Shown here: positions 1 to 64,000 of the stretch, one piece after another
Numbering within the stretch: position 1 is the first letter of the stretch
Layout: each line of letters opens with the position of its first letter
Notes under the pieces: generated by a model
Told to the model about the DNA's origin: nothing
What the model saw: the letters and a program-made list of their open reading frames with translations, nothing else
Database searches by the model: none
Origin: Oscillospiraceae bacterium
GTDB taxonomy: Bacteria; Bacillota; Clostridia; UBA1381; UBA9506
Direction of reading: 5' to 3'
Length of the DNA: 64,000 nucleotides
NCBI GenBank assembly: GCA_015068905.1
Contig: SVJQ01000001.1
Location: 169,104-233,103, forward strand
Position numbers and translations under genes: made by a program

Positions 1-1623
1 TCCATCCGCGGGGGTCGCTGTGTGGCTGTGGATGAGGCTGTGGATGACTTTAAAAATGCCTATACCCGCAACGTGATGGAAGCACGAAAAATTGTAGAGG
101 AAGATATGATTTTAAAAAGCGGTGCAACCATTTTATATGAATCCTCCATTTTAGGTGTATATCTTGAAGACAGCACTGTGGTTGGTGTTCGTGCCATCAC
201 GCCTGAGGGCATCAAAAACCTGATGGCGTATACGGTTTTTGACTGCACGGGGGACGCCTATATTGCCCACATGGCAGGGTGCGAGACGGAGTATGGCAGA
301 GAGGTTGACGGATTGGCGCAGCCTTACAGCATGGTTTCATCTGTCTTTAGAGAAGATCATTATTTTGCGACCAACTGCGACTTTGGCCGCGTTGACCAGC
401 GGGATGATAAAAGCCTGTCTGATGCTTTGCTTTTCTCACGTGGATATGAGATGAAAGAGGAAAATAAAGGGGTTTCAAAGCTCATTCACATGCCCCTGAT
501 TGGCATTCGTGAGGGCAGACGGATAGTAGCGGAAGAAATGGTACGCTTATCTGACTTTTTTGCCGGAAAGAAGACGGAAGAACCTGCCTTTTATGCCTAT
601 GCTGATTTAGACAAGCACGGCTGGGATATTGCATTTGACAGCGAGACCCTTTGTGACTGGTTTATCGGGGCAAATCTTGGTGCTTATAATGTGGTGATTC
701 CGATTCCCTTTAAAGCAATTATCCCAAAGAAGGTGGATGGACTTTTGGTGCCCTGTCGTGCGTTGGGCGTTGACCGTGATGTGGCAAGCTGTGCCCGTAT
801 GGTGCCGAATATGCAAAAGCTTGCTGAGGTTGCGGCAGACCTTGCGATGCTTTCTAAAAAGCATAATTGCAAGCTGCGTGAGGTTCCTTACGCCCCCTTA
901 AAAGCGCGTTGGGAAAAAAGCGGCTGTCTGTTAAACCCCTATGTAACCGACTACCGCATTGACGGGGTGGCACAGCCTGAAGATGTGTATTTTAGTGATG
1001 ACCCGAAAGACCTTGCATCAGGGCTTTGCACAAATAAACCCGGTCAGGCAATCTGGTCAGCCAAGCTGATGGGGGATAAGGCAAAAGAGACCCTCGTAGC
1101 CCTGCTTGACTCACCGGATGAAAACACTAGGAAGCACGCGGCGTTTGCCTTGGCTTTGCAGAAAGATGCGTCTGGCGTGCAACTGCTTCGTGCTATGGCA
1201 GAAGAACGAGACGCAATAACCCTGCAGGATTGCCGGAAACATAACCAGCAGCGAGGGGCTATGGCAATTTATTTGTTGGGTAAATTAAGAGATACAGCTT
1301 GTGTGGATACGCTTATTGATATTATCACAAATCCCGATGAGCATAAAAAACAGACCTATGCCGATGGCAGTGCCGGCACCCGTTATGCCATTTCAGATTT
1401 TAACAATGCCTATTTTCAGTTTGTGTCCAATAGCGTTATGGCATTGATTCGCATAGGTGAGGCTCACAGTAGCTCCCGCAGTAAAATCAAGGAGGCGTTT
1501 GATCAGGCGTTTTCAGATGGCACCTATTATAGCCGAATGACAACAAGGCCGCCCAAAAGTAGTGAAGGCGGTATGGTGCTGAATTTAAAAAATGTTGCCC
1601 GACACGGCACGGAAAAGTGGTAA
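1..1623 (+). CDS. FAD-dependent oxidoreductase-like protein with C-terminal HEAT-like repeats (5' truncated by window edge)
   Basis: Frame is open from base 1 with no N-terminal Rossmann GxGxxG in view, so the gene starts upstream. 'VFDCTGDAYIAHMAGCE...' is typical of FAD_oxidored (PF12831-like) proteins; C-terminal 'ETLVALLDSPDENTRKHAAFALALQKD' resembles HEAT repeats. Confidence 0.75.
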   Translation, partial: SIRGGRCVAVDEAVDDFKNAYTRNVMEARKIVEEDMILKSGATILYESSILGVYLEDSTVVGVRAITPEGIKNLMAYTVFDCTGDAYIAHMAGCETEYGREVDGLAQPYSMVSSVFREDHYFATNCDFGRVDQRDDKSLSDALLFSRGYEMKEENKGVSKLIHMPLIGIREGRRIVAEEMVRLSDFFAGKKTEEPAFYAYADLDKHGWDIAFDSETLCDWFIGANLGAYNVVIPIPFKAIIPKKVDGLLVPCRALGVDRDVASCARMVPNMQKLAEVAADLAMLSKKHNCKLREVPYAPLKARWEKSGCLLNPYVTDYRIDGVAQPEDVYFSDDPKDLASGLCTNKPGQAIWSAKLMGDKAKETLVALLDSPDENTRKHAAFALALQKDASGVQLLRAMAEERDAITLQDCRKHNQQRGAMAIYLLGKLRDTACVDTLIDIITNPDEHKKQTYADGSAGTRYAISDFNNAYFQFVSNSVMALIRIGEAHSSSRSKIKEAFDQAFSDGTYYSRMTTRPPKSSEGGMVLNLKNVARHGTEKW

Positions 1624-1661
1624 AAAATACGGCAGACACAAATTGTGTCTGCCGTATTTTT
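1623..1661. terminator. Bidirectional rho-independent terminator between convergent genes
   Basis: AAAAATACGGCAGACACAA-A-TTGTGTCTGCCGTATTTTT, 19-bp perfect stem with A/T tracts on both sides. Confidence 0.9.
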
Positions 1662-2469
1662 ATAGAACAAAGGTTTTTCGATACTCCCGTGGTGAAATAC
1701 CAAACTTTTCTTTGAACCTTCGCGAAAAATAGAATTGGTCACAAAACCCAAATTTTTCGCTGATATCCAGAATTGACATATCACTTTTAATCAAAAGCTG
1801 TTCTGCCTCAAAGAGAATCATATCGTGAATATAGTCGTGAATCGAAATAGAGAGCTCTTTGCGAAAGTGCTTTGTTAAGGTGCTCACAGAAACAAAGGCG
1901 TGCTCTGCAATCAATTCAGAAGTTAGCTGAACGGTAGGGTTATACTTAATATACTGAATGGCACGGGTTACGCAAGGGGACAGGTTCTTACTGGTCAAGT
2001 CCAAATCGTTTTGCTCAGCCACAGACAGAAGAATATTATAAATTTCCTGCCGCACCCGGAGGGACTGAATCAGAGTCGTGTAGTTAATGCCTTCCGTAAA
2101 AAAATCAATTTTATTGTCGTCCAGTGTTGCTATGCAGGGTGTTTTACACTTGCGAAACAGGTCAATGCCATCAACACCGCAAAGCTTGACCTGGAAATAA
2201 ATGTGGTCTAAATGATCCTCACAGCTGTATTCAAATGAGCATCCGGCGGGGAATAAATACCACTTTCCTGCCTCCATAGTGAGTACCTGATTATCCATAA
2301 GCTTGATGTCGGCAGTTCCGCTGACTATATAAAAGAGTCTCGATGCTATAGGATTATAAACTTTCCCTTTCCATGTGGTATCCACATCAGCGCGGCCATA
2401 ATAAAACATGAGCAAATGAACGGGATTCAAATTTTGACAGATGGTAGAGTTAATATGAATCATACGCAA
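1660..2469 (-). CDS. AraC-family transcriptional regulator
   Basis: C-terminal double HTH 'LTSELIAEHAFVSVSTLTKHFRKEL...SILDISEKFGFCDQFYFSRRFKEKFGISPREYRK'; N-terminal cupin-like sensor. Confidence 0.92.
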   Translation of the reverse strand: MRMIHINSTICQNLNPVHLLMFYYGRADVDTTWKGKVYNPIASRLFYIVSGTADIKLMDNQVLTMEAGKWYLFPAGCSFEYSCEDHLDHIYFQVKLCGVDGIDLFRKCKTPCIATLDDNKIDFFTEGINYTTLIQSLRVRQEIYNILLSVAEQNDLDLTSKNLSPCVTRAIQYIKYNPTVQLTSELIAEHAFVSVSTLTKHFRKELSISIHDYIHDMILFEAEQLLIKSDMSILDISEKFGFCDQFYFSRRFKEKFGISPREYRKTFVL

Positions 2470-2582
2470 ATCTCCATATTTTTAATGTATTTTATATTGT
2501 TTTTTTTATATAGGATACGATATTCTTATAGTAACACGAAAAATACTAATTGACAAGACAAATTTTGAAGGGTTGTGAAAAA

Positions 2583-3383
2583 ATGCAGGAGAAAAAATTG
2601 CGTGATTATTTTTGGGTGTGGGGTCATCACACTAACTGTCTGTATGGCGCATACGGTCTTACCAGAGTTAACGATGTATCTCCCGTTGAGGGGGTAGCCT
2701 ATTTAGGCGCAACAAACCTTGTGCTTGATATTATGGATGCGCCAGTTGACAGACGTGAAGAAATCGGCAAGGCAAAAGACATCCCTATGCTTGCCTGGTC
2801 TGTTATGGATGTTGCGGCGCACCCTGAACACATCACAGATTTGATTGCATATAAAAAAGAATTTCCCAACCTGACAAGAGGCATTTTTGACGATTTTCTT
2901 TGCCCTGCCAACACCGAAACCAACTATACAAACTATCCTTTAGAAATGCTGGCACGCTATCGCGAAATGCTCCACGAAGCAGGCCTTGAAATGTGGATGG
3001 TGTTATACACCGAAAATTTCCGCGTGATTGATAAAGAAACCATTCAGGCATACGTCAATGAGTTTGACGGCGTTTCCCTTTGGTTCTGGAACGAAAAGGA
3101 AGTGACTGACGGCTATGATGAATATGTTAAGACCTTCTTTGAAATGACAGAGGGCAAAAAACGTATGATTGGCTGCTATCTCTATGACTTTGGTACAGAG
3201 GTTGAAGCAACCGGTGAGGCGGTCGTATATCAGCTTGAAAAAGAGCGCGAAATGATTAAACAGGGCCTGATTGAGGGTGTTGTTCTGCACACGAACGCAG
3301 TCATTATGCAAGACCCCTTTGAGGCGGTTGAAGCCGGCAAAAAGTGGATGGACGAAAACGGCGACGAAATCATTACAAGATAA
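2583..3383 (+). CDS. Uncharacterised protein, paralogue A of tandem pair (VWGHxTN...FDDF...EFDGVSLWFW family)
   Basis: ORF track begins at a TTG at 2550; ATG at 2583 is the more likely start and aligns with the start of paralogue B. No family recognised. Confidence 0.8.
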   Translation: MQEKKLRDYFWVWGHHTNCLYGAYGLTRVNDVSPVEGVAYLGATNLVLDIMDAPVDRREEIGKAKDIPMLAWSVMDVAAHPEHITDLIAYKKEFPNLTRGIFDDFLCPANTETNYTNYPLEMLARYREMLHEAGLEMWMVLYTENFRVIDKETIQAYVNEFDGVSLWFWNEKEVTDGYDEYVKTFFEMTEGKKRMIGCYLYDFGTEVEATGEAVVYQLEKEREMIKQGLIEGVVLHTNAVIMQDPFEAVEAGKKWMDENGDEIITR

Positions 3384-3395
3384 GGAGAGATATAT

Positions 3396-4196
3396 ATGAA
3401 AAAATTTAATGATAACGTTTGGGTATGGGGTCATCCCACAAACAGCATGCAGAGCTGGTTTAACAGAGGTGTTTCAACGGTTTCTCCCGTTGAGGGCGTC
3501 AGTTATATGAACGCATCCTGCCTGATGTATAACAACTTAGGCGACAATAAGTTTGATATGAACTTAGAAAGCGAACTGGCAAAAGACCTTAAAAAGGTTG
3601 GCTGGTGTATTGATGAGGGCGCAACCAATCCGCCAAACATTACCGCAATCTGTAATAAGGCTAAAGAGTACCCCAATATCAAAATGGGTATGTTTGATGA
3701 CTTTTTCTCCCTGACTAACAGAGAAAATAACTTTATCAATTATACACCCCAACTGATGGCGGCTATCCGTGAGGAACTCCACGCAGCAGGTCTTGAAATG
3801 TGGGTGGTTCTTTACACAAGAGATATGCGCCTTGTTCCTATGGAAACCATTCGTTCTTTCTTAAAAGAGTTTGACGGTGTTTCTCTCTGGTTCTGGGATG
3901 AAAGCGAAATTTTAAATGACTATGATAAATATGTTAAAATCTTTATGGAAGAGACAAAGAATCAGAAGAGAATGATGGGCTGCTATGTGTATAACTTCGG
4001 TGAAGGCAAGCCTGCAACTGTCAAGGCCATCATTCACCAACTCGAAAAAGCTAAGGAAATGATGATTAAGGGTAACGTTGAAGGCTTGTTTATCCACACC
4101 AATCCCTGCTTTGGCTTAAAGGATGAGCCTTTTGAGGCTGTTGACGCCTGTCAGGCATGGATGCGCGAACACGGCGATGATGTGATTTCTGAGTAA
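3396..4196 (+). CDS. Uncharacterised protein, paralogue B of tandem pair
   Basis: AGGAGA RBS. Shares VWGHxTN, SPVEGV, FDDF, H.AGLEMW.VLYT, EFDGVSLWFW, KRM.GCY.Y.FG and HTN blocks with 2583..3383. Confidence 0.85.
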   Translation: MKKFNDNVWVWGHPTNSMQSWFNRGVSTVSPVEGVSYMNASCLMYNNLGDNKFDMNLESELAKDLKKVGWCIDEGATNPPNITAICNKAKEYPNIKMGMFDDFFSLTNRENNFINYTPQLMAAIREELHAAGLEMWVVLYTRDMRLVPMETIRSFLKEFDGVSLWFWDESEILNDYDKYVKIFMEETKNQKRMMGCYVYNFGEGKPATVKAIIHQLEKAKEMMIKGNVEGLFIHTNPCFGLKDEPFEAVDACQAWMREHGDDVISE

Positions 4197-4213
4197 GAAA
4201 GAGGGGCTTTTTT

Positions 4214-5257
4214 ATGATGATTGAAACGGTTTTAGGACCGATAGAATCTGACAAACTGGGCGTGATTGCGCCCCACGAACATTTTTTTATTGACACCACC
4301 TTTGAAGCGCAGACACCGGATACAGAAGAAGAGCTGGAGCTGTTCAATTCCCCGGTGAATATTCATAACATTGACGTTCTGCGCCGCAATCCCTTTTTAG
4401 TGCGGGATAATATGGTGCTTGAGGATTTAGACACCATTGTGTATGAGGTGAACCGCTTTAAAAAAGCGGGTGGTAACACCATCGTTGACTTGACAAACAT
4501 CGGTATCAAGCGGGATTTAGCAAAAATCCGTGAGGTCAGCCGCCGGACGGGTGTCAATGTCATTGCCGGCTGTGGACTTTATACCGGTCTCACCATTCCC
4601 GAGCCCTACAGCAAGATGAATGAGGATGAGCTTGCCTGCTGGATGATTGATGAAATTAAAAACGGTGACCCCGAAACCGGCATTAAGCCCGGTGTGATTG
4701 GCGAAATAGGCACCAGCGAAACGGTTGAGCCCTTAGAGGCAACATCCCTTCGTGCGGCGGCTTATGCGAACCTTGAAACAGGTCTGCCCATTTACATTCA
4801 TACTTATCCGTGGTCGAGAGCATCCTTAGATGCTATTGACATTTTGGTTCGCGAGGGCGTGAAACCGGAACAGATTTGCATTTGCCACTTAGATGTTGCG
4901 TTTGACCACGAGTATCTATCCTTGGTGTTTGATACCGGGGCGTATGCTATGTTTGATAACTTCGGCAAGGAATATTACTTCCCCAAAACAGAGGCGGTGT
5001 TCTCCGGCGGACCTTTTGAAACGGATTTAGACCGTGTGCGGATGATTATCCGCATAGTGAAAGAGGGGCACGCAGACCGCCTGATGCTGGCAACAGATGT
5101 GTGCTTAAAATCTCTTTTGCACAGCTTTGGCGGCTGGAGCTATGACCACATTTTCACCAACATTGCAATGATGATGGAGAATGAGGGCATTGCAAAGGAA
5201 GATATTGATACAATTTTAATGAAAAATCCCTTAGAATTTATTTGTTCGCGCAGATAA
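4214..5257 (+). CDS. Phosphotriesterase-family (amidohydrolase superfamily) protein
   Basis: N-terminal 'VLGPIESDKLGVIAPHEHFF', 'GVIGEIGTS', 'HLDVAFDHEYLSLVFDTGAYAMFDNFG' and 'LATDV' match the PTE/PF02126 pattern. Confidence 0.85.
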   Translation: MMIETVLGPIESDKLGVIAPHEHFFIDTTFEAQTPDTEEELELFNSPVNIHNIDVLRRNPFLVRDNMVLEDLDTIVYEVNRFKKAGGNTIVDLTNIGIKRDLAKIREVSRRTGVNVIAGCGLYTGLTIPEPYSKMNEDELACWMIDEIKNGDPETGIKPGVIGEIGTSETVEPLEATSLRAAAYANLETGLPIYIHTYPWSRASLDAIDILVREGVKPEQICICHLDVAFDHEYLSLVFDTGAYAMFDNFGKEYYFPKTEAVFSGGPFETDLDRVRMIIRIVKEGHADRLMLATDVCLKSLLHSFGGWSYDHIFTNIAMMMENEGIAKEDIDTILMKNPLEFICSRR

Positions 5258-5283
5258 AAGGCAAATGATAGGAGGAAAAAACA

Positions 5284-6786
5284 ATGAATAATGATTTTGT
5301 AAAATCTTTTGAAATCGCCGGCGATGAAGGCTTTGGCGATATTGTTTCTAAAGACAGAAAGGCATCCCGAGGGAGGCTTAAGGTGGGTCTTTTGCCCCTT
5401 TCTTGGTTTGAGTGGTGGCCTATGTTCCCTGAAAGCGGTATGAGAGAAAACATTTTGTCTGACTGCGACCGCTTTATTAAGATTATGGAAGAAAAATTCG
5501 GCGATACCTATGAACTTGTGTATCCGGATTATTATGTTGACACCTTGGATAAAGCCTTTGATGCAGGTGAGCTTTTCAAAAAAGCCGGTGTTGACATGGT
5601 GATTATTGATGAGGCTACCTATGTGACCGACTATTTTCCCATTCAGGTGGTTGACGCCCTGCCTGAGGTGCCTTTGGTGCTGTTTGTTACCCAGGCAACA
5701 GACAACCTTTGGGATACGATGGTGAATACCGATGTGATTCGTTACGAAGGCCTTGTCAGCATCATTCAGCTTGCCGGTGCCTTTTCTAAAATGGGCAGAG
5801 CCTATAAGGCTGTTGTGGGCTCTTTAGAAGATGAAGAGGCTTTTTCTGAGCTTGGTTCTCATATGAAGGCCCTGCAGTTGATTCGTGACCTTAAGTATAT
5901 GGATATCGGCTTTGTGGGTCACACCTTCCGCGGTATGTATGACATTGAGGTGGATAAAACCAAAATCAAGGGCGTGTTTGGCCCTAACGTTTTGTACATA
6001 GACGTAACCCACCTGTTAGACATCTGGAATGCTTTAACGGAAGATGAAATTACCGACTTTGTAAATGAACTGAAGAAGGAGCTTCCCTACAATGATGATG
6101 CAGTTGACCCTGAGGATGTGAGAAAGTCTGCCTCTGTCGGCCTTGCCGTTAAGAAAATGATTAAGCGCTTTGGCATTGACGGTTTAACTCTCCTCGGCCA
6201 GCATCACGTTGAGGTGGCAACCCGGGCTTCTGCTGACCTTTCCTTCTTCTGTGCTGAAGGTGACGGCTGTATGACCAGCCACGAGGGCGACCTTGCAAAC
6301 CTTGTTATGAAATACATTCTGTATAAATTGACAGGCGAACTGCCGGTGTTCTTAGAGTGGTCTGCTTATGATATTAAGAGTGACACCATGCTGCTGACAC
6401 ACCACGGCGTTGTTGACCCGAAAGTGCATGCGGCGGATCAGAAGGCTTGCCGCATCACCCCGTCGCCGGAGAAGTGGGACTTTACCGGTAAAGGTATGTC
6501 CGTAGAATATTGCTCTAAAGCCGGCAAGGTAACTCTTGCGTGCCTGATTGATGCAAAAGATGGCTGGAAGCTGCTGCTCTCTGGCGGTGAATGCATTGAA
6601 ATGCCTCAATGCCCCAGTTTTGCACCACAGTTCCACTTTAAGCACGAAAGTCTTTCCATTAAAAACTATATCAAGCAGATTGTAGAAGAGGGCGTTGCCC
6701 ATCATGTTTGCCTGGTTTATGGCGACCATCGCGATGACCTTAAGATGTATGCGGATTATACCGGTATTTCAGTTGTTGAGATTTAA
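5284..6786 (+). CDS. L-fucose/L-arabinose isomerase-like protein
   Basis: N-terminal 'VGLLPLSWFEWWPMFPE', 'PLVLFVTQATDNLW', long two-domain layout and C-terminal 'FAPQFHFKHESL...GVAHHVCLVYGDH' are typical of FucI/AraA-fold proteins. Confidence 0.75.
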   Translation: MNNDFVKSFEIAGDEGFGDIVSKDRKASRGRLKVGLLPLSWFEWWPMFPESGMRENILSDCDRFIKIMEEKFGDTYELVYPDYYVDTLDKAFDAGELFKKAGVDMVIIDEATYVTDYFPIQVVDALPEVPLVLFVTQATDNLWDTMVNTDVIRYEGLVSIIQLAGAFSKMGRAYKAVVGSLEDEEAFSELGSHMKALQLIRDLKYMDIGFVGHTFRGMYDIEVDKTKIKGVFGPNVLYIDVTHLLDIWNALTEDEITDFVNELKKELPYNDDAVDPEDVRKSASVGLAVKKMIKRFGIDGLTLLGQHHVEVATRASADLSFFCAEGDGCMTSHEGDLANLVMKYILYKLTGELPVFLEWSAYDIKSDTMLLTHHGVVDPKVHAADQKACRITPSPEKWDFTGKGMSVEYCSKAGKVTLACLIDAKDGWKLLLSGGECIEMPQCPSFAPQFHFKHESLSIKNYIKQIVEEGVAHHVCLVYGDHRDDLKMYADYTGISVVEI

Positions 6787-6790
6787 TTTT

Positions 6791-6820
6791 AAAAGGCATA
6801 CCAAAGGGTATGCCTTTTTT
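6791..6820 (+). terminator. Rho-independent terminator
   Basis: AAAAGGCATACC-aaag-GGTATGCCTTTTTT directly after the isomerase stop. Confidence 0.9.
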
Positions 6821-6882
6821 TATGCTTGCTTTTTCTGCTGCTTGGTGGTACAATAAGGGAAAGCTTGCAGGAGGGTTGCAAT

Positions 6883-7674
6883 GTGAATATACTGAAACAG
6901 AAAAAACTGTATCTTTTGGATATGGACGGCACAATTTATCTGGATAATGATTTATTTGACGGTGTGCTTGATTTTTTGGCGCACATCAAAAATATTGGCG
7001 GCAGGTATATGTTTTTAACCAACAATTCATCTAAAAGCGTGAATAAATATATTGAAAAGCTGGCATCCCTGGGGATAGAATCCACCAAGGAGGACTTTTT
7101 GACATCAACCGATGCCACAATTTTGTATTTAAAGGATAAACCTTATAAAAAAATCTATGCCCTAGGAACCACCTCGTTTAAGGAGCAGCTTCGGGATGCA
7201 GGGTACCCCATTACCGATACACTTGAGGATGGCATTGACTGCCTATGCATGGGCTTTGATACAGAGCTTAACTTTCAAAAGCTGGAGGATGCCTGCATTT
7301 TACTGGGGCGTGGGGTAGACTACATTGCCACAAACCCCGATTGGGTTTGCCCCACCTGGTATGGCTATGTGCCTGACTGCGGCTCTGTGAGTCAAATGCT
7401 TTATAATGCCACCAAACGGAAGCCGAAATTTATCGGTAAGCCAGAGCCGGATATGGCGCTTCTTGCCATAGCGGCAAGCGGCTTTAAAAAAGAGGAAGCG
7501 GTGTTGATTGGTGACAGACTATATACTGACATTGCCTGCGGTGTAAACGCCGGTATCAGTACAATTTTTGTGCTAAGCGGCGAGGGAACCATGGCGGATG
7601 TAGAAAAGAGCGAACAAAAGCCTGAGTTCATTTTTGAGAACATTCAGGCGGTGTATAAAGAAATATCAGAATAA
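6883..7674 (+). CDS. HAD-IIA family hydrolase (NagD/pNPPase-like sugar phosphatase)
   Basis: 'YLLDMDGTIYLDNDLFDG', 'MFLTNNSSKS', 'IGKPEPDMALLAIAASGFKKEEAVLIGDRLYTDIACGVNAG'. AGGAGG upstream of GTG at 6883 (ORF track start 6826 is probably too long). Confidence 0.9.
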   Translation: MNILKQKKLYLLDMDGTIYLDNDLFDGVLDFLAHIKNIGGRYMFLTNNSSKSVNKYIEKLASLGIESTKEDFLTSTDATILYLKDKPYKKIYALGTTSFKEQLRDAGYPITDTLEDGIDCLCMGFDTELNFQKLEDACILLGRGVDYIATNPDWVCPTWYGYVPDCGSVSQMLYNATKRKPKFIGKPEPDMALLAIAASGFKKEEAVLIGDRLYTDIACGVNAGISTIFVLSGEGTMADVEKSEQKPEFIFENIQAVYKEISE

Positions 7675-7689
7675 GATGCAACAGACAAC

Positions 7690-7724
7690 AAGAGGGTGTG
7701 ACATAAAAAGTGTCACACCCTCTT
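7690..7724. terminator. Terminator-type hairpin between convergent genes
   Basis: AAGAGGGTGTGACA-taaaaag-TGTCACACCCTCTT, 14-bp perfect stem. Confidence 0.75.
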
Positions 7725-7751
7725 GCTGTCTTTATATAAGAGCGGAAAATA

Positions 7752-8687
7752 TCAGGCGTTATTTATCTTGGCGGCTTCGGTACGATCACGATATTCTGTG
7801 GGGGTTTTACCCATATATTTTTTAAACATTTTCATAAAGTGAATGTTGTCTGCAAAGCCGACGGAATAGGCAATTTCCTTTACGCCAAGTGTTGTGGTTT
7901 CCAGCAGCCTGCCGGCTTCATTGATACGGACTTTAATCAGGTAGTTTTTAACGGAACAGTCATTTGCTTCTTTAAAAATCCGGCACAGGTAAGAATGGCT
8001 GATGTTAAAATGCTTACAGATTTCAGCGATGGAAAGGTCAACCTTGTGATAACTGTATTTGATATATTCCGTAACGGCATCGGCAAGGTCTGCATTTTTC
8101 ACTTCATAGTCACGGGTGTTATAGTCCAAAATTTTATAAAAAGCTGCTAAAACATCATAATATCCGACCGGCGTTTTCTTTAGTGCTTTTGTAAATAAAT
8201 GTTCTAACAGCATTAAAACATTATTAAAGCTTTTACACTTTTTGACCGGATTTTCCAGAGAAAAACCCAATAATTTTCCGTAAAACGATGCTTTTTCTCC
8301 GGTAAAATCGAACCACGCATATTTCCATGGCTTTTCTTCATCCGGGTAGTAACAGCAATCCACATTTTGTGGAAGAAAAAACATATCCCCCTGAGATAAT
8401 TTATATGTGTTGTTGTTAACTTTTAAATATCCGCATCCATCTAAAATGATATGAAGTGCAGAATATGGCAGCACTCTGAAAAGCTTGTAAGGGGTGACAT
8501 ATTCGAAGTTATCGTAGCAGAGTTCAAGGATTAAGTGGTCTTTAGCCTTGTGTTCATAAAACGTAATCCATATGCGGTTTTCATCCGTAAAATTCATATA
8601 AGTCACCTCAACTTTATTATACAAAGGTGGCAACTGGCTGTCAAGGAATTGTGTAAAAAAACACAGTAATCCGGTAAAAAACTTCAT
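7752..8687 (-). CDS. AraC-family transcriptional regulator
   Basis: 'LSIAEICKHFNISHSYLCRIFKEANDCSVKNYLIKVRINEAGRLLETTTLGVKEIAYSVGFADNIHFMKMFKKYMGKTPTEYR'. The first ~30 aa of the ORF may be upstream of the real start (MNFTDENRIW...). Confidence 0.92.
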   Translation of the reverse strand: MKFFTGLLCFFTQFLDSQLPPLYNKVEVTYMNFTDENRIWITFYEHKAKDHLILELCYDNFEYVTPYKLFRVLPYSALHIILDGCGYLKVNNNTYKLSQGDMFFLPQNVDCCYYPDEEKPWKYAWFDFTGEKASFYGKLLGFSLENPVKKCKSFNNVLMLLEHLFTKALKKTPVGYYDVLAAFYKILDYNTRDYEVKNADLADAVTEYIKYSYHKVDLSIAEICKHFNISHSYLCRIFKEANDCSVKNYLIKVRINEAGRLLETTTLGVKEIAYSVGFADNIHFMKMFKKYMGKTPTEYRDRTEAAKINNA

Positions 8688-8753
8688 TTACCTTTTCCTT
8701 ATATAATGATATGATACACTTAAGGATAAGTTTATCTAGTTATTTACAAATCC

Positions 8754-9551
8754 CTACAAAGCCTCTGTTTGGTGTCTGTTCCACTTTTTTGGAGAGGTGC
8801 CAACCTGGGCTGAGAAGACCTTTGAAAAGTGGTATACATCGCAGTATCCCAGACTAGCTGCAATTTCAGATACGGTGAAGCGTTCGCTTTCCAGCATTTC
8901 CTTTGCGGTAGAGATGCGGAGATTGTCCCTGAATTCTGTGATGGTCAACCCTGTGCTTTTTAAAAATTTTGCACGCAGGTGTGATGGGGAGACGGAGCAA
9001 TAGTCAGCAAGCTCTTTTCCTGAAAAATTGGTTTTAAAGTTCTGGTGGATGAAGGTAATGGCTTTGGCAATGTCCTGATCAGGAAAATGGTTAGACATCC
9101 TATTTTTGATAATGTCATAATAAACCGTTAAAAGCTTCACTCTGCAGCTTACATAAGAATCCCATTCGAGTGATTGCCAGATGGTGCAAACAGTTTTCAG
9201 TTTTTCAATTTCCTGCTCACTTGCGTGGTGGACAAAAGGCAATAAAGTATTATCGGTTTCTACAGTCAGCTCGCTGGTGATGTAAGAGCAGGGAGCAGGG
9301 CAACAAATTGTGTAGTTGTCTCCGCGGTTCACGAACAGAACATCTCCGGCTTTAATGTTATAGCGCTTGCCGCTGTTTGAAATGGCAAAACCGTTTCCTT
9401 CGGTCAGCAGAATAAAACCATCTGCAACTCTTTGTGGATTGTGGTAGCTGAAGTCGGTGCTTTCAGTTTTGAAGATAATGGTTTGAATGTCTGTAATATC
9501 AAGCTTTAGCTTCTTTCGCAAAACAATCACCTCTTGTGTAGTATTATACAT
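8754..9551 (-). CDS. AraC-family transcriptional regulator
   Basis: 'FSGKELADYCSVSPSHLRAKFLKSTGLTITEFRDNLRISTAKEMLESERFTVSEIAASLGYCDVYHFSKVFSAQVGTSPKKW'. Confidence 0.92.
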   Translation of the reverse strand: MYNTTQEVIVLRKKLKLDITDIQTIIFKTESTDFSYHNPQRVADGFILLTEGNGFAISNSGKRYNIKAGDVLFVNRGDNYTICCPAPCSYITSELTVETDNTLLPFVHHASEQEIEKLKTVCTIWQSLEWDSYVSCRVKLLTVYYDIIKNRMSNHFPDQDIAKAITFIHQNFKTNFSGKELADYCSVSPSHLRAKFLKSTGLTITEFRDNLRISTAKEMLESERFTVSEIAASLGYCDVYHFSKVFSAQVGTSPKKWNRHQTEAL

Positions 9552-9697
9552 TTAATTTTTTTAAAAATCAATGTTTTACAAGGAAAATTATTCTTGAAAT
9601 CATCTTTTTATACAAAAAGTGAGTTCTATTTTACATTGCTAGTTATGGTCATATTTTGTACAATATTAGTATAGAAAAATATGATGGAGAGAGAACT

Positions 9698-11680
9698 ATG
9701 ATTAAATTTGAACCGTACTACATGCCGGCGGCGGAATTGGGTGCAGAAAACCCCATGCCTGACATTAAAAATGTCAGCTACATTCACGCCGGTTATGCCA
9801 TGACCGATAAGATTTTGGAAGAAGAAAAAACCTACTTGGGTAAGGGTATGATTGATACCATGCTGCCTTACAAAATGCAGGATGGCTATAACCGTGAAAA
9901 AAATGAGCGGGCTTTTAACGCCGCTGTGCTTGAAAATGAGTATATCAAAGCCGTTTTTCTGCCGGAGTTAGGCGGCAGACTTTGGTCACTTTTTGACAAA
10001 AAAACTAATCGTGAGCTTTTGTATGTAAACCCCGTATTCCAGCCGGGGAACTTAGCTCTTCGCAATGCCTGGTTTTCAGGCGGGGTAGAGTTTAACGTGG
10101 GCATTAAAGGGCATAACCCCCTTACCTGTTCGCCCCTTTGGTGTGCGGTGGACCGGTATCCTGAGGGTGAAGTTCTCAGAATGTATGAGTTTGAGCGCAT
10201 CCGTGGTGTGGTTTACAGCATCAGCGCGTGGATCCCTGATGATTCCTCTGTTTTATATTTACAAAATCGAATTGAGAATAAAGCTGATGAACGAAAACAT
10301 ATGTACTGGTGGTCAAACATTGCCGTGCCAGAAACACAAAAGACCCGTGTGCTTGTTCCGGCTGAGGAGTCGTTTTTAAGCTTTTATAACGAAAACCACT
10401 ATATTTTAGATAAAGCAACCATTCCGGTCCACGAGGGTCTTGATGTTACATACCCCTGCAAGATTCCTTCATCAAGAGACTTTTTCTACAAAATCCCCAA
10501 AGACCATTGCAAGTGGATAGCTACAGCAGATGAAGAAGGCCATGGCTTGCTTCAATGCTCAACCCGAGAACTTCTCGGCAGAAAGCTTTTTGTCTGGGGT
10601 CAGGGACAGGGCGGACGGAACTGGAACGAGTGGCTGTCTGAAGAAGGCTCGGCTTATATTGAAATTCAGGCAGGTCTTGCTCATACTCAGCTTGAGCATA
10701 TCCCCATGGACGGCCGCACCGTTTGGGAATGGACAGAGGCATACACAGCTTTAGATATGGAGCCAAGCGTTGCTCACGGTGATTATAAAACAGCCACCCA
10801 AACAGTTGAGGCATATATGTTTGAGCGGGTAGGGAATCCGGATGCACTTTCCTTTCCTTTTGCTGGTGCACCGATTGAATCCACCATTATCAGCAAGGGT
10901 TCAGGCTGGGGCTATGTGGAAGAAATCACAAGAGGCGAGGCTGTTAGTGATATTTGCAAATTCCCTGTTCAAAATGATGACGAAACAGCAGAGTGGATAC
11001 GTCTTGCAAAGGACAATGTGTTCCCTGAGCCGGATGCAAGCGAAGAACCTACAAGTTATGTGAAGGGCGACTATTGGCTTTCTAAGCTTGAATCTCTTGC
11101 AAAACAAAGCTGGTATAGTCAGTTGCACATCGGCATTATCAAATATGCCGGCGGCGATTTAGAAGGCGCAAAACAAGCATGGGAGGCATCCCTTGCCTTT
11201 AAGCCGTCACCCTGGGCACTACGCAACCTTTCAATGGTGTATAAAAACGAGCTGGGCGATGATGTGACAGCGAAAGAGTATATTAAAAAGGCGTTTGATT
11301 TGAAAAAGGATTGCCTTGCCCTTTGCACAGAGCTTGCGGCACAGTTAACAGCCGGTGACGATGATGCAGAGTGGCTGGCGGTTTATGAAGCTTTATCGCC
11401 CGCCCTGCAGGCAAACGGACGGCTTCGCTTGTACAAAGCCATTGCCCTGATGAATCTTGGCAGGCTGAAAGAGGCGACAGAAATTATCAATGCTGATTTT
11501 GTGATGAGTGACATTAAAGAGGGTGAGCTTTCGGTTTCAAGCCTGTGGTTTGATTTATACGGCAGGCTTTATGCAGAAAGTGAGGGCATCCCCTTTGACC
11601 CGACAGATTGCGAGCAAAAGCAAAAGGCAGCAAAGCGGTATCCGCTGCCGAAAAAGCTTGACTTTAGAATGCATGATTAA
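9698..11680 (+). CDS. DUF5107-domain protein with C-terminal TPR-like region
   Basis: 'VLENEYIKAVFLPELGGRLWSLFDKKTNRELLYVNPVFQPGNLALRNAWFSGGVEFNVG' is the DUF5107 signature. ATG at 9698 with GGAGAGAG RBS preferred over 9656. Confidence 0.85.
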   Translation: MIKFEPYYMPAAELGAENPMPDIKNVSYIHAGYAMTDKILEEEKTYLGKGMIDTMLPYKMQDGYNREKNERAFNAAVLENEYIKAVFLPELGGRLWSLFDKKTNRELLYVNPVFQPGNLALRNAWFSGGVEFNVGIKGHNPLTCSPLWCAVDRYPEGEVLRMYEFERIRGVVYSISAWIPDDSSVLYLQNRIENKADERKHMYWWSNIAVPETQKTRVLVPAEESFLSFYNENHYILDKATIPVHEGLDVTYPCKIPSSRDFFYKIPKDHCKWIATADEEGHGLLQCSTRELLGRKLFVWGQGQGGRNWNEWLSEEGSAYIEIQAGLAHTQLEHIPMDGRTVWEWTEAYTALDMEPSVAHGDYKTATQTVEAYMFERVGNPDALSFPFAGAPIESTIISKGSGWGYVEEITRGEAVSDICKFPVQNDDETAEWIRLAKDNVFPEPDASEEPTSYVKGDYWLSKLESLAKQSWYSQLHIGIIKYAGGDLEGAKQAWEASLAFKPSPWALRNLSMVYKNELGDDVTAKEYIKKAFDLKKDCLALCTELAAQLTAGDDDAEWLAVYEALSPALQANGRLRLYKAIALMNLGRLKEATEIINADFVMSDIKEGELSVSSLWFDLYGRLYAESEGIPFDPTDCEQKQKAAKRYPLPKKLDFRMHD

Positions 11681-11730
11681 AAAGACGCAGTTCTTTTAAA
11701 TAAAAAACTTTAGCAATATGAGGTGTTTTT

Positions 11731-13080
11731 ATGTATTTTAAATTTCCTGAAAACTTTATGTTTGGCGCTGCCAGCTCTGCCTGTCAGATTGAATCTGCCT
11801 GCAAAGAGGGCGGCAAAGGCGAAGACGTGCATGAGCATTACTTTTCGATGTATCCTGAAAAGTATTTAAACGATGACCCTAATGAGGGCGCTGACTTTTA
11901 TCATAAATACCCTGAGGACATTAAGATGATGAAAGAACTGGGCATCAAATGTTTCCGTTTTTCCATTTCCTGGTCCCGTATTTATCCCAACGGCCCTGAT
12001 GAAGTTTGTCAGGCAGGTCTTGATTATTATGCTGACCTGATTGATAAGCTTATTGAAGCAGGCATTACCCCGTTCTTTGACCTGTGGCATTGCGACCTGC
12101 CGTATTGGGTGATTGAAAGAAACGCATTGTTAAACCCTGAATTTGTTGACTGGTTTGGGGCTTATGCTGAAACCTGCTTCCGCGCCTTTGGTGATAAGGT
12201 TGCTTATTGGAGCACCATTAACGAACCTAACGTTAACGTTATGGCGGCTTATGCATGGGGCAGCACCGCACCCTTTATGAAAGATATGAAGCTTGCTATG
12301 CAGGCAAATCACACGGCAGTTCTTGCTCATTACAGAGCAGTTAAAATCTTTAGAGAGCTTGGCTGTAAGGGCAAAATCGGTGTGGTGGTTCACATTCAGC
12401 TGACCTATGCACCCACTATGGATATGAAGGATCAGGAAGCGGCAGAACGTGATATGTCCTTCTATTCTACCTGGTGGACCGATTCTATGCTGAAAGGCTA
12501 TTATCCCAAAAACCTGATGGATTATCCCTACATTAAAAATCTGATGCCTGAGGGCTGGGAAAAAGACCTCAAGGAAAACTTTATTGAATCTGACTTTTTG
12601 GGTATTAACTACTACAGCTCATACATTGTTGGCTATGCCGAAGACGGTAAGATGGATTATGAAATTGTCACCGGTGACAAGCTGCCCAAGGATGACTATG
12701 GCTTTACCATCAATCCTCAGGGTATGTATGACACCATTATGGAAATGCAGAAGCGTCACCCGGGTCTTGAACTGATTATCACAGAAAACGGCATCGGCAG
12801 AAAGCGTACAGGCAATTATGAAGAAGAGCTTGATGACGACTACCGCATCAACTACCTGCGTGAGCATTTGCGTGCTGTTGCCCGTGCGGCAGAAGCAGGC
12901 GCACCGGTTACCGGTTATCTCCATTGGTCCATTATGGATACCACCGAGCTTTACGGCGGCGGCTATTCCATTTTGTTCGGTTTGACGCAGGTTCGTTTTG
13001 ATAAGCCTGACAAACAGCGTATTCCCAGAAAGAGCTGGTATTACTATCAAAAAATTATTGCTGAAAATGCAGTTAACTAA
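11731..13080 (+). CDS. Glycoside hydrolase family 1 (beta-glucosidase-type)
   Basis: 'FPENFMFGAASSACQIE', acid/base 'TINEPN', nucleophile 'IITENG' all intact. Confidence 0.95.
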   Translation: MYFKFPENFMFGAASSACQIESACKEGGKGEDVHEHYFSMYPEKYLNDDPNEGADFYHKYPEDIKMMKELGIKCFRFSISWSRIYPNGPDEVCQAGLDYYADLIDKLIEAGITPFFDLWHCDLPYWVIERNALLNPEFVDWFGAYAETCFRAFGDKVAYWSTINEPNVNVMAAYAWGSTAPFMKDMKLAMQANHTAVLAHYRAVKIFRELGCKGKIGVVVHIQLTYAPTMDMKDQEAAERDMSFYSTWWTDSMLKGYYPKNLMDYPYIKNLMPEGWEKDLKENFIESDFLGINYYSSYIVGYAEDGKMDYEIVTGDKLPKDDYGFTINPQGMYDTIMEMQKRHPGLELIITENGIGRKRTGNYEEELDDDYRINYLREHLRAVARAAEAGAPVTGYLHWSIMDTTELYGGGYSILFGLTQVRFDKPDKQRIPRKSWYYYQKIIAENAVN

Positions 13081-13115
13081 AAATTACAACACACCATATA
13101 AAAGGAGACGCTAGT

Positions 13116-15197
13116 ATGTGTGAACAAGCAAATAAAGTTATGAAGCCCTTTCGGCCCATTGAAGCTTTAGAAGGGGATAATACAACCACCATTAAGGTTT
13201 GGGGCAGAGAATATAGCTTTGGCGAGTCTGCTATGCCGACCTCTGTCGTCACCCAGGGTGAAGAAATTTTGTCCGGCCCGATTCGCATTGTGCTGGAAGA
13301 AAACGGCGAAGAGGCAACATGGCTGCACAAATCTCATTATCTGATGTCTGCAGAGGCTGACAAGGCTGTTATCTGCGGTATTCAGAAAAGTGACGCCTTT
13401 GTGATTAACACAGCTATCACTGTTGAATATGACGGCTTGGTGGGCATTAACCTGAAAATTGTGCCCAAGGGCTCAACTGCCTCTGAAATTTTTGGCCACT
13501 CAAAGGGCAAAAAGGTTGGCTTTGATGTGGATAAGCTGTGGGTAGAAATTCCTTTAAAACGTGAGTATGCAACCATGTATCAGATGGCGACGGGCAGCAC
13601 CGTTAACTTTGAGGATGAAGATGCCCCCACCGATGCAGTTGTTCAGTCCTGTGGTGCATTGAAGCGGTCCATGTCTATGTCCTTTGCACCCTTAGTTACA
13701 GTAACTGAAAACGGTCCGAAGGGTTTTTCCTATTTCTGTGAATCCGGCAAGAACTGGGAGCCTGAAGATGAAAACAGAGCTATGGAAATTGTGGTAGGGG
13801 AGGACGAGGTTATTCTCCGTTTAAGACTGCTTGACGGCCATCCCTCAACCTGGGTGCAGAGAGGTAAAAGCCCGCTGGCAAACTCATACTTCCCCTTGAC
13901 GTATCACTTCGGTTTTCTGGCAACGCCCTTAAAACCGGTTGACAAAATGGCGCGCAAGAGAAGAATTTTGCACATTGCCGGTCACCACGAAGAAGGGGAA
14001 ATTGATCATTATGACACCTTCCTTGCCACACCTTCAGAAAAGTTTGGCGGCAAAAACGCCTATGACCGTATGAAGGAGGCAGGGGTTACCACCCTGATTT
14101 TGCACGAGGCGTGGAACACAACCCAGAACTTCTGGGAAGTGCCTGTTAAGAGAAAACGTGTGATCAAGAACATTATCAGAGAATGCCACGCAAGAGGCAT
14201 TGAGTTTGTTCCCTATTTTGGTTATGAAATTTCTACCATCGGTGCTTACTGGACTGATGAAAAGGTCAGCGAGATTGTTCGTGTACCCAAAGATGAAGAC
14301 GGATGGTTCGGTTGGTACCGTGAACCCTTCCAGCGTGACTACATTGTTTGCTATCAGTCAGACTGGAAGTACACCATGATTGAGGGCATCCGCAAGCTGG
14401 TTGACGAGCTTGATATTGACGGCGTTTATATGGACCTTGGTCTGACAGAGTGTGTGAACGAAAATCATGGCTGTGGCTATCGTGATAAGGACGGCAAGCT
14501 GCATCCCACCTTCCCGGTTTATGGCATCCGCGAGCTGTTTAAGGGTCTTTATTCCATCTTCCAGCCCAGAGGCGGCTTGATTGATTCTCATCAGGGTGCC
14601 CAGTGCAATTTCCCGTCACGTCCCTTCATTCACAGCACCTACACCGGTGAAGAAATTGTTTGGTTCATCCGCGATTCAGGGGCAGAGAACATTCCCCTTG
14701 ATTATTATAACTTTACGCTGTCCGGCAAACCCTCCGGTTCACCGGTTGATTTTGTTATCGTTGAATATCCTGACTGGACCTTTGAGATGACAGTTGCGGT
14801 GACCATCATTAACGGTGCCTTACCAAGACCCAGAATGTTCGCACATCTGGATATTATTGAGCCATATTGGAAGGCGATTGACAGCTTCCCCACGGAAAAG
14901 TCTGAGTGGTATACCTTTAAAGACAATACCCAGTGGGTGAAAACCTCGACTGATGATGTGAAAGTCAGCTTCCATGTGTATACTGACCTGCGGGGCAAAA
15001 AAACTCTGCTTGCCTTTATCACAAATCCCACCCGCAGAGTGCATGACGATGTAACTGTTACTTTTGCTGATAGTTTTATTGGTGATTATACTGCTTATGA
15101 TGCAATCGCAGGTGAAGAAATTGCAGTACAAGAGGGCAATCTGCATCTGTCCTTTAAAGAATTTGGCACCAAGGTTATTCACATCAGCGAGCTGTAA
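13116..15197 (+). CDS. Glycoside hydrolase-like protein (GH123/DUF6067-like), putative
   Basis: 'TLILHEAWNTTQNFWE', 'IIRECHARGIEFVPYFGYEIS', 'DIDGVYMDLGLTECVNENHGCGYRD', 'YTGEEIVWFI': TIM-barrel-like layout without signal peptide; exact family uncertain. Confidence 0.6.
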   Translation: MCEQANKVMKPFRPIEALEGDNTTTIKVWGREYSFGESAMPTSVVTQGEEILSGPIRIVLEENGEEATWLHKSHYLMSAEADKAVICGIQKSDAFVINTAITVEYDGLVGINLKIVPKGSTASEIFGHSKGKKVGFDVDKLWVEIPLKREYATMYQMATGSTVNFEDEDAPTDAVVQSCGALKRSMSMSFAPLVTVTENGPKGFSYFCESGKNWEPEDENRAMEIVVGEDEVILRLRLLDGHPSTWVQRGKSPLANSYFPLTYHFGFLATPLKPVDKMARKRRILHIAGHHEEGEIDHYDTFLATPSEKFGGKNAYDRMKEAGVTTLILHEAWNTTQNFWEVPVKRKRVIKNIIRECHARGIEFVPYFGYEISTIGAYWTDEKVSEIVRVPKDEDGWFGWYREPFQRDYIVCYQSDWKYTMIEGIRKLVDELDIDGVYMDLGLTECVNENHGCGYRDKDGKLHPTFPVYGIRELFKGLYSIFQPRGGLIDSHQGAQCNFPSRPFIHSTYTGEEIVWFIRDSGAENIPLDYYNFTLSGKPSGSPVDFVIVEYPDWTFEMTVAVTIINGALPRPRMFAHLDIIEPYWKAIDSFPTEKSEWYTFKDNTQWVKTSTDDVKVSFHVYTDLRGKKTLLAFITNPTRRVHDDVTVTFADSFIGDYTAYDAIAGEEIAVQEGNLHLSFKEFGTKVIHISEL

Positions 15198-15208
15198 GTT
15201 TTTTATAA

Positions 15209-15276
15209 AATCCTAAGATTAGACAAGGATTATCCTAGGATTTTACATATATTTATCTCGTGTAAAATGCTATAAT
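15209..15276 (+). promoter_or_regulatory. Paired palindrome operator (copy 1) plus -10 TATAAT
   Basis: AATCCTAAGATT (15209-15220) and TATCCTAGGATT (15231-15242), then TATAAT at 15271; no good -35 hexamer at 17 bp. Confidence 0.65.
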
Positions 15277-15342
15277 ATATTAAATAAGGTAATATAATTT
15301 AAAAATTTTGTATTAAAAAAGAGGGGAAAAGGAGGAGACTAT

Positions 15343-18300
15343 ATGTTCAAAAAACTAACAGCACTTTTACTTGTTATCTGTTTGAGCATTCCTATGCTTT
15401 GCATTGGCGCTTTTGCTGATGAGCAGGCAAAGCTTGTTGTGACGGACAATTTTAACAACGCAGCAGTTACTGTGCAGACATCTGCTTTTAACGGCGACAA
15501 TAACCGTTACACCAGTGATATTATGAACGTAACCCGAGATGCGGCAAACCGATTGCTTCACGGTACGACCGTTTCCATCACCGAAGAAGGTTACGAAGGC
15601 AGAGCAATGCTGATCTCTCCGGCGTATACGGAAGAATACGGCGAAGTCATCACCGAAAGAAACTTTATACCCGGTCAGGTGTTCATTTTAGACGAAAAGT
15701 TTAACGCGGCAGAGCTTTCGTATCAGTTCTGTGTTAAAAATCGCGGTGAGGGCGATGATGAGGCGGTTCGCCTGGAGGCAGCATACGCAACCGTTGACCA
15801 CTTTACCAACCACCCCGGTTTAACTTTTTATAAAGACAAAATCGTGATGGCAGGTAGTGAGACCGAATTTTTGTATGAAACTGATGTTTGGTATACGGCA
15901 AAATATGTTGTAGAAAACGGCGGTGCTAAGCTCTGCATTCTGTCTGATGCCGGTGAGGTTTTAGCGCAGAGTGCAGTTGCAGGTGAGTTCCCGAAGGTTA
16001 CCGTCGGCTTTTCAAACCCCAAGAGTGCGGTTAAGGGCTTTGCTCTGGCAGTTGACAATGCTGTTGTCAGCCGCTACCGTACCGGTAATCAGGAAACCAC
16101 ATTTTCTGATGTTTCTATTGTCCATTGGGCATACGACTATGTGGAAGAGTTACATACAAAAGGCATCATAAACGGCAGAGGTAATAAAGTTTTTGCCCCG
16201 TCTGATACAGTAACCCGTGAAGAGTTTGTAAAAATGGCAGTGGGCACGATTTCAGAAACCTTGTCACAGTCTGAGAGTGCTTACACAGATGTAGATATGT
16301 CTGCCTGGTATGCACCCTATGTTGTAACTGCTGAAGAGATTGGCTTAACCCCCGGCATCAGCGAAACTGAGTTTGGTGTTGGTCAGGTAATCAGCCGTGA
16401 AGATGTGATGGTTATCTTAGACCGCATCTTGGCAGAAGAGCAGATTGCTGTGGATGCATCAAGTGTTGGTGCTTTTGCTGACCAAAGCAAAATTTCAGCA
16501 GCTGCACTAAGCAGCGTTCAGCGCGTTGTTGCAGCAGGCCTCATTCAGGGTGATGATAAAAATAAGGTTAATCCCGAAGCCGGTTTAACCCGTGCTGAGG
16601 TTTGTGCGGTGATTAGTCGATTAGATGCTCTTGTAAATCCCGTGATTGTTGAAGGCGACAGATTAGACCAGACAAGACCTGCAGCCTTTAACCCTGAGAA
16701 CTTAGAGCGTAAGCTTTTGGGTATGCACGACTTTGAAAAAGGCAACGTTATGGCATCCCCTGACTTTTCTCTGACAAACTATAGCGGTGCTAAACTGGAT
16801 ACAAACGGCAACGCCTATGAGGGCAAAGCATCTTACAGAATGGCACCGGGCGAGGGCGGTACGAACAGTATCACATTTAGAGTCAGCGGTCTTGACTTAA
16901 AGCCCGGTGATGCAGTTTTAGGTATTGCTCATGTAAAATGTACCGGTTTGACGGACGCTGTTATGCGTAGTGGCGGTACCGCTCACAATAAAGGCGTTCG
17001 TGGTTCTATTTATTACCACAACTCCACAACCGGTGAAAGCACCGGTCACTATCAAACCTATGAAAGCATTGTGCGTGACCGTGACTGGGTAACCTCTATT
17101 CAGTATATTGACTTAACTCACGAGGCAGACAGCGTAACCTTTACGCAGTATTTAAGTGTGGTTGATCAGGGTACTGCCTGGTTTGACAATATTGCGATTT
17201 ATAAAATCGCTCACGACCCCTTCTTAGAAGCTTACTTAGAAACCCCGACCTATAAAGGTCTTATCTACGGTGAAGGCGGCGAGGGTGACATTAACCTGAC
17301 AACCTCCCTTTTAGACTATGGTGTTATTAACCTGTCTGACTGTGTGGTTAACGCAAAAATCGTGGATGAAAATGATAATGTTTTAATGCAGTCTCAGCTT
17401 ACAGATTTAGAAAATGAAGAAGAGCTCCGCATTACCTTCTCATCAAAAGATTTGAAGATGGATAACGACTACTATCTGCAGATGAGCTTAGACGATACAA
17501 CAAAAGATTATCAGTACAGCTTCCGTGAATGGATTTTGAGAAAGCGTCCTGAAGATTATCGTCCCAATAACTACTTTGATGAATACGGCAGATTTATCAT
17601 TGACGGCAAGCCCACCTTCTTTATGGGTATTTACGGTATGAACTATCTGTATACCACCATTGATGACTTAAAGGGCACACCCTTTAAGGTGCTTCTGCCT
17701 TATGGTTGGACCTGGTTCAACGCCAACAATGTTGACGGTGTAATCACCGCCGGTGCCGACCATGCACTCCTTGACTATGCTCACGAAAACGGTATTAAGA
17801 TGCTGACCGGTATGGGCTCCTTTACTTATGAATCTGCAACCACCTCCGGCTATCATACAAACATCTTTAAAGAACCTGAAGATGAAAGAAAGTTCTACGA
17901 TGCAATTTCTAAAGCAATGGACCATCCTGCACACTTGGGCTGGTACATTGCCGACGAGCAGAGCCCGGCGCGTTACGGTGCCATTAAGGAATGGGAAACC
18001 AAGGTCTTTTCAGATAATGACTTATCAGCCTGGACCTTTAACACCTTTACCTATGTAAACAACGCCCGTGCTGAAATCAGAATGGCAGATACATCAAACT
18101 GTAGCTCGTACCTCATTTTTAAGGGTGACGGCACAGATGATATTTCCGGTGTTACTGACCGTTTGGGCGGCATCTTTAACGCTGTTCCCAAGGGTAACAG
18201 ACCGTTGTATGCAACCCTGCAGGCTGGTCAGTTCTATTCCGGTCTCCGCGGTCCTGACGATATGGAATACAGAAACATGGCAATGCAGGCAATCTGCTTA

Positions 18301-19008
18301 GGTGCTCAGGGTCTTCTGTATTACAACTACTTTAACATGAAGGGTGAAGAAGGCAACGCACCCAGACCGTTCGAAGTAGAGTGGCCCATTTTAGTGAATG
18401 CGGTTGAAGAGATTGAAACCTTCTATCCCATGCTGTTATCAACTGATGCACCACCGAAGGTTAACTATGAAGCAGGCGACTGGTTCTGCCACATTGAAAA
18501 ACGTTATGATGGCAAATCCTATCTCTTTACCTGTAACAGAACCAGAAACACACAGACTGCTAAAATTCAGCTTGAGGGCGTGAAAACCATCCGCGGTCTG
18601 TATAGCGGCAAGACCTATGATGTAGACCAAAACGGCTGGTTTGAATATGAATACGGTCCCATTGGTGTAGAAGTGTTCGAAGTTGTTCAGAAGGATTATG
18701 CTTCTCCGGAATGCACCTTAAAATCCATCGGCTTTACAAACGGCAGCACAAGCTACATTGCTTCAAACCCCGGCGAGCAGTTCTCAAAAGTGTGGGATGT
18801 TACAGTTCCTGCCGGCGTAAACACTCTGCACTATGCAGCAAAAATTTCTGACAAAGCAACCTTGTATATTAACGACAAAGAGGTTTCTGCTACCGGTGAT
18901 ATTGACATTTCCGGCTTGAAAACCCTGAAGGTTAAAGTGGTTGCTGAGGATACACGATACGCAACTGATTATACTTATACAATTGTAAGGGGGGAGACCA
19001 ATGAATAA
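15343..19008 (+). CDS. Exported SLH protein: N-terminal lectin-like domain, SLH repeats, GH-like TIM-barrel region, C-terminal cadherin-like/Ig-type domain
   Basis: Signal peptide 'MFKKLTALLLVICLSIPMLCIGAFA'; SLH 'FSDVSIVHWAYDYVEELHTKGIINGRGNKVFAPSDTVTREEFVKMAV'; 'EYGRFIIDGKPTFFMGIYGMN...HPAHLGWYIADEQSPARYG'. Confidence 0.8.
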   Translation: MFKKLTALLLVICLSIPMLCIGAFADEQAKLVVTDNFNNAAVTVQTSAFNGDNNRYTSDIMNVTRDAANRLLHGTTVSITEEGYEGRAMLISPAYTEEYGEVITERNFIPGQVFILDEKFNAAELSYQFCVKNRGEGDDEAVRLEAAYATVDHFTNHPGLTFYKDKIVMAGSETEFLYETDVWYTAKYVVENGGAKLCILSDAGEVLAQSAVAGEFPKVTVGFSNPKSAVKGFALAVDNAVVSRYRTGNQETTFSDVSIVHWAYDYVEELHTKGIINGRGNKVFAPSDTVTREEFVKMAVGTISETLSQSESAYTDVDMSAWYAPYVVTAEEIGLTPGISETEFGVGQVISREDVMVILDRILAEEQIAVDASSVGAFADQSKISAAALSSVQRVVAAGLIQGDDKNKVNPEAGLTRAEVCAVISRLDALVNPVIVEGDRLDQTRPAAFNPENLERKLLGMHDFEKGNVMASPDFSLTNYSGAKLDTNGNAYEGKASYRMAPGEGGTNSITFRVSGLDLKPGDAVLGIAHVKCTGLTDAVMRSGGTAHNKGVRGSIYYHNSTTGESTGHYQTYESIVRDRDWVTSIQYIDLTHEADSVTFTQYLSVVDQGTAWFDNIAIYKIAHDPFLEAYLETPTYKGLIYGEGGEGDINLTTSLLDYGVINLSDCVVNAKIVDENDNVLMQSQLTDLENEEELRITFSSKDLKMDNDYYLQMSLDDTTKDYQYSFREWILRKRPEDYRPNNYFDEYGRFIIDGKPTFFMGIYGMNYLYTTIDDLKGTPFKVLLPYGWTWFNANNVDGVITAGADHALLDYAHENGIKMLTGMGSFTYESATTSGYHTNIFKEPEDERKFYDAISKAMDHPAHLGWYIADEQSPARYGAIKEWETKVFSDNDLSAWTFNTFTYVNNARAEIRMADTSNCSSYLIFKGDGTDDISGVTDRLGGIFNAVPKGNRPLYATLQAGQFYSGLRGPDDMEYRNMAMQAICLGAQGLLYYNYFNMKGEEGNAPRPFEVEWPILVNAVEEIETFYPMLLSTDAPPKVNYEAGDWFCHIEKRYDGKSYLFTCNRTRNTQTAKIQLEGVKTIRGLYSGKTYDVDQNGWFEYEYGPIGVEVFEVVQKDYASPECTLKSIGFTNGSTSYIASNPGEQFSKVWDVTVPAGVNTLHYAAKISDKATLYINDKEVSATGDIDISGLKTLKVKVVAEDTRYATDYTYTIVRGETNE

Positions 19009-20764
19009 AAGAATCATTGCACTTATAACAAGCTTATTAATTCTGTGCTCGATGCTGGTTATTCCTGCATCAGCAGATGGCCTCAGCCCCATCACCTATG
19101 ATGGTGAACGTATTGAGATTGAGGCAACGGTAGATGCGCCGGAAGGCTCTTATGTTACCGTTATCGTTGGTAAACCCGGCACAACTCTTGCGCAGGTGCA
19201 GGCGGCAACAGCCGCTCAGCTTCTGCCTTTGGTTGAGTATATCGGGGTTTTCCCGGTGAGTGCGACCACTCCCAATTTAAATGCAACCATTGAACTGCGT
19301 GAAAATCTTGCCACAGGTACCTGTGAGGTTTACATCGCAACTATGACCACCGCTTTTTCAAAGCTGGGTGAGTTTGAAAACTTAAGCCGCCTTGAAATTG
19401 CAGGCATGGTTACAGCTTTCAACGAAACAGCAGTTGAAAGCTATGGTACTTTGTTTACTGACAATAACAAAATGTATCTGCGTGCATTTAACGCAGATGT
19501 AACAAGCTATGAAGCACTTGATACACAAGTGACTAACTTCTATTCCTTCTTAGTCGGCAAACGCCCCTTTGCGGCAGCTGCAGCAGGTGAAACTGATGTA
19601 GGCGTGCTGGTTAAGGCATTTAACGAAGGCATTGCTTTTGCAAGCCTCTCAGAAGCAACAGCAGAAGAGATTACCGAAGTTTCTTCCTTATTAAATAGTT
19701 ATAACACAAAATATTGGAATCTGGCACTTGGGGAGGATACACCCTATGGCAACCTGAGCCAGACCCAAAAGGACAGAATCTGTGCAGCAATCGGTAATGG
19801 AACCTATTATGATGCGGCAAGCCTAGAGAGCGACTTTAATACCCAGCTTGCTATCTCAGTCTTCTTAGAATGTGCGACAGAAATGGATCTGCTGTCTGCA
19901 ATGACAACCTATGGCAGCGTTTATCAGCTAGATGCAACCCTGATGCAGGACAGCCGTATTGACGAGTATTACACAACCATGATTCATAACGAAATGATTG
20001 CAAACAAGCATCTTGTTTCTGATGTATCCACCCTGCAGAGTGTCTACGCGCAGGCGATCAGCACCGTTTTAGCCGGTATTCCTGTAGTCGATGACGACGA
20101 TGACGACAGATACTACGGCAGCACCGGCGGAGGCGGTGGCGGTGGAGGTGGCATCATCATTAAAGATGATAAGAAGCCTTCGACCGATTTAGTGCCTGTT
20201 CCTGAAAAGAGCTTCTTTAGGGATGTAGCAGAGACACACTGGGCGTATGAAAATATTCAGAAACTGTATGACAAGAAAATTGTTTCCGGCAAAGGTGACG
20301 GTCAGTTTGCACCAAGCGATAACGTGACTCGCGAAGAATACGCTAAAATGATGGTTTTAGCCTTAGATAGCAGCATCACAGACAGCACGGTGTCATACAG
20401 CGATGTTAAGGCAGGCAGCTGGTATCAGCCCTATATTGCAACAGCTGTTCGTGACGGTTTAATCAATGGCTTAGGCGACGGAACCGTGGGCATTGGCAAG
20501 GCACTCAGCCGTGAAGATGCCGCTGTGATGATTGAACGTGCATTGACTCGTGAAGGTATTACCTTAAAGGATGCAGGTACTGCATTTGGCGATAACGACC
20601 AAATTGCAGATTATGCAAAATCAGCGGTCGGCAAGCTGGTGCAGACCGGTATTTTAACCGGCTATGGAGATAACACTTTTATGCCGAAGCAGACAATCAG
20701 CCGTGCTGAGGTTTGCACCGTGATTGTCAGAATGATTAATTTATTGGAAGGAGAGGGTAAATAA
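19001..20764 (+). CDS. Exported SLH protein with Asp/Gly-rich linker (cassette 1, gene A)
   Basis: Signal peptide; 'VVDDDDDDRYYGSTGGGGGGGGG' linker; C-terminal SLH repeats 'FFRDVAETHWAYENIQKLYDKKIVSGKGDGQFAPSDNVTREEYAKMMV'. Start overlaps the preceding stop by 8 bp. Confidence 0.85.
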   Translation: MNKRIIALITSLLILCSMLVIPASADGLSPITYDGERIEIEATVDAPEGSYVTVIVGKPGTTLAQVQAATAAQLLPLVEYIGVFPVSATTPNLNATIELRENLATGTCEVYIATMTTAFSKLGEFENLSRLEIAGMVTAFNETAVESYGTLFTDNNKMYLRAFNADVTSYEALDTQVTNFYSFLVGKRPFAAAAAGETDVGVLVKAFNEGIAFASLSEATAEEITEVSSLLNSYNTKYWNLALGEDTPYGNLSQTQKDRICAAIGNGTYYDAASLESDFNTQLAISVFLECATEMDLLSAMTTYGSVYQLDATLMQDSRIDEYYTTMIHNEMIANKHLVSDVSTLQSVYAQAISTVLAGIPVVDDDDDDRYYGSTGGGGGGGGGIIIKDDKKPSTDLVPVPEKSFFRDVAETHWAYENIQKLYDKKIVSGKGDGQFAPSDNVTREEYAKMMVLALDSSITDSTVSYSDVKAGSWYQPYIATAVRDGLINGLGDGTVGIGKALSREDAAVMIERALTREGITLKDAGTAFGDNDQIADYAKSAVGKLVQTGILTGYGDNTFMPKQTISRAEVCTVIVRMINLLEGEGK

Positions 20765-23448
20765 TGTTAAAGCGTTTCGTATGTTTATTGCTTGCTGTTT
20801 CCTTATGTGCCATCCCCTTCGTTGTGCCTCATGCGGCTGAAGAGCTTGAAGTTCTTCCACAGAACATTGCTTTTCTGCAGGATTTGGGTATTTTAGAAGA
20901 AATCCCTGAAGTCGGCTTGTATGAGCGCAGAGTGTATTACACAAGAGAAAAGCTGGCAAAAACCCTTTCTATGATGCTTTTATCCAGTGAGCCTGTTATT
21001 ATTCAGGAACCGGAAATCAGAGACGTGGCAGGCAACGAATATATTAATTATATTGATTTTGTTGTTACCCAGGACCTGATGAAGCTGGATACAAAGCTAA
21101 TGTTCCATCCTAAAGACTATGTCACCCTTGATATGGCAGTCTATGGCATGGTGAACGCTTTGGAATATCATCCGCTGGCAGAGGAGTTAGGTGGCACAGC
21201 AGAGGCTTATTTATCTGTTGCGGTCGACATTGGCCTTCTGCGTAAGGTTGATATCAAAGACCCTGAACGTATTACGATTTTTGAACTGGGCGAAATGGTA
21301 GATAACGCAATGCGCATCACCCCTATGGTGCAAAAGGATGAAATTATCACCTGCATCAAGCCCACTCTTTTAGAGCAGAAAGAGCTGTTTAGAAAAAGCG
21401 GCCGTATTCTGGCGAATACAAATGTGGGCCTGTCAATTGACAAAGCACCCAGAGGGTATGTGAATATTGACGGCAAGCTCTATCCTACCAAGCTTGTGAT
21501 AGAAGACATTACCGTTGGTGCGATTGTTACCTATTACACACAAAAAATTGACAACAAAGAGCATGTTATCAGCTACTATGCAACCAGTGACGAAGGTGTT
21601 TTGTCCTTAGATGCAGACGAGATTGAGGGCATTTCCTTTACAGATTCAAGCGTCAAGCTGACCTACGACGAGGAAGAAGAGGCTGTGATTGACAGACGTG
21701 CATTTGTGCTGGTTAACGGCAAAAATTACAGCTTGACTCCTGAACTCTTTGACGTGTTTACAAGCGGTACTATCAATATGCGTGACAGTGATGACAACGG
21801 CACCTTTGATGTGGTTTATATGGACCTGTACCGGACAGAGGTTATCGGTGCAGTAGGTGCCGGTGCCAAGAACATCATCACAAAATATTACAACCAGTCT
21901 ATTAAGCTGGAGCCTGTTGGCGACGGTCTTCGCATTATTAAAGAAAACAAAGAGATTGATGTAAGCGAACTTGCAATCGGTCAGGTTATCAGCGTTAGCT
22001 GTGATGCCTTTACCATTAACGCAGGACAGCTGACATTTGACTATAACAATGCGACAAAGCTGACCATTCGTGTTTCTGACAAAACTGTTACCGGCGTGGT
22101 TACCCAGACAGTTGACGGCAGTAACTACATTGTGGTAGACGACATTAAATATGAAGCAAGTAGCTACCTTAAAAAGGCATATGACGATGGCAAGGTTTTT
22201 GCAGTTCAGCCCGGTCAGCCTGTTGTGCTTTACTTAGACATTTATGACAAGGTTATCACCCATGAGGTTAACTCTAAAGAAAACCTGATGGAATATGGCT
22301 ATCTGATTGACGCTGCCGTTAACACCCAGGGTCTTAACCAAAACCTGATGTTAAAACTTTTATGTGAAGACGGTAAAATCAGAATTTTTGATGCGGCTAA
22401 AACCTATCTGTTAAACGGCGTGACTGTGAAAAAGCACAGCTTAACAGGTAGCTACGGTGAAAATCTTGACACTCGTCAGCTCATTCGCTACCGCGTGCAA
22501 AATGAAATGGTGAAAGAGATTGATACCGTGCAGGTTAACCCCTTGGTTGAAAGCTCCAAAAACTCTTTAAGCCGTGACTATACCTCAGGCGCTACCAGCT
22601 TAAGCTACCGTTTCGGTAACTTCGGTTGGAAGGTTGTTATGTTGGCAACCACACCGGCATTTAACGTGCCCGACCCGTCAGCAACTGAGGTGGATGATTC
22701 ACAGTTTGTCCGTGTATCAACCGCCACAACGGTGCAGGATAAATCTTATAAAATTGATGCTTATGATATGGACGACCGCTTGGTTGCCGGCTGTATTTTA
22801 AGATATTCAGCAACAGCCGTTGCAAACTATGGCGATAAAGATGTGGTATATATGATTTCAGACGTATGCCGCGCCGTTGGCCCTGACGGATTGCCCACCA
22901 CACAGCTCACCCTGCTTGACAGTACTGAGGGTGGCGAAACCATCGTTTATTTTGCAGACGATGTTGACTGCCGCTTAAATCACGGCAAGCAGTATGGCAA
23001 TGCATCTGCAGAGCAGACCGGCAACGAGCTGACCGCAGCAGACTTTAAACGCGGTGACCTGATTCGTTACCTGCCGGATGATAATGGTATGGTTGCTAAC
23101 ATTGAGCGTGTATTCCGCTACAGCGCAAGTGAGCCTACAAAGCCTGTTGCTTACGGTTCAGGCGGTGCTTACGGCGTATCCTATTCAGCCTTTGCATACA
23201 ACGTTAACTTAGACTACTTAACTGTTTGTATGAACAAAAATGTGGCAAGTGCAACGCCTGAAGAGTTCTGCGCTATTCCCACATCCCGTTTCAAAACCGT
23301 ACCGGTTTATAATGTAAATGAGGATGAGGTATATCTGGAAAAAGACGTGTTTAACACACCGTCTTACTCAGGCGCATCCAACACAATGCTCTGGCTGCAG
23401 ACCTATACATCAGAAATCATGGGCGCTTTTGCCTATTGCTTGGATTGA
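20764..23448 (+). CDS. Exported ~890 aa protein, degenerate SLH-like N-terminus, unknown beta-rich body (cassette 1, gene B)
   Basis: Signal peptide; start is coupled to the upstream stop (taaATG); same layout as 54232..56883. Confidence 0.7.
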   Translation: MLKRFVCLLLAVSLCAIPFVVPHAAEELEVLPQNIAFLQDLGILEEIPEVGLYERRVYYTREKLAKTLSMMLLSSEPVIIQEPEIRDVAGNEYINYIDFVVTQDLMKLDTKLMFHPKDYVTLDMAVYGMVNALEYHPLAEELGGTAEAYLSVAVDIGLLRKVDIKDPERITIFELGEMVDNAMRITPMVQKDEIITCIKPTLLEQKELFRKSGRILANTNVGLSIDKAPRGYVNIDGKLYPTKLVIEDITVGAIVTYYTQKIDNKEHVISYYATSDEGVLSLDADEIEGISFTDSSVKLTYDEEEEAVIDRRAFVLVNGKNYSLTPELFDVFTSGTINMRDSDDNGTFDVVYMDLYRTEVIGAVGAGAKNIITKYYNQSIKLEPVGDGLRIIKENKEIDVSELAIGQVISVSCDAFTINAGQLTFDYNNATKLTIRVSDKTVTGVVTQTVDGSNYIVVDDIKYEASSYLKKAYDDGKVFAVQPGQPVVLYLDIYDKVITHEVNSKENLMEYGYLIDAAVNTQGLNQNLMLKLLCEDGKIRIFDAAKTYLLNGVTVKKHSLTGSYGENLDTRQLIRYRVQNEMVKEIDTVQVNPLVESSKNSLSRDYTSGATSLSYRFGNFGWKVVMLATTPAFNVPDPSATEVDDSQFVRVSTATTVQDKSYKIDAYDMDDRLVAGCILRYSATAVANYGDKDVVYMISDVCRAVGPDGLPTTQLTLLDSTEGGETIVYFADDVDCRLNHGKQYGNASAEQTGNELTAADFKRGDLIRYLPDDNGMVANIERVFRYSASEPTKPVAYGSGGAYGVSYSAFAYNVNLDYLTVCMNKNVASATPEEFCAIPTSRFKTVPVYNVNEDEVYLEKDVFNTPSYSGASNTMLWLQTYTSEIMGAFAYCLD

Positions 23449-23453
23449 GGTGA

Positions 23454-24848
23454 ATGAATATGAAAAAGTTTTTAACAATATTTTTAGCCTGCGTGCTGAT
23501 GCTTTGTCCTATGTCATTTGCCTCAGCCGATGGGGCAGTAACCTATACGTCAGATTTTTCGGGCACAATTAGTACATCAGTTAATGAAGCTAACGGCATA
23601 ACGTCCTACAGCTATACTGATGATGTGTGGAAGATTGATACCGGCAGTGCCCAGGCAATGAGTTATTATTCTTGTCAGGTAACAGATGAAAGACTTACTC
23701 TGTCAATTGCAGACAATGTTTTGACAGCAACGGCTATCTCCCCGAAGGACAGTGCCCTGACCACCAAGAACATTACTTTTACGGATGAAATTGATACAGT
23801 TTATACCGTATTTAAGTTTTGTGTGGCATCCTCCGGCTATACCGGTCAGTGGATGATTGGCGCCGGCGCTGTTTCTACCAGTAATACAGACTATGGTTTG
23901 TTGGGTATTGGCGGAGACGGAAAGATTTATGAAATTATAGCTCCGAATCCCCATTTAGGTAGCGCCCGCACAGAAGTGGCATCTTACAGCTTTAACACTT
24001 GGTATACCACGGTGGTTAAAGTGACACCAGGTGCTTATTCTGCCACAATCTATAAGGCAGACGGCACCGTGCTTGCAACAAAAGAGATCATCAACGCTGC
24101 AGATAAGCAGTTTGCTGTTGCCCGTACTGATTTAATGTTCCGTTCTCATGTGGGAACCAACATTCCCCTTCAGCTTAAAGATGCTAAAATGATTGCAACC
24201 GGTTCTGCGGCAACGCCCGCACTCACCACCACGGATGTGGCAGAGGGCGATGATGGTGTTTCCCGTAAGCTGGATGTTACCTTTAACTCTAATGTGCTTT
24301 TAGATGCAGCATCTGTGACAGCGTCCCTGACAAAGGGTGGGGTAGATGCAGGGAATTACAAGGTTACCTGCCCTGACCCGTTTACCGTAAGGGTAGAGGG
24401 CAAAAATGCAGGCGGCGATGTGGTTCTTTTGGACCGTGATACCGAATACACCTTGCAGGTGGGTAGCTTTACCCCCATCACCTTTACAACAGAAGAGATG
24501 CACATGGTGACAGATGCCGACCTCACCATTGATGCGCTGGCAGCTGATGATACTGTGGCAGATGATGACATTGCGACCCTTGCAGCAGGTAAGGTAAAGG
24601 TTCACCTTTCTGTAACAGACCCCCTATCATATCCCAGCTTTTCAGGCAGAATGATGGCGGTGCTCTATACAGAAAGCGGTCATTTGGCATGGCTTGACTA
24701 TGCAGACCTTTCCGGTGCTGATTTTGCAGACTTAAATGCAATCTTTACCCTGCCGGAGATACCTGCAAACGCACAGCTTAAGGTATATCTCTTCGATAAC
24801 GAAAACATCTATGCACCGGTTTGCGCACCGGTAACCTTTGGCTCCTAA
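23454..24848 (+). CDS. Exported protein with lectin-like 'YSYTDDVW' domain plus SbsA-type Ig-like domain
   Basis: Start at the ATG (MKKFLTIFLACVLMLCPMSFASA...) at about 23460. Shares blocks 'SYSYTDDVW', 'W..GAG', 'WYTTVVKV' with 24903 and 27507 products. Confidence 0.75.
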   Translation: MNMKKFLTIFLACVLMLCPMSFASADGAVTYTSDFSGTISTSVNEANGITSYSYTDDVWKIDTGSAQAMSYYSCQVTDERLTLSIADNVLTATAISPKDSALTTKNITFTDEIDTVYTVFKFCVASSGYTGQWMIGAGAVSTSNTDYGLLGIGGDGKIYEIIAPNPHLGSARTEVASYSFNTWYTTVVKVTPGAYSATIYKADGTVLATKEIINAADKQFAVARTDLMFRSHVGTNIPLQLKDAKMIATGSAATPALTTTDVAEGDDGVSRKLDVTFNSNVLLDAASVTASLTKGGVDAGNYKVTCPDPFTVRVEGKNAGGDVVLLDRDTEYTLQVGSFTPITFTTEEMHMVTDADLTIDALAADDTVADDDIATLAAGKVKVHLSVTDPLSYPSFSGRMMAVLYTESGHLAWLDYADLSGADFADLNAIFTLPEIPANAQLKVYLFDNENIYAPVCAPVTFGS

Positions 24849-24902
24849 AAATTTTACTGCTTTGCAGTTTTATTATAAATTTATTATATAGGAGGAATTA
24901 AA

Positions 24903-27263
24903 ATGGTAAAAAAAGTTTTATCCTTTTTCCTGGCAACAATGCTGATGATGTCAGTATTGTCAGTGTCTGCCTCGACAGGTACAGTAGCAACATCCGGTTT
25001 TGATGGTACATTGTCAACCACAACAAATGAGGAAACAGAAGTTGTTACTTACAGCTACACTGATGATGTTTGGAACATCACAAATTCCGGTGCTTACAGA
25101 GCACTTGGTACGACAGGACTTCTGACATCTGAGAGTGTAGCACTAGAAATAGTGAATGAATCTGCTGAATCAAGCAATAAGGTTCTTCAGGCAACACAGC
25201 TCGTAGGTACACCTGGCACAGATTTCGCTAAAAACGACTCTTCGCTTAGTACCAATGCAGTAGCTTTGGCAGAAAACGATACGGTATATATATCTTTTGA
25301 TTTTAAAGTCCCTGCCGGAAATACAGAACGCTGGATGATTGGTGCCGGTGGTGTGCAAAGCACAGGAAGCTGGCAATATAGAGACCAAACCTTATTTGTT
25401 CTTTATAATGGCAAGATCTATGACCCAAAAGATACCTTGGGAAACTATGACTCAACAACGGGCGTTTCTTACCAGAAGGATAAATGGTACACTGTTCAGA
25501 TTGCAGTTAATGCAGCCGGCGTCAGTGGCTACATTTATGATGAAACAGGCTGCATAGCAGACTATAGCAAAACAGTAAGTACATATACTGTTGGATGTGC
25601 CAGCGTTGGCTTTACTGATCAGTATACAGAACCTGCAGGTGCTAAAATTCAGCTTGATAATGCTAAAATGTATACTGTAAATTCCGCAACCCACGGAGTA
25701 GAGGTTGTTTCTTCTCCTCAGGCTGTAACTGAAGCAACAGATGTGAATCCGACCTTTACGCTGAAATTTGACCAGCCGGTGAATACGACCGGTATTACCC
25801 TGACACCGGCAGGCGGCGAACCTGTTGATGTTGCCGTTAACGCTCTTACGCCTGAAACATTGCAGGTATCTGCAACCGGTCTTGCTAAGGGTGAAACCTA
25901 TACCTTAAGCTGGGCAAATGTAACCGGTATGGCAGGCAACAGCCTGGCTGACAGCGAAACCACATCTGTTACCTATGCGACAACAGCTATCAATCCTGTC
26001 ACAATTGATTACATTGACAACTTTACCGGTGCAACTGTTACGGACAACACATATACAAGTGATGTTTGGAAACTGACCGATAGTGAAGCAACTGCACTAT
26101 GCTCCAGAAAAGCTAATGTAACTAAAGCCATTGTATCGGATGAAGGAAACAGTATGCTGCAGATTTCTCAGTTGCCCTCTGCTTCAAGCAAGGACCATAT
26201 GTTGCCGATGAACCGTGCGAAACAGAACTCGTTAGCTGCCAACGAAACAGTTTATGGTATCTTCAGTTTTAAGGTTCCTGCAACAACCGGTGATGGTCAG
26301 TTCCATCTTGGTGCTTCCGAGTCTGCGGTTATGCGGTTGGTTGTGAGTAAGACCTATAATAAAATAAATGCCTATGGTGTTGATGCTTGGCATGGCGGTC
26401 AGGTAGGAGATTTAGTAGAACTTTCGCTGGGTCAGTGGTATACAGCAGTGATTAAAATTAACACGACCAGTGTAAGTGCGTATATCTATGATGCTAATGG
26501 CATTTTAAAACAGGATCATTCAAAGAGCGTTACATCTGTTATAGCCGTTCCGACAATTTTTGATATGGCGACAACCGGCGACAATAATGCTATAATGTTA
26601 GTTGATGACAGCCGTTATATGGTCGTAACGAATGACAACACAATGGAACTGGAAGAAAGCAGCATTGCAGCTAATGCAACCAATGTAGAGCTGCTGGATC
26701 AGACAGTTGACCTTAAGTTTGATATGCCGATTGCAGATTCTGCAGTAAACGGTATTACCTTAAATGGCGAGGCTGTTACAGCAGTTAAAACAGCATATGA
26801 TTCTGTTCGTGTAACCCTGCCGGCAGTATTAGCACCGAACACGCCTTACACCTTAAGCTTTGCAAATGTAACCGGTATGTCCGGCAACAGCTTGTATGGC
26901 GCAAAGACCTTAAGCTTTACTACAAAGGCAGTAGAGGACGACCTGATTGTTACCGGTCTTGATAAGCTGAGAAATAACAGTGGTGATGTGGCACCCGGTC
27001 AGTCGATTGCGGTTACAAACGTTGGCGCAGCAAAAACAGATGTTGACTTTATCGTTGCGTTCTACAGTGCAGCAGACAAACTGATTGGTGCACAGTGGGT
27101 AACTGATGTTGACTTCGGTGCTCAGGCTAAAGCTCAGTTGCAGCTTGCTAATGATGGCTATGTATACCGTGGCGTTAACGGTATCCGCGTGTTTGCCTTT
27201 ACTGCAGACAGCGAATTAAAGCCCGTCTTTAGCGGTGCAACCTACGGCAATCTTTGGGACTAA
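24903..27263 (+). CDS. Exported protein with two lectin-like domains alternating with SbsA-type Ig-like domains
   Basis: Signal peptide; two copies of the 'Y(T)SDVW...WYT..I' domain, two 'F..PV..TGIT/NGIT...YTLSWANVTGMAGNSL' Ig-like domains. Confidence 0.75.
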   Translation: MVKKVLSFFLATMLMMSVLSVSASTGTVATSGFDGTLSTTTNEETEVVTYSYTDDVWNITNSGAYRALGTTGLLTSESVALEIVNESAESSNKVLQATQLVGTPGTDFAKNDSSLSTNAVALAENDTVYISFDFKVPAGNTERWMIGAGGVQSTGSWQYRDQTLFVLYNGKIYDPKDTLGNYDSTTGVSYQKDKWYTVQIAVNAAGVSGYIYDETGCIADYSKTVSTYTVGCASVGFTDQYTEPAGAKIQLDNAKMYTVNSATHGVEVVSSPQAVTEATDVNPTFTLKFDQPVNTTGITLTPAGGEPVDVAVNALTPETLQVSATGLAKGETYTLSWANVTGMAGNSLADSETTSVTYATTAINPVTIDYIDNFTGATVTDNTYTSDVWKLTDSEATALCSRKANVTKAIVSDEGNSMLQISQLPSASSKDHMLPMNRAKQNSLAANETVYGIFSFKVPATTGDGQFHLGASESAVMRLVVSKTYNKINAYGVDAWHGGQVGDLVELSLGQWYTAVIKINTTSVSAYIYDANGILKQDHSKSVTSVIAVPTIFDMATTGDNNAIMLVDDSRYMVVTNDNTMELEESSIAANATNVELLDQTVDLKFDMPIADSAVNGITLNGEAVTAVKTAYDSVRVTLPAVLAPNTPYTLSFANVTGMSGNSLYGAKTLSFTTKAVEDDLIVTGLDKLRNNSGDVAPGQSIAVTNVGAAKTDVDFIVAFYSAADKLIGAQWVTDVDFGAQAKAQLQLANDGYVYRGVNGIRVFAFTADSELKPVFSGATYGNLWD

Positions 27264-27283
27264 TCCCGACTTATGATTTTTAT

Positions 27284-27313
27284 AATCCGGCGGTGGTTTT
27301 CCACCGCCGGATT
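27284..27313. terminator. Hairpin downstream of 24903..27263
   Basis: AATCCGGCGGTGG-tttt-CCACCGCCGGATT, 13-bp perfect stem, weak U tract. Confidence 0.6.
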
Positions 27314-27413
27314 GTAGAAATACCCTGCGTAAAAGGTTTTTATGAGGGCTTTTAGAGCCTTGATAAAAGTTTTTTGCTTTTATAAAAAACTATATGGCTT
27401 TGAAATATAACAA

Positions 27414-27471
27414 TGTAGGGCAGGGGCTTGCTCCTGCCGGACAAGCGGAACGAGCAAGCCCGTTCCCTACA
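27414..27471. repeat. REP-like imperfect palindrome
   Basis: TGTAGGG-ca-GGGGCTTGCTC...GAGCAAGCCC-gtt-CCCTACA, intergenic, typical of interspersed palindromes in Clostridia. Confidence 0.6.
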
Positions 27472-27506
27472 GAGCTTCGTCAAAGTACATTAAAGGGTGT
27501 GTTTGT

Positions 27507-30500
27507 ATGATTAAAAAATTGTTTTCTGCCGTTTTGGCTGTGGTGATGCTATCGGCATTATTGCCGGTGTTTGCAGACTATGCACCGACGGTATATACCT
27601 CTGATTTTGAGGGCGGTGCTGCCGTTACTGAGGGGCAGAGCAGTTATACATATTCTGATGCGGTATGGAGCCTTTCAACCTCATCCGCCCGCCGGCCGAC
27701 CGCCTATAGCGGTGAGCTTGGTTTTGACAGAGTTGAGCTTGCGGTTAAACCTGAAAGCACCGGCTCAGATAACCATGTTTTAGTGGCAACCCAAAAGGGC
27801 AGCACAGCGCTGACAACCAAAGATATTGCGCTGGATGATGGGACTGATGCGGTTTATATCTCTTTCCGCTTTAAGGTGCCCACCGGAACTGGCACCGGTC
27901 AATGGCAGCTTGGTGTTGGCAGCCATTATACAGCGACAGCCGGCGGCAATCATGATACCACCCTTTTGACAATTCGCGATGATAATAAAATTGGCGTGGT
28001 TAATCAGGCGCAAAATCCCCATCTTTCGGCATATATTTCAGAGACGGTAAGCTATCAGCGTGATACGTGGTATACAGCCGTTATTTATGTTGATAAAAAC
28101 ACCCGGGCGGCGTATATATATGACGGCACAAAGTTGGTGGCGCAGAACAGCATCTATAGCGAAATGAAAGAGATGGTTGTGGCAAGAGCCGACCTGAGAA
28201 GCTGGTGTAACACCTATTTTCTGCCAAACGGCTTTACCATTATGGTGGATGATGCAAACATTACGGCTGTAAAAAAAGCCTCTGATACGGTGACTTTGAC
28301 TGCATCAAGCATCACCGACGGTGAAACAGATGTCTCTTGCATGCCGAGCTTTGACCTGACCTTTTCAAGACCGTTAAAAACCGAACAGACAGGCAATGTG
28401 ACAGTTGGCGGCAGCGCAGAGGGTGTTTCGGTTTTAAGTATAGCACCAAACAAGCTACGGGTTTCAGTTAGCAGAACTTTAGACTATTCAACAGAATATA
28501 CACTTGATTTTTCAAGGGTTTGTGATATGGCAGGTAACACCGTTTCAGGCATAACAAGCCTTGACTTTACCACGGTGTATATGCCCCTGTCCTTCTATCC
28601 TGTTTCTGTTTCTTTAAAGAAAGAGGGTAGCACAACCTTTGGCCTGCCTTTAGAGCTGCCGGTTAAAAACCACACGGGTATGCCTCTTTCGGCGCGGTTG
28701 TTTGTTGCACTTTATCAAAAGACTGCCACAGGTGACACCTTAGCCGGTGTTGAAAACAAAGCGGTGACCATTCCGGCAGAGGCAGAGAGCGTAAGTTTTA
28801 CGGTCTCCGGCAATTATCATGATGTTTCTTATGTTAAAGTGATGGCTTTTGACAGCACAGATACTGTCCGTCCCCTTTCAGAGCCCATTAATGTGCCGAT
28901 GGTAGAGGATGTGCCTGTGTATGATGTCAGCCGCTACGAAAAGGTACTTTTGTTTAAGCAGGATTTTGAGGGTGACCCCCTGCCGGGCAATGTAACAACC
29001 CAATATCATTACAGCGCAAGTCAGATTGACCCCACAGGCGGTATTGACGGCAGCGGTGCCTACGGCGTTGATGGCACATCTGAAATTTCCGGTCAGGGTA
29101 CGCTGTCTTATGTGGTCAGTGGTCTTAATATTCCTGCCGGCACCGGCATTTTAATGACAGCTATGCTGAAAGCAGAGGATATCTCAGGTACAGTTGCAGA
29201 ATCCGGCAAGGATGCTTATGCCGAGGGTCTGCGCACCACAATAACCTATAAAAACACACAAACAGGTGACTCGAAATCTGTTTATATGATAGATGAAACG
29301 GTGAACGGCACAACAGACTGGATACAGTCTATGCAATATGATGTTTGTGATTTTGCAGTTGACCGTGTTGCGGTGACCTGTTATCTGGTAGAGAGCGTTA
29401 ACCGGGGCCGTGGTTGGTATGATGATGTTTGCCTCTATACCGTCGGCTTTGACCCCTTTATTGATGCTGTTTTGGAAAAACCCACCTACAAGGGCTTTAT
29501 CTATGGTGAGGGCGGCGAAAATGACATCGTTCTTTCGACCAATGTTAAGAGCTATAACACCTATGATTTGGCAAGCTCAGTTGCAACAGCGAAAATTGTT
29601 GATAAAACTGATCGGGTCATTGTCTCAGCCACACGTTCTGATTTTAGTGATGAGATTTCCTTTACCTTCTCCTCAGGTATTTTGAATATGAATGAGGATT
29701 ATTATCTGCAGCTTTCCTTAGACAACCCATCTGCCGAAAAATGCTATGGCAAGCGTGAGTGGAAGATTAGAAAACGCCCGGCAGACTATCGCCCCAATAA
29801 CTATTTTGACGAATATGGTCGATATGTGATTGACGGTAAGCCCACGTTTTTGATGGGTGTTTACGGTGAAAACAAGCTGTATGAGCTGATTGACAAAATT
29901 GATGGTTCTGCCATTGATTTGATTGTTCCTTACGGTTATATATGGATTCCTGTTGGCAGAAACAGCGCAGGGGAGATCACAACCGGTGTTGATACCGCCC
30001 TGCTAGATTATGCTCACGCACGGGGTATTAAGATGACTGCGCCCCTGACCCATTTCTTATATTCAAAGGTTAATGCTACCGGTCGGTTTTCAGGTGTTAT
30101 TAAAAACACTGCCGATTCAAGAGCTGTTTATGAAAGTTTTGCAAAAACTCTGAATCATCCGGCGATTTTAGGCTATTATATGGCTGATGAACTGTCCAGC
30201 CAACGTTATGGTGCCGAGGTAGAGTGGGCAAGCAGAATTCTTTCAGATTTAGATTTTGACGGCATTACATTGAATGCCACAAGCCGTGCTCACAATCAGC
30301 GTGAGCAGCTGCGGTTTGCTGACAGCGTGAACACCTCGTCCTATCCTGTTGACTTAGGTGACGGTACGGACGATTTATCCAAGGTGACAGAGCATATTTC
30401 TGCCATTACGCAGTACCTGCCAGAGGGCAACAGACCGCACTTTGCGGTGCTGCAGTCTTATAAAATGGGCGGTGCCCTTCGTGGACCTGATGAGGCAGAA

Positions 30501-30896
30501 ATGCGTAACATGGCATATCAGGCAATCTGTGCCGGTATGCAGGGCATTATCTGGTACAACGGCTTCCAGATGGACGATGCCGGCTGGAAAGACCTTTTGA
30601 CTGTTTGTAATGAGATTGAAGGCTTTTACCCCATGCTTCTTTCAACTGATGAAGCGCCCGACTATGAGGCTGTCGCAGGGGATTGGTTTGAAGCTATTGC
30701 AAAATCCTATAACGGTCGTGGATATTTGTTCACGGTGAACAAAACAAGAAGCGCACAGAGTGCCAAAATTTCACTTGGCACGCAGACGACAGTCCGTGGG
30801 CTTTGCTCAGGCAAAACCTATACCCCCGATGCTGAAGGTAACATTACGGTGGACTATGACGCCATAGGCGTTGAGGTTTTAGAATTTGTAAGATAA
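27507..30896 (+). CDS. Exported protein: lectin-like domain, Ig-like domain, GH-like TIM-barrel region (paralogue of 15343..19008 lacking SLH)
   Basis: Signal peptide; 'EYGRYVIDGKPTFLMGVYGEN...HPAILGYYMADELSSQRYG' parallels the 15343 product over the C-terminal half. Confidence 0.8.
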   Translation: MIKKLFSAVLAVVMLSALLPVFADYAPTVYTSDFEGGAAVTEGQSSYTYSDAVWSLSTSSARRPTAYSGELGFDRVELAVKPESTGSDNHVLVATQKGSTALTTKDIALDDGTDAVYISFRFKVPTGTGTGQWQLGVGSHYTATAGGNHDTTLLTIRDDNKIGVVNQAQNPHLSAYISETVSYQRDTWYTAVIYVDKNTRAAYIYDGTKLVAQNSIYSEMKEMVVARADLRSWCNTYFLPNGFTIMVDDANITAVKKASDTVTLTASSITDGETDVSCMPSFDLTFSRPLKTEQTGNVTVGGSAEGVSVLSIAPNKLRVSVSRTLDYSTEYTLDFSRVCDMAGNTVSGITSLDFTTVYMPLSFYPVSVSLKKEGSTTFGLPLELPVKNHTGMPLSARLFVALYQKTATGDTLAGVENKAVTIPAEAESVSFTVSGNYHDVSYVKVMAFDSTDTVRPLSEPINVPMVEDVPVYDVSRYEKVLLFKQDFEGDPLPGNVTTQYHYSASQIDPTGGIDGSGAYGVDGTSEISGQGTLSYVVSGLNIPAGTGILMTAMLKAEDISGTVAESGKDAYAEGLRTTITYKNTQTGDSKSVYMIDETVNGTTDWIQSMQYDVCDFAVDRVAVTCYLVESVNRGRGWYDDVCLYTVGFDPFIDAVLEKPTYKGFIYGEGGENDIVLSTNVKSYNTYDLASSVATAKIVDKTDRVIVSATRSDFSDEISFTFSSGILNMNEDYYLQLSLDNPSAEKCYGKREWKIRKRPADYRPNNYFDEYGRYVIDGKPTFLMGVYGENKLYELIDKIDGSAIDLIVPYGYIWIPVGRNSAGEITTGVDTALLDYAHARGIKMTAPLTHFLYSKVNATGRFSGVIKNTADSRAVYESFAKTLNHPAILGYYMADELSSQRYGAEVEWASRILSDLDFDGITLNATSRAHNQREQLRFADSVNTSSYPVDLGDGTDDLSKVTEHISAITQYLPEGNRPHFAVLQSYKMGGALRGPDEAEMRNMAYQAICAGMQGIIWYNGFQMDDAGWKDLLTVCNEIEGFYPMLLSTDEAPDYEAVAGDWFEAIAKSYNGRGYLFTVNKTRSAQSAKISLGTQTTVRGLCSGKTYTPDAEGNITVDYDAIGVEVLEFVR

Positions 30897-30918
30897 TATA
30901 GTTTTTGTTGCAGAAAGG

Positions 30919-32217
30919 ATGAAGAACATGCAAGAAGTAAAAACTGCAAAAGTTGGTGTGGGACGAGGTATTATCTCTCCGGTAAAAATGGCTCAGCTTT
31001 GGGGTTATCCTGTGATTCGTGACACTGAGGTGATTCACGATGACCTGCAGGCGACCGCCTTTGCTTTTGAATATGATGGCAAGCAGTCGCTGCTTGTTAA
31101 CCTGACCATTATTTTTCTGCTCAATGATGAATTTGAGATTTTAAGAGAGCTTGTAAGCCGCGAAACCGGCGTGCCCTATGAAAACATTATCATTGACTGT
31201 ACCCATACCCATTCAAGCCCTGCGACAGATTCTGATATTAAAGATAATGAGTATATCCAGACAGTGCTTCGCCCCGGTGCGGTGAAGGCTGCAAAAGAGG
31301 CGCTGGGCAACCTGCAGGAGGCATATATGGGCGTTGCCACGGTTGAAAGCCACGTTGGCATTAACCGCCGCGAGGTCACCTTGCGTGGTGGCATTGGCTT
31401 AGGCCAAAACCCCTGGGGCACCTTTGACCCCACCATGACGGTGATCAGCTTTGTGACACCGGATAAAAAGCCCATTGGTAACCTTGTGCATTACGGCACC
31501 CATTGTACTGCGGCAGGGAACAACTATGAGGTAACCCGTGACTGGTCAAGTGTTATGATTGACCGTTTAGAAGCTCAGACCGGCGCAATGACAGCGTTTA
31601 TCAACGGCCCCATTGGCGACACCGGCCCGAACCTTTCTGACGGCAGCACGGCGGCAAATTTAGAGCTTGCTTTAGAGCTTGGTGGTGAAGCGGCATCCGA
31701 TGCGGTGCGCGCTTACCGTTCCATTAAAGATTATCGTCCCATTGATATGAAGGTGACCATGCAGGAAGTAAAGCTGCCTTACAAGCCCCAGATGTCTTAT
31801 GAGGATGCGGTGGCAGAATATGCAACCCATACAGAAGAAGAGAAGAATGACTATTATGGCAGATGCTATCACCTGCGTAAGGTTATGGCAGAATATGAGG
31901 CAGGTCACCCTGTTGAGACAGAGCTGACCATCAATGAAACTGTGATTTCGGTAGGACCGGTTGCCTTTGTGCCGTTCCCCTTTGAAATGTTTACAGAAAT
32001 GACCTTGCGTCTCAGAAAGTTCAGCCCCTATCAGCACACCTTGTCCCTTTCTATCGGCAACGGCTATTACAGCTATCTGCCTTCGCAGGATCAGATTTGC
32101 CGTGGTGGCTATGAGGTGGCAATGTTCCGTGACTTTAACCCCTATCAGCTGGTGGATAATACTGACACAATTCTGGTGCAGCAGCTGGTGGATGTTTTAA
32201 AGAACTTAGCAGAATAA
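30919..32217 (+). CDS. Neutral/alkaline non-lysosomal ceramidase N-terminal domain-like protein, cytoplasmic
   Basis: 'GRGIISPVKMAQLWGY', 'IIIDCTHTHSSPAT', 'FINGPIGDTGPN', no signal peptide. Confidence 0.75.
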   Translation: MKNMQEVKTAKVGVGRGIISPVKMAQLWGYPVIRDTEVIHDDLQATAFAFEYDGKQSLLVNLTIIFLLNDEFEILRELVSRETGVPYENIIIDCTHTHSSPATDSDIKDNEYIQTVLRPGAVKAAKEALGNLQEAYMGVATVESHVGINRREVTLRGGIGLGQNPWGTFDPTMTVISFVTPDKKPIGNLVHYGTHCTAAGNNYEVTRDWSSVMIDRLEAQTGAMTAFINGPIGDTGPNLSDGSTAANLELALELGGEAASDAVRAYRSIKDYRPIDMKVTMQEVKLPYKPQMSYEDAVAEYATHTEEEKNDYYGRCYHLRKVMAEYEAGHPVETELTINETVISVGPVAFVPFPFEMFTEMTLRLRKFSPYQHTLSLSIGNGYYSYLPSQDQICRGGYEVAMFRDFNPYQLVDNTDTILVQQLVDVLKNLAE

Positions 32218-32252
32218 TACAGCAATCTAAGCAGAAATCAGGAGGAGAGTAT

Positions 32253-33095
32253 ATGTACACACTGGGTTTATCCTGTTGTTTTGACCATACAGAAGAAAAT
32301 TTTTGCAGCTTGCAAAAGCACGGCATTGGTGCCGTTGAGGTGACCCTCAGAAATGAAAGGAATGATCAGACAGATTATAAAAATCTGCTCGCCCTTTCAA
32401 AAAAATATGACGTAGATTTGTGGTCCATGCATCTGCCCTATTGTACCATCGACATTTCTGCCGGTGATGCAGTAAAGCTGCATGAAACTGTGTCTTATGT
32501 GGCAGAGTTTATCAAAAAAGGTGCTGATATTGGTATTGACAAATTTGTGATGCATCCAAGCGTAGAGCCCATTGAACCGGAAGAAAGAGAAGAACACAAA
32601 AAAAAGGCAATGGATTCTTTAAATAAGCTGGCTGAGGTTGCAGATTCTGCCGGTGGTGTGCTTTGTGTTGAAAACCTGCCAAGAACCTGTCTGTGTAATA
32701 CCACGGAGGAAACGGCCGAAATTATATCTGTCAATGACAAGTTGAAGGTATGCTTTGACACAAATCATCTGCTTAATAACGACAGCGTTAATTTTATGAA
32801 AACCTTTGCCGATAAAATTGTGACGATTCACGTTTCTGATTATGATTTTGTTAATGAACGGCATTGGCTGCCGGGTGAGGGCAAGGCAGACTGGGAAGCC
32901 ATTATGAAAACCCTTTCTGAGATTGATTATAAAGGCGTGTTTATGTATGAGGTTAACTTAAAGAGCCCCAAGTCAATAGTTCGTGACAGAGACTTAACCT
33001 TTGCAGATTATGTAGAGAACGCTAAGCAGCTTTTTGCCGGCAAAACACCGGCGCCCTTCGGTAAGCCGCTGCCGAATCTGGGTATGTGGGCATAG
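32253..33095 (+). CDS. Sugar phosphate isomerase/epimerase (xylose isomerase-like TIM barrel)
   Basis: 'LCVENLPRTCLCNTTEETAEII', 'VCFDTNHLL', 'IVTIHVSDYDFVNERHWLPGEGKADWEAIM'. Confidence 0.88.
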   Translation: MYTLGLSCCFDHTEENFCSLQKHGIGAVEVTLRNERNDQTDYKNLLALSKKYDVDLWSMHLPYCTIDISAGDAVKLHETVSYVAEFIKKGADIGIDKFVMHPSVEPIEPEEREEHKKKAMDSLNKLAEVADSAGGVLCVENLPRTCLCNTTEETAEIISVNDKLKVCFDTNHLLNNDSVNFMKTFADKIVTIHVSDYDFVNERHWLPGEGKADWEAIMKTLSEIDYKGVFMYEVNLKSPKSIVRDRDLTFADYVENAKQLFAGKTPAPFGKPLPNLGMWA

Positions 33096-33109
33096 CGAGG
33101 TGGCCGGAT

Positions 33110-33994
33110 ATGAAAATTAAACAAATAGCCAAAATTCACGGAGGACAGGATGGCGCCATTTTTGGCGACTTCCTGTTTCGTTTTAATCATCAGGGTGAAT
33201 GCTTTGTTTATGATTTAAAAACTGTAGGGGAAGATCCGGAAAAAGAACTGCCGCAGTTTTCGTCTTTTGTGCTTGACGGTGTAGAGAAGCTAAAGCCCCA
33301 TAGCAACAGCGTTGCTTTTGGTAGTGAATATGCAGAAGAGGGTGATGAATTTCCCTTGCTTTATGCCAACATCTATAACAATCATGCAGGTATGAAAAAT
33401 CCTTTAAAGGGTGTAACTTTGGTGTATCGTGTTGTGCGACAAGGCACAGCATTTACCACCAGCCTTTTGCAGATGATTGAAATTGGCTTTGCAGAAGATG
33501 TTGATTCCTGGCGGTCCTACCCCCAAATCGGCGATGTAAGACCCTATGGCAACTTTGCCATTGACACGCAAAACGACATTTATTATGCCTTTACCATGCG
33601 TGACAAGAGCCAGACAACCCGGTATTTTTCTTTTAAGATGCCGAAGCTTTCTGACGGCGTTTATGACAAAGAATACGGCATTCGCCGTGTGGTTTTGAAT
33701 AAAAGTGACCTTTTAGGCAGCTTCGATTGCCCCTATCAGCACTACATTCAGGGTGCATGCTTTTATGGCGGGTATGTTTTTTCTGCCGAGGGTTTTACAG
33801 ATAATGCAGACAATCTCCCGGCGATGCGCGTCATAAACCCTGAAAGCAGGCAGGAAGTGCTGTTTGTAGATTTGATTGCTATGGGCTTTGCCATTGAACC
33901 GGAGATGGTTGATTTTCACGGCAATATGTGCTATTACAGCGACTTTGATGGCAACTTATTTGCAGTTGATTTTGGCACAGATTTGAACCTGTAA
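33110..33994 (+). CDS. Hypothetical protein (possible beta-propeller)
   Basis: Intact ORF coupled to the preceding epimerase gene; no family recognised. Confidence 0.6.
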   Translation: MKIKQIAKIHGGQDGAIFGDFLFRFNHQGECFVYDLKTVGEDPEKELPQFSSFVLDGVEKLKPHSNSVAFGSEYAEEGDEFPLLYANIYNNHAGMKNPLKGVTLVYRVVRQGTAFTTSLLQMIEIGFAEDVDSWRSYPQIGDVRPYGNFAIDTQNDIYYAFTMRDKSQTTRYFSFKMPKLSDGVYDKEYGIRRVVLNKSDLLGSFDCPYQHYIQGACFYGGYVFSAEGFTDNADNLPAMRVINPESRQEVLFVDLIAMGFAIEPEMVDFHGNMCYYSDFDGNLFAVDFGTDLNL

Positions 33995-34115
33995 AATTTT
34001 ATCAATATTTTTTAATTATCAGGTTTTGTTGATTGATTTTTTAGTGTGAATGTTATATAATAGTTAAGTCCGCAGGTTTTGTTCAAGGATAAACAAAATT
34101 TTAGGAGGCTTACTC

Positions 34116-35210
34116 ATGAAGGGTTATGATTATAAGGAGCTTTGTTCAAAGTTTGCTTATAAAGGCGATTATATCGGCGCCCGCATTTACGGTGAAGGTC
34201 ACATTAACGAGACCTTTTTAATTGAAACCACCGGCAGACGTTATATTCTGCAGCGGGTTAATAGTGATGTGTTTAAAGAACCGGTTCAGGTTATTGACAA
34301 CGTTGTGGCAGTAACGGAATATTTACATAACAGAATTATTTCAAATTTTGGTGATCCCTATCGTGAAACCTTAACGTTAATTCCTGCAAAAGACGGTACC
34401 TTTTATCATCGGACAGAGCAGGGCGACGTTTTTCGTATGTATCTTTTTATTGGCAATGCCCGCAGCTATCAGTCTATTGAAAATCCGGAAATGTTTTACC
34501 GCGTGGCAAAATCCTTTGGCCGTTTTCAGAATCTTTTAAAGGCATTCCCGGCGGATAAGCTTCACGAAACAATTCCTAATTTCCACGACACGGTTGACCG
34601 TTACAGACTGTTTAAGGAGGCGATTGCCGATGATAGGGTTGGTCGCCGGTCTGAGGTTGAAAAAGAAATCAATTTCTTTTTAGACCGTGAAGAGGAAGCA
34701 TCTTTGGTGGTTGACGCCATCCGCACAGGTGAAATCCCCTTGCGTGTTACCCATAACGACACAAAGCTTAACAATGTTTTAATTGATGATGCAACCGGCG
34801 AGGGTGTTTGCGTCATTGACTTAGATACGGTTATGCCCGGCTCTATGCTTTATGACTTTGGTGATTCGATTCGCTTCGGTGCCAGCACGGCAGCAGAGGA
34901 TGAGCAGGATTTATCTAACGTTTGGATGGATTTAGAGCTGTTTGAACAGTATACAAAAGGATATATTGAAGAATTAAAAGACAGCTTTACGCCGAAGGAA
35001 ATTGAACTGCTTGCTTTTTCTGCCAAGTTGATGACCTTAGAGTGTGGTATGCGGTTTTTAACCGACCACTTAAACGGAGATGTGTATTTCAGAATTCACA
35101 GGAAAAATCATAACTTAGACCGCGCCAGAACACATATTAAGTTGGTGTCTGATATGGAAGCGAAAATGGATAAAATGAATGAGATTGTTTTAAAATATTA
35201 TAATAAGTAA
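34116..35210 (+). CDS. APH-type phosphotransferase (N-acetylhexosamine 1-kinase/NahK-like)
   Basis: 'EGHINETFLIETTGRRYILQRVNSDVFKEP', 'LRVTHNDTKLNNVLID', 'CVIDLDTVMPGSMLYDFGDSIRFGA'. Confidence 0.85.
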   Translation: MKGYDYKELCSKFAYKGDYIGARIYGEGHINETFLIETTGRRYILQRVNSDVFKEPVQVIDNVVAVTEYLHNRIISNFGDPYRETLTLIPAKDGTFYHRTEQGDVFRMYLFIGNARSYQSIENPEMFYRVAKSFGRFQNLLKAFPADKLHETIPNFHDTVDRYRLFKEAIADDRVGRRSEVEKEINFFLDREEEASLVVDAIRTGEIPLRVTHNDTKLNNVLIDDATGEGVCVIDLDTVMPGSMLYDFGDSIRFGASTAAEDEQDLSNVWMDLELFEQYTKGYIEELKDSFTPKEIELLAFSAKLMTLECGMRFLTDHLNGDVYFRIHRKNHNLDRARTHIKLVSDMEAKMDKMNEIVLKYYNK

Positions 35211-35250
35211 ATTAAAGCCCCAAAAGCATTGCTTTTGGGGCTTTAATTTT
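35211..35250. terminator. Bidirectional terminator between convergent genes
   Basis: ATTAAAGCCCCAAAAGC-att-GCTTTTGGGGCTTTAATTTTT. Confidence 0.9.
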
Positions 35251-36095
35251 TATAGCGGCACGGTTGTGCCTGAATTTTTTCGGAACTGTGCCGGAGTTGC
35301 GGCATACCTTTTTTTAAAGTTTCTGTAAAACCAACTCAGGTTCTGAAAACCGCATTCATAACAAATGTCAATAATAGAAAGGTTTGTGTTAAGCAGCAGG
35401 TTTGCACTGTAATTGAGCCGTTGTTCGTTCATAAAATCCGATACGGTCATGTGATAATGCTTTTTAAAGCTGCGGCTGATGTGTTCCCGTGTTTTGTGAG
35501 TCTGTTCTGATATTTCAGATAGCGTCAGTTGCATACTTTCAGGTTTTTTCATTTGGTCGGCAAGCTTTGCAAGCCAATCAGGAACAAAAGGCTCCGGTCT
35601 GTTTGTTTCAACTTCTAAAAACAGGGCGACAATGTCTGTCAGTATCAGCTTCATTTGTAATTTCAACTTTTGGGAGTCATTCACATCAACTGTGTTTAAG
35701 GCGTTGAGCTTATCCATCATTTTACGAAAGTCATCCTTGTTAAGCACAATGGTAGGGGGCATTTTTTGCACCAGTAATAACTCTAAAATATCACCAAAAT
35801 ATGCGCTCAGCTTTTTCATGGTGTCAGCGCTGAAGGTTAAGTTGACAAAAGAAAAGTCCCCCTCCTTTATGTAGGTGTGTACATCGCCGGAACGGATGAG
35901 TACCATGCTGTGTTGAGGGAGCACCTGCTTTTTGCCGTTTATCACCTGAATGGTCTGACCGCTGACGGTTAAGAAAACCTCATAATAATCATGATAATGC
36001 AATTCAAAGTTTTCTGAATAGCTGTAATTCATTCTGAGCGTATAGCCCATTTTCTGATTAACATAGGTTTCGTTACCATATAATTTTGCTTTCAT
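35250..36095 (-). CDS. AraC-family transcriptional regulator
   Basis: 'LTLSEISEQTHKTREHISRSFKKHYHMTVSDFMNEQRLNYSANLLLNTNLSIIDICYECGFQNLSWFYRNFKKRYAATPAQFRK'. Confidence 0.93.
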   Translation of the reverse strand: MKAKLYGNETYVNQKMGYTLRMNYSYSENFELHYHDYYEVFLTVSGQTIQVINGKKQVLPQHSMVLIRSGDVHTYIKEGDFSFVNLTFSADTMKKLSAYFGDILELLLVQKMPPTIVLNKDDFRKMMDKLNALNTVDVNDSQKLKLQMKLILTDIVALFLEVETNRPEPFVPDWLAKLADQMKKPESMQLTLSEISEQTHKTREHISRSFKKHYHMTVSDFMNEQRLNYSANLLLNTNLSIIDICYECGFQNLSWFYRNFKKRYAATPAQFRKNSGTTVPL

Positions 36096-36143
36096 TCGCT
36101 CACCTTGATATCAATATAGTATAATAAATATATCACGTTATGA

Positions 36144-36755
<612 letters not shown>

Positions 36756-36773
36756 AGCAAAGGAGCGAGCTTT

Positions 36774-37718
36774 GTGAAACAGTTTGATGTAGTAGCCTTA
36801 GGCGAAATTTTAATTGATATGACCTATGCCGGCAAAAGTGAGGCGGGGCAGACCTTGTTTGAGCAGAACCCCGGCGGTGCCCCTGCCAATGTGTTGACAG
36901 CGGTGCAACGACTGGGCGGTAAGGCAGCCCTAATCGGCAAGGTGGGCAATGATATGCACGGTGATTTTCTGCGTGCGACCTTAGAAAGAGAACAGGTTGT
37001 TACCGATGGACTTATCACCGACGACAGCGTATTTACGACCCTTGCCTTTGTTAACTTAGATGAAAACGGTGACAGAAGCTTTTCCTTTGCAAGAAAGCCC
37101 GGTGCTGATACTTGTTTGACGAAGGAAGAGGTGAAAACTGACCTGATTGACGGCACGAAAATTTTTCATATCGGGTCTTTGTCACTCACGGATGAGCCGG
37201 CAAAAGGTGCCAGCTTTTATGCGCTGGAGTCAGCTAAGGAAGCAGGTTGTATCATCTCTTATGACCCCAATTATCGTGCATCTCTATGGAGAAGTGAGCA
37301 AGAGGCTGTTGCCGGTATGCGCTCGATTTTATCCTATGTGGATGTGATTAAAATTTCTGATGAAGAAACAGCTCTGCTCACGGATAAGGAAGATGTTTTT
37401 GAAGCATCTGAGGCGCTGCTTAACCAAGGCATTAAAGTGGTTATTGTCACCATGGGTAAGGATGGTGCCATTGTCCGCACAAAGGATGGGGTGGTGCAGT
37501 CTGCGGCATGCTCTGCTAAAGCCATTGACACAACCGGAGCAGGGGATGCTTTTATGGGCGGATTTTTATATCAGCTTGCAAAAAGCGGAAAGAGACCTGA
37601 AGAACTGACCCTTTCTGATGTGCAGAACTTTGCTGATTTTTCCAACAAAGTTTCCGGCTTTTGTGTTGAAAGACGCGGTGCAATTTGCGCAATGCCTTTT
37701 TACAATCAGCTGAAATAG
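36774..37718 (+). CDS. PfkB-family carbohydrate kinase (fructokinase-like)
   Basis: 'GGAPANVLTAVQRLGGKAALIGKVGND', 'AIDTTGAGDAFMGGFLYQL'. GTG start with AGGAG RBS. Confidence 0.92.
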   Translation: MKQFDVVALGEILIDMTYAGKSEAGQTLFEQNPGGAPANVLTAVQRLGGKAALIGKVGNDMHGDFLRATLEREQVVTDGLITDDSVFTTLAFVNLDENGDRSFSFARKPGADTCLTKEEVKTDLIDGTKIFHIGSLSLTDEPAKGASFYALESAKEAGCIISYDPNYRASLWRSEQEAVAGMRSILSYVDVIKISDEETALLTDKEDVFEASEALLNQGIKVVIVTMGKDGAIVRTKDGVVQSAACSAKAIDTTGAGDAFMGGFLYQLAKSGKRPEELTLSDVQNFADFSNKVSGFCVERRGAICAMPFYNQLK

Positions 37719-37735
37719 TGAGATAGTTAACTATT

Positions 37736-37768
37736 CAAGCCCGAAAGCGTTTGCTTTCGGGCTTTGAT
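37736..37768 (+). terminator. Rho-independent terminator
   Basis: CAAGCCCGAAAGC-gttt-GCTTTCGGGCTTTG-ATTTTT. Confidence 0.9.
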
Positions 37769-37777
37769 TTTTAGGTC

Positions 37778-37806
37778 TTGAAAATTCTGTCAAACTGTGA
37801 TATAGT
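37778..37806 (+). promoter_or_regulatory. Sigma-A type promoter of the GGDEF gene
   Basis: TTGAAA (37778) - 17 bp - TATAGT (37801). Confidence 0.55.
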
Positions 37807-37844
37807 ATAATTGTATGTATATCATAGTGTAAGAAGGAATCAAA

Positions 37845-40142
37845 ATGGCAATCAAATACGGCAAAAGAAAACATAGAAAAAATAATATTGTCTATACTAT
37901 TATCAGTACAGTGTTGCTTTGCATTGTTTTTCTGTCTATGGTCAACTATTTTTATAATAACGCAGAGGAAGAAGCCTATGAAGCTCTCCATATTCAGACC
38001 AAGCAGATTAAAGATGATATGCATCTGCAGCTGATGTCTGACCGTGAAAATCTTGTATCTATGGCAAACTTTGCGGCTAAACTGTATGCTGATGGCGAGA
38101 GTTATGACTTGATGTTTGACTCTTTTAAGCCTATCGGTTTAATTGATAATATTGGAATTTTAAATTCTGACAATACGTTTGTAACTAAGATGGGTACTGT
38201 TAATCTTGATGGTCTTATTTCTTTTGAGACAGAGAAAATACAAGGTACTTACATAAGCGGTAGGGTGAAAGACTTAACAAAAGAAAATCATGAAATTATC
38301 AGAAGTGCTGTGCCCATTAAGGTTGATGGCGAAACGGTTGGTATTTTGTACGGTGTTATCGGGCTTGATACCATCGGTGAAAAATACAACAATATGGCAA
38401 AAGAACTGGAGGCTCAGCTCTTTGTCCATGACAAAGAAACCGGCAACCTAGTGATTGACACCATACACGATACTCTTGGCAATATTTCATTCATGAAGGA
38501 ACGTCAATATAACAAAGGCTATTCCTACGAGAAAATGATATCGTCTGACAAGGGCTTTACCTCTTTCGTTTCAGCCTATACCGATGAGAATTTGTATGTG
38601 CATTATTCAACCATTGAGGATCTTGGTTGGGTGATAACCCTGGCACGGTATGAGTCACAGGTGTTTGCCAAAACTCACGTTATATCCCGGATTTTGCTGA
38701 TGTCATTTTGTGCTTTTGTTGTAATCATGGTGCTGTATATGATGATGATTATGCGCAGCGAAAAGCGTCAGCATTCTGCCATGGGCTGTGCATCAAATGT
38801 CAGAAAACTGTTGCTAGAAATCAATCAGCAGCAGAACAATATTACAAAATCTTTAAAATTTATCAGTGACTTTGCTGATTCGCGGTCAAGTATGTTTTTT
38901 GATACAGATAATAATGATCACGTATATATCAAACCTTCATCAGAAAACCAACTGCTTTTAGATGGGGACAGAGAATATTTTCAGTTGGGTTTGCTCAGGT
39001 ATGCTGCTAAACTTCACAAAATTAATCAAATGCCGGTCAATGTTATGTGTATTACACCCAACGCGCACCTTATTAAGACGAATCCTGATTTTTTTGCTTT
39101 TCTGAAAAAACATGGCATTCGGGAAGTCTCTTTTGCAGTGGTCGCTGATAAAAACAATCGTTTTAGCATTCTTGGTTGTATCAATCCACGGAAGAGCAAA
39201 GCAGTAAGAATTCTATTAGAAGATGTAGCCGTTTGTTTTTCCATTGCATTATATAATAAAAATCATCTTAATAAAACTGAACTGGCAGCCACAACCGATT
39301 CTCTTACAGGTGTATTGAACCGTGTTGCCTATAAGCAGGATTTGCTGGTGTTTGATAAAGAAAGAAGTGAGAAGTTTACCTGCATTTATATTGACGTGAA
39401 CGAGTTGCATTTCAGAAACAACAAGTATGGTCACGCAGCAGGTGACGAAATGCTTTTGTACATTGCCAATACCCTAAAAGATGTGTTCTTTGGTTACAAG
39501 GTTTACAGAATGGGCGGCGATGAGTTTTTAGTGTTTATTCAGGATACTGAGCCGGAGGCGGTGGATGAAGCAATCAAGGTGCTGAACGGGCAGCTTGAAA
39601 TTAAAGATTACCACGTTGCAATTGGCATTTCTTACAGAACGCAGAACACAAATACTGAAGAAATGGTCAGAGAAGCTGAAATCAGAATGTATGAGGCAAA
39701 GGCTCAATATTATCAAAATAAAGAGCAGAAGAGCATTGCTAAAACTGAGGAGAAGGGTTACCTTCAGATCAAAACCGGCATTCTTGAAATTGATACGATG
39801 CTTTCTGTTTTAAAAGAGCATTACAACGGAATCTACCGTGTTTCGTTAGATAGCGATAAGGCACGTCGCATTCTAATGCCGGCATATCTTGACTATAACG
39901 AAGAGGAAGAGCATTTTTCGGTTCTCTTAAAAAAATATGTATACGATATGGTAGACCCAGACTTTCATAGAGCCTTGATAAGTTTTTTTAACTATGATGC
40001 GCTGAAGACGCAGTTTATAGAAGGCAGAACGCCTACAATTACATACAAAAAAATTAGTGGTGAAACGGTTATTTTAAGTGTGTATAAGCTTGATGACGAT
40101 GGCGTAGGCAATAACACACTTTGGGTTTTTGCAAAAGATTAA
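37845..40142 (+). CDS. Membrane sensor diguanylate cyclase (extracytoplasmic sensor, TM, GGDEF)
   Basis: TM near N-term and before GGDEF; 'DSLTGVLNRVAYKQDLLVFDKERSEKFTCIYIDVNELHFRNNKYGHAAGDEML...YRMGGDEFLVF' intact. No RxxD I-site seen immediately upstream of GGDEF. Confidence 0.9.
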   Translation: MAIKYGKRKHRKNNIVYTIISTVLLCIVFLSMVNYFYNNAEEEAYEALHIQTKQIKDDMHLQLMSDRENLVSMANFAAKLYADGESYDLMFDSFKPIGLIDNIGILNSDNTFVTKMGTVNLDGLISFETEKIQGTYISGRVKDLTKENHEIIRSAVPIKVDGETVGILYGVIGLDTIGEKYNNMAKELEAQLFVHDKETGNLVIDTIHDTLGNISFMKERQYNKGYSYEKMISSDKGFTSFVSAYTDENLYVHYSTIEDLGWVITLARYESQVFAKTHVISRILLMSFCAFVVIMVLYMMMIMRSEKRQHSAMGCASNVRKLLLEINQQQNNITKSLKFISDFADSRSSMFFDTDNNDHVYIKPSSENQLLLDGDREYFQLGLLRYAAKLHKINQMPVNVMCITPNAHLIKTNPDFFAFLKKHGIREVSFAVVADKNNRFSILGCINPRKSKAVRILLEDVAVCFSIALYNKNHLNKTELAATTDSLTGVLNRVAYKQDLLVFDKERSEKFTCIYIDVNELHFRNNKYGHAAGDEMLLYIANTLKDVFFGYKVYRMGGDEFLVFIQDTEPEAVDEAIKVLNGQLEIKDYHVAIGISYRTQNTNTEEMVREAEIRMYEAKAQYYQNKEQKSIAKTEEKGYLQIKTGILEIDTMLSVLKEHYNGIYRVSLDSDKARRILMPAYLDYNEEEEHFSVLLKKYVYDMVDPDFHRALISFFNYDALKTQFIEGRTPTITYKKISGETVILSVYKLDDDGVGNNTLWVFAKD

Positions 40143-40167
40143 ACCCTGCAATAAGAAAAGCTTTTGA

Positions 40168-40252
40168 CAAATGAATATTTTGGCAAACCCGGCGAAAGCC
40201 GGCGACGCAAAGCCAAGAGGCTAAGGTTTTATACTATGCCAGTCCAGCTGCA
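40168..40252 (+). ncRNA. Cyclic di-GMP-I riboswitch (GEMM-I) aptamer
   Basis: TTTTGGCAAACCCGGCGAAAGCCGGCGACGCAAAGCCAAGAGGCTAAGG...CTATGCCAGTCCAGCTGC: GGCAAA, GAAA tetraloop stem, GACGCAAAGCC, CUAA and 3' receptor-side CTATGxCAG all present in order. Confidence 0.92.
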
Positions 40253-40297
40253 ATAATAAAGGGTCATCCGTGACCTTTTGTTGTTGCGGCTTTTTTT
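40247..40297 (+). terminator. Riboswitch expression-platform terminator
   Basis: GCTGCAATAATAAAGGGTCA-tccg-TGACCTTTTGTTGTTGCGGC-TTTTTTT: 20-bp continuous stem (including G-U pairs), 4-nt loop, 7 T; its 5' arm overlaps the aptamer 3' end. Confidence 0.9.
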
Positions 40298-40450
40298 GTA
40301 GGATTTTGAACAGAATTGTATAATTGTAATATGATGGTATAGAAGGTCTGTAGCAGCGGAACTTTATGCCGATGCCGATGTGCATTTTAAAGACATCAAA
40401 AGTATTGTGAAAGAATCTCGGAGAATGAATCATCTAAGAGGTGAACCGAT

Positions 40451-41950
40451 ATGAATATGAAAAAAGGACTTATATTCTTTCTTGCGTGGGGGCTGACAGC
40501 GTCTCTGACGTTGTCCGCTTATGCCGAAGAGAAGGGACAGTTTGCTCCTTTTACGGACGGCGTAACGGTTGTTTCTGTCTGGGTTATTGCTGTCTTATGT
40601 GTTTGTGCGCTGCTTTTTGCTGCAATATGGGTGCTGGAGTTACGCATCAAGCGCATGAAGGTGGAACAAATTGCAGATAAAACAATAGATGCAGAAACAG
40701 GCATGGGGAACCTGCAATTTTTTAACGATCGTTTTAAGAACACCATGGGCGAGGTTTCGAGAAATTTCTATTATATTGCATACATTGTTTTAGATATCAG
40801 CTATCTCAGGTCCTATTATAAAGAAAGCCCCTTTGAAGATATGCTCCAATATACAGCCTCGGTGTTGTCAGAGAAAACCGACGCAGGAGAATTTTCTGCG
40901 CGAATCAGCGAAAATGGTTTTGCTCTTACCTTTTTTGCAAAAAGCGACGAGGCGGCAAGCCAAAAAATATGTGAGGTTATGGACACCCTTAACGGTCTTG
41001 GAAATATAAAGAAAAAAACAGGAAAACTTGTGTACCATGCTGCAGTTTATCATCTGGATAAGGCAGACAAAAACGGCGAAATTCTGCTTTTTAATTTGCG
41101 AAAAAATTGTAATAAAATTTTGGGCACAGACAAACAGATTGTGTATTGTGACACCCACTCAATGAACCTGGTTCGTGAGGAAAAGGAAATTGCAGACAGG
41201 CTGTTAAAAGGTCTCCAAAACGATGAATTTAAAATGTATCTGCAATTTATTGTAGATAATCGTACCAAACAAATTGTTTCGGCAGAACTGCTATCACGTT
41301 GGGAAAACAGCGAAAAAGGGCTTTTGGGTCCGGGGGACTATATTGCCGATATGGAAGCAGTAGGGCTTATCAGCGACCATGATTTTCGTATGTTTGAGCT
41401 AGCCTGCCGTCAGCTTGAAAGCTGGAGAGGGACAGAGTATGGAAGCATTATGCTGTCCTGCAATTTTACGAGAATTACACTTTCGGAGGAGGACTTTATC
41501 GACCGCATTGTTGCCATTTCGGACAACTATCAGTTTGATAAGTCTATGCTTGGGATAGAAATTACTGAGGATTCGATAGAGCGCGATATGGATGTGGCAA
41601 GGCAGAATGTAATGCGGTGTAAGGAACTTGGTTTTTCTGTTTATCTTGATGATCTGGGCAGCGGATATACAACCCTGGCTAATTTGTGTGACTATCCGAT
41701 TGATGTAGTTAAGCTTGACCGCAGCATTTTGCTTAAGACGGAAGTCCCGAAGGGTAAGGAACTTTTTGCCGGTATTGTTGCGCTGGCTCACAGTCTGAAC
41801 ATTAAAGTGGTTTGCGAGGGCGTTGAAACCGAGGAACAAAATGCACTGGTGTCAGCATCCAACTGCGACTTTATTCAGGGCTGGTATTACACCAAAGCAC
41901 TTCCGTCGGAGGAATGTGAAGCTTTTATTGCACAATACAGAAGTGCATAA
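40451..41950 (+). CDS. EAL-domain c-di-GMP phosphodiesterase with degenerate GGDEF-like N-terminal domain
   Basis: 'SAELLSRWENSEKGLLGPGDYI', 'LSCNFTRITL', 'LGIEITEDSIE', 'VYLDDLGSGYTTLANLCDYPIDVVKLDRSIL', 'VVCEGVETEEQ..FIQGWYYTKALP'; GGDEF site replaced by 'ISENGFALTF'. Confidence 0.9.
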   Translation: MNMKKGLIFFLAWGLTASLTLSAYAEEKGQFAPFTDGVTVVSVWVIAVLCVCALLFAAIWVLELRIKRMKVEQIADKTIDAETGMGNLQFFNDRFKNTMGEVSRNFYYIAYIVLDISYLRSYYKESPFEDMLQYTASVLSEKTDAGEFSARISENGFALTFFAKSDEAASQKICEVMDTLNGLGNIKKKTGKLVYHAAVYHLDKADKNGEILLFNLRKNCNKILGTDKQIVYCDTHSMNLVREEKEIADRLLKGLQNDEFKMYLQFIVDNRTKQIVSAELLSRWENSEKGLLGPGDYIADMEAVGLISDHDFRMFELACRQLESWRGTEYGSIMLSCNFTRITLSEEDFIDRIVAISDNYQFDKSMLGIEITEDSIERDMDVARQNVMRCKELGFSVYLDDLGSGYTTLANLCDYPIDVVKLDRSILLKTEVPKGKELFAGIVALAHSLNIKVVCEGVETEEQNALVSASNCDFIQGWYYTKALPSEECEAFIAQYRSA

Positions 41951-41969
41951 AAATGTTGCCTATTCTAAA

Positions 41970-42013
41970 CCGGAATTTTTGCACATATAGATAAACTATA
42001 AGTCAAATTCCGG
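41970..42013. repeat. Inverted repeat CCGGAATTT...AAATTCCGG upstream of spoIIID
   Basis: 9-bp perfect arms (41970-41978 and 42005-42013) ending next to the GGGAGGGAG ribosome-binding site. Confidence 0.6.
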
Positions 42014-42024
42014 GAGGGAGCAGG

Positions 42025-42288
42025 TTGAAGGATTATATAGCAGGACGGGCAATTTTACTTGCCGAATATATAATCGAACAAAGAGCCACAGTCAGAAAAG
42101 CAGCGAAGGAATTTAATATATCGAAGTCAACCGTACACAAAGATATTACCGAGCGGCTGATGCTGGTCAATCAGAGCCTTGCAAAAGAAGTAAAGCAGGT
42201 CCTTGATGAAAACAAGGCTACACGGCATATCCGTGGGGGCCTTGCCACAAAACAAAAGTATGAGAATCAAAAACAAACGGAGGAATAA
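42025..42288 (+). CDS. spoIIID: Sporulation transcriptional regulator SpoIIID
   Basis: 'MKDYIAGRAILLAEYIIEQRATVRKAAKEFNISKSTVHKDITERLMLVNQSLAKEVKQVLDENKATRHIRGGLATKQKY': SpoIIID size and sequence; TTG start. Confidence 0.93.
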   Translation: MKDYIAGRAILLAEYIIEQRATVRKAAKEFNISKSTVHKDITERLMLVNQSLAKEVKQVLDENKATRHIRGGLATKQKYENQKQTEE

Positions 42289-42326
42289 TAGCTTATATTA
42301 CTTTTTTGTGACAAGAAAAAAAGCTG

Positions 42327-42355
42327 TTGAAATTTTGCCAGAAAAGCGGTATAAT
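42327..42355 (+). promoter_or_regulatory. Sigma-A promoter of the 42442 SLH gene
   Basis: TTGAAA (42327) - 17 bp - TATAAT (42350). Confidence 0.75.
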
Positions 42356-42385
42356 AAACATAACAATATGTTTATTATACCGCTT
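42344..42385. promoter_or_regulatory. 19-bp perfect inverted repeat embedding the -10 box and start site
   Basis: AAGCGGTATAATAAACATA-acaa-TATGTTTATTATACCGCTT. Confidence 0.8.
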
Positions 42386-42441
42386 GATTATTTCCGGCGG
42401 TGTAGTAATAGAGAATGCATTTATACAAAGGAGGATTTCTT

Positions 42442-44262
42442 ATGCTTAAAAAAGCGGTATCCCTCATTCTTAGTGTACTGATGGTGTTATCAGTCGGCAG
42501 TGCTTTTGCTGCAAGTTTTTCAGATGTAACGTCTGATTATTCATGGGCAGAAGATGCTATCATTGCTCTGGCTGATGAACAAGTTATCACCGGCTATCCT
42601 GACGGCACCTTTAAGCCGGGCAAAGATATTACAAAGGAAGAAGCAATTGCTTTATTTGCAAGAATTTTAGGCGCAAGCGAAACATTGAATCAGCCGGTGG
42701 TATCTTTATCCAATGTTCTTTTTGAAGAAGAGCTGAAAAAATATGATACATACGCATCGGAAGCTGCAGCTTACCTGATGTATAAACATGTTTTGTCTGC
42801 TGATGAGCTTTCTATTTATCTTTCATCAGCTCACAAGGGCGAGCCGATGAAACGTTACGAAGCGGCAACCTTAATCGCGAAGTGTTTAGGTGGCGATGTG
42901 TGGCTTAAAAGCAACCCGGATGTTACCCTTTCATACAGCGATGCGGCAGATGTTCCCGCTTCAGCAAGAGGCTATGTTTACTTTGCATCTGAAACAAAAA
43001 TTATTCAGGGCGTAGGTAATAACAAGTTTGCTCCTATGGGTAACGTAACCCGTGCACAGGTTGCTGTAATGCTGCACAGAATGTATGAGCGCCTGCAGTA
43101 TACCTATACACAGGGAACAATCTCTCAGGTTAACGAAGCAACCAATATTATCACTATCAAATCCGAAGATGGTGCGCTTGAAAACTATAAGGTAGACAGC
43201 AACGTTGCCGTTATGCTGGATGGTTCTAAAGCACAGCTTTCAGAACTGCCGATTGGTCAGAAGATTGTAATCACTTTTGCTAACAACGGCTTATATTCCT
43301 TAGACGTTGTTCAGCTGAAAGTTGATGACACCTTTGAAGCGATTTATAAGGGCAAGATGACAGACACTACCGGTACAACCGTTAAGTTTGAATCCTTTGA
43401 GACCGGTAAGGTTTCATCCTACAAGCTGGCTGATGATGCAGTCGTTGTTTACGGTGAACAGAGCGCAAGCCTTGATATTATTAAATCCGGTGACTATGCA
43501 AGAGTATCTGTTACTTCCGGCAAGGTTACCCTGCTTGAAGCAGAGCCCAAGACCAAATCTCTTCAGAATGCAACAGTTGAATCGATTACCTTTGAGCCCG
43601 ATGCGGTTATTAACTTAAGCTTTTCTGACGGCTCTATGTCAGGTTATAAAGTTAAGTCCGGTGCAACCATTCGCCGTAATGGTGCTGTGACCACTTATGC
43701 TGACTTAATGGTAGGCGACAAGGTTGATGTGACACTTGAATACGGTCAGATCAGTGCTGTTGTTGCCATCGGCGTAAGCAAACAGGTTAGCGGCTCTATT
43801 GAAGAAATTACAATCTCCAAGACATCTTCTTCTATGAAGGTTAATGTTCAGGGCGTTATCAACACTTATGCAATCGGTCGCGATGTGGTGATTAAGCTTG
43901 ACGGCGTTAGTGCTACCATTTATGATTTGCGCTTAGGCTATCAGGTTGTATTGCAGACATCCAGCGCAACCATTACAGAAATTGAAGTTAAATCTGTTGC
44001 GGCAGCAATGCAGCTGACCGGTCAGATTAAGAGTGTTGAGCCTGAACACAAGCTGATGACCATTGAACACGCAGATGCAAATGGCAATATCACAGAAAGC
44101 ATTGTGCTTGTTGGCGATTCAGTTAAAATCTTAGACAGTAATGACGGCAAGATTAAGACTCTGAAGAACCTGAAGGTTGGTCAGTATGTGACCGTTGCCG
44201 GTTCAGAAAGCATGGGCAAGTTTAAGGCAACATCTATGATGGTTTTAGGTAACGCACAGTAA
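42442..44262 (+). CDS. Exported SLH protein with C-terminal repeated beta domains
   Basis: AAAGGAGG RBS then ATG at 42442; signal peptide; SLH 'FSDVTSDYSWAEDAIIALADEQVITGYPDGTFKPGKDITKEEAIALFARIL'; body 'ITIKSEDGALENYKVDSNVAVMLDGSKAQLSELPIGQKIVI'. Confidence 0.85.
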   Translation: MLKKAVSLILSVLMVLSVGSAFAASFSDVTSDYSWAEDAIIALADEQVITGYPDGTFKPGKDITKEEAIALFARILGASETLNQPVVSLSNVLFEEELKKYDTYASEAAAYLMYKHVLSADELSIYLSSAHKGEPMKRYEAATLIAKCLGGDVWLKSNPDVTLSYSDAADVPASARGYVYFASETKIIQGVGNNKFAPMGNVTRAQVAVMLHRMYERLQYTYTQGTISQVNEATNIITIKSEDGALENYKVDSNVAVMLDGSKAQLSELPIGQKIVITFANNGLYSLDVVQLKVDDTFEAIYKGKMTDTTGTTVKFESFETGKVSSYKLADDAVVVYGEQSASLDIIKSGDYARVSVTSGKVTLLEAEPKTKSLQNATVESITFEPDAVINLSFSDGSMSGYKVKSGATIRRNGAVTTYADLMVGDKVDVTLEYGQISAVVAIGVSKQVSGSIEEITISKTSSSMKVNVQGVINTYAIGRDVVIKLDGVSATIYDLRLGYQVVLQTSSATITEIEVKSVAAAMQLTGQIKSVEPEHKLMTIEHADANGNITESIVLVGDSVKILDSNDGKIKTLKNLKVGQYVTVAGSESMGKFKATSMMVLGNAQ

Positions 44263-44273
44263 TTAAAAATGTA

Positions 44274-44313
44274 AACACCGTTTGAAGAATTTTCTTCAAA
44301 CGGTGTTTTTTTG
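44274..44313 (+). terminator. Rho-independent terminator
   Basis: AACACCGTTTGAAGAA-ttt-TCTTCAAACGGTGTT-TTTTT. Confidence 0.92.
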
Positions 44314-44471
44314 TGTTGTTGAAAAATGATCTTGTTTGTGATACAATGATTTCGTGTAAGGATTCCCGCATGTTAAATATGCACGTGAATATACAATTTT
44401 GAATGATTTTTGATCCTAACTTGACAAAATCATAGTTGAATGATGAATAACTATGTTAAAAGGTGTGAAAT

Positions 44472-44588
44472 ATGAAGAAAACATTTTGAATACTTTCTAT
44501 TGTCTTAGCTTGTGCTTTAGCGATGGTGCATTTAATTATAAATGGATATCCAAGTCTACAAAATATAAACATTAGTTTACCGATTTAG
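44472..44588 (+). pseudogene. Candidate remnant of a short exported/lipoprotein leader (in-frame TGA)
   Basis: ATG AAG AAA ACA TTT TGA ATA CTT TCT ATT GTC TTA GCT TGT GCT...TAG = MKKTF*ILSIVLACALAMVHLIINGYPSLQNINISLPI*. Confidence 0.35.
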
Positions 44589-44635
44589 GTAAAACAAGCC
44601 AAACGCTAGATTTTGATGAAACGGGGAGGTTTAAT

Positions 44636-47428
44636 ATGGATAAATTTATGGAAATAGCACAGCAAAAGATTTATGCCAGCGATGCCGAGCTTGTGCGTCC
44701 TGAGCCGATTCCTTTTGAGAAAAAAGCCTGCGTTCTGCAAAAGACAAAGGCGGTGCCTGTTGTGACTAAAAGTAAGGCACAAACGAAAGAAGAAATTTTT
44801 GAAGAGGTTAAAGCATTACGCAGGCGTTATGATTGTTATCTTGAAAATCATGCGCCGGCGCTTGTGCCCCACAACGTCCGTATTGACCTTCGTAAGTTTT
44901 TGCTTGACGGCAAAGAGACCGTTACCATTCCTCATTACGGTGGTCCGGTGGGGTATGGTCTTCAGACCTATGAAACCACTTTTGTACTAGGTGATATTAC
45001 TGATAAAGAGGTATACATCTGCTTTAAAGGCGCTGACTATATTGCAACCGTGTACATAAACGGCGAGTGCGTTGGCATTCACGAAGGCTTTTTCTCTCCC
45101 TTTGAGTTTAACGCCACTAGGGTGGCAAAACAGGGCGAAAACACCTTAAAGGTTGTGCTTGAAAACGACTACATCTATCAGGGCAACGGCACCCACGGTA
45201 TGGCAGGTGAGCTTGCCGGTGAGGACCGGATTCAGGGTGATAAGCTTTATGCAGCTACCGGTCTTGGGTTTGACGATTCCTTTTCCGGCTGGCACCATTG
45301 CCCACCGGGAATGGGTATCTATAACGATGTGTTTGTAGAAGTCAGAGAAAAGGTTAACATTACCGATATGTTCGTGCGCCCTGACTTAGATAACGGGATG
45401 GCAGAACTGTGGATTGAGGTTGACAGCACAGAATATAAGGCAAAAAGCCTTGTGTTTGACTTGTCGCTTTATGGACAGAATTTTTCTGAAACCGTGTTTG
45501 AGCACAGGCAGCTGACGCCGGTGTTTGACGGTCACGAAATTCCTGCTGAGCACGGCAAAAACCTGTATAAATTGCCGATTTCTATGGAGAACTATAAGCT
45601 GTGGGATTTAGAAACGCCCTTTTTATATCAGCTTCAGGTTAGGGTGTTTTATGAGGGCAAAGAGCAGGATGTAGGCAAGGTGACCTTTGGTATGCGTTCT
45701 TTTTATCAGGATACCGAAAGTACGCCTAAGGGTATGTTTTACTTAAACGGCAGAAAAATCCGCCTGCGTGGTGCCAACACTATGGGCTTTGAACAGCAGG
45801 ACGTTTTGCGTGGGGATTTTGAACAGCTGATAACAGATATTCTGCTTGCCAAGGTCTGCAACATGAACTACTGGCGGCTGACTCAGCGGCCAGTGCAGGA
45901 TGAGGTGTATCAGTATTGTGATATGCTGGGCCTTATGACCCAAACGGATTTGCCTCTGTTCCGCGTGATGCGACGCAATAAGGTTTGTGAGGGCATCCGC
46001 CAGACAGAGGAAATGACTAAAATGGTCAGAAAGCACCCCTGTAACATTATGCTGACCTATATGAACGAACCGATTGATATTGAATTTCCGCCCTACAGGG
46101 TGCATCGTCATCTGATTCGTGCAGAGCTTGAGGACTTTTTCCGTGCCTGCGACCTTGTGGTGAAGCTGAATCACCCTGATTGTGTCATTAAACATATTGA
46201 GGGTGACTGCAAATCCCCCGACCATACAGAAGAGAACTGTCTGCCGGATGTACACGCCTATACCATGTGGTATAACGGGCATTGTATTTCCTTCGGAGAA
46301 CTGCACCGCGGTTATTGGGATAAGGTGAAACCGGGCTGGTTTTATGCCTGCGGCGAATATGGCACAGAGGGGCTTGACCACGTGGATTTGATGAAGCGGC
46401 GCTACCCCAAAGAATGGCTGCAGGAACCCTTTGACCCGAAAAACATTTGCTGCGCGCAGGCAAAGTCTTGCCATGTGAGCTTTTTTGACACCAAAACAAC
46501 CTTGGAAGAGTGGGTAGAGGCGTCTCAAAGTCATCAGGCCTTTGCCACACGTTATATGACCGAGGCATTTCGTCGTGACCCAAGAATGGTCAGCTTTGCC
46601 ATTCATCTTTTTATTGATGCGTGGCCCAGCGGCTGGATGAAAACCATTATGGATTGCGAGCGTACACCAAAGCCGGCGTTTTATGAGTATAAAAATGCCT
46701 TAGAGCCGATTATGCTCAGCCTGCGGAGCGACCGCTTTACTTACTTTGCAGGGGAACCCATCAGTATTGAAGCCCACATTTGTAACGACACCGAAGAAAC
46801 TGACGGCGGCACAAGCAAAATTGTATTTGAGCTGTATGACGGTGAGAATCTTGAGGCGGCAGAAGAGTGTCTGGCTGTGTTTGATGCATTAAACAGTAGT
46901 TATGCTGCCAGTGCTGATTTTGTGGTAGATTCTGTTTCTGACAGAGAAAGTCGCACGTTGAAGGCGATTCTGATAAAAGATGGAGAAGTGTGGACTTATA
47001 ACACCTTTACCTTTGAGGTGTTTGCAAAACGGCAGGTGAAAAAGAACGATGATGTGGTGTTGATTACTGATTTAGACATTGGCGAGCACGAGATTGCCGG
47101 TGAAACCGTTTCGGTTAAATCAGGCTTTTCTTCCTGCGATTATCGTATTTTTGTGTCTAGGGATACGGGGCATCCGGCTGTGGCGGAATTTAAGGAAAAA
47201 GACTTTTCCCTGTGGTATGATAAAAAGAAAGACAGAATCTCTCACATCACCGAGAAAAAGTTTTTGGCAGAGGGCTTTCAGCCGATTCTTTACTTTAATA
47301 AAGGAGAAGGCTCAATGGTCTGTGGCGTGAAGGAATATGAGGGCAAAAAATATGTGATTTGCCTTGCTGACCTGCGCGCCGAAAACCCGGTGGCAGAACG
47401 GTTTTTAGAAAATTTATATCAGTTATAA
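44636..47428 (+). CDS. Glycoside hydrolase family 2-like protein
   Basis: Sugar-binding jelly-roll 'YETTFVLGDITDKEVYICFKGADYIATVYINGECVGIHEGFFSPFEFNAT', 'GMRSFYQDTESTPKGMFYLNGRKIRLRGANTMGFEQQDV', 'NIMLTYMNEP'. Confidence 0.88.
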   Translation: MDKFMEIAQQKIYASDAELVRPEPIPFEKKACVLQKTKAVPVVTKSKAQTKEEIFEEVKALRRRYDCYLENHAPALVPHNVRIDLRKFLLDGKETVTIPHYGGPVGYGLQTYETTFVLGDITDKEVYICFKGADYIATVYINGECVGIHEGFFSPFEFNATRVAKQGENTLKVVLENDYIYQGNGTHGMAGELAGEDRIQGDKLYAATGLGFDDSFSGWHHCPPGMGIYNDVFVEVREKVNITDMFVRPDLDNGMAELWIEVDSTEYKAKSLVFDLSLYGQNFSETVFEHRQLTPVFDGHEIPAEHGKNLYKLPISMENYKLWDLETPFLYQLQVRVFYEGKEQDVGKVTFGMRSFYQDTESTPKGMFYLNGRKIRLRGANTMGFEQQDVLRGDFEQLITDILLAKVCNMNYWRLTQRPVQDEVYQYCDMLGLMTQTDLPLFRVMRRNKVCEGIRQTEEMTKMVRKHPCNIMLTYMNEPIDIEFPPYRVHRHLIRAELEDFFRACDLVVKLNHPDCVIKHIEGDCKSPDHTEENCLPDVHAYTMWYNGHCISFGELHRGYWDKVKPGWFYACGEYGTEGLDHVDLMKRRYPKEWLQEPFDPKNICCAQAKSCHVSFFDTKTTLEEWVEASQSHQAFATRYMTEAFRRDPRMVSFAIHLFIDAWPSGWMKTIMDCERTPKPAFYEYKNALEPIMLSLRSDRFTYFAGEPISIEAHICNDTEETDGGTSKIVFELYDGENLEAAEECLAVFDALNSSYAASADFVVDSVSDRESRTLKAILIKDGEVWTYNTFTFEVFAKRQVKKNDDVVLITDLDIGEHEIAGETVSVKSGFSSCDYRIFVSRDTGHPAVAEFKEKDFSLWYDKKKDRISHITEKKFLAEGFQPILYFNKGEGSMVCGVKEYEGKKYVICLADLRAENPVAERFLENLYQL

Positions 47429-47430
47429 AC

Positions 47431-47464
47431 AAGGGTCCGTAGCAGCGCTGCGGACCTTTTTGGT
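47431..47464 (+). terminator. Rho-independent terminator
   Basis: GGTCCGTAGC-agc-GCTGCGGACC-TTTTT. Confidence 0.88.
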
Positions 47465-47503
47465 AACGCAATTTTTTCAGCTTTCTAAAACGACATTTTG
47501 AAA

Positions 47504-47570
47504 AATCCTAGGATTAGACAAAATAATCCTAGGATTTTCCCTATTTTCTTTTGTGAAAATTATATATAAT
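47504..47570 (+). promoter_or_regulatory. Paired palindrome operator (copy 2) plus -10 TATAAT
   Basis: AATCCTAGGATT (47504-47515) and AATCCTAGGATT (47525-47536), then TATAAT at 47565. Confidence 0.7.
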
Positions 47571-47602
47571 ATAATAAAAATTATTATGGTAAATGACTAG
47601 AG

Positions 47603-48571
47603 GTGGATGTTACATTGAAAGCAAATGTAGAAAAAGCAGGGGCAATCACCCCGAGACGCAGGCTGGGCAAAGAAATGTGGCAGTCAAGGTATTTATACCT
47701 GTTGTTGCTTCCCAGTGTTTTTTTGATTGGCCTGTTTTGTTATGGTCCGCTATATGGCTTGCTCCTTGCGTTTAAGGAGTATAAACCGAGGCTGGGCATT
47801 TTGGGAAGCCCATGGGTTGGCTTTGATGTTTTTGAAAGTGTAGTCACTGACCCACATTTCTGGCACGTGTTCTTTAATACGATTAAAATCAGCTTCTTGT
47901 TTATTGTTTTCACCTTCCCGGTGCCGATTTTGATTGCCTTGTTCTTTAATGAACTGCGTAGCAGCAAATTACAAAAGACACTGCAAACGGTTTATACTTT
48001 TCCTCACTTTCTGTCCTGGGTTATTCTGTCCGGTATTTTTATCAACTTTTTAGATTTTAACGGTCCGGTTAACGCAGTGATTAATTTTCTGGGACTGGAA
48101 CGGGTTACGTTTTTAGGCGAAAAATCGATGTTTATCCCGATTCTGCTTATCACGGATATATGGAAAAGTGCCGGATGGAGCAGTATCGTATATCTTGCCG
48201 CCATTGCCGGTATTGATGCTGAGCTTTATGAGGCGGCAGAACTTGACGGCGCAAGCCGCTGGCAGAAAATGTTTTACATTACCGTACCCAGCATCAGCAC
48301 AACCATCAGCATGCTTTTGGTATTGAGAATCGGCAGCCTGATCAGCGGTCATTTTGATCAGGTATTTAATATGCAGAATCCGGCTGTTTCTGAGGTTGCT
48401 GAAACCCTTGAAGTGTATATTTACAACTATACCTTCCTGCAAGGCGGAAGCTTTTCATTCACAACGGCGATTGGCTTGTTTACCTCAGTGATTAACTTTA
48501 TCTTACTCACTGTTGCCAATGTCTTTTCTAAAAAAGTGCAGGGCGTTGGCGTTCTGGAAGGGGGTAAATAA
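47603..48571 (+). CDS. Sugar ABC transporter permease (LplB-like)
   Basis: 'RYLYLLLLPSVFLIGLFCYGPLYGLLLAFKEYKP', 'ELYEAAELDGASRWQKMFYITVPSI'. Confidence 0.92.
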   Translation: MDVTLKANVEKAGAITPRRRLGKEMWQSRYLYLLLLPSVFLIGLFCYGPLYGLLLAFKEYKPRLGILGSPWVGFDVFESVVTDPHFWHVFFNTIKISFLFIVFTFPVPILIALFFNELRSSKLQKTLQTVYTFPHFLSWVILSGIFINFLDFNGPVNAVINFLGLERVTFLGEKSMFIPILLITDIWKSAGWSSIVYLAAIAGIDAELYEAAELDGASRWQKMFYITVPSISTTISMLLVLRIGSLISGHFDQVFNMQNPAVSEVAETLEVYIYNYTFLQGGSFSFTTAIGLFTSVINFILLTVANVFSKKVQGVGVLEGGK

Positions 48572-48573
48572 AG

Positions 48574-49446
48574 ATGAAAAAACGAATCACAATTGCCGAT
48601 GTCATTATCGCGGCTGTTATGATTGCCTGGGGCTTTACTATTTTCTACCCCTTCTACAATACGGTTCTCACCTCTTTTATGACAGAGGCAGAGTATATGA
48701 AGCATCCTTTCTCTTTTTATGTCAGAGACATTACCTTTGATGCTTACAAAACAATCTTTACGAACAGTAAAATTCCCAGAGGTTTTACAAACTCTCTGAT
48801 TATTGTCGGTGCTTATACGCCCCTCAGCCTGTTTCTGACTGCGACGGCGGGATATGCCATGAGCCGTAAACGGTTTCCTTTAAGAAACCTGATTAACAAC
48901 TTTTTTGTTCTGCCTATGTATTTCGGCGGCGGTATCATTCCTCTTTACATTCTGGTTAAAAATCTGGGCATGTTAAACAGCTTGTGGCCTATTATTTTAA
49001 TTGGTGCTATGAGTACATATAATATGATTTTGGTGAAGAATTATTTTTACGGCATATCGGATTCTTTGGAAGAATCTGCCCGCATTGACGGTGCTAACGA
49101 CATCAGAATCTGTTTCCAGATTTATCTGCCGTTGGCAAAGCCGATTCTTGCAACCATTTTGCTGTTTTGCGTGGTAGGTAAGTGGAACGAATGGTATTTC
49201 CCTCTGTTGTTTATCACAGACACCAAGCAGTGGCCCCTGCAGTTGGTTCTGCGTGAGACAATTAATGAAGTAGCCAACAAAATCAATGCCGGTTCCTTAT
49301 CGGATGATCAGCTTGGTATTGAAACCTTCTCTCAAAGCGTTAAAATGGCGACGGTTGTTGTCACTATGGTTCCCATTATGTGCGTATATCCCTTTATGCA
49401 ACGGTATTTTATCAAAGGTATTATGATTGGCGCCGTAAAGGGCTGA
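48574..49446 (+). CDS. Carbohydrate ABC transporter permease (YtcP-like)
   Basis: 'AGYAMSRKRFPLRNLINNFFVLPMYFGGGIIPLYILVKNLGMLNSLWPII', 'SLEESARIDGANDIRICFQIYLPLAKPILATI', 'QRYFIKGIMIGAVKG'. Confidence 0.93.
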   Translation: MKKRITIADVIIAAVMIAWGFTIFYPFYNTVLTSFMTEAEYMKHPFSFYVRDITFDAYKTIFTNSKIPRGFTNSLIIVGAYTPLSLFLTATAGYAMSRKRFPLRNLINNFFVLPMYFGGGIIPLYILVKNLGMLNSLWPIILIGAMSTYNMILVKNYFYGISDSLEESARIDGANDIRICFQIYLPLAKPILATILLFCVVGKWNEWYFPLLFITDTKQWPLQLVLRETINEVANKINAGSLSDDQLGIETFSQSVKMATVVVTMVPIMCVYPFMQRYFIKGIMIGAVKG

Positions 49447-49484
49447 TATAATATAAAAAAAGAGTCAATAAGGAGGAATTTATT

Positions 49485-51074
49485 ATGAAAGCAAAAAAAG
49501 TTCTGGCGTTTTTGCTGGCTGCTGTCATGGTTATCGGTTTACTTGCCGGCTGCGGTGGCAGTCAAAAGGATGAAAAGACTGAAGATGGTAAGTTTATTTA
49601 TCGTATTTCCATGGTTAATCCCAAGGAAGACCTGACAAGTGACCCTGTGTATCAGTTTATTTCTGACAAGTTTGGGGTTGTGTTTGAGCCTGTCGGCGTT
49701 TCCTATGAAAACTGGTCAGAAAAGAACAACATTTGGCTGTCATCCGGTGATATGCCTGATATTATGAAATGGTCGTTTAACTACAAAGATTATATGAATT
49801 TTGCAGACCAGGGCATTGTAAGAGCACTGCCGGATGATCTGGAAACCAAATATCCTAACGTTGCGGCTGTTATGAAAAACAACAAGACTTGGGATAAATT
49901 AAAAGAATCTAACGATGGTAAGATTTATACCTTTATCCCCAGCTATGGTTTTGGTACCAACGTGTATGAAGAAGGCTTTGATGTAAACGTTGATATGTAT
50001 GGCTTTGTTTACAGAAAAGACTGGGCAGAACAGCTGGGTATTGAATTTTCTACCGTTATGCCTTATGAAGATTTAATGGCAGCTGCCAAAAAGTTTAAAG
50101 AGGCAGATTTAGGCGGCGTAGGTAAAGATAATGTTGTTGGCATGGCTGTACACTACACAGAAGCCCCCAATGTTTTTGTAACCGCTTATAACAGCTGCTA
50201 TAATATGTTCCGTAAGAATGCAGACGGTGAGTATGTTTACGGTATGACACAGCCGGTAACCAAGCAGGGCGTTATGGAATATGCAAAAGCTTATAAAGAA
50301 GGTATTCTGCATCCTAACTTCTTTGCCCACAAGCTGGATAATGTCAAGAGCCTGTTTGTAACCGGTAAAGCCGGTATCTACTATGAAAACTGGACTGGCA
50401 CCAACGCTTTTAAAAACTTTAAGAAGCTGTTTGAAGAATCCAATCCCGGACTTGACGCAGATAAAGTTTTAGGTATGTGTTGGTTCACATCACCTGACGG
50501 CAAGATTCATGGTCGTGAAAATACAGACTTCTGGGAATGCTCTTATTACAACCCCGATATGAGCGACGAGAAGTTTGATAAGCTGCTCAGCGTTATGGAT
50601 TATATAGCAGGTCATGACGGCGCCATGCTGAAAAACTACGGTCTTGAAGGCGTTGATTATAAGGTTGAAGGCGACACTGTTACCCGTTTGATTCCGCCCA
50701 CTAATGAAGAGGGTGGCTATAAGATGGTTGATAAGTATCCTTCTATCGGCATCTTCAATTCTTTGATCAGCAGCAGTTTCTCTGATAAAAAGTTTATTCC
50801 CAGAGATGGTCTTGATATGGAAAGTATGAAGACGTTAAACGAGCTGGGTCTTGCAAAGTTGGGCGGCGACAGAGCCCTGAGCGATGTTGATCTGGACGTA
50901 CAGTTCTATAGCTCTGACACACTTTCTAAATTCAACGCCAATGTTAAAACACATGAAATTCTGTTAGATGTTGTTATGGCTGAAAATCCGGAAGCTGAAT
51001 GGGAAAAACAGCTTGCAGCATTTAAGGACGATGCAGCAGCCCTTGAAAAAGAGCTGAATGATGCTTTAAAATAA
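49485..51074 (+). CDS. Extracellular solute-binding lipoprotein (LplA-like)
   Basis: Lipobox 'VMVIGLLAGCGGS'; 'NNIWLSSGDMPDIM', large family-1 type SBP layout; directly after the two permeases. Confidence 0.9.
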   Translation: MKAKKVLAFLLAAVMVIGLLAGCGGSQKDEKTEDGKFIYRISMVNPKEDLTSDPVYQFISDKFGVVFEPVGVSYENWSEKNNIWLSSGDMPDIMKWSFNYKDYMNFADQGIVRALPDDLETKYPNVAAVMKNNKTWDKLKESNDGKIYTFIPSYGFGTNVYEEGFDVNVDMYGFVYRKDWAEQLGIEFSTVMPYEDLMAAAKKFKEADLGGVGKDNVVGMAVHYTEAPNVFVTAYNSCYNMFRKNADGEYVYGMTQPVTKQGVMEYAKAYKEGILHPNFFAHKLDNVKSLFVTGKAGIYYENWTGTNAFKNFKKLFEESNPGLDADKVLGMCWFTSPDGKIHGRENTDFWECSYYNPDMSDEKFDKLLSVMDYIAGHDGAMLKNYGLEGVDYKVEGDTVTRLIPPTNEEGGYKMVDKYPSIGIFNSLISSSFSDKKFIPRDGLDMESMKTLNELGLAKLGGDRALSDVDLDVQFYSSDTLSKFNANVKTHEILLDVVMAENPEAEWEKQLAAFKDDAAALEKELNDALK

Positions 51075-51091
51075 GTAAAAACTAAATACAT

Positions 51092-51374
51092 AAAAAGGAG
51101 CTGTAGCAAAATGAAATCATTTTGCTACAGCTCCTTTTGGGCTGGACGAAAAATCGTGCAGATTGGATAAACTGAATCCCGACGGCGTACGATGGTACGC
51201 CGAGAGGTGAAGTTTATTCAAAGCGCAAAGTTATTTTCTTCTAGAAAAATCGTATATAACGATTTTTCACCATAATTTTTTCTTTGTTTTTGAAGTTCTG
51301 GTTCAAGTAACCTGCATTATAACAGCATTTCGGCTGCTTTGCGCGGTCTGTGCATTTTGCTACAGCCCCTTTTT
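51092..51374. mobile_element. MITE-like element with ~22-bp terminal inverted repeats
   Basis: Left AAAAAGGAGCTGTAGCAAAATG versus reverse complement of right end AAAAAGGGGCTGTAGCAAAATG (21/22 identical); flanking TA on each side; internal hairpins; no ORF. Confidence 0.6.
51093..51138 (+). terminator. Perfect hairpin at left end of the element, likely terminator of the ABC operon
   Basis: AAAAGGAGCTGTAGCAAAATGA-aa-TCATTTTGCTACAGCTCCTTTT, 22-bp stem with T tail. Confidence 0.7.
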
Positions 51375-51410
51375 TAGTGGAGAGATTATGCAGTTTATAT
51401 AAGTAAAGTT

Positions 51411-51454
51411 AGACCCGATATGTTCCGTATTGCCGGAAGATATCGGGTCTTTTT
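51411..51454. terminator. Terminator downstream of the minus-strand AraC gene
   Basis: AGACCCGATA-tgTTCCGtattgcCGGAAga-TATCGGGTCT-TTTT. Confidence 0.8.
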
Positions 51455-51458
51455 CATT

Positions 51459-52232
51459 CTACGATTTTCTGTAAGTGCTTGGTGTTAAACCGGTGTCCTC
51501 TTTGAATTTTTTTGAAAAATAGTATGTGGAATTAAAACCGCATTGCGCTGCAATTTCGGAAATGGATAGCCTGTTGGCAAGCAGTAACTCTTTTGCTTTG
51601 TTAAGGCGGAGAGAATTCAGAAAGACAATGGGGGTAGTGTGGTAAATCTGTGAAAAAATTCTGCGAAAATGGACCTGACTCATATTGCACATAGGCCCAA
51701 GCTGCTCAACGGAGAAGTTTGCATCAGAAAAGTTTTCAATCATAAATTGAATGGTACTTTCGATTCTGTCTTTTCTGTTTGAAGGAATGTATTTATATTG
51801 CATCTGCCTTGCAAGCTCTGAGTAGATACGATACATCAGTGATTTGCAGTATATTCTGTCAGAGAAGTTTCCTGCTGCCCAAAGTGCATTGAGCTTTTCA
51901 AAACTGCTTTCTAACGTGGTGAAGTTTTGGGGCGTGAAAATCTCGTTACGCAAAAGCTTTTTTGTGTCTTCAAGAAAAAAATTGACGTAAATTGCGGCGA
52001 GACCGTCAGATGGAATTTCTGCGCTGTAAGCATCTGTACGAGAAAAGAAAATTACATTCCCTTTCTCGACCTTTGTTGTTTTGCCTTGTATTGTATAATA
52101 GGCAGAGCCTGAAAGTACATACAAAAAACAATCTGTCGGCCTGTTAGGGTTTGAAACGAAGGAAGAAAATGTTTCTATTTTTTTAACATCCTGAATTTTT
52201 ACAATGTTTAACTCAGTATCCAAAAGTTGCAT
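51459..52232 (-). CDS. AraC-family transcriptional regulator
   Basis: 'FSVEQLGPMCNMSQVHFRRIFSQIYHTTPIVFLNSLRLNKAKELLLANRLSISEIAAQCGFNSTYYFSKKFKEDTGLTPSTYRK'. Confidence 0.93.
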   Translation of the reverse strand: MQLLDTELNIVKIQDVKKIETFSSFVSNPNRPTDCFLYVLSGSAYYTIQGKTTKVEKGNVIFFSRTDAYSAEIPSDGLAAIYVNFFLEDTKKLLRNEIFTPQNFTTLESSFEKLNALWAAGNFSDRIYCKSLMYRIYSELARQMQYKYIPSNRKDRIESTIQFMIENFSDANFSVEQLGPMCNMSQVHFRRIFSQIYHTTPIVFLNSLRLNKAKELLLANRLSISEIAAQCGFNSTYYFSKKFKEDTGLTPSTYRKS

Positions 52233-52307
52233 AAAACCACCTCTAAGCCATTATATCACAAGGAAAATCACTTTGCAATATTTATGTTCGAAAAGTAATA
52301 TATTTTG

Positions 52308-52336
52308 TTTACACTTACTAAAAATTTTGATATAAT
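52308..52336 (+). promoter_or_regulatory. Sigma-A promoter
   Basis: TTTACA (52308) - 17 bp - TATAAT (52331). Confidence 0.75.
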
Positions 52337-52364
52337 AGGCATAGGCATTATAAACAATTTTATT

Positions 52365-52475
52365 TGATGGTTAAGGCAATGTTATGTGAAAACAGCATAA
52401 TATCGCCCCGAAAGGCTGAAAATATGACACTAAAAGAGTCATTTTGAAGAAAAATTAACCTTTCTGGCTTTACAA
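52365..52475 (+). ncRNA. Candidate structured 5' UTR element (unassigned)
   Basis: GGTTAA (52369-52374) pairs with TTAACC (52455-52460), enclosing TTATG/CATAA, GCC-ccgaaa-GGC and TGAC/GTCA hairpins; ~245-nt leader before the SLH gene. Confidence 0.35.
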
Positions 52476-52587
52476 GAAAACGTTAGCAAGTGGGTTATGT
52501 GTTAATTCAAAATTTGCAAACAAAGGAAAGTTTTTCTTTTTTTATATTCAATTTCGGTCAAGTCGAAAAAAAGGAGGGCATTACACA

Positions 52588-54228
52588 ATGAGAAAAAGAA
52601 TGCAGATGCTGGCACTATTTTTAGTCATTGCTATTTTTAGTTCTCTTACGGTCAGTGTAGCAGCAAGTGGTGCTACTTTGACATACGCAGGAGGCAATAC
52701 CGTCTTTAGACTGACGGGCAGCAGTGAGATAGCGCGAGCAGGACAAAATGTTACCCTGAAGGTGACGGTTCCCAACGGAACACCGGAGATGACGGATGAC
52801 GAAATCATTTACATCCGCCAAACCTATACAGAGGCAGATGGTAGCTATACATTTGCTTTTGAATTGGAAACTAGTGGGGATGCTCAGGCTACTATTTCTG
52901 TTGAAGACGTCAGAGAAGATCCGATTGATTTATATAAATCAACGGATGCAGAGATGAGTCAGGCGCTTGCAGCAGCTGACAGCGGCATTTACAGTGCTGT
53001 TCAGAATGCTACCCACGCAAAGGTGCTGATGGTGAATCCAGCTGCGTTTTCAGCGGATGGTCTTTTGACTCGTGTAATTGATTCTGCTGCTGACGGGTAT
53101 TATCAGGCAGGTGGCTTATCTGCATTTACAGATGCCTATCGAACTGCTTTATTTATGGTAGCAGTTAAAAATGCCGGCAGTGCACAGGATGTTTTAGATG
53201 CATTAGCAGCGTATGCTGATGTGATTACTCTGTCGGGCAAACATGCAGGCACAACTTTTGCAGATTATTCTGATGCAGATAAGACAGCCGTTTTAGATGT
53301 TGTGAAGGGAAAAGAATATACAAGCGAGGCTATGTTTGTAGATGCTGTTTTTGAAGCGGTTGTTATGAAAGAGCTGGCAGCTGCCTACAGTGACAATGAA
53401 AAATATGGTGTCATTTCAGATAATAACGATTTTCTGGCTTTTGACCTGGCGAAATATGAATCTTTGGGTTCTTATTTTACAAGCTTTCAGGAACAGGTAT
53501 TTGACGGTCTGTTTACCGATAAGGCAACCTTGCTTGGGGTTTGCGAAAGCGTGTATAACACCATACTCTCCAATATGACGACGGATGATGACCGTGGCGG
53601 GTCCGGCGGTGGAGGTGGTGGCGGTTTTGCTATCAAGATTCCGGAAGATACAGAAACGCCTGATGATGACCCAACGACAGACAAGGTATATTTTACAGAT
53701 TTAGGTGCACATACATGGGCACATGAAAGCATTCAGTATCTTGCAGCTGCAGGCGTTGTATCAGGAAAGGGTAACAATTTGTTCTGTCCTGATGATACGG
53801 TTACTCGTGGTGAATTTATTAAAATGCTGGTTGGCACGCTCGGTTTGGTTGATAGCAGTACATCCTCTGACTTTACAGATGTTCCGAGCACACATTGGGC
53901 ATATCAGTATGTGTCAAGCGCTGTTAAAGCGGGTATCACAGATGGTATTGGCGATTCTCTGTTTGATGTTAATGCTCAGATCACCCGTCAGGATATGGCA
54001 GTTATGTGCCACAGAGCACTTGAGTACATTCGGACAGATTTATCAAGTGTAGAGAGCGTGCAATTTGCAGATGAGTCAAGTGTTTCAGCTTATGCTAAGA
54101 ATGCAGTCGGTGTTTTAGCAGGTTTAGGCATTATTAATGGTAAAGGCAATAATCAATTTGATCCACAGTCACATGCTACAAGAGCAGAGGCTGCAAAAGT
54201 AGTGTATTTGCTGCGAGGGAGGGGATAA
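52588..54228 (+). CDS. Exported SLH protein with Asp/Gly-rich linker (cassette 2, gene A)
   Basis: Signal peptide; 'TTDDDRGGSGGGGGGGFAIK' linker; C-terminal SLH 'YFTDLGAHTWAHESIQYLAAAGVVSGKGNNLFCPDDTVTRGEFIKMLV'. AGGAGG RBS. Confidence 0.85.
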   Translation: MRKRMQMLALFLVIAIFSSLTVSVAASGATLTYAGGNTVFRLTGSSEIARAGQNVTLKVTVPNGTPEMTDDEIIYIRQTYTEADGSYTFAFELETSGDAQATISVEDVREDPIDLYKSTDAEMSQALAAADSGIYSAVQNATHAKVLMVNPAAFSADGLLTRVIDSAADGYYQAGGLSAFTDAYRTALFMVAVKNAGSAQDVLDALAAYADVITLSGKHAGTTFADYSDADKTAVLDVVKGKEYTSEAMFVDAVFEAVVMKELAAAYSDNEKYGVISDNNDFLAFDLAKYESLGSYFTSFQEQVFDGLFTDKATLLGVCESVYNTILSNMTTDDDRGGSGGGGGGGFAIKIPEDTETPDDDPTTDKVYFTDLGAHTWAHESIQYLAAAGVVSGKGNNLFCPDDTVTRGEFIKMLVGTLGLVDSSTSSDFTDVPSTHWAYQYVSSAVKAGITDGIGDSLFDVNAQITRQDMAVMCHRALEYIRTDLSSVESVQFADESSVSAYAKNAVGVLAGLGIINGKGNNQFDPQSHATRAEAAKVVYLLRGRG

Positions 54229-54231
54229 GTA

Positions 54232-56883
54232 ATGAAAAAAAGAATAATTTACCTTCTTTTAGTTGTCACAATGTTGGTGCAATTTGTTTTCCCTGTTTCT
54301 GCACAGACTTCCCAGTCGGTATATATGAATGACGAAATAAAGCCGTATGTGGATTCATTAAGAAAGCTTAATGCATTTACCTTGTTTGACGGAGATACGT
54401 TTTTTGAAGACGATAAGCCTGTTGCACGCCACGAAGCCGCCAAGGCAATCGTTGATATCGTCGGTTACGCTGACCATCAGATGACAGGAAACGTCGGCAA
54501 TGTATTTTTTGATGTTCCGAACTATTATGAATATGCCGGTGACATTAGTATGGCAGTCAGTCTGGGCTTTATGAACGGCGTTGGTAATGGGTTGTTTGAA
54601 CCTGAAAAGGATATTGTTAAACTTCATTTTTTGAAAGCCTTGCTTTTTGCTGCAGGGCATCAGTGGGAAGCAGAAGCACGAGGCGGCTATCCGCAGGGAT
54701 ATATCGCTGTGGCTGAAAGAGTGGAACTATTAGAGCATTTCCAAGGAGATTTAAATGATGTTTTGACCCGCGGAGAAATGGTTAAAATTTTATATCATTT
54801 TCTGGATGTTCCTGTTGGTGAAGCGATTTCTTTAACCGGTGTCAAAAACACTACAGTTTTAAATCACTATTATGGCGTATGGAAGGAAAAGGGTGTTGTT
54901 TACTCCAACCAAACGACTTCACTACGTTCAAATTTTAAACCAATTGCAAATCAGGTGTTAATTGATGATGAATATCTCCACGCTGCCGATTGTGAAGATG
55001 TATATAAGTATCTTGGCTTTGAGGTAGAATATTTTTATCGTGACGGTGGCAACGCAGAAAAAAAACAGTTGCTGATTGTTACGCCGACGGGAGATAACAC
55101 CTTAACGACGGTAGGTTGGCGGGATATTAAGCAGCCGTCGAGCACATCTTGTATTTCAGCATACGAACCCAATGGTAAAATTAAGAAACATGATATTGAC
55201 AGAAATGCAATCTTCCTTTATAACGGAGAGGTTATAACCAGCGGTATCACATCGTTAATAGATAATTTGTCTGGACATATTCTTCTGCTGGATCGTGATG
55301 CAGACGGTGCTGTTGATCTTGTGCAAATCAATGAGTATACCTATGATATTGTCAGCGCGGTTGATGTGTCTAAAGAGAAAATTTACTGCGAAAATACAGT
55401 CATTGATTTGAGCATGAAGGGACTACATATTCAGTCTAAAGATGGTTTTACTGTTACTCCGGAGAATATGTTAAAGGATACTGTAGTTGCGATTGCGAAA
55501 AGTAGGAGCGGTAACCATGTTACTGTTGTTGCATTGCCCAGCCGTCTGGTCGTTACGGTTTCTTCTATGAATGGTGAAGGCATTGTAACAAATGAGGGTC
55601 AAGAATATTTATACGGTAAAAATTTTGCCGATACAGAAAAAATCAAGCCCGGTGCAACGGTAGAGTTAGCGCTTAACATAAACAATGAAATTGTTTTTGC
55701 GTTTGATTCTATATCAGGGCAAATTGGTTATCTGGTGAAAGCTGGTTCAACAATAAACTCCTTTGGCGATGCTGAAACGGTAGCCCTGAAGGTATTAACC
55801 AGTGCAGGAACAATTGTTGAATTTAACGTCCCCGAAAAGATTAAGCTTGATGGTGGGGAAGTAAAAAAAGGCGACTTGGTTCGCTCTTTGACCAATATTA
55901 AAAACAGCTTGGATTTATCTTCCGACGGTGCTATTTCTCAGGTTATTTTATACAGTCTCAATACAAACGGCGAAATTACTGAGATTTGTACAGCTGCCGG
56001 CAGAAACGGCCTTTTGATGGGGTATAATCATCATACCCAAGGCGCGATTGATCTTTTTGATGATGGCTATGGTGTGGCTGCTTTTGGTGCCAGTTCCATT
56101 GCGAGAACCCACGCAATCAGCACAATGGCTGTTATCTTTAAAGTGCCGGAAGTCAATCAGGAAAGTGAGTCAGATGCTTATTTCGGCGTTACATCCTATT
56201 CAAAAGATAATGTACCTTCGCGTAGTAAACTGGAGACATATCTTCAGGACCAAGATTCCATCGAACCCATTGCTGCAGTTATATATCCTCAAACACTGTC
56301 TGCCAGCGGCATGACCGGCAAGGAATCGTTCTATCTGATTCAAAGTGTTATGAGAACCGTTAATGCAGAAGGAGCGGTTTGTACGAAGCTGGATGGCTTT
56401 GAGCGCGGTAAACGAAAGCAATACGAGGTTTCTCCTTCATTGACTCTTCCGACCGATTTAGAAGCCGGTGATGTTGTTACTTTTTATACTGATGGTGCTG
56501 GCATCGTACAAGAATATCAAAAGATTTATGATGTTGGAACCAATACAGTATCTCATGATTTTCTGAGTGATGATATATATTCCACATCAGGTGGCGTTCA
56601 ATTGTATCATGTATATCGTGCGCCGAGTGACACAAGCTTTATAGAGGCATATCGAATCGGTTTTACTGACGGTATCCCCGGTGATGATTATAAGATGGTG
56701 ATTGCAACCAAACCCCATAGATCAACAAACGTAGGTCCTATGTTCTTTGATAAAGAAACAGAAACGGCTCAGGGAACGCCGCCGTCTCGTATTGTTGACT
56801 ATCAATTAGACCCGGAAAACTACTCAATGATGCTTGTAAGATATATTTCAGGATATACGACAGATATTATCATATTTAATTAA
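54232..56883 (+). CDS. Exported ~880 aa protein, SLH-like N-terminus, unknown beta-rich body (cassette 2, gene B)
   Basis: Signal peptide; N-term 'VFFDVPNYYEYAGDISMAVSLGFMNGVGNGLFEPEKDIVKLHFLKALL'; body layout as in 20764..23448. Confidence 0.75.
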   Translation: MKKRIIYLLLVVTMLVQFVFPVSAQTSQSVYMNDEIKPYVDSLRKLNAFTLFDGDTFFEDDKPVARHEAAKAIVDIVGYADHQMTGNVGNVFFDVPNYYEYAGDISMAVSLGFMNGVGNGLFEPEKDIVKLHFLKALLFAAGHQWEAEARGGYPQGYIAVAERVELLEHFQGDLNDVLTRGEMVKILYHFLDVPVGEAISLTGVKNTTVLNHYYGVWKEKGVVYSNQTTSLRSNFKPIANQVLIDDEYLHAADCEDVYKYLGFEVEYFYRDGGNAEKKQLLIVTPTGDNTLTTVGWRDIKQPSSTSCISAYEPNGKIKKHDIDRNAIFLYNGEVITSGITSLIDNLSGHILLLDRDADGAVDLVQINEYTYDIVSAVDVSKEKIYCENTVIDLSMKGLHIQSKDGFTVTPENMLKDTVVAIAKSRSGNHVTVVALPSRLVVTVSSMNGEGIVTNEGQEYLYGKNFADTEKIKPGATVELALNINNEIVFAFDSISGQIGYLVKAGSTINSFGDAETVALKVLTSAGTIVEFNVPEKIKLDGGEVKKGDLVRSLTNIKNSLDLSSDGAISQVILYSLNTNGEITEICTAAGRNGLLMGYNHHTQGAIDLFDDGYGVAAFGASSIARTHAISTMAVIFKVPEVNQESESDAYFGVTSYSKDNVPSRSKLETYLQDQDSIEPIAAVIYPQTLSASGMTGKESFYLIQSVMRTVNAEGAVCTKLDGFERGKRKQYEVSPSLTLPTDLEAGDVVTFYTDGAGIVQEYQKIYDVGTNTVSHDFLSDDIYSTSGGVQLYHVYRAPSDTSFIEAYRIGFTDGIPGDDYKMVIATKPHRSTNVGPMFFDKETETAQGTPPSRIVDYQLDPENYSMMLVRYISGYTTDIIIFN

Positions 56884-56934
56884 GGTAAAGAATTATATTC
56901 CATAAAAAATTGAAATAAACAGGAGGGTATTTAT

Positions 56935-58479
56935 ATGTTTAAAAAGTTAATGGCAATGTTATGTGCACTGGTTATGGTATTTGCCCTTTGCTCTTGCGGC
57001 AATAACAGTGGTGGCGGTAAAAAGGAGTTAACTAAGCTGAAAGATCTGCCGGGCCACCTGATTGTTGAGGAAATGACAGAGTTAACTGTCTTTATGCGTG
57101 CGGCAAAGACTGACGACGGCAGAAAACCTATTATGCATGATGCTGCAGAAATGACCAATGTTCTTTTAACTCCGACTCTTGCAAACAGCAACTCAAACTG
57201 GAAAGAGGCATTTAACATGATGGTTGCATCAGGCGAAATGCCGGATTTGGTTATGAACTATACAGAAATGCTGTTTAATGATTTGGGAACACAGGGCGCT
57301 TTTCTTCCTTTAGATGAGTATATTGATGAATATTGCCCCAATATTGCAAAGTTTTTAGATGCCCATCCTGAGGTTGTTCAGAGCATTACAGCAAACGATG
57401 GTCATATCTACTACCTGCCGATTATGTTTGAGGGCGAGACCAGCTATGGTTGGTTTGTTCGTCAGGACTGGCTTGATAAATTAAATCTTAAGGCTCCTAC
57501 CAATGCAGAAGAGCTTCATGACGTTCTTTATGCATTCAGAAATGAGGACCCCAACGGAAATGGTAAAAAAGATGAGATTCCGTTCTTTGATGGACCTAAG
57601 TTAAAGGCATTTTACCCCATGTGGAACGCCAGAAACACTTGGTATGCAAAAGACGACAAGGTTGTTTTCGGTCCTTATGAAGAAAATTATAAAAACGCAG
57701 TTAAAGAACTTGCCAAGTGGTATTCTGAAGGTCTCTTTGACCCTGAAATCATGACACGTTCCGGCAGCCTTATTGCTAAAGCATTGGGTGACAATACCGG
57801 CGGTATGACACATGCTTGGATTGGCTCCACCTGTGGCTATAATGATACTTTAAAGGATTCAATTCCCGGCTTTAATTTTGAAGTCATTGCACCTCCCGGT
57901 GGTGTAGAAGTAGACAGACGTCATCCTTGCGGAAACTATGGCTGGGGTATCAATGCAAACTCTGATAAGATTGCGATTGCCCTTGCTTATATGGATTTCT
58001 GGTTTACAGAAGAGGCAAGCCGTATGGTGAACTATGGTAAAGAGGGCGTTCATTATGACATGGTTGACGGCAAACCGACTTTGAAGAAAGAATTTGTAGC
58101 TGACCCTGATTTCCAGACCAAATGGAGAGAGTATGGTGTTGGTGAAGAATGGGCTCATCCCGGCGACTTTGAAGCTGAAAAACAGTGGCTCAACGCCCGT
58201 GCTGTTAAGGGTATGGAGCTGTACATCGAAAACGATTATTTTGATGATATTTATCCGAAGGTTGAGCTTGCACTCAGCAAGGAAGAGCTGAAGGAATATA
58301 CAGCACTTAAAACTGCAATTGATACCTATGCACAGGAAATGGAGCAGAAGTGGATACTGGGCTCTGAGGATGTTGATAAAACATGGGATGCCTACATAAA
58401 AAATCTTGAATCTTTAGGAATAGACAGATTAACTGAACTCAATCAGATGGGATATGACAGAATTAAAAGCAGGGGGTAA
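56935..58479 (+). CDS. Extracellular solute-binding lipoprotein, no adjacent permeases
   Basis: Lipobox-like 'MVFALCSCGNNSGG'; 'WKEAFNMMVASGEMPDLVMNYTEMLFNDLGTQGAFLPLDEYIDEYCPNIAKFLDAHPEV', LplA-like layout. Confidence 0.88.
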   Translation: MFKKLMAMLCALVMVFALCSCGNNSGGGKKELTKLKDLPGHLIVEEMTELTVFMRAAKTDDGRKPIMHDAAEMTNVLLTPTLANSNSNWKEAFNMMVASGEMPDLVMNYTEMLFNDLGTQGAFLPLDEYIDEYCPNIAKFLDAHPEVVQSITANDGHIYYLPIMFEGETSYGWFVRQDWLDKLNLKAPTNAEELHDVLYAFRNEDPNGNGKKDEIPFFDGPKLKAFYPMWNARNTWYAKDDKVVFGPYEENYKNAVKELAKWYSEGLFDPEIMTRSGSLIAKALGDNTGGMTHAWIGSTCGYNDTLKDSIPGFNFEVIAPPGGVEVDRRHPCGNYGWGINANSDKIAIALAYMDFWFTEEASRMVNYGKEGVHYDMVDGKPTLKKEFVADPDFQTKWREYGVGEEWAHPGDFEAEKQWLNARAVKGMELYIENDYFDDIYPKVELALSKEELKEYTALKTAIDTYAQEMEQKWILGSEDVDKTWDAYIKNLESLGIDRLTELNQMGYDRIKSRG

Positions 58480-58485
58480 TGCTTT

Positions 58486-61400
58486 ATGAAGCAAGTTAGA
58501 GCAATTGTTTGCACATTGCTGGTATTGTTTACGTTTATCTCTGTCATTCCGGTTGCGCCTGTGACCGCAGCAACTGCGGTCGCAGACAATCCGACCTTTA
58601 TCTATATATATAAAGATTATGAAGCACAAAATGAGGGCGAGTTTCCGTATGGCTTGGGTCAAAGAAGAAATTCTGAGTACGGCGTTCCTTTTCTCTCCGG
58701 CATGGTACGGAGCGATTCGTGTTATGTCACTCAAAAGCCGGAAAATGATGGTACACCCAATAAGGCTGCGGTTTTTAAGGGTGCCAAGGGTCAAAGCGTA
58801 GCAGAAGCTAAGCTTTCTCTGATGCATCGCCCCATTAAAGAAAATTTTGTGTTAAGTTTTAAGACACAGGTGAACGATACAACTCAGAATCGTTTGATGA
58901 AAATGCATTATGATGTTGTGGATTATCATGGTACATATTTCGGCGAATATTGTGAGTTTAATGATTTTATTGTTATCAATGATAAGATTACGATTAATGG
59001 AACAACCGTTTTAGATAAAGTTCAGAAAGATACCTGGTATGATATTGATATTCTGATTCATCGTTCCCGTAGTTCTGCTGATGTTTATATTGATGGTAAA
59101 TTGGCAAAATCCGGGGTACAGTTGCCGAATATAAAATATAATGTTTCAGCGTTTGCGCTGCATCGTCCGGATGCTGATGGTTCTGACTGGTATTTTGACG
59201 ATGTAAAAGTCTATATTGCTGACAGCATTTTACCGGATGAAAAACTCAAAGCAGATTGGGATGAATATCGCGCTAATGAGTGGGCAGTGCCGGAAATGGT
59301 AGATACAGGTATTCGTACCATTTACGATATGCATGCTTATCACACAACTTATAATAAGTTTATTATGTGTGTTAACGGTATTCGTTTTTATAAAGATAAC
59401 AAGTTCTATGTTATGCCTCAGGCATTAAGAGAAAAGGATGGCAAGATATTTGTTCCGGTAAGAGCATTTGCTGAATCTTTTGGTGCTGCGGTTGGATATG
59501 AAAATGGAACGATTACAATTGAAAAAGACGGCAAAACCATGAAGGTAGTACCGGGGAGCGATATTTACTATATAAATGACAGCCCCTCTAAGCTTTATGA
59601 GCCTGTTTATCTTGAGAACGGCAACGCTATGATTCGGCTTGAGGTTATATCGAACTTTTTTGGCGTAACCTTTGAGCGCTATGATGATATTGTTTCCTTT
59701 AGCGGTCCTCTGGAAATTCCATATACTGAGCTTGACCCCATTCCATACCTGATGGAACAGTTTACGGTAACTGAGCGCGTTATGGACAGAATCCGTATGA
59801 AGCTAATCTTTGACACACCATCTGCATCAGAGGTTTTAGAAGATTTTGCAAACGCAAGTCACGGTGGTAAGCATCCTTACATCCGCTTTACTGATTTTGA
59901 ACAGATTAAGGAAAACATGAAGCGTGAAGCAGCTTATGAGCGTGTTGTAAATGATATTATCAAATTTGCAGATAAATTACTGGAGACACCGGACCCCGAT
60001 ACCGGCAAGCCTCCCTGGATTGTTCAGCATAAATTAAAGGCAAACGGCGCTACATTCTACGGCATTGAGGAAGTTCGAAACATTGGTATGTATTGCTCCT
60101 TTGCCTATAAAATGACAGGGGATAAGAAATATAAGGATTATTTATGGCTGCAGATTGAAGCCATGAGTGACCCTGAGTCCTTCCCTGATTTACTTCCGGT
60201 TACCAATAACTTAAACCTGGGCCGTCCGGCTTATGGTCTTTATGCAGCATATGACTGGCTCTACGATGACTGGACAGAAGAGGAGCGGGCAATCCTTGAG
60301 GAAGAAATTTACCGTCTCGTACTTGTTCCGGGTATAATGTCCTATCAGTTCCAGAATCATACCAACTGGGTTATGTGGTCTTATGGCTATACTAACACGG
60401 CTTTTATTGATGGCGGCGGTATTATGGGCTGTGCTATGGCGCTCCTTGATAAATATCCAGAGCTTTGCGCACAGTTAGTTTCCAGTATACTTGATACTCT
60501 CCAGCATCCCTTTGATGCGTTTAAAAATGATGGCTCATGGGAAGAGGGCAGTGGTTACTGGAGTTATTCTGTAGAAGATATTCCTATGGCAATTAATGCA
60601 GCCTTGACATGTCTGGAAGATGATTATGGATTAATTTCTGCCCATGGTATGGCTCAAACTGCGTATTTTGTCAGTGGTATGTCTGGTGCAATTGGTTCAT
60701 TCCCCTTTGGCGATGATTATATTGCTGGATGGAACTCTTCTTATTTAATGTTCCATGCCCGTCAGTTTAATGATCCCAAAATGGCAGCCTACTATAAACC
60801 TAGTGCAACGGGCTTTAACTCAATTGAAAACTGGGTTTGGGACGAGGAAATAGGTGGCACCGGCGCTTTTGACGTTAATTCGTTACCTGATGATAACTAT
60901 TGGGTTGGCTGGGAAAATGCCGTTATGCGTAGCGGACGTGCCAATGGTGATACCCAGGCGGTTTTGCATGGCGGCTACACAGTAGGACCCCATACCCATG
61001 TAGATAGTGGCTCCTTCCAGTTTGATATGTTAGGCGTTCGTTGGGCAGGAGATGTTCCTAAAGATGATTATTATGTTGCTAACCGTGCACCCGCAGGGGT
61101 TGACCCTTATGCTTATGTTGATATGTTTTATCGCGGCAAAGCAGAAGGGCACAATACGGTTGTTGCCAACATGACAAATAGTATTGATATGGAATCCCAG
61201 TCTTTTGTTCCAATAGTCAAAAAGGAATTTACAGACATTGGTTCTTATGCCATTGCCGATATGACACAGACAAACAAGGTTTACGATATTGCTGTCCGCG
61301 GCATGCGCCTTGACAAGGTTACAGGTAACCTCATTGTTCAGGATGATTTTACAGCCAAAGAGCCTTCTGAATTTTTGTGGTCAATGCATACCACAGCTGA

Positions 61401-62427
61401 TATTCAGATTGCTGAAGACGGCCGTTCTGCCATTTTAACAGAGCAGAAGATGCAGGGTGGCGAAGTAATTAAAACAGGTAAACGAATTTGGATGGGCATT
61501 ATTTCAGAGGATGATCATAAGCTTGGAAAAATGAAGGCAGAGCCTTTAGAGGGTTACTATGATATCCCCACTTGGCAGACTCCGCTTAGTCCGGGTAACG
61601 AGCTTAATGATTGCCCGATTCAGTGGCATAAGCTGATTATTCAGGATAAGGACACAACCAGATTTAAAGTTTCTGTTGGCTTTGCGCCCCTTGCTGAGGG
61701 GGAAACTGTTCCCTCTGTTATGCCGACATACATCCCCATGGAAAAATGGAAGTTTGAAACGTCGGAGCGTGCACAGGCAACTGGTATTACGGTTGATGGG
61801 GAACCCCTTGCAAACTTTGACCCTGATGTGTATACCTATGATATCAATGTGATGACAGAGAAAACGCCTATTCCTAAAATTCATGTTACAAGTGATGAGT
61901 ATGAGGTAGAAATGCGTGAAGCAACAGTTTCTCCCGGCACATCAACAGCTCTCCTTAAGAAGGATGGCGAGATTATTGGTAAATATACCTTTGTTATCAC
62001 TCCCTTAAATGACACAACAACCTTCTTAAATGACAAACAAATTCCCATTGTTGGATACACGGCACCAAATGAACCTGAACCTGCTAATCCGGCAAAGAAT
62101 CTGTTTGACGGCTTATTGACAACGAAACTTGCTACCGATGATAATGAAGGTGCTGTTACTTTAGATTTTGGTAGTGTGAAAGAGGTTTATGATGTCAAAA
62201 TGGCTTTCCTTGATGGAAATTTCCGTAAAGAGTACTTTATTATTTACTACTCAACAGACGGTGTGAACTTTACTGAATGTTACAGAGGTAGTTGTTCGGG
62301 AACAACATCAGAACACGAAAGCTATGTAATTGATGTAAATGCACGTTATATTCGTGTACAGTTCCAGGGAAACAGTGGAGGCACTAAATGGGTTAGTCCT
62401 TCGGAACTCTGTGCATTTACAAAGTGA
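58486..62427 (+). CDS. Exported heparinase II/III-like polysaccharide lyase with copper amine oxidase N-terminal-like domain and C-terminal F5/8C (discoidin)-like domain
   Basis: 'VNGIRFYKDNKFYVMPQALREKDGKIFVPVRAFAESFGAAVGYENGTITIEKDGK'; 'HTNWVMWSYGYTNTAFIDGGG', 'GGYTVGPHTHVDSGSFQFDMLGVRWAGDVPKDDYY'; C-term 'KNLFDGLLTTKLATDDNEGAVTLDFGSVKEVYDVKMAF'. Confidence 0.82.
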   Translation: MKQVRAIVCTLLVLFTFISVIPVAPVTAATAVADNPTFIYIYKDYEAQNEGEFPYGLGQRRNSEYGVPFLSGMVRSDSCYVTQKPENDGTPNKAAVFKGAKGQSVAEAKLSLMHRPIKENFVLSFKTQVNDTTQNRLMKMHYDVVDYHGTYFGEYCEFNDFIVINDKITINGTTVLDKVQKDTWYDIDILIHRSRSSADVYIDGKLAKSGVQLPNIKYNVSAFALHRPDADGSDWYFDDVKVYIADSILPDEKLKADWDEYRANEWAVPEMVDTGIRTIYDMHAYHTTYNKFIMCVNGIRFYKDNKFYVMPQALREKDGKIFVPVRAFAESFGAAVGYENGTITIEKDGKTMKVVPGSDIYYINDSPSKLYEPVYLENGNAMIRLEVISNFFGVTFERYDDIVSFSGPLEIPYTELDPIPYLMEQFTVTERVMDRIRMKLIFDTPSASEVLEDFANASHGGKHPYIRFTDFEQIKENMKREAAYERVVNDIIKFADKLLETPDPDTGKPPWIVQHKLKANGATFYGIEEVRNIGMYCSFAYKMTGDKKYKDYLWLQIEAMSDPESFPDLLPVTNNLNLGRPAYGLYAAYDWLYDDWTEEERAILEEEIYRLVLVPGIMSYQFQNHTNWVMWSYGYTNTAFIDGGGIMGCAMALLDKYPELCAQLVSSILDTLQHPFDAFKNDGSWEEGSGYWSYSVEDIPMAINAALTCLEDDYGLISAHGMAQTAYFVSGMSGAIGSFPFGDDYIAGWNSSYLMFHARQFNDPKMAAYYKPSATGFNSIENWVWDEEIGGTGAFDVNSLPDDNYWVGWENAVMRSGRANGDTQAVLHGGYTVGPHTHVDSGSFQFDMLGVRWAGDVPKDDYYVANRAPAGVDPYAYVDMFYRGKAEGHNTVVANMTNSIDMESQSFVPIVKKEFTDIGSYAIADMTQTNKVYDIAVRGMRLDKVTGNLIVQDDFTAKEPSEFLWSMHTTADIQIAEDGRSAILTEQKMQGGEVIKTGKRIWMGIISEDDHKLGKMKAEPLEGYYDIPTWQTPLSPGNELNDCPIQWHKLIIQDKDTTRFKVSVGFAPLAEGETVPSVMPTYIPMEKWKFETSERAQATGITVDGEPLANFDPDVYTYDINVMTEKTPIPKIHVTSDEYEVEMREATVSPGTSTALLKKDGEIIGKYTFVITPLNDTTTFLNDKQIPIVGYTAPNEPEPANPAKNLFDGLLTTKLATDDNEGAVTLDFGSVKEVYDVKMAFLDGNFRKEYFIIYYSTDGVNFTECYRGSCSGTTSEHESYVIDVNARYIRVQFQGNSGGTKWVSPSELCAFTK

Positions 62428-62444
62428 AAGATTGGTGATGTTGA

Positions 62445-64000
62445 ATGAAAAAACTATTATCTTGGGTAATAACCATTACCTTGCTCTTATCTCTGACACC
62501 GGCTTTGCCGGTGTCAGCAGATGGTGAAGCTTATGCTGTTTTGGGCGTGCAGAATGGTGACAGAATTATCCTAAACCCCGAAGTGGATGGTTACAACACA
62601 ATGCAGCATAAAGTGACGATTGTTGACAGTGATCAGGTATCAACAAACATGTTCTCATCTGCAGGGAATGCACACCTGACAGATTCGGTGAACTTTACTT
62701 TAGAACCGACAGCAACCGGCATTGATTCTGTTGCATTCGCTATTGACGGCACAACGGTTTTAACGGATAGCGAGGCGCCCTATGAATTTGTTTTTGGGGC
62801 GGAACAAAAAGGTGAGCATACCCTGACCGCTACCGTTAATAAAACAGAGGGCGGTACCGAGGTTAAAACCATTGACTTTGAGGGTATTTTAGGCGAAACT
62901 CACGATTCACGTGTGGTTAACTATAATTCCGGCACGTTGGATGCAACCAACACCCCGACCTTTAACGGTGCAGTCTCCCGTGGTGAAACCATTGAAAATG
63001 GCGCTCTGAAGCTCTCAGACGGCAATGGTATCACAACAGCTTGGTTTCAACCGGATGTTAAGACAGACGAAATGGAATTGGGCGATACTAAACTTTTCTA
63101 TATTGACTATGATTTAAAGAAAAGTGCTGCAGCGGTACATTTTGCGCTTCAAACCTCGCGCAGCTTCAGAGCATCAAACCTTTCCGGTTCCAACTATCTC
63201 CAAGGTGGATTCCCGACAGACGAGTGGGTACACGTTACCGTTGTTGCAGACTATGAACGCGGTTGGTTTAGTGCTTATCTGAATGGCATTCAGTTCAAGA
63301 GCTATTCTCAGGCAACAACCATGCTTGCGTCTACATCAGGCTTAGTTACAGATAGTATTACGCCGCAGTTTAACGGTGGGGACCTTTATATTGATAACTA
63401 TACTGTTCGTACTTATGACACGATGGTGCTGAAGAATTATGCACTTTTAGGCGTGCAGGATGGCGACCGTGTTATTCTGAATCCTCAGGTAGATGGTTAT
63501 ACAGAATTTCAGCACAAGGTAACGGTTGTCAATGATGATCAGATATCAACCAAACTGTCATCAAACGGCACCTTAACAGATACTGTTAATTTCACACTAT
63601 CACCGCAAGCAACCGGCATCGCCTCAGTTGATTTTGCTATTGATGGTAACGTGGTTGCAACTGACAATACATACCCCTATGAATTTGTATTGGGTGGTGA
63701 GTACAAAGGTGAACACACCCTGACTGCAACGATTACCCGTGCAGCAGGTGGCACAGTGGTCAAAACTGTTAACTTTGAGGGTATTATCGGCGAGGCTCAC
63801 GATTCTCGCTCGGTTAACTACAATTCCGGCGTTTTAGATGAAAGTAACAGACCCACCTTTAACGGCGTTGTGTCCCGTGGTGAAGCTATTGAAAACGGCG
63901 CGCTGAAACTCTCTGACGGTAACGGCATCTCAACAGCCTGGCTGCAGCCGGATGTACAGACAAATGAACTGCGACTAGGTGATACTAAGCTTTTCTATGT
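62445..64000 (+). CDS. Exported protein with ~302-aa tandem internal repeats (3' truncated by window edge; absent from ORF track)
   Basis: ATG at 62445: MKKLLSWVITITLLLSLTPALPVSADGEAYAVLGVQNGDRIILNPEVDGYN...; open to base 64000. Second repeat starts 'YALLGVQDGDRVILNPQVDGYT' at 63438. Confidence 0.85.
   Translation, partial: MKKLLSWVITITLLLSLTPALPVSADGEAYAVLGVQNGDRIILNPEVDGYNTMQHKVTIVDSDQVSTNMFSSAGNAHLTDSVNFTLEPTATGIDSVAFAIDGTTVLTDSEAPYEFVFGAEQKGEHTLTATVNKTEGGTEVKTIDFEGILGETHDSRVVNYNSGTLDATNTPTFNGAVSRGETIENGALKLSDGNGITTAWFQPDVKTDEMELGDTKLFYIDYDLKKSAAAVHFALQTSRSFRASNLSGSNYLQGGFPTDEWVHVTVVADYERGWFSAYLNGIQFKSYSQATTMLASTSGLVTDSITPQFNGGDLYIDNYTVRTYDTMVLKNYALLGVQDGDRVILNPQVDGYTEFQHKVTVVNDDQISTKLSSNGTLTDTVNFTLSPQATGIASVDFAIDGNVVATDNTYPYEFVLGGEYKGEHTLTATITRAAGGTVVKTVNFEGIIGEAHDSRSVNYNSGVLDESNRPTFNGVVSRGEAIENGALKLSDGNGISTAWLQPDVQTNELRLGDTKLFY

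Follow-up and report, generated by a model that had tools for sequence, protein, structure and literature searches.

Results

Promoter elements of the SLH and transporter operons

The window analysed here is a stretch of 64,000 nucleotides from the genome of an Oscillospiraceae bacterium (G000). At 15343..19008 its forward strand encodes a secreted protein with SLH domains (Pfam SLH, 1.1e-30) and a cadherin-like domain, the first gene of an operon, with orthologues in the genomes G016 (86% identity) and G018 (52% identity). A second operon on the same strand opens with a permease of a CUT1/LplB-like oligosaccharide ABC transporter (47603..48571; BPD_transp_1, 4.2e-16), 76% identical to its G018 orthologue. 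It continues with a second ABC permease (48574..49446; BPD_transp_1, 1.8e-13) and a putative lipoprotein solute-binding protein (49485..51074), designated so from its lipoprotein-type N-terminus and its placement after two permeases; this last product has no match in Pfam or NCBIfam.

Each operon is preceded by two repeat units and a -10 hexamer, all on the forward strand. In front of the SLH operon, the upstream unit (box 1, AATCCTAAGATTAGACAA) occupies 15209..15226 and the promoter-proximal one (box 2, TATCCTAGGATTTTACAT) 15231..15248, 22 bp from box 1, while TATAAT stands at 15271..15276, 38 bp from the TC of box 2. For the ABC-transporter operon, box 1 (AATCCTAGGATTAGACAA) lies at 47504..47521, box 2 (AATCCTAGGATTTTCCCT) follows at 47525..47542, 21 bp from box 1, and TATAAT, at 47565..47570, keeps the distance of 38 bp to the TC of that box. 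Neither promoter has a -35, the best hexamer matching at most three of six positions. The sequence thus contains what the initial annotation had described: near-identical elements at 15209 and 47504, each with a TATAAT and without a good -35. Its distance of 34.5 bp from the second palindrome centre to TATAAT is correct at both copies; its 22-bp spacing of the palindrome centres fits the first copy but not the second, where it is 21 bp.

A genome-wide motif search, proposed earlier as a check, bears out the pairing: at one mismatch or fewer, ATCCTARGATTAGACAA has two matches in the 1.73-Mb genome, both in the window, and its reversed-pattern control has none. With up to three mismatches there are nine matches in the genome against five for the control, so that only the two close ones go beyond chance. 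The window has no excess of the palindrome alone (ATCCTAGGAT, at most two mismatches; 9 observed versus 21.5 expected), and the double-palindrome pattern gave nothing beyond the known site in the whole genome. Since the bare palindrome is not enriched, the signal is carried by the long composite element.

A direct repeat conserved at seven promoters

Altogether, seven sites were found, three in G000 and four in its congener G018. Those of G000 precede the SLH operon, the transporter operon and, on contig C26, the yesN-yesM genes; those of G018 precede the SLH gene, the transporter permease, a GH123-like gene and a GH1 gene, the orthologous SLH and permease genes being preceded by sites in both genomes. 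When the sites are aligned, the unit is asymmetric, aTCYTAGRATTAGACAwA, and is repeated directly with a period of 20-22 bp in all seven. The start of box 2 lies 38 bp from the -10 in six sites and 39 bp in the seventh. TTAGACA of box 1 is kept in 6/7 sites (the GH1 site has TTTGACA), and the TC and the A at position 6 of the unit are also constant. Box 2 of the permease sites lacks GACA, with TTCCCT instead, and at the GH123-like site TTAGACAT is present in each unit, oriented alike. What had been called a paired palindrome is therefore better described as an asymmetric direct repeat, four of the seven sites being without near-perfect palindromes.

Two direct-repeat half-sites about two helical turns apart, found at every site, the proximal one lying next to or over the -35 position and at a set distance from the -10, correspond to an AraC/XylS-type class II arrangement. 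The layout is that of E. coli pBAD, where the direct half-sites araI1 and araI2, of ~17 bp each, lie ~21 bp apart with the proximal one at the -35; however, E. coli AraC is a one-component arabinose sensor, and both the type of regulator and the box sequences differ from ours. In the yesN and GH123-like promoters, TAGACA stands directly after box 2, 17 bp before the -10. The window promoters at 15209 and 47504 have no such -35 after box 2, which suggests a stronger dependence on an activator there.

We built a sequence-only model, R1, from six of the sites, including that at 15209, whose whole element scores 55.8 bits against it. R1 finds the untrained seventh site (E 3.1e-11) before the 52%-identical G018 orthologue of the SLH gene, and G018 also carries the element before its orthologue of the 47603 permease. 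The phylogenetic check suggested beforehand thus finds the element upstream of both orthologues in this relative, and the proposal of a shared, promoter-positioned, probably activator-dependent operator of two glycan units is supported. In G016, a further congener, a decayed copy (E 6.2e-7, with TATCAT as the -10) lies upstream of the SLH orthologue. When 95 genomes of the order are scanned with R1, sites at E<=0.001 are found in G000 and G018 only, together with this decayed copy, matches at E>0.02 in congeners being counted as chance; strong sites are thus carried by two species. In the window, no element was seen by eye or by R1 upstream of the operons at 11731, 13116, 27507, 34116 and 52588.

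Gene content of the putative regulon

Downstream of the GH1 gene of G018 come genes for an APH-type kinase and a ROK-like protein, and then nagA (TIGR00221). From the neighbouring GH123-like, APH-type kinase and nagA genes, the cue of the regulon may perhaps be a glycan containing N-acetylhexosamine.

Some other features of the window were observed alongside. Two gene pairs, at 19001-23448 and 52588-56883, resemble duplicated units, each with an SLH protein (587 and 546 aa) and then a secreted protein (894 and 883 aa); the latter pair has an ordinary-looking promoter without the element. The gene at 30919-32217, in the SLH cluster near an APH-type kinase gene, has a weak neutral-ceramidase N-terminal match (1.5e-10). 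At 9600-9664, the promoter of a DUF5107/GH1/GH123-like operon contains TATACAAAAAGTG and TTTTACATTG, 21 bp apart from ACA to ACA, with 26 bp from the second ACA to TACAAT. Weak as it is (8/17 matches), this could be another site of AraC or YesN type, possibly serving the divergently oriented AraC gene at 8754-9551.

A YesN-like regulator co-occurs with the element

One of the G000 sites lies before the gene of a YesN-like response regulator (17825-19291 of C26, a contig other than that of the window). The protein has a Response_reg domain (5.8e-13), with the receiver residues D8, D9, D55 and K105 intact, and an AraC-type double HTH (HTH_18, 6.6e-21); the adjacent gene encodes a kinase with His_kinase (3e-14) and HATPase_c (4.4e-10) domains, the composition of a YesM/YesN two-component system. 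The pair is orthologous, with 76% identity, to one in G018, where an element lies between it and the permease (between 10113 and 10222 of L012).

Regulators of more than 34% identity occur in G000 and G018 only among the 95 genomes of the order, the same two that carry strong sites. A search of 85,462 species genomes, possibly excluding the window's own, yielded no full-length orthologue above 34% beyond G018. G016 has no regulator orthologue that we could find, an absence that is not certain since this genome is only 80% complete, and no permease at E<=1e-50.

The genome sequences, then, establish that the elements exist with this geometry, that they are conserved and that they co-occur with the regulator. 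Neighbourhood, co-occurrence and the sites of paralogues (below) point to binding of this regulator to the element. We consider it probable that the element is an activator operator bound by the YesN-like regulator of C26, and not by the AraC proteins of the window.

Repeats at paralogous and distant YesN-type loci

G014 and G017, whose regulators are 34% identical to that of G000, and G007 have 21-bp repeats before permeases, at the same distance to the -10. Their downstream box (TTATACAT, TTTTACAT) is conserved and resembles TTAGACAT, and the second HTH of the regulators is nearly identical; the upstream box differs, and so does the first HTH. This pairing of boxes and domains fits the known orientation of AraC-type proteins, in which the upstream box is contacted by HTH1 and the downstream one by HTH2. 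At the paralogous YesMN locus (L046:10500-10600 and L046:13520-13610 in G017; L047 in G014), two promoters, serving a large gene of 952 codons and a permease, have a near-identical 21-bp repeat element, GTAATTTTACAAAAATGAAGCAGAATTATACATTT.

We further surveyed 76 loci around YesN-type homologues of Paenibacillus, Cohnella, Ruminiclostridium, Halanaerobium, Sporanaerobium, Lachnospiraceae and others, counting intergenic direct repeats that match at 12/17 positions or more and have the start of the proximal unit 35-41 bp upstream of a -10-like hexamer. Period 21 was found at 21 promoters and period 22 at 25, against a mean of 4.9 for the other 21 periods. Counted by locus, 30 of the 76 have period 21 or 22 at 37-40 bp, and at most 10 have any pair of periods without 21 or 22. 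Many of the repeats stand 30-65 bp before genes for LplB- or MalF-like permeases. The counts include some matches that are not promoters, as well as closely related species that are not independent, and are therefore support rather than proof.

Tentatively, YesN-type regulators across Bacillota could share a promoter grammar: a direct repeat of 21-22 bp, with its proximal unit starting ~38 bp upstream of the -10, and two boxes, the downstream one a conserved ACA box and the upstream one specific to each system. Two of the Lachnospiraceae/Ruminococcus loci (L100:13184-13264 and L112:13134-13214) have double CAATAAATATTTATTG palindromes, 21 bp apart, between divergent -10-like hexamers, which looks like a different, truly palindromic operator.

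Alternative readings of the element

The arms of the element can be read in two other ways. As annotated initially, they would be true paired palindromes bound by a dimeric regulator of two-fold symmetry, and the CCTAGG palindromes of both permease promoters are indeed perfect, those at 15209 being nearly perfect. However, the arms match at only 2-4 of 5 positions at the yesN, GH123-like, GH1 and G018 SLH sites while the asymmetric TTAGACA persists, and the like orientation of TTAGACAT in both units of the GH123-like site also speaks against such symmetry; we regard this reading as very unlikely. Least probable of all is an RNA hairpin, acting as terminator or attenuator of the upstream gene. 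At 47502-47538 the arms do form a 15-bp stem, flagged by a terminator scan, with a fold of -19.4 kcal/mol, but the yesN, GH123-like and G018 SLH sites have folding energies close to zero (0 to -2.1 kcal/mol), the gene that ends at 47428 is followed directly by a GC-rich inverted repeat and T run of its own, and a -10 at a fixed 38 bp from the start of box 2 is at odds with a hairpin. A stable stem with a T run, as of an intrinsic terminator, is not found at every copy, given the folding at those three sites, and none was flagged at 15209. Rfam has no family match in 15100-15400.

A different question is which protein binds the same operator. AraC proteins typically bind tandem half-sites, and five are encoded in the window, one of which the initial annotation had suggested as the binder; another candidate is the one-component AraC-cupin protein encoded divergently from yesN on C26 (L042:9571-10479). 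Its gene has an 86% identical orthologue in G018 and none above 52% in any other genome, so that co-occurrence alone leaves it a candidate. On the other hand, in G018 it is the regulator-kinase pair, immediately upstream of the element, that adjoins it, and not the AraC-cupin gene; the second HTH of the AraC-cupin protein differs from that common to the YesN paralogues sharing the downstream box; and its 52%-identical homologues in G006-G008 are not accompanied by sites. Given the different second HTH and the position of the G018 gene away from the site, we hold the AraC-cupin protein, or one of the five in the window, to be an unlikely binder. The YesN-like regulator, with a site upstream of its own gene and its co-occurrence with the site in the 95 genomes, is a better candidate than the local AraC proteins.

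Discussion

We propose a class-II-type operator made of two asymmetric half-sites of ~17 bp in direct repeat, 20-22 bp apart, the promoter-proximal one ending where a -35 hexamer would be and starting 38 bp from the -10. The kinase would sense a glycan cue and phosphorylate the YesN-like regulator, two protomers of which would occupy the tandem units and bring RNA polymerase to promoters without a -35. The predicted outcome is that the SLH (surface) operon, the genes of the oligosaccharide transporter and those of regulator and kinase are induced together.

Comparable systems are known. In Caldicellulosiruptor bescii, sugar-uptake operons under AraC-family two-component regulators have tandem-repeat sites ahead of their promoter elements, and the authors read these sites as those of activators (PMC8579813). 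The tandem repeats before sugar-uptake promoters are as here; organism and regulators are different, however, and that text speaks of 'tandem repeats with large spacers', with no fixed 38-bp rule (PMC8579813). Ruminiclostridium cellulolyticum likewise has AraC-type response regulators tied to glycan-use genes, in its CuaR/CuaS and XydR/XydS systems (PMC5663094, PMC3572039). CuaR activates the promoter of a cellodextrin ABC transporter (PMC5663094). For XydR, no consensus DNA site was identifiable, and it was not found bound upstream of its own genes (PMC3572039), in contrast to the site before yesN here. In pneumococcus, TCS07 controls glycan transport and hydrolase genes; no motif was found in 2020 (PMC7075642), and a 2024 study proposed CTWWWWWWAG as a candidate for RR07, with no clear repeat for YesN (PMC11034029). 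TCS07 and YesNM are of the YesMN type, like the G000 system, with motifs missing or unclear. As the initial annotation had stated, no characterised operator with this sequence was found in the literature searched; we therefore take it as a new operator sequence of a general kind already known.

Judged from sequence, the element would join the two gene clusters, which lie 32 kb from each other, and a regulator encoded on a different contig in a single glycan-responsive regulon of an uncultured genus of gut Clostridia. It also provides a concrete predicted operator within a regulator class for which such sites have been hard to find. If the shared grammar is true, operators would be predictable for YesMN systems without a known motif, and the fixed layout, if it holds widely, could allow the promoters of many sugar-uptake systems to be matched with their sensors by sequence alone.
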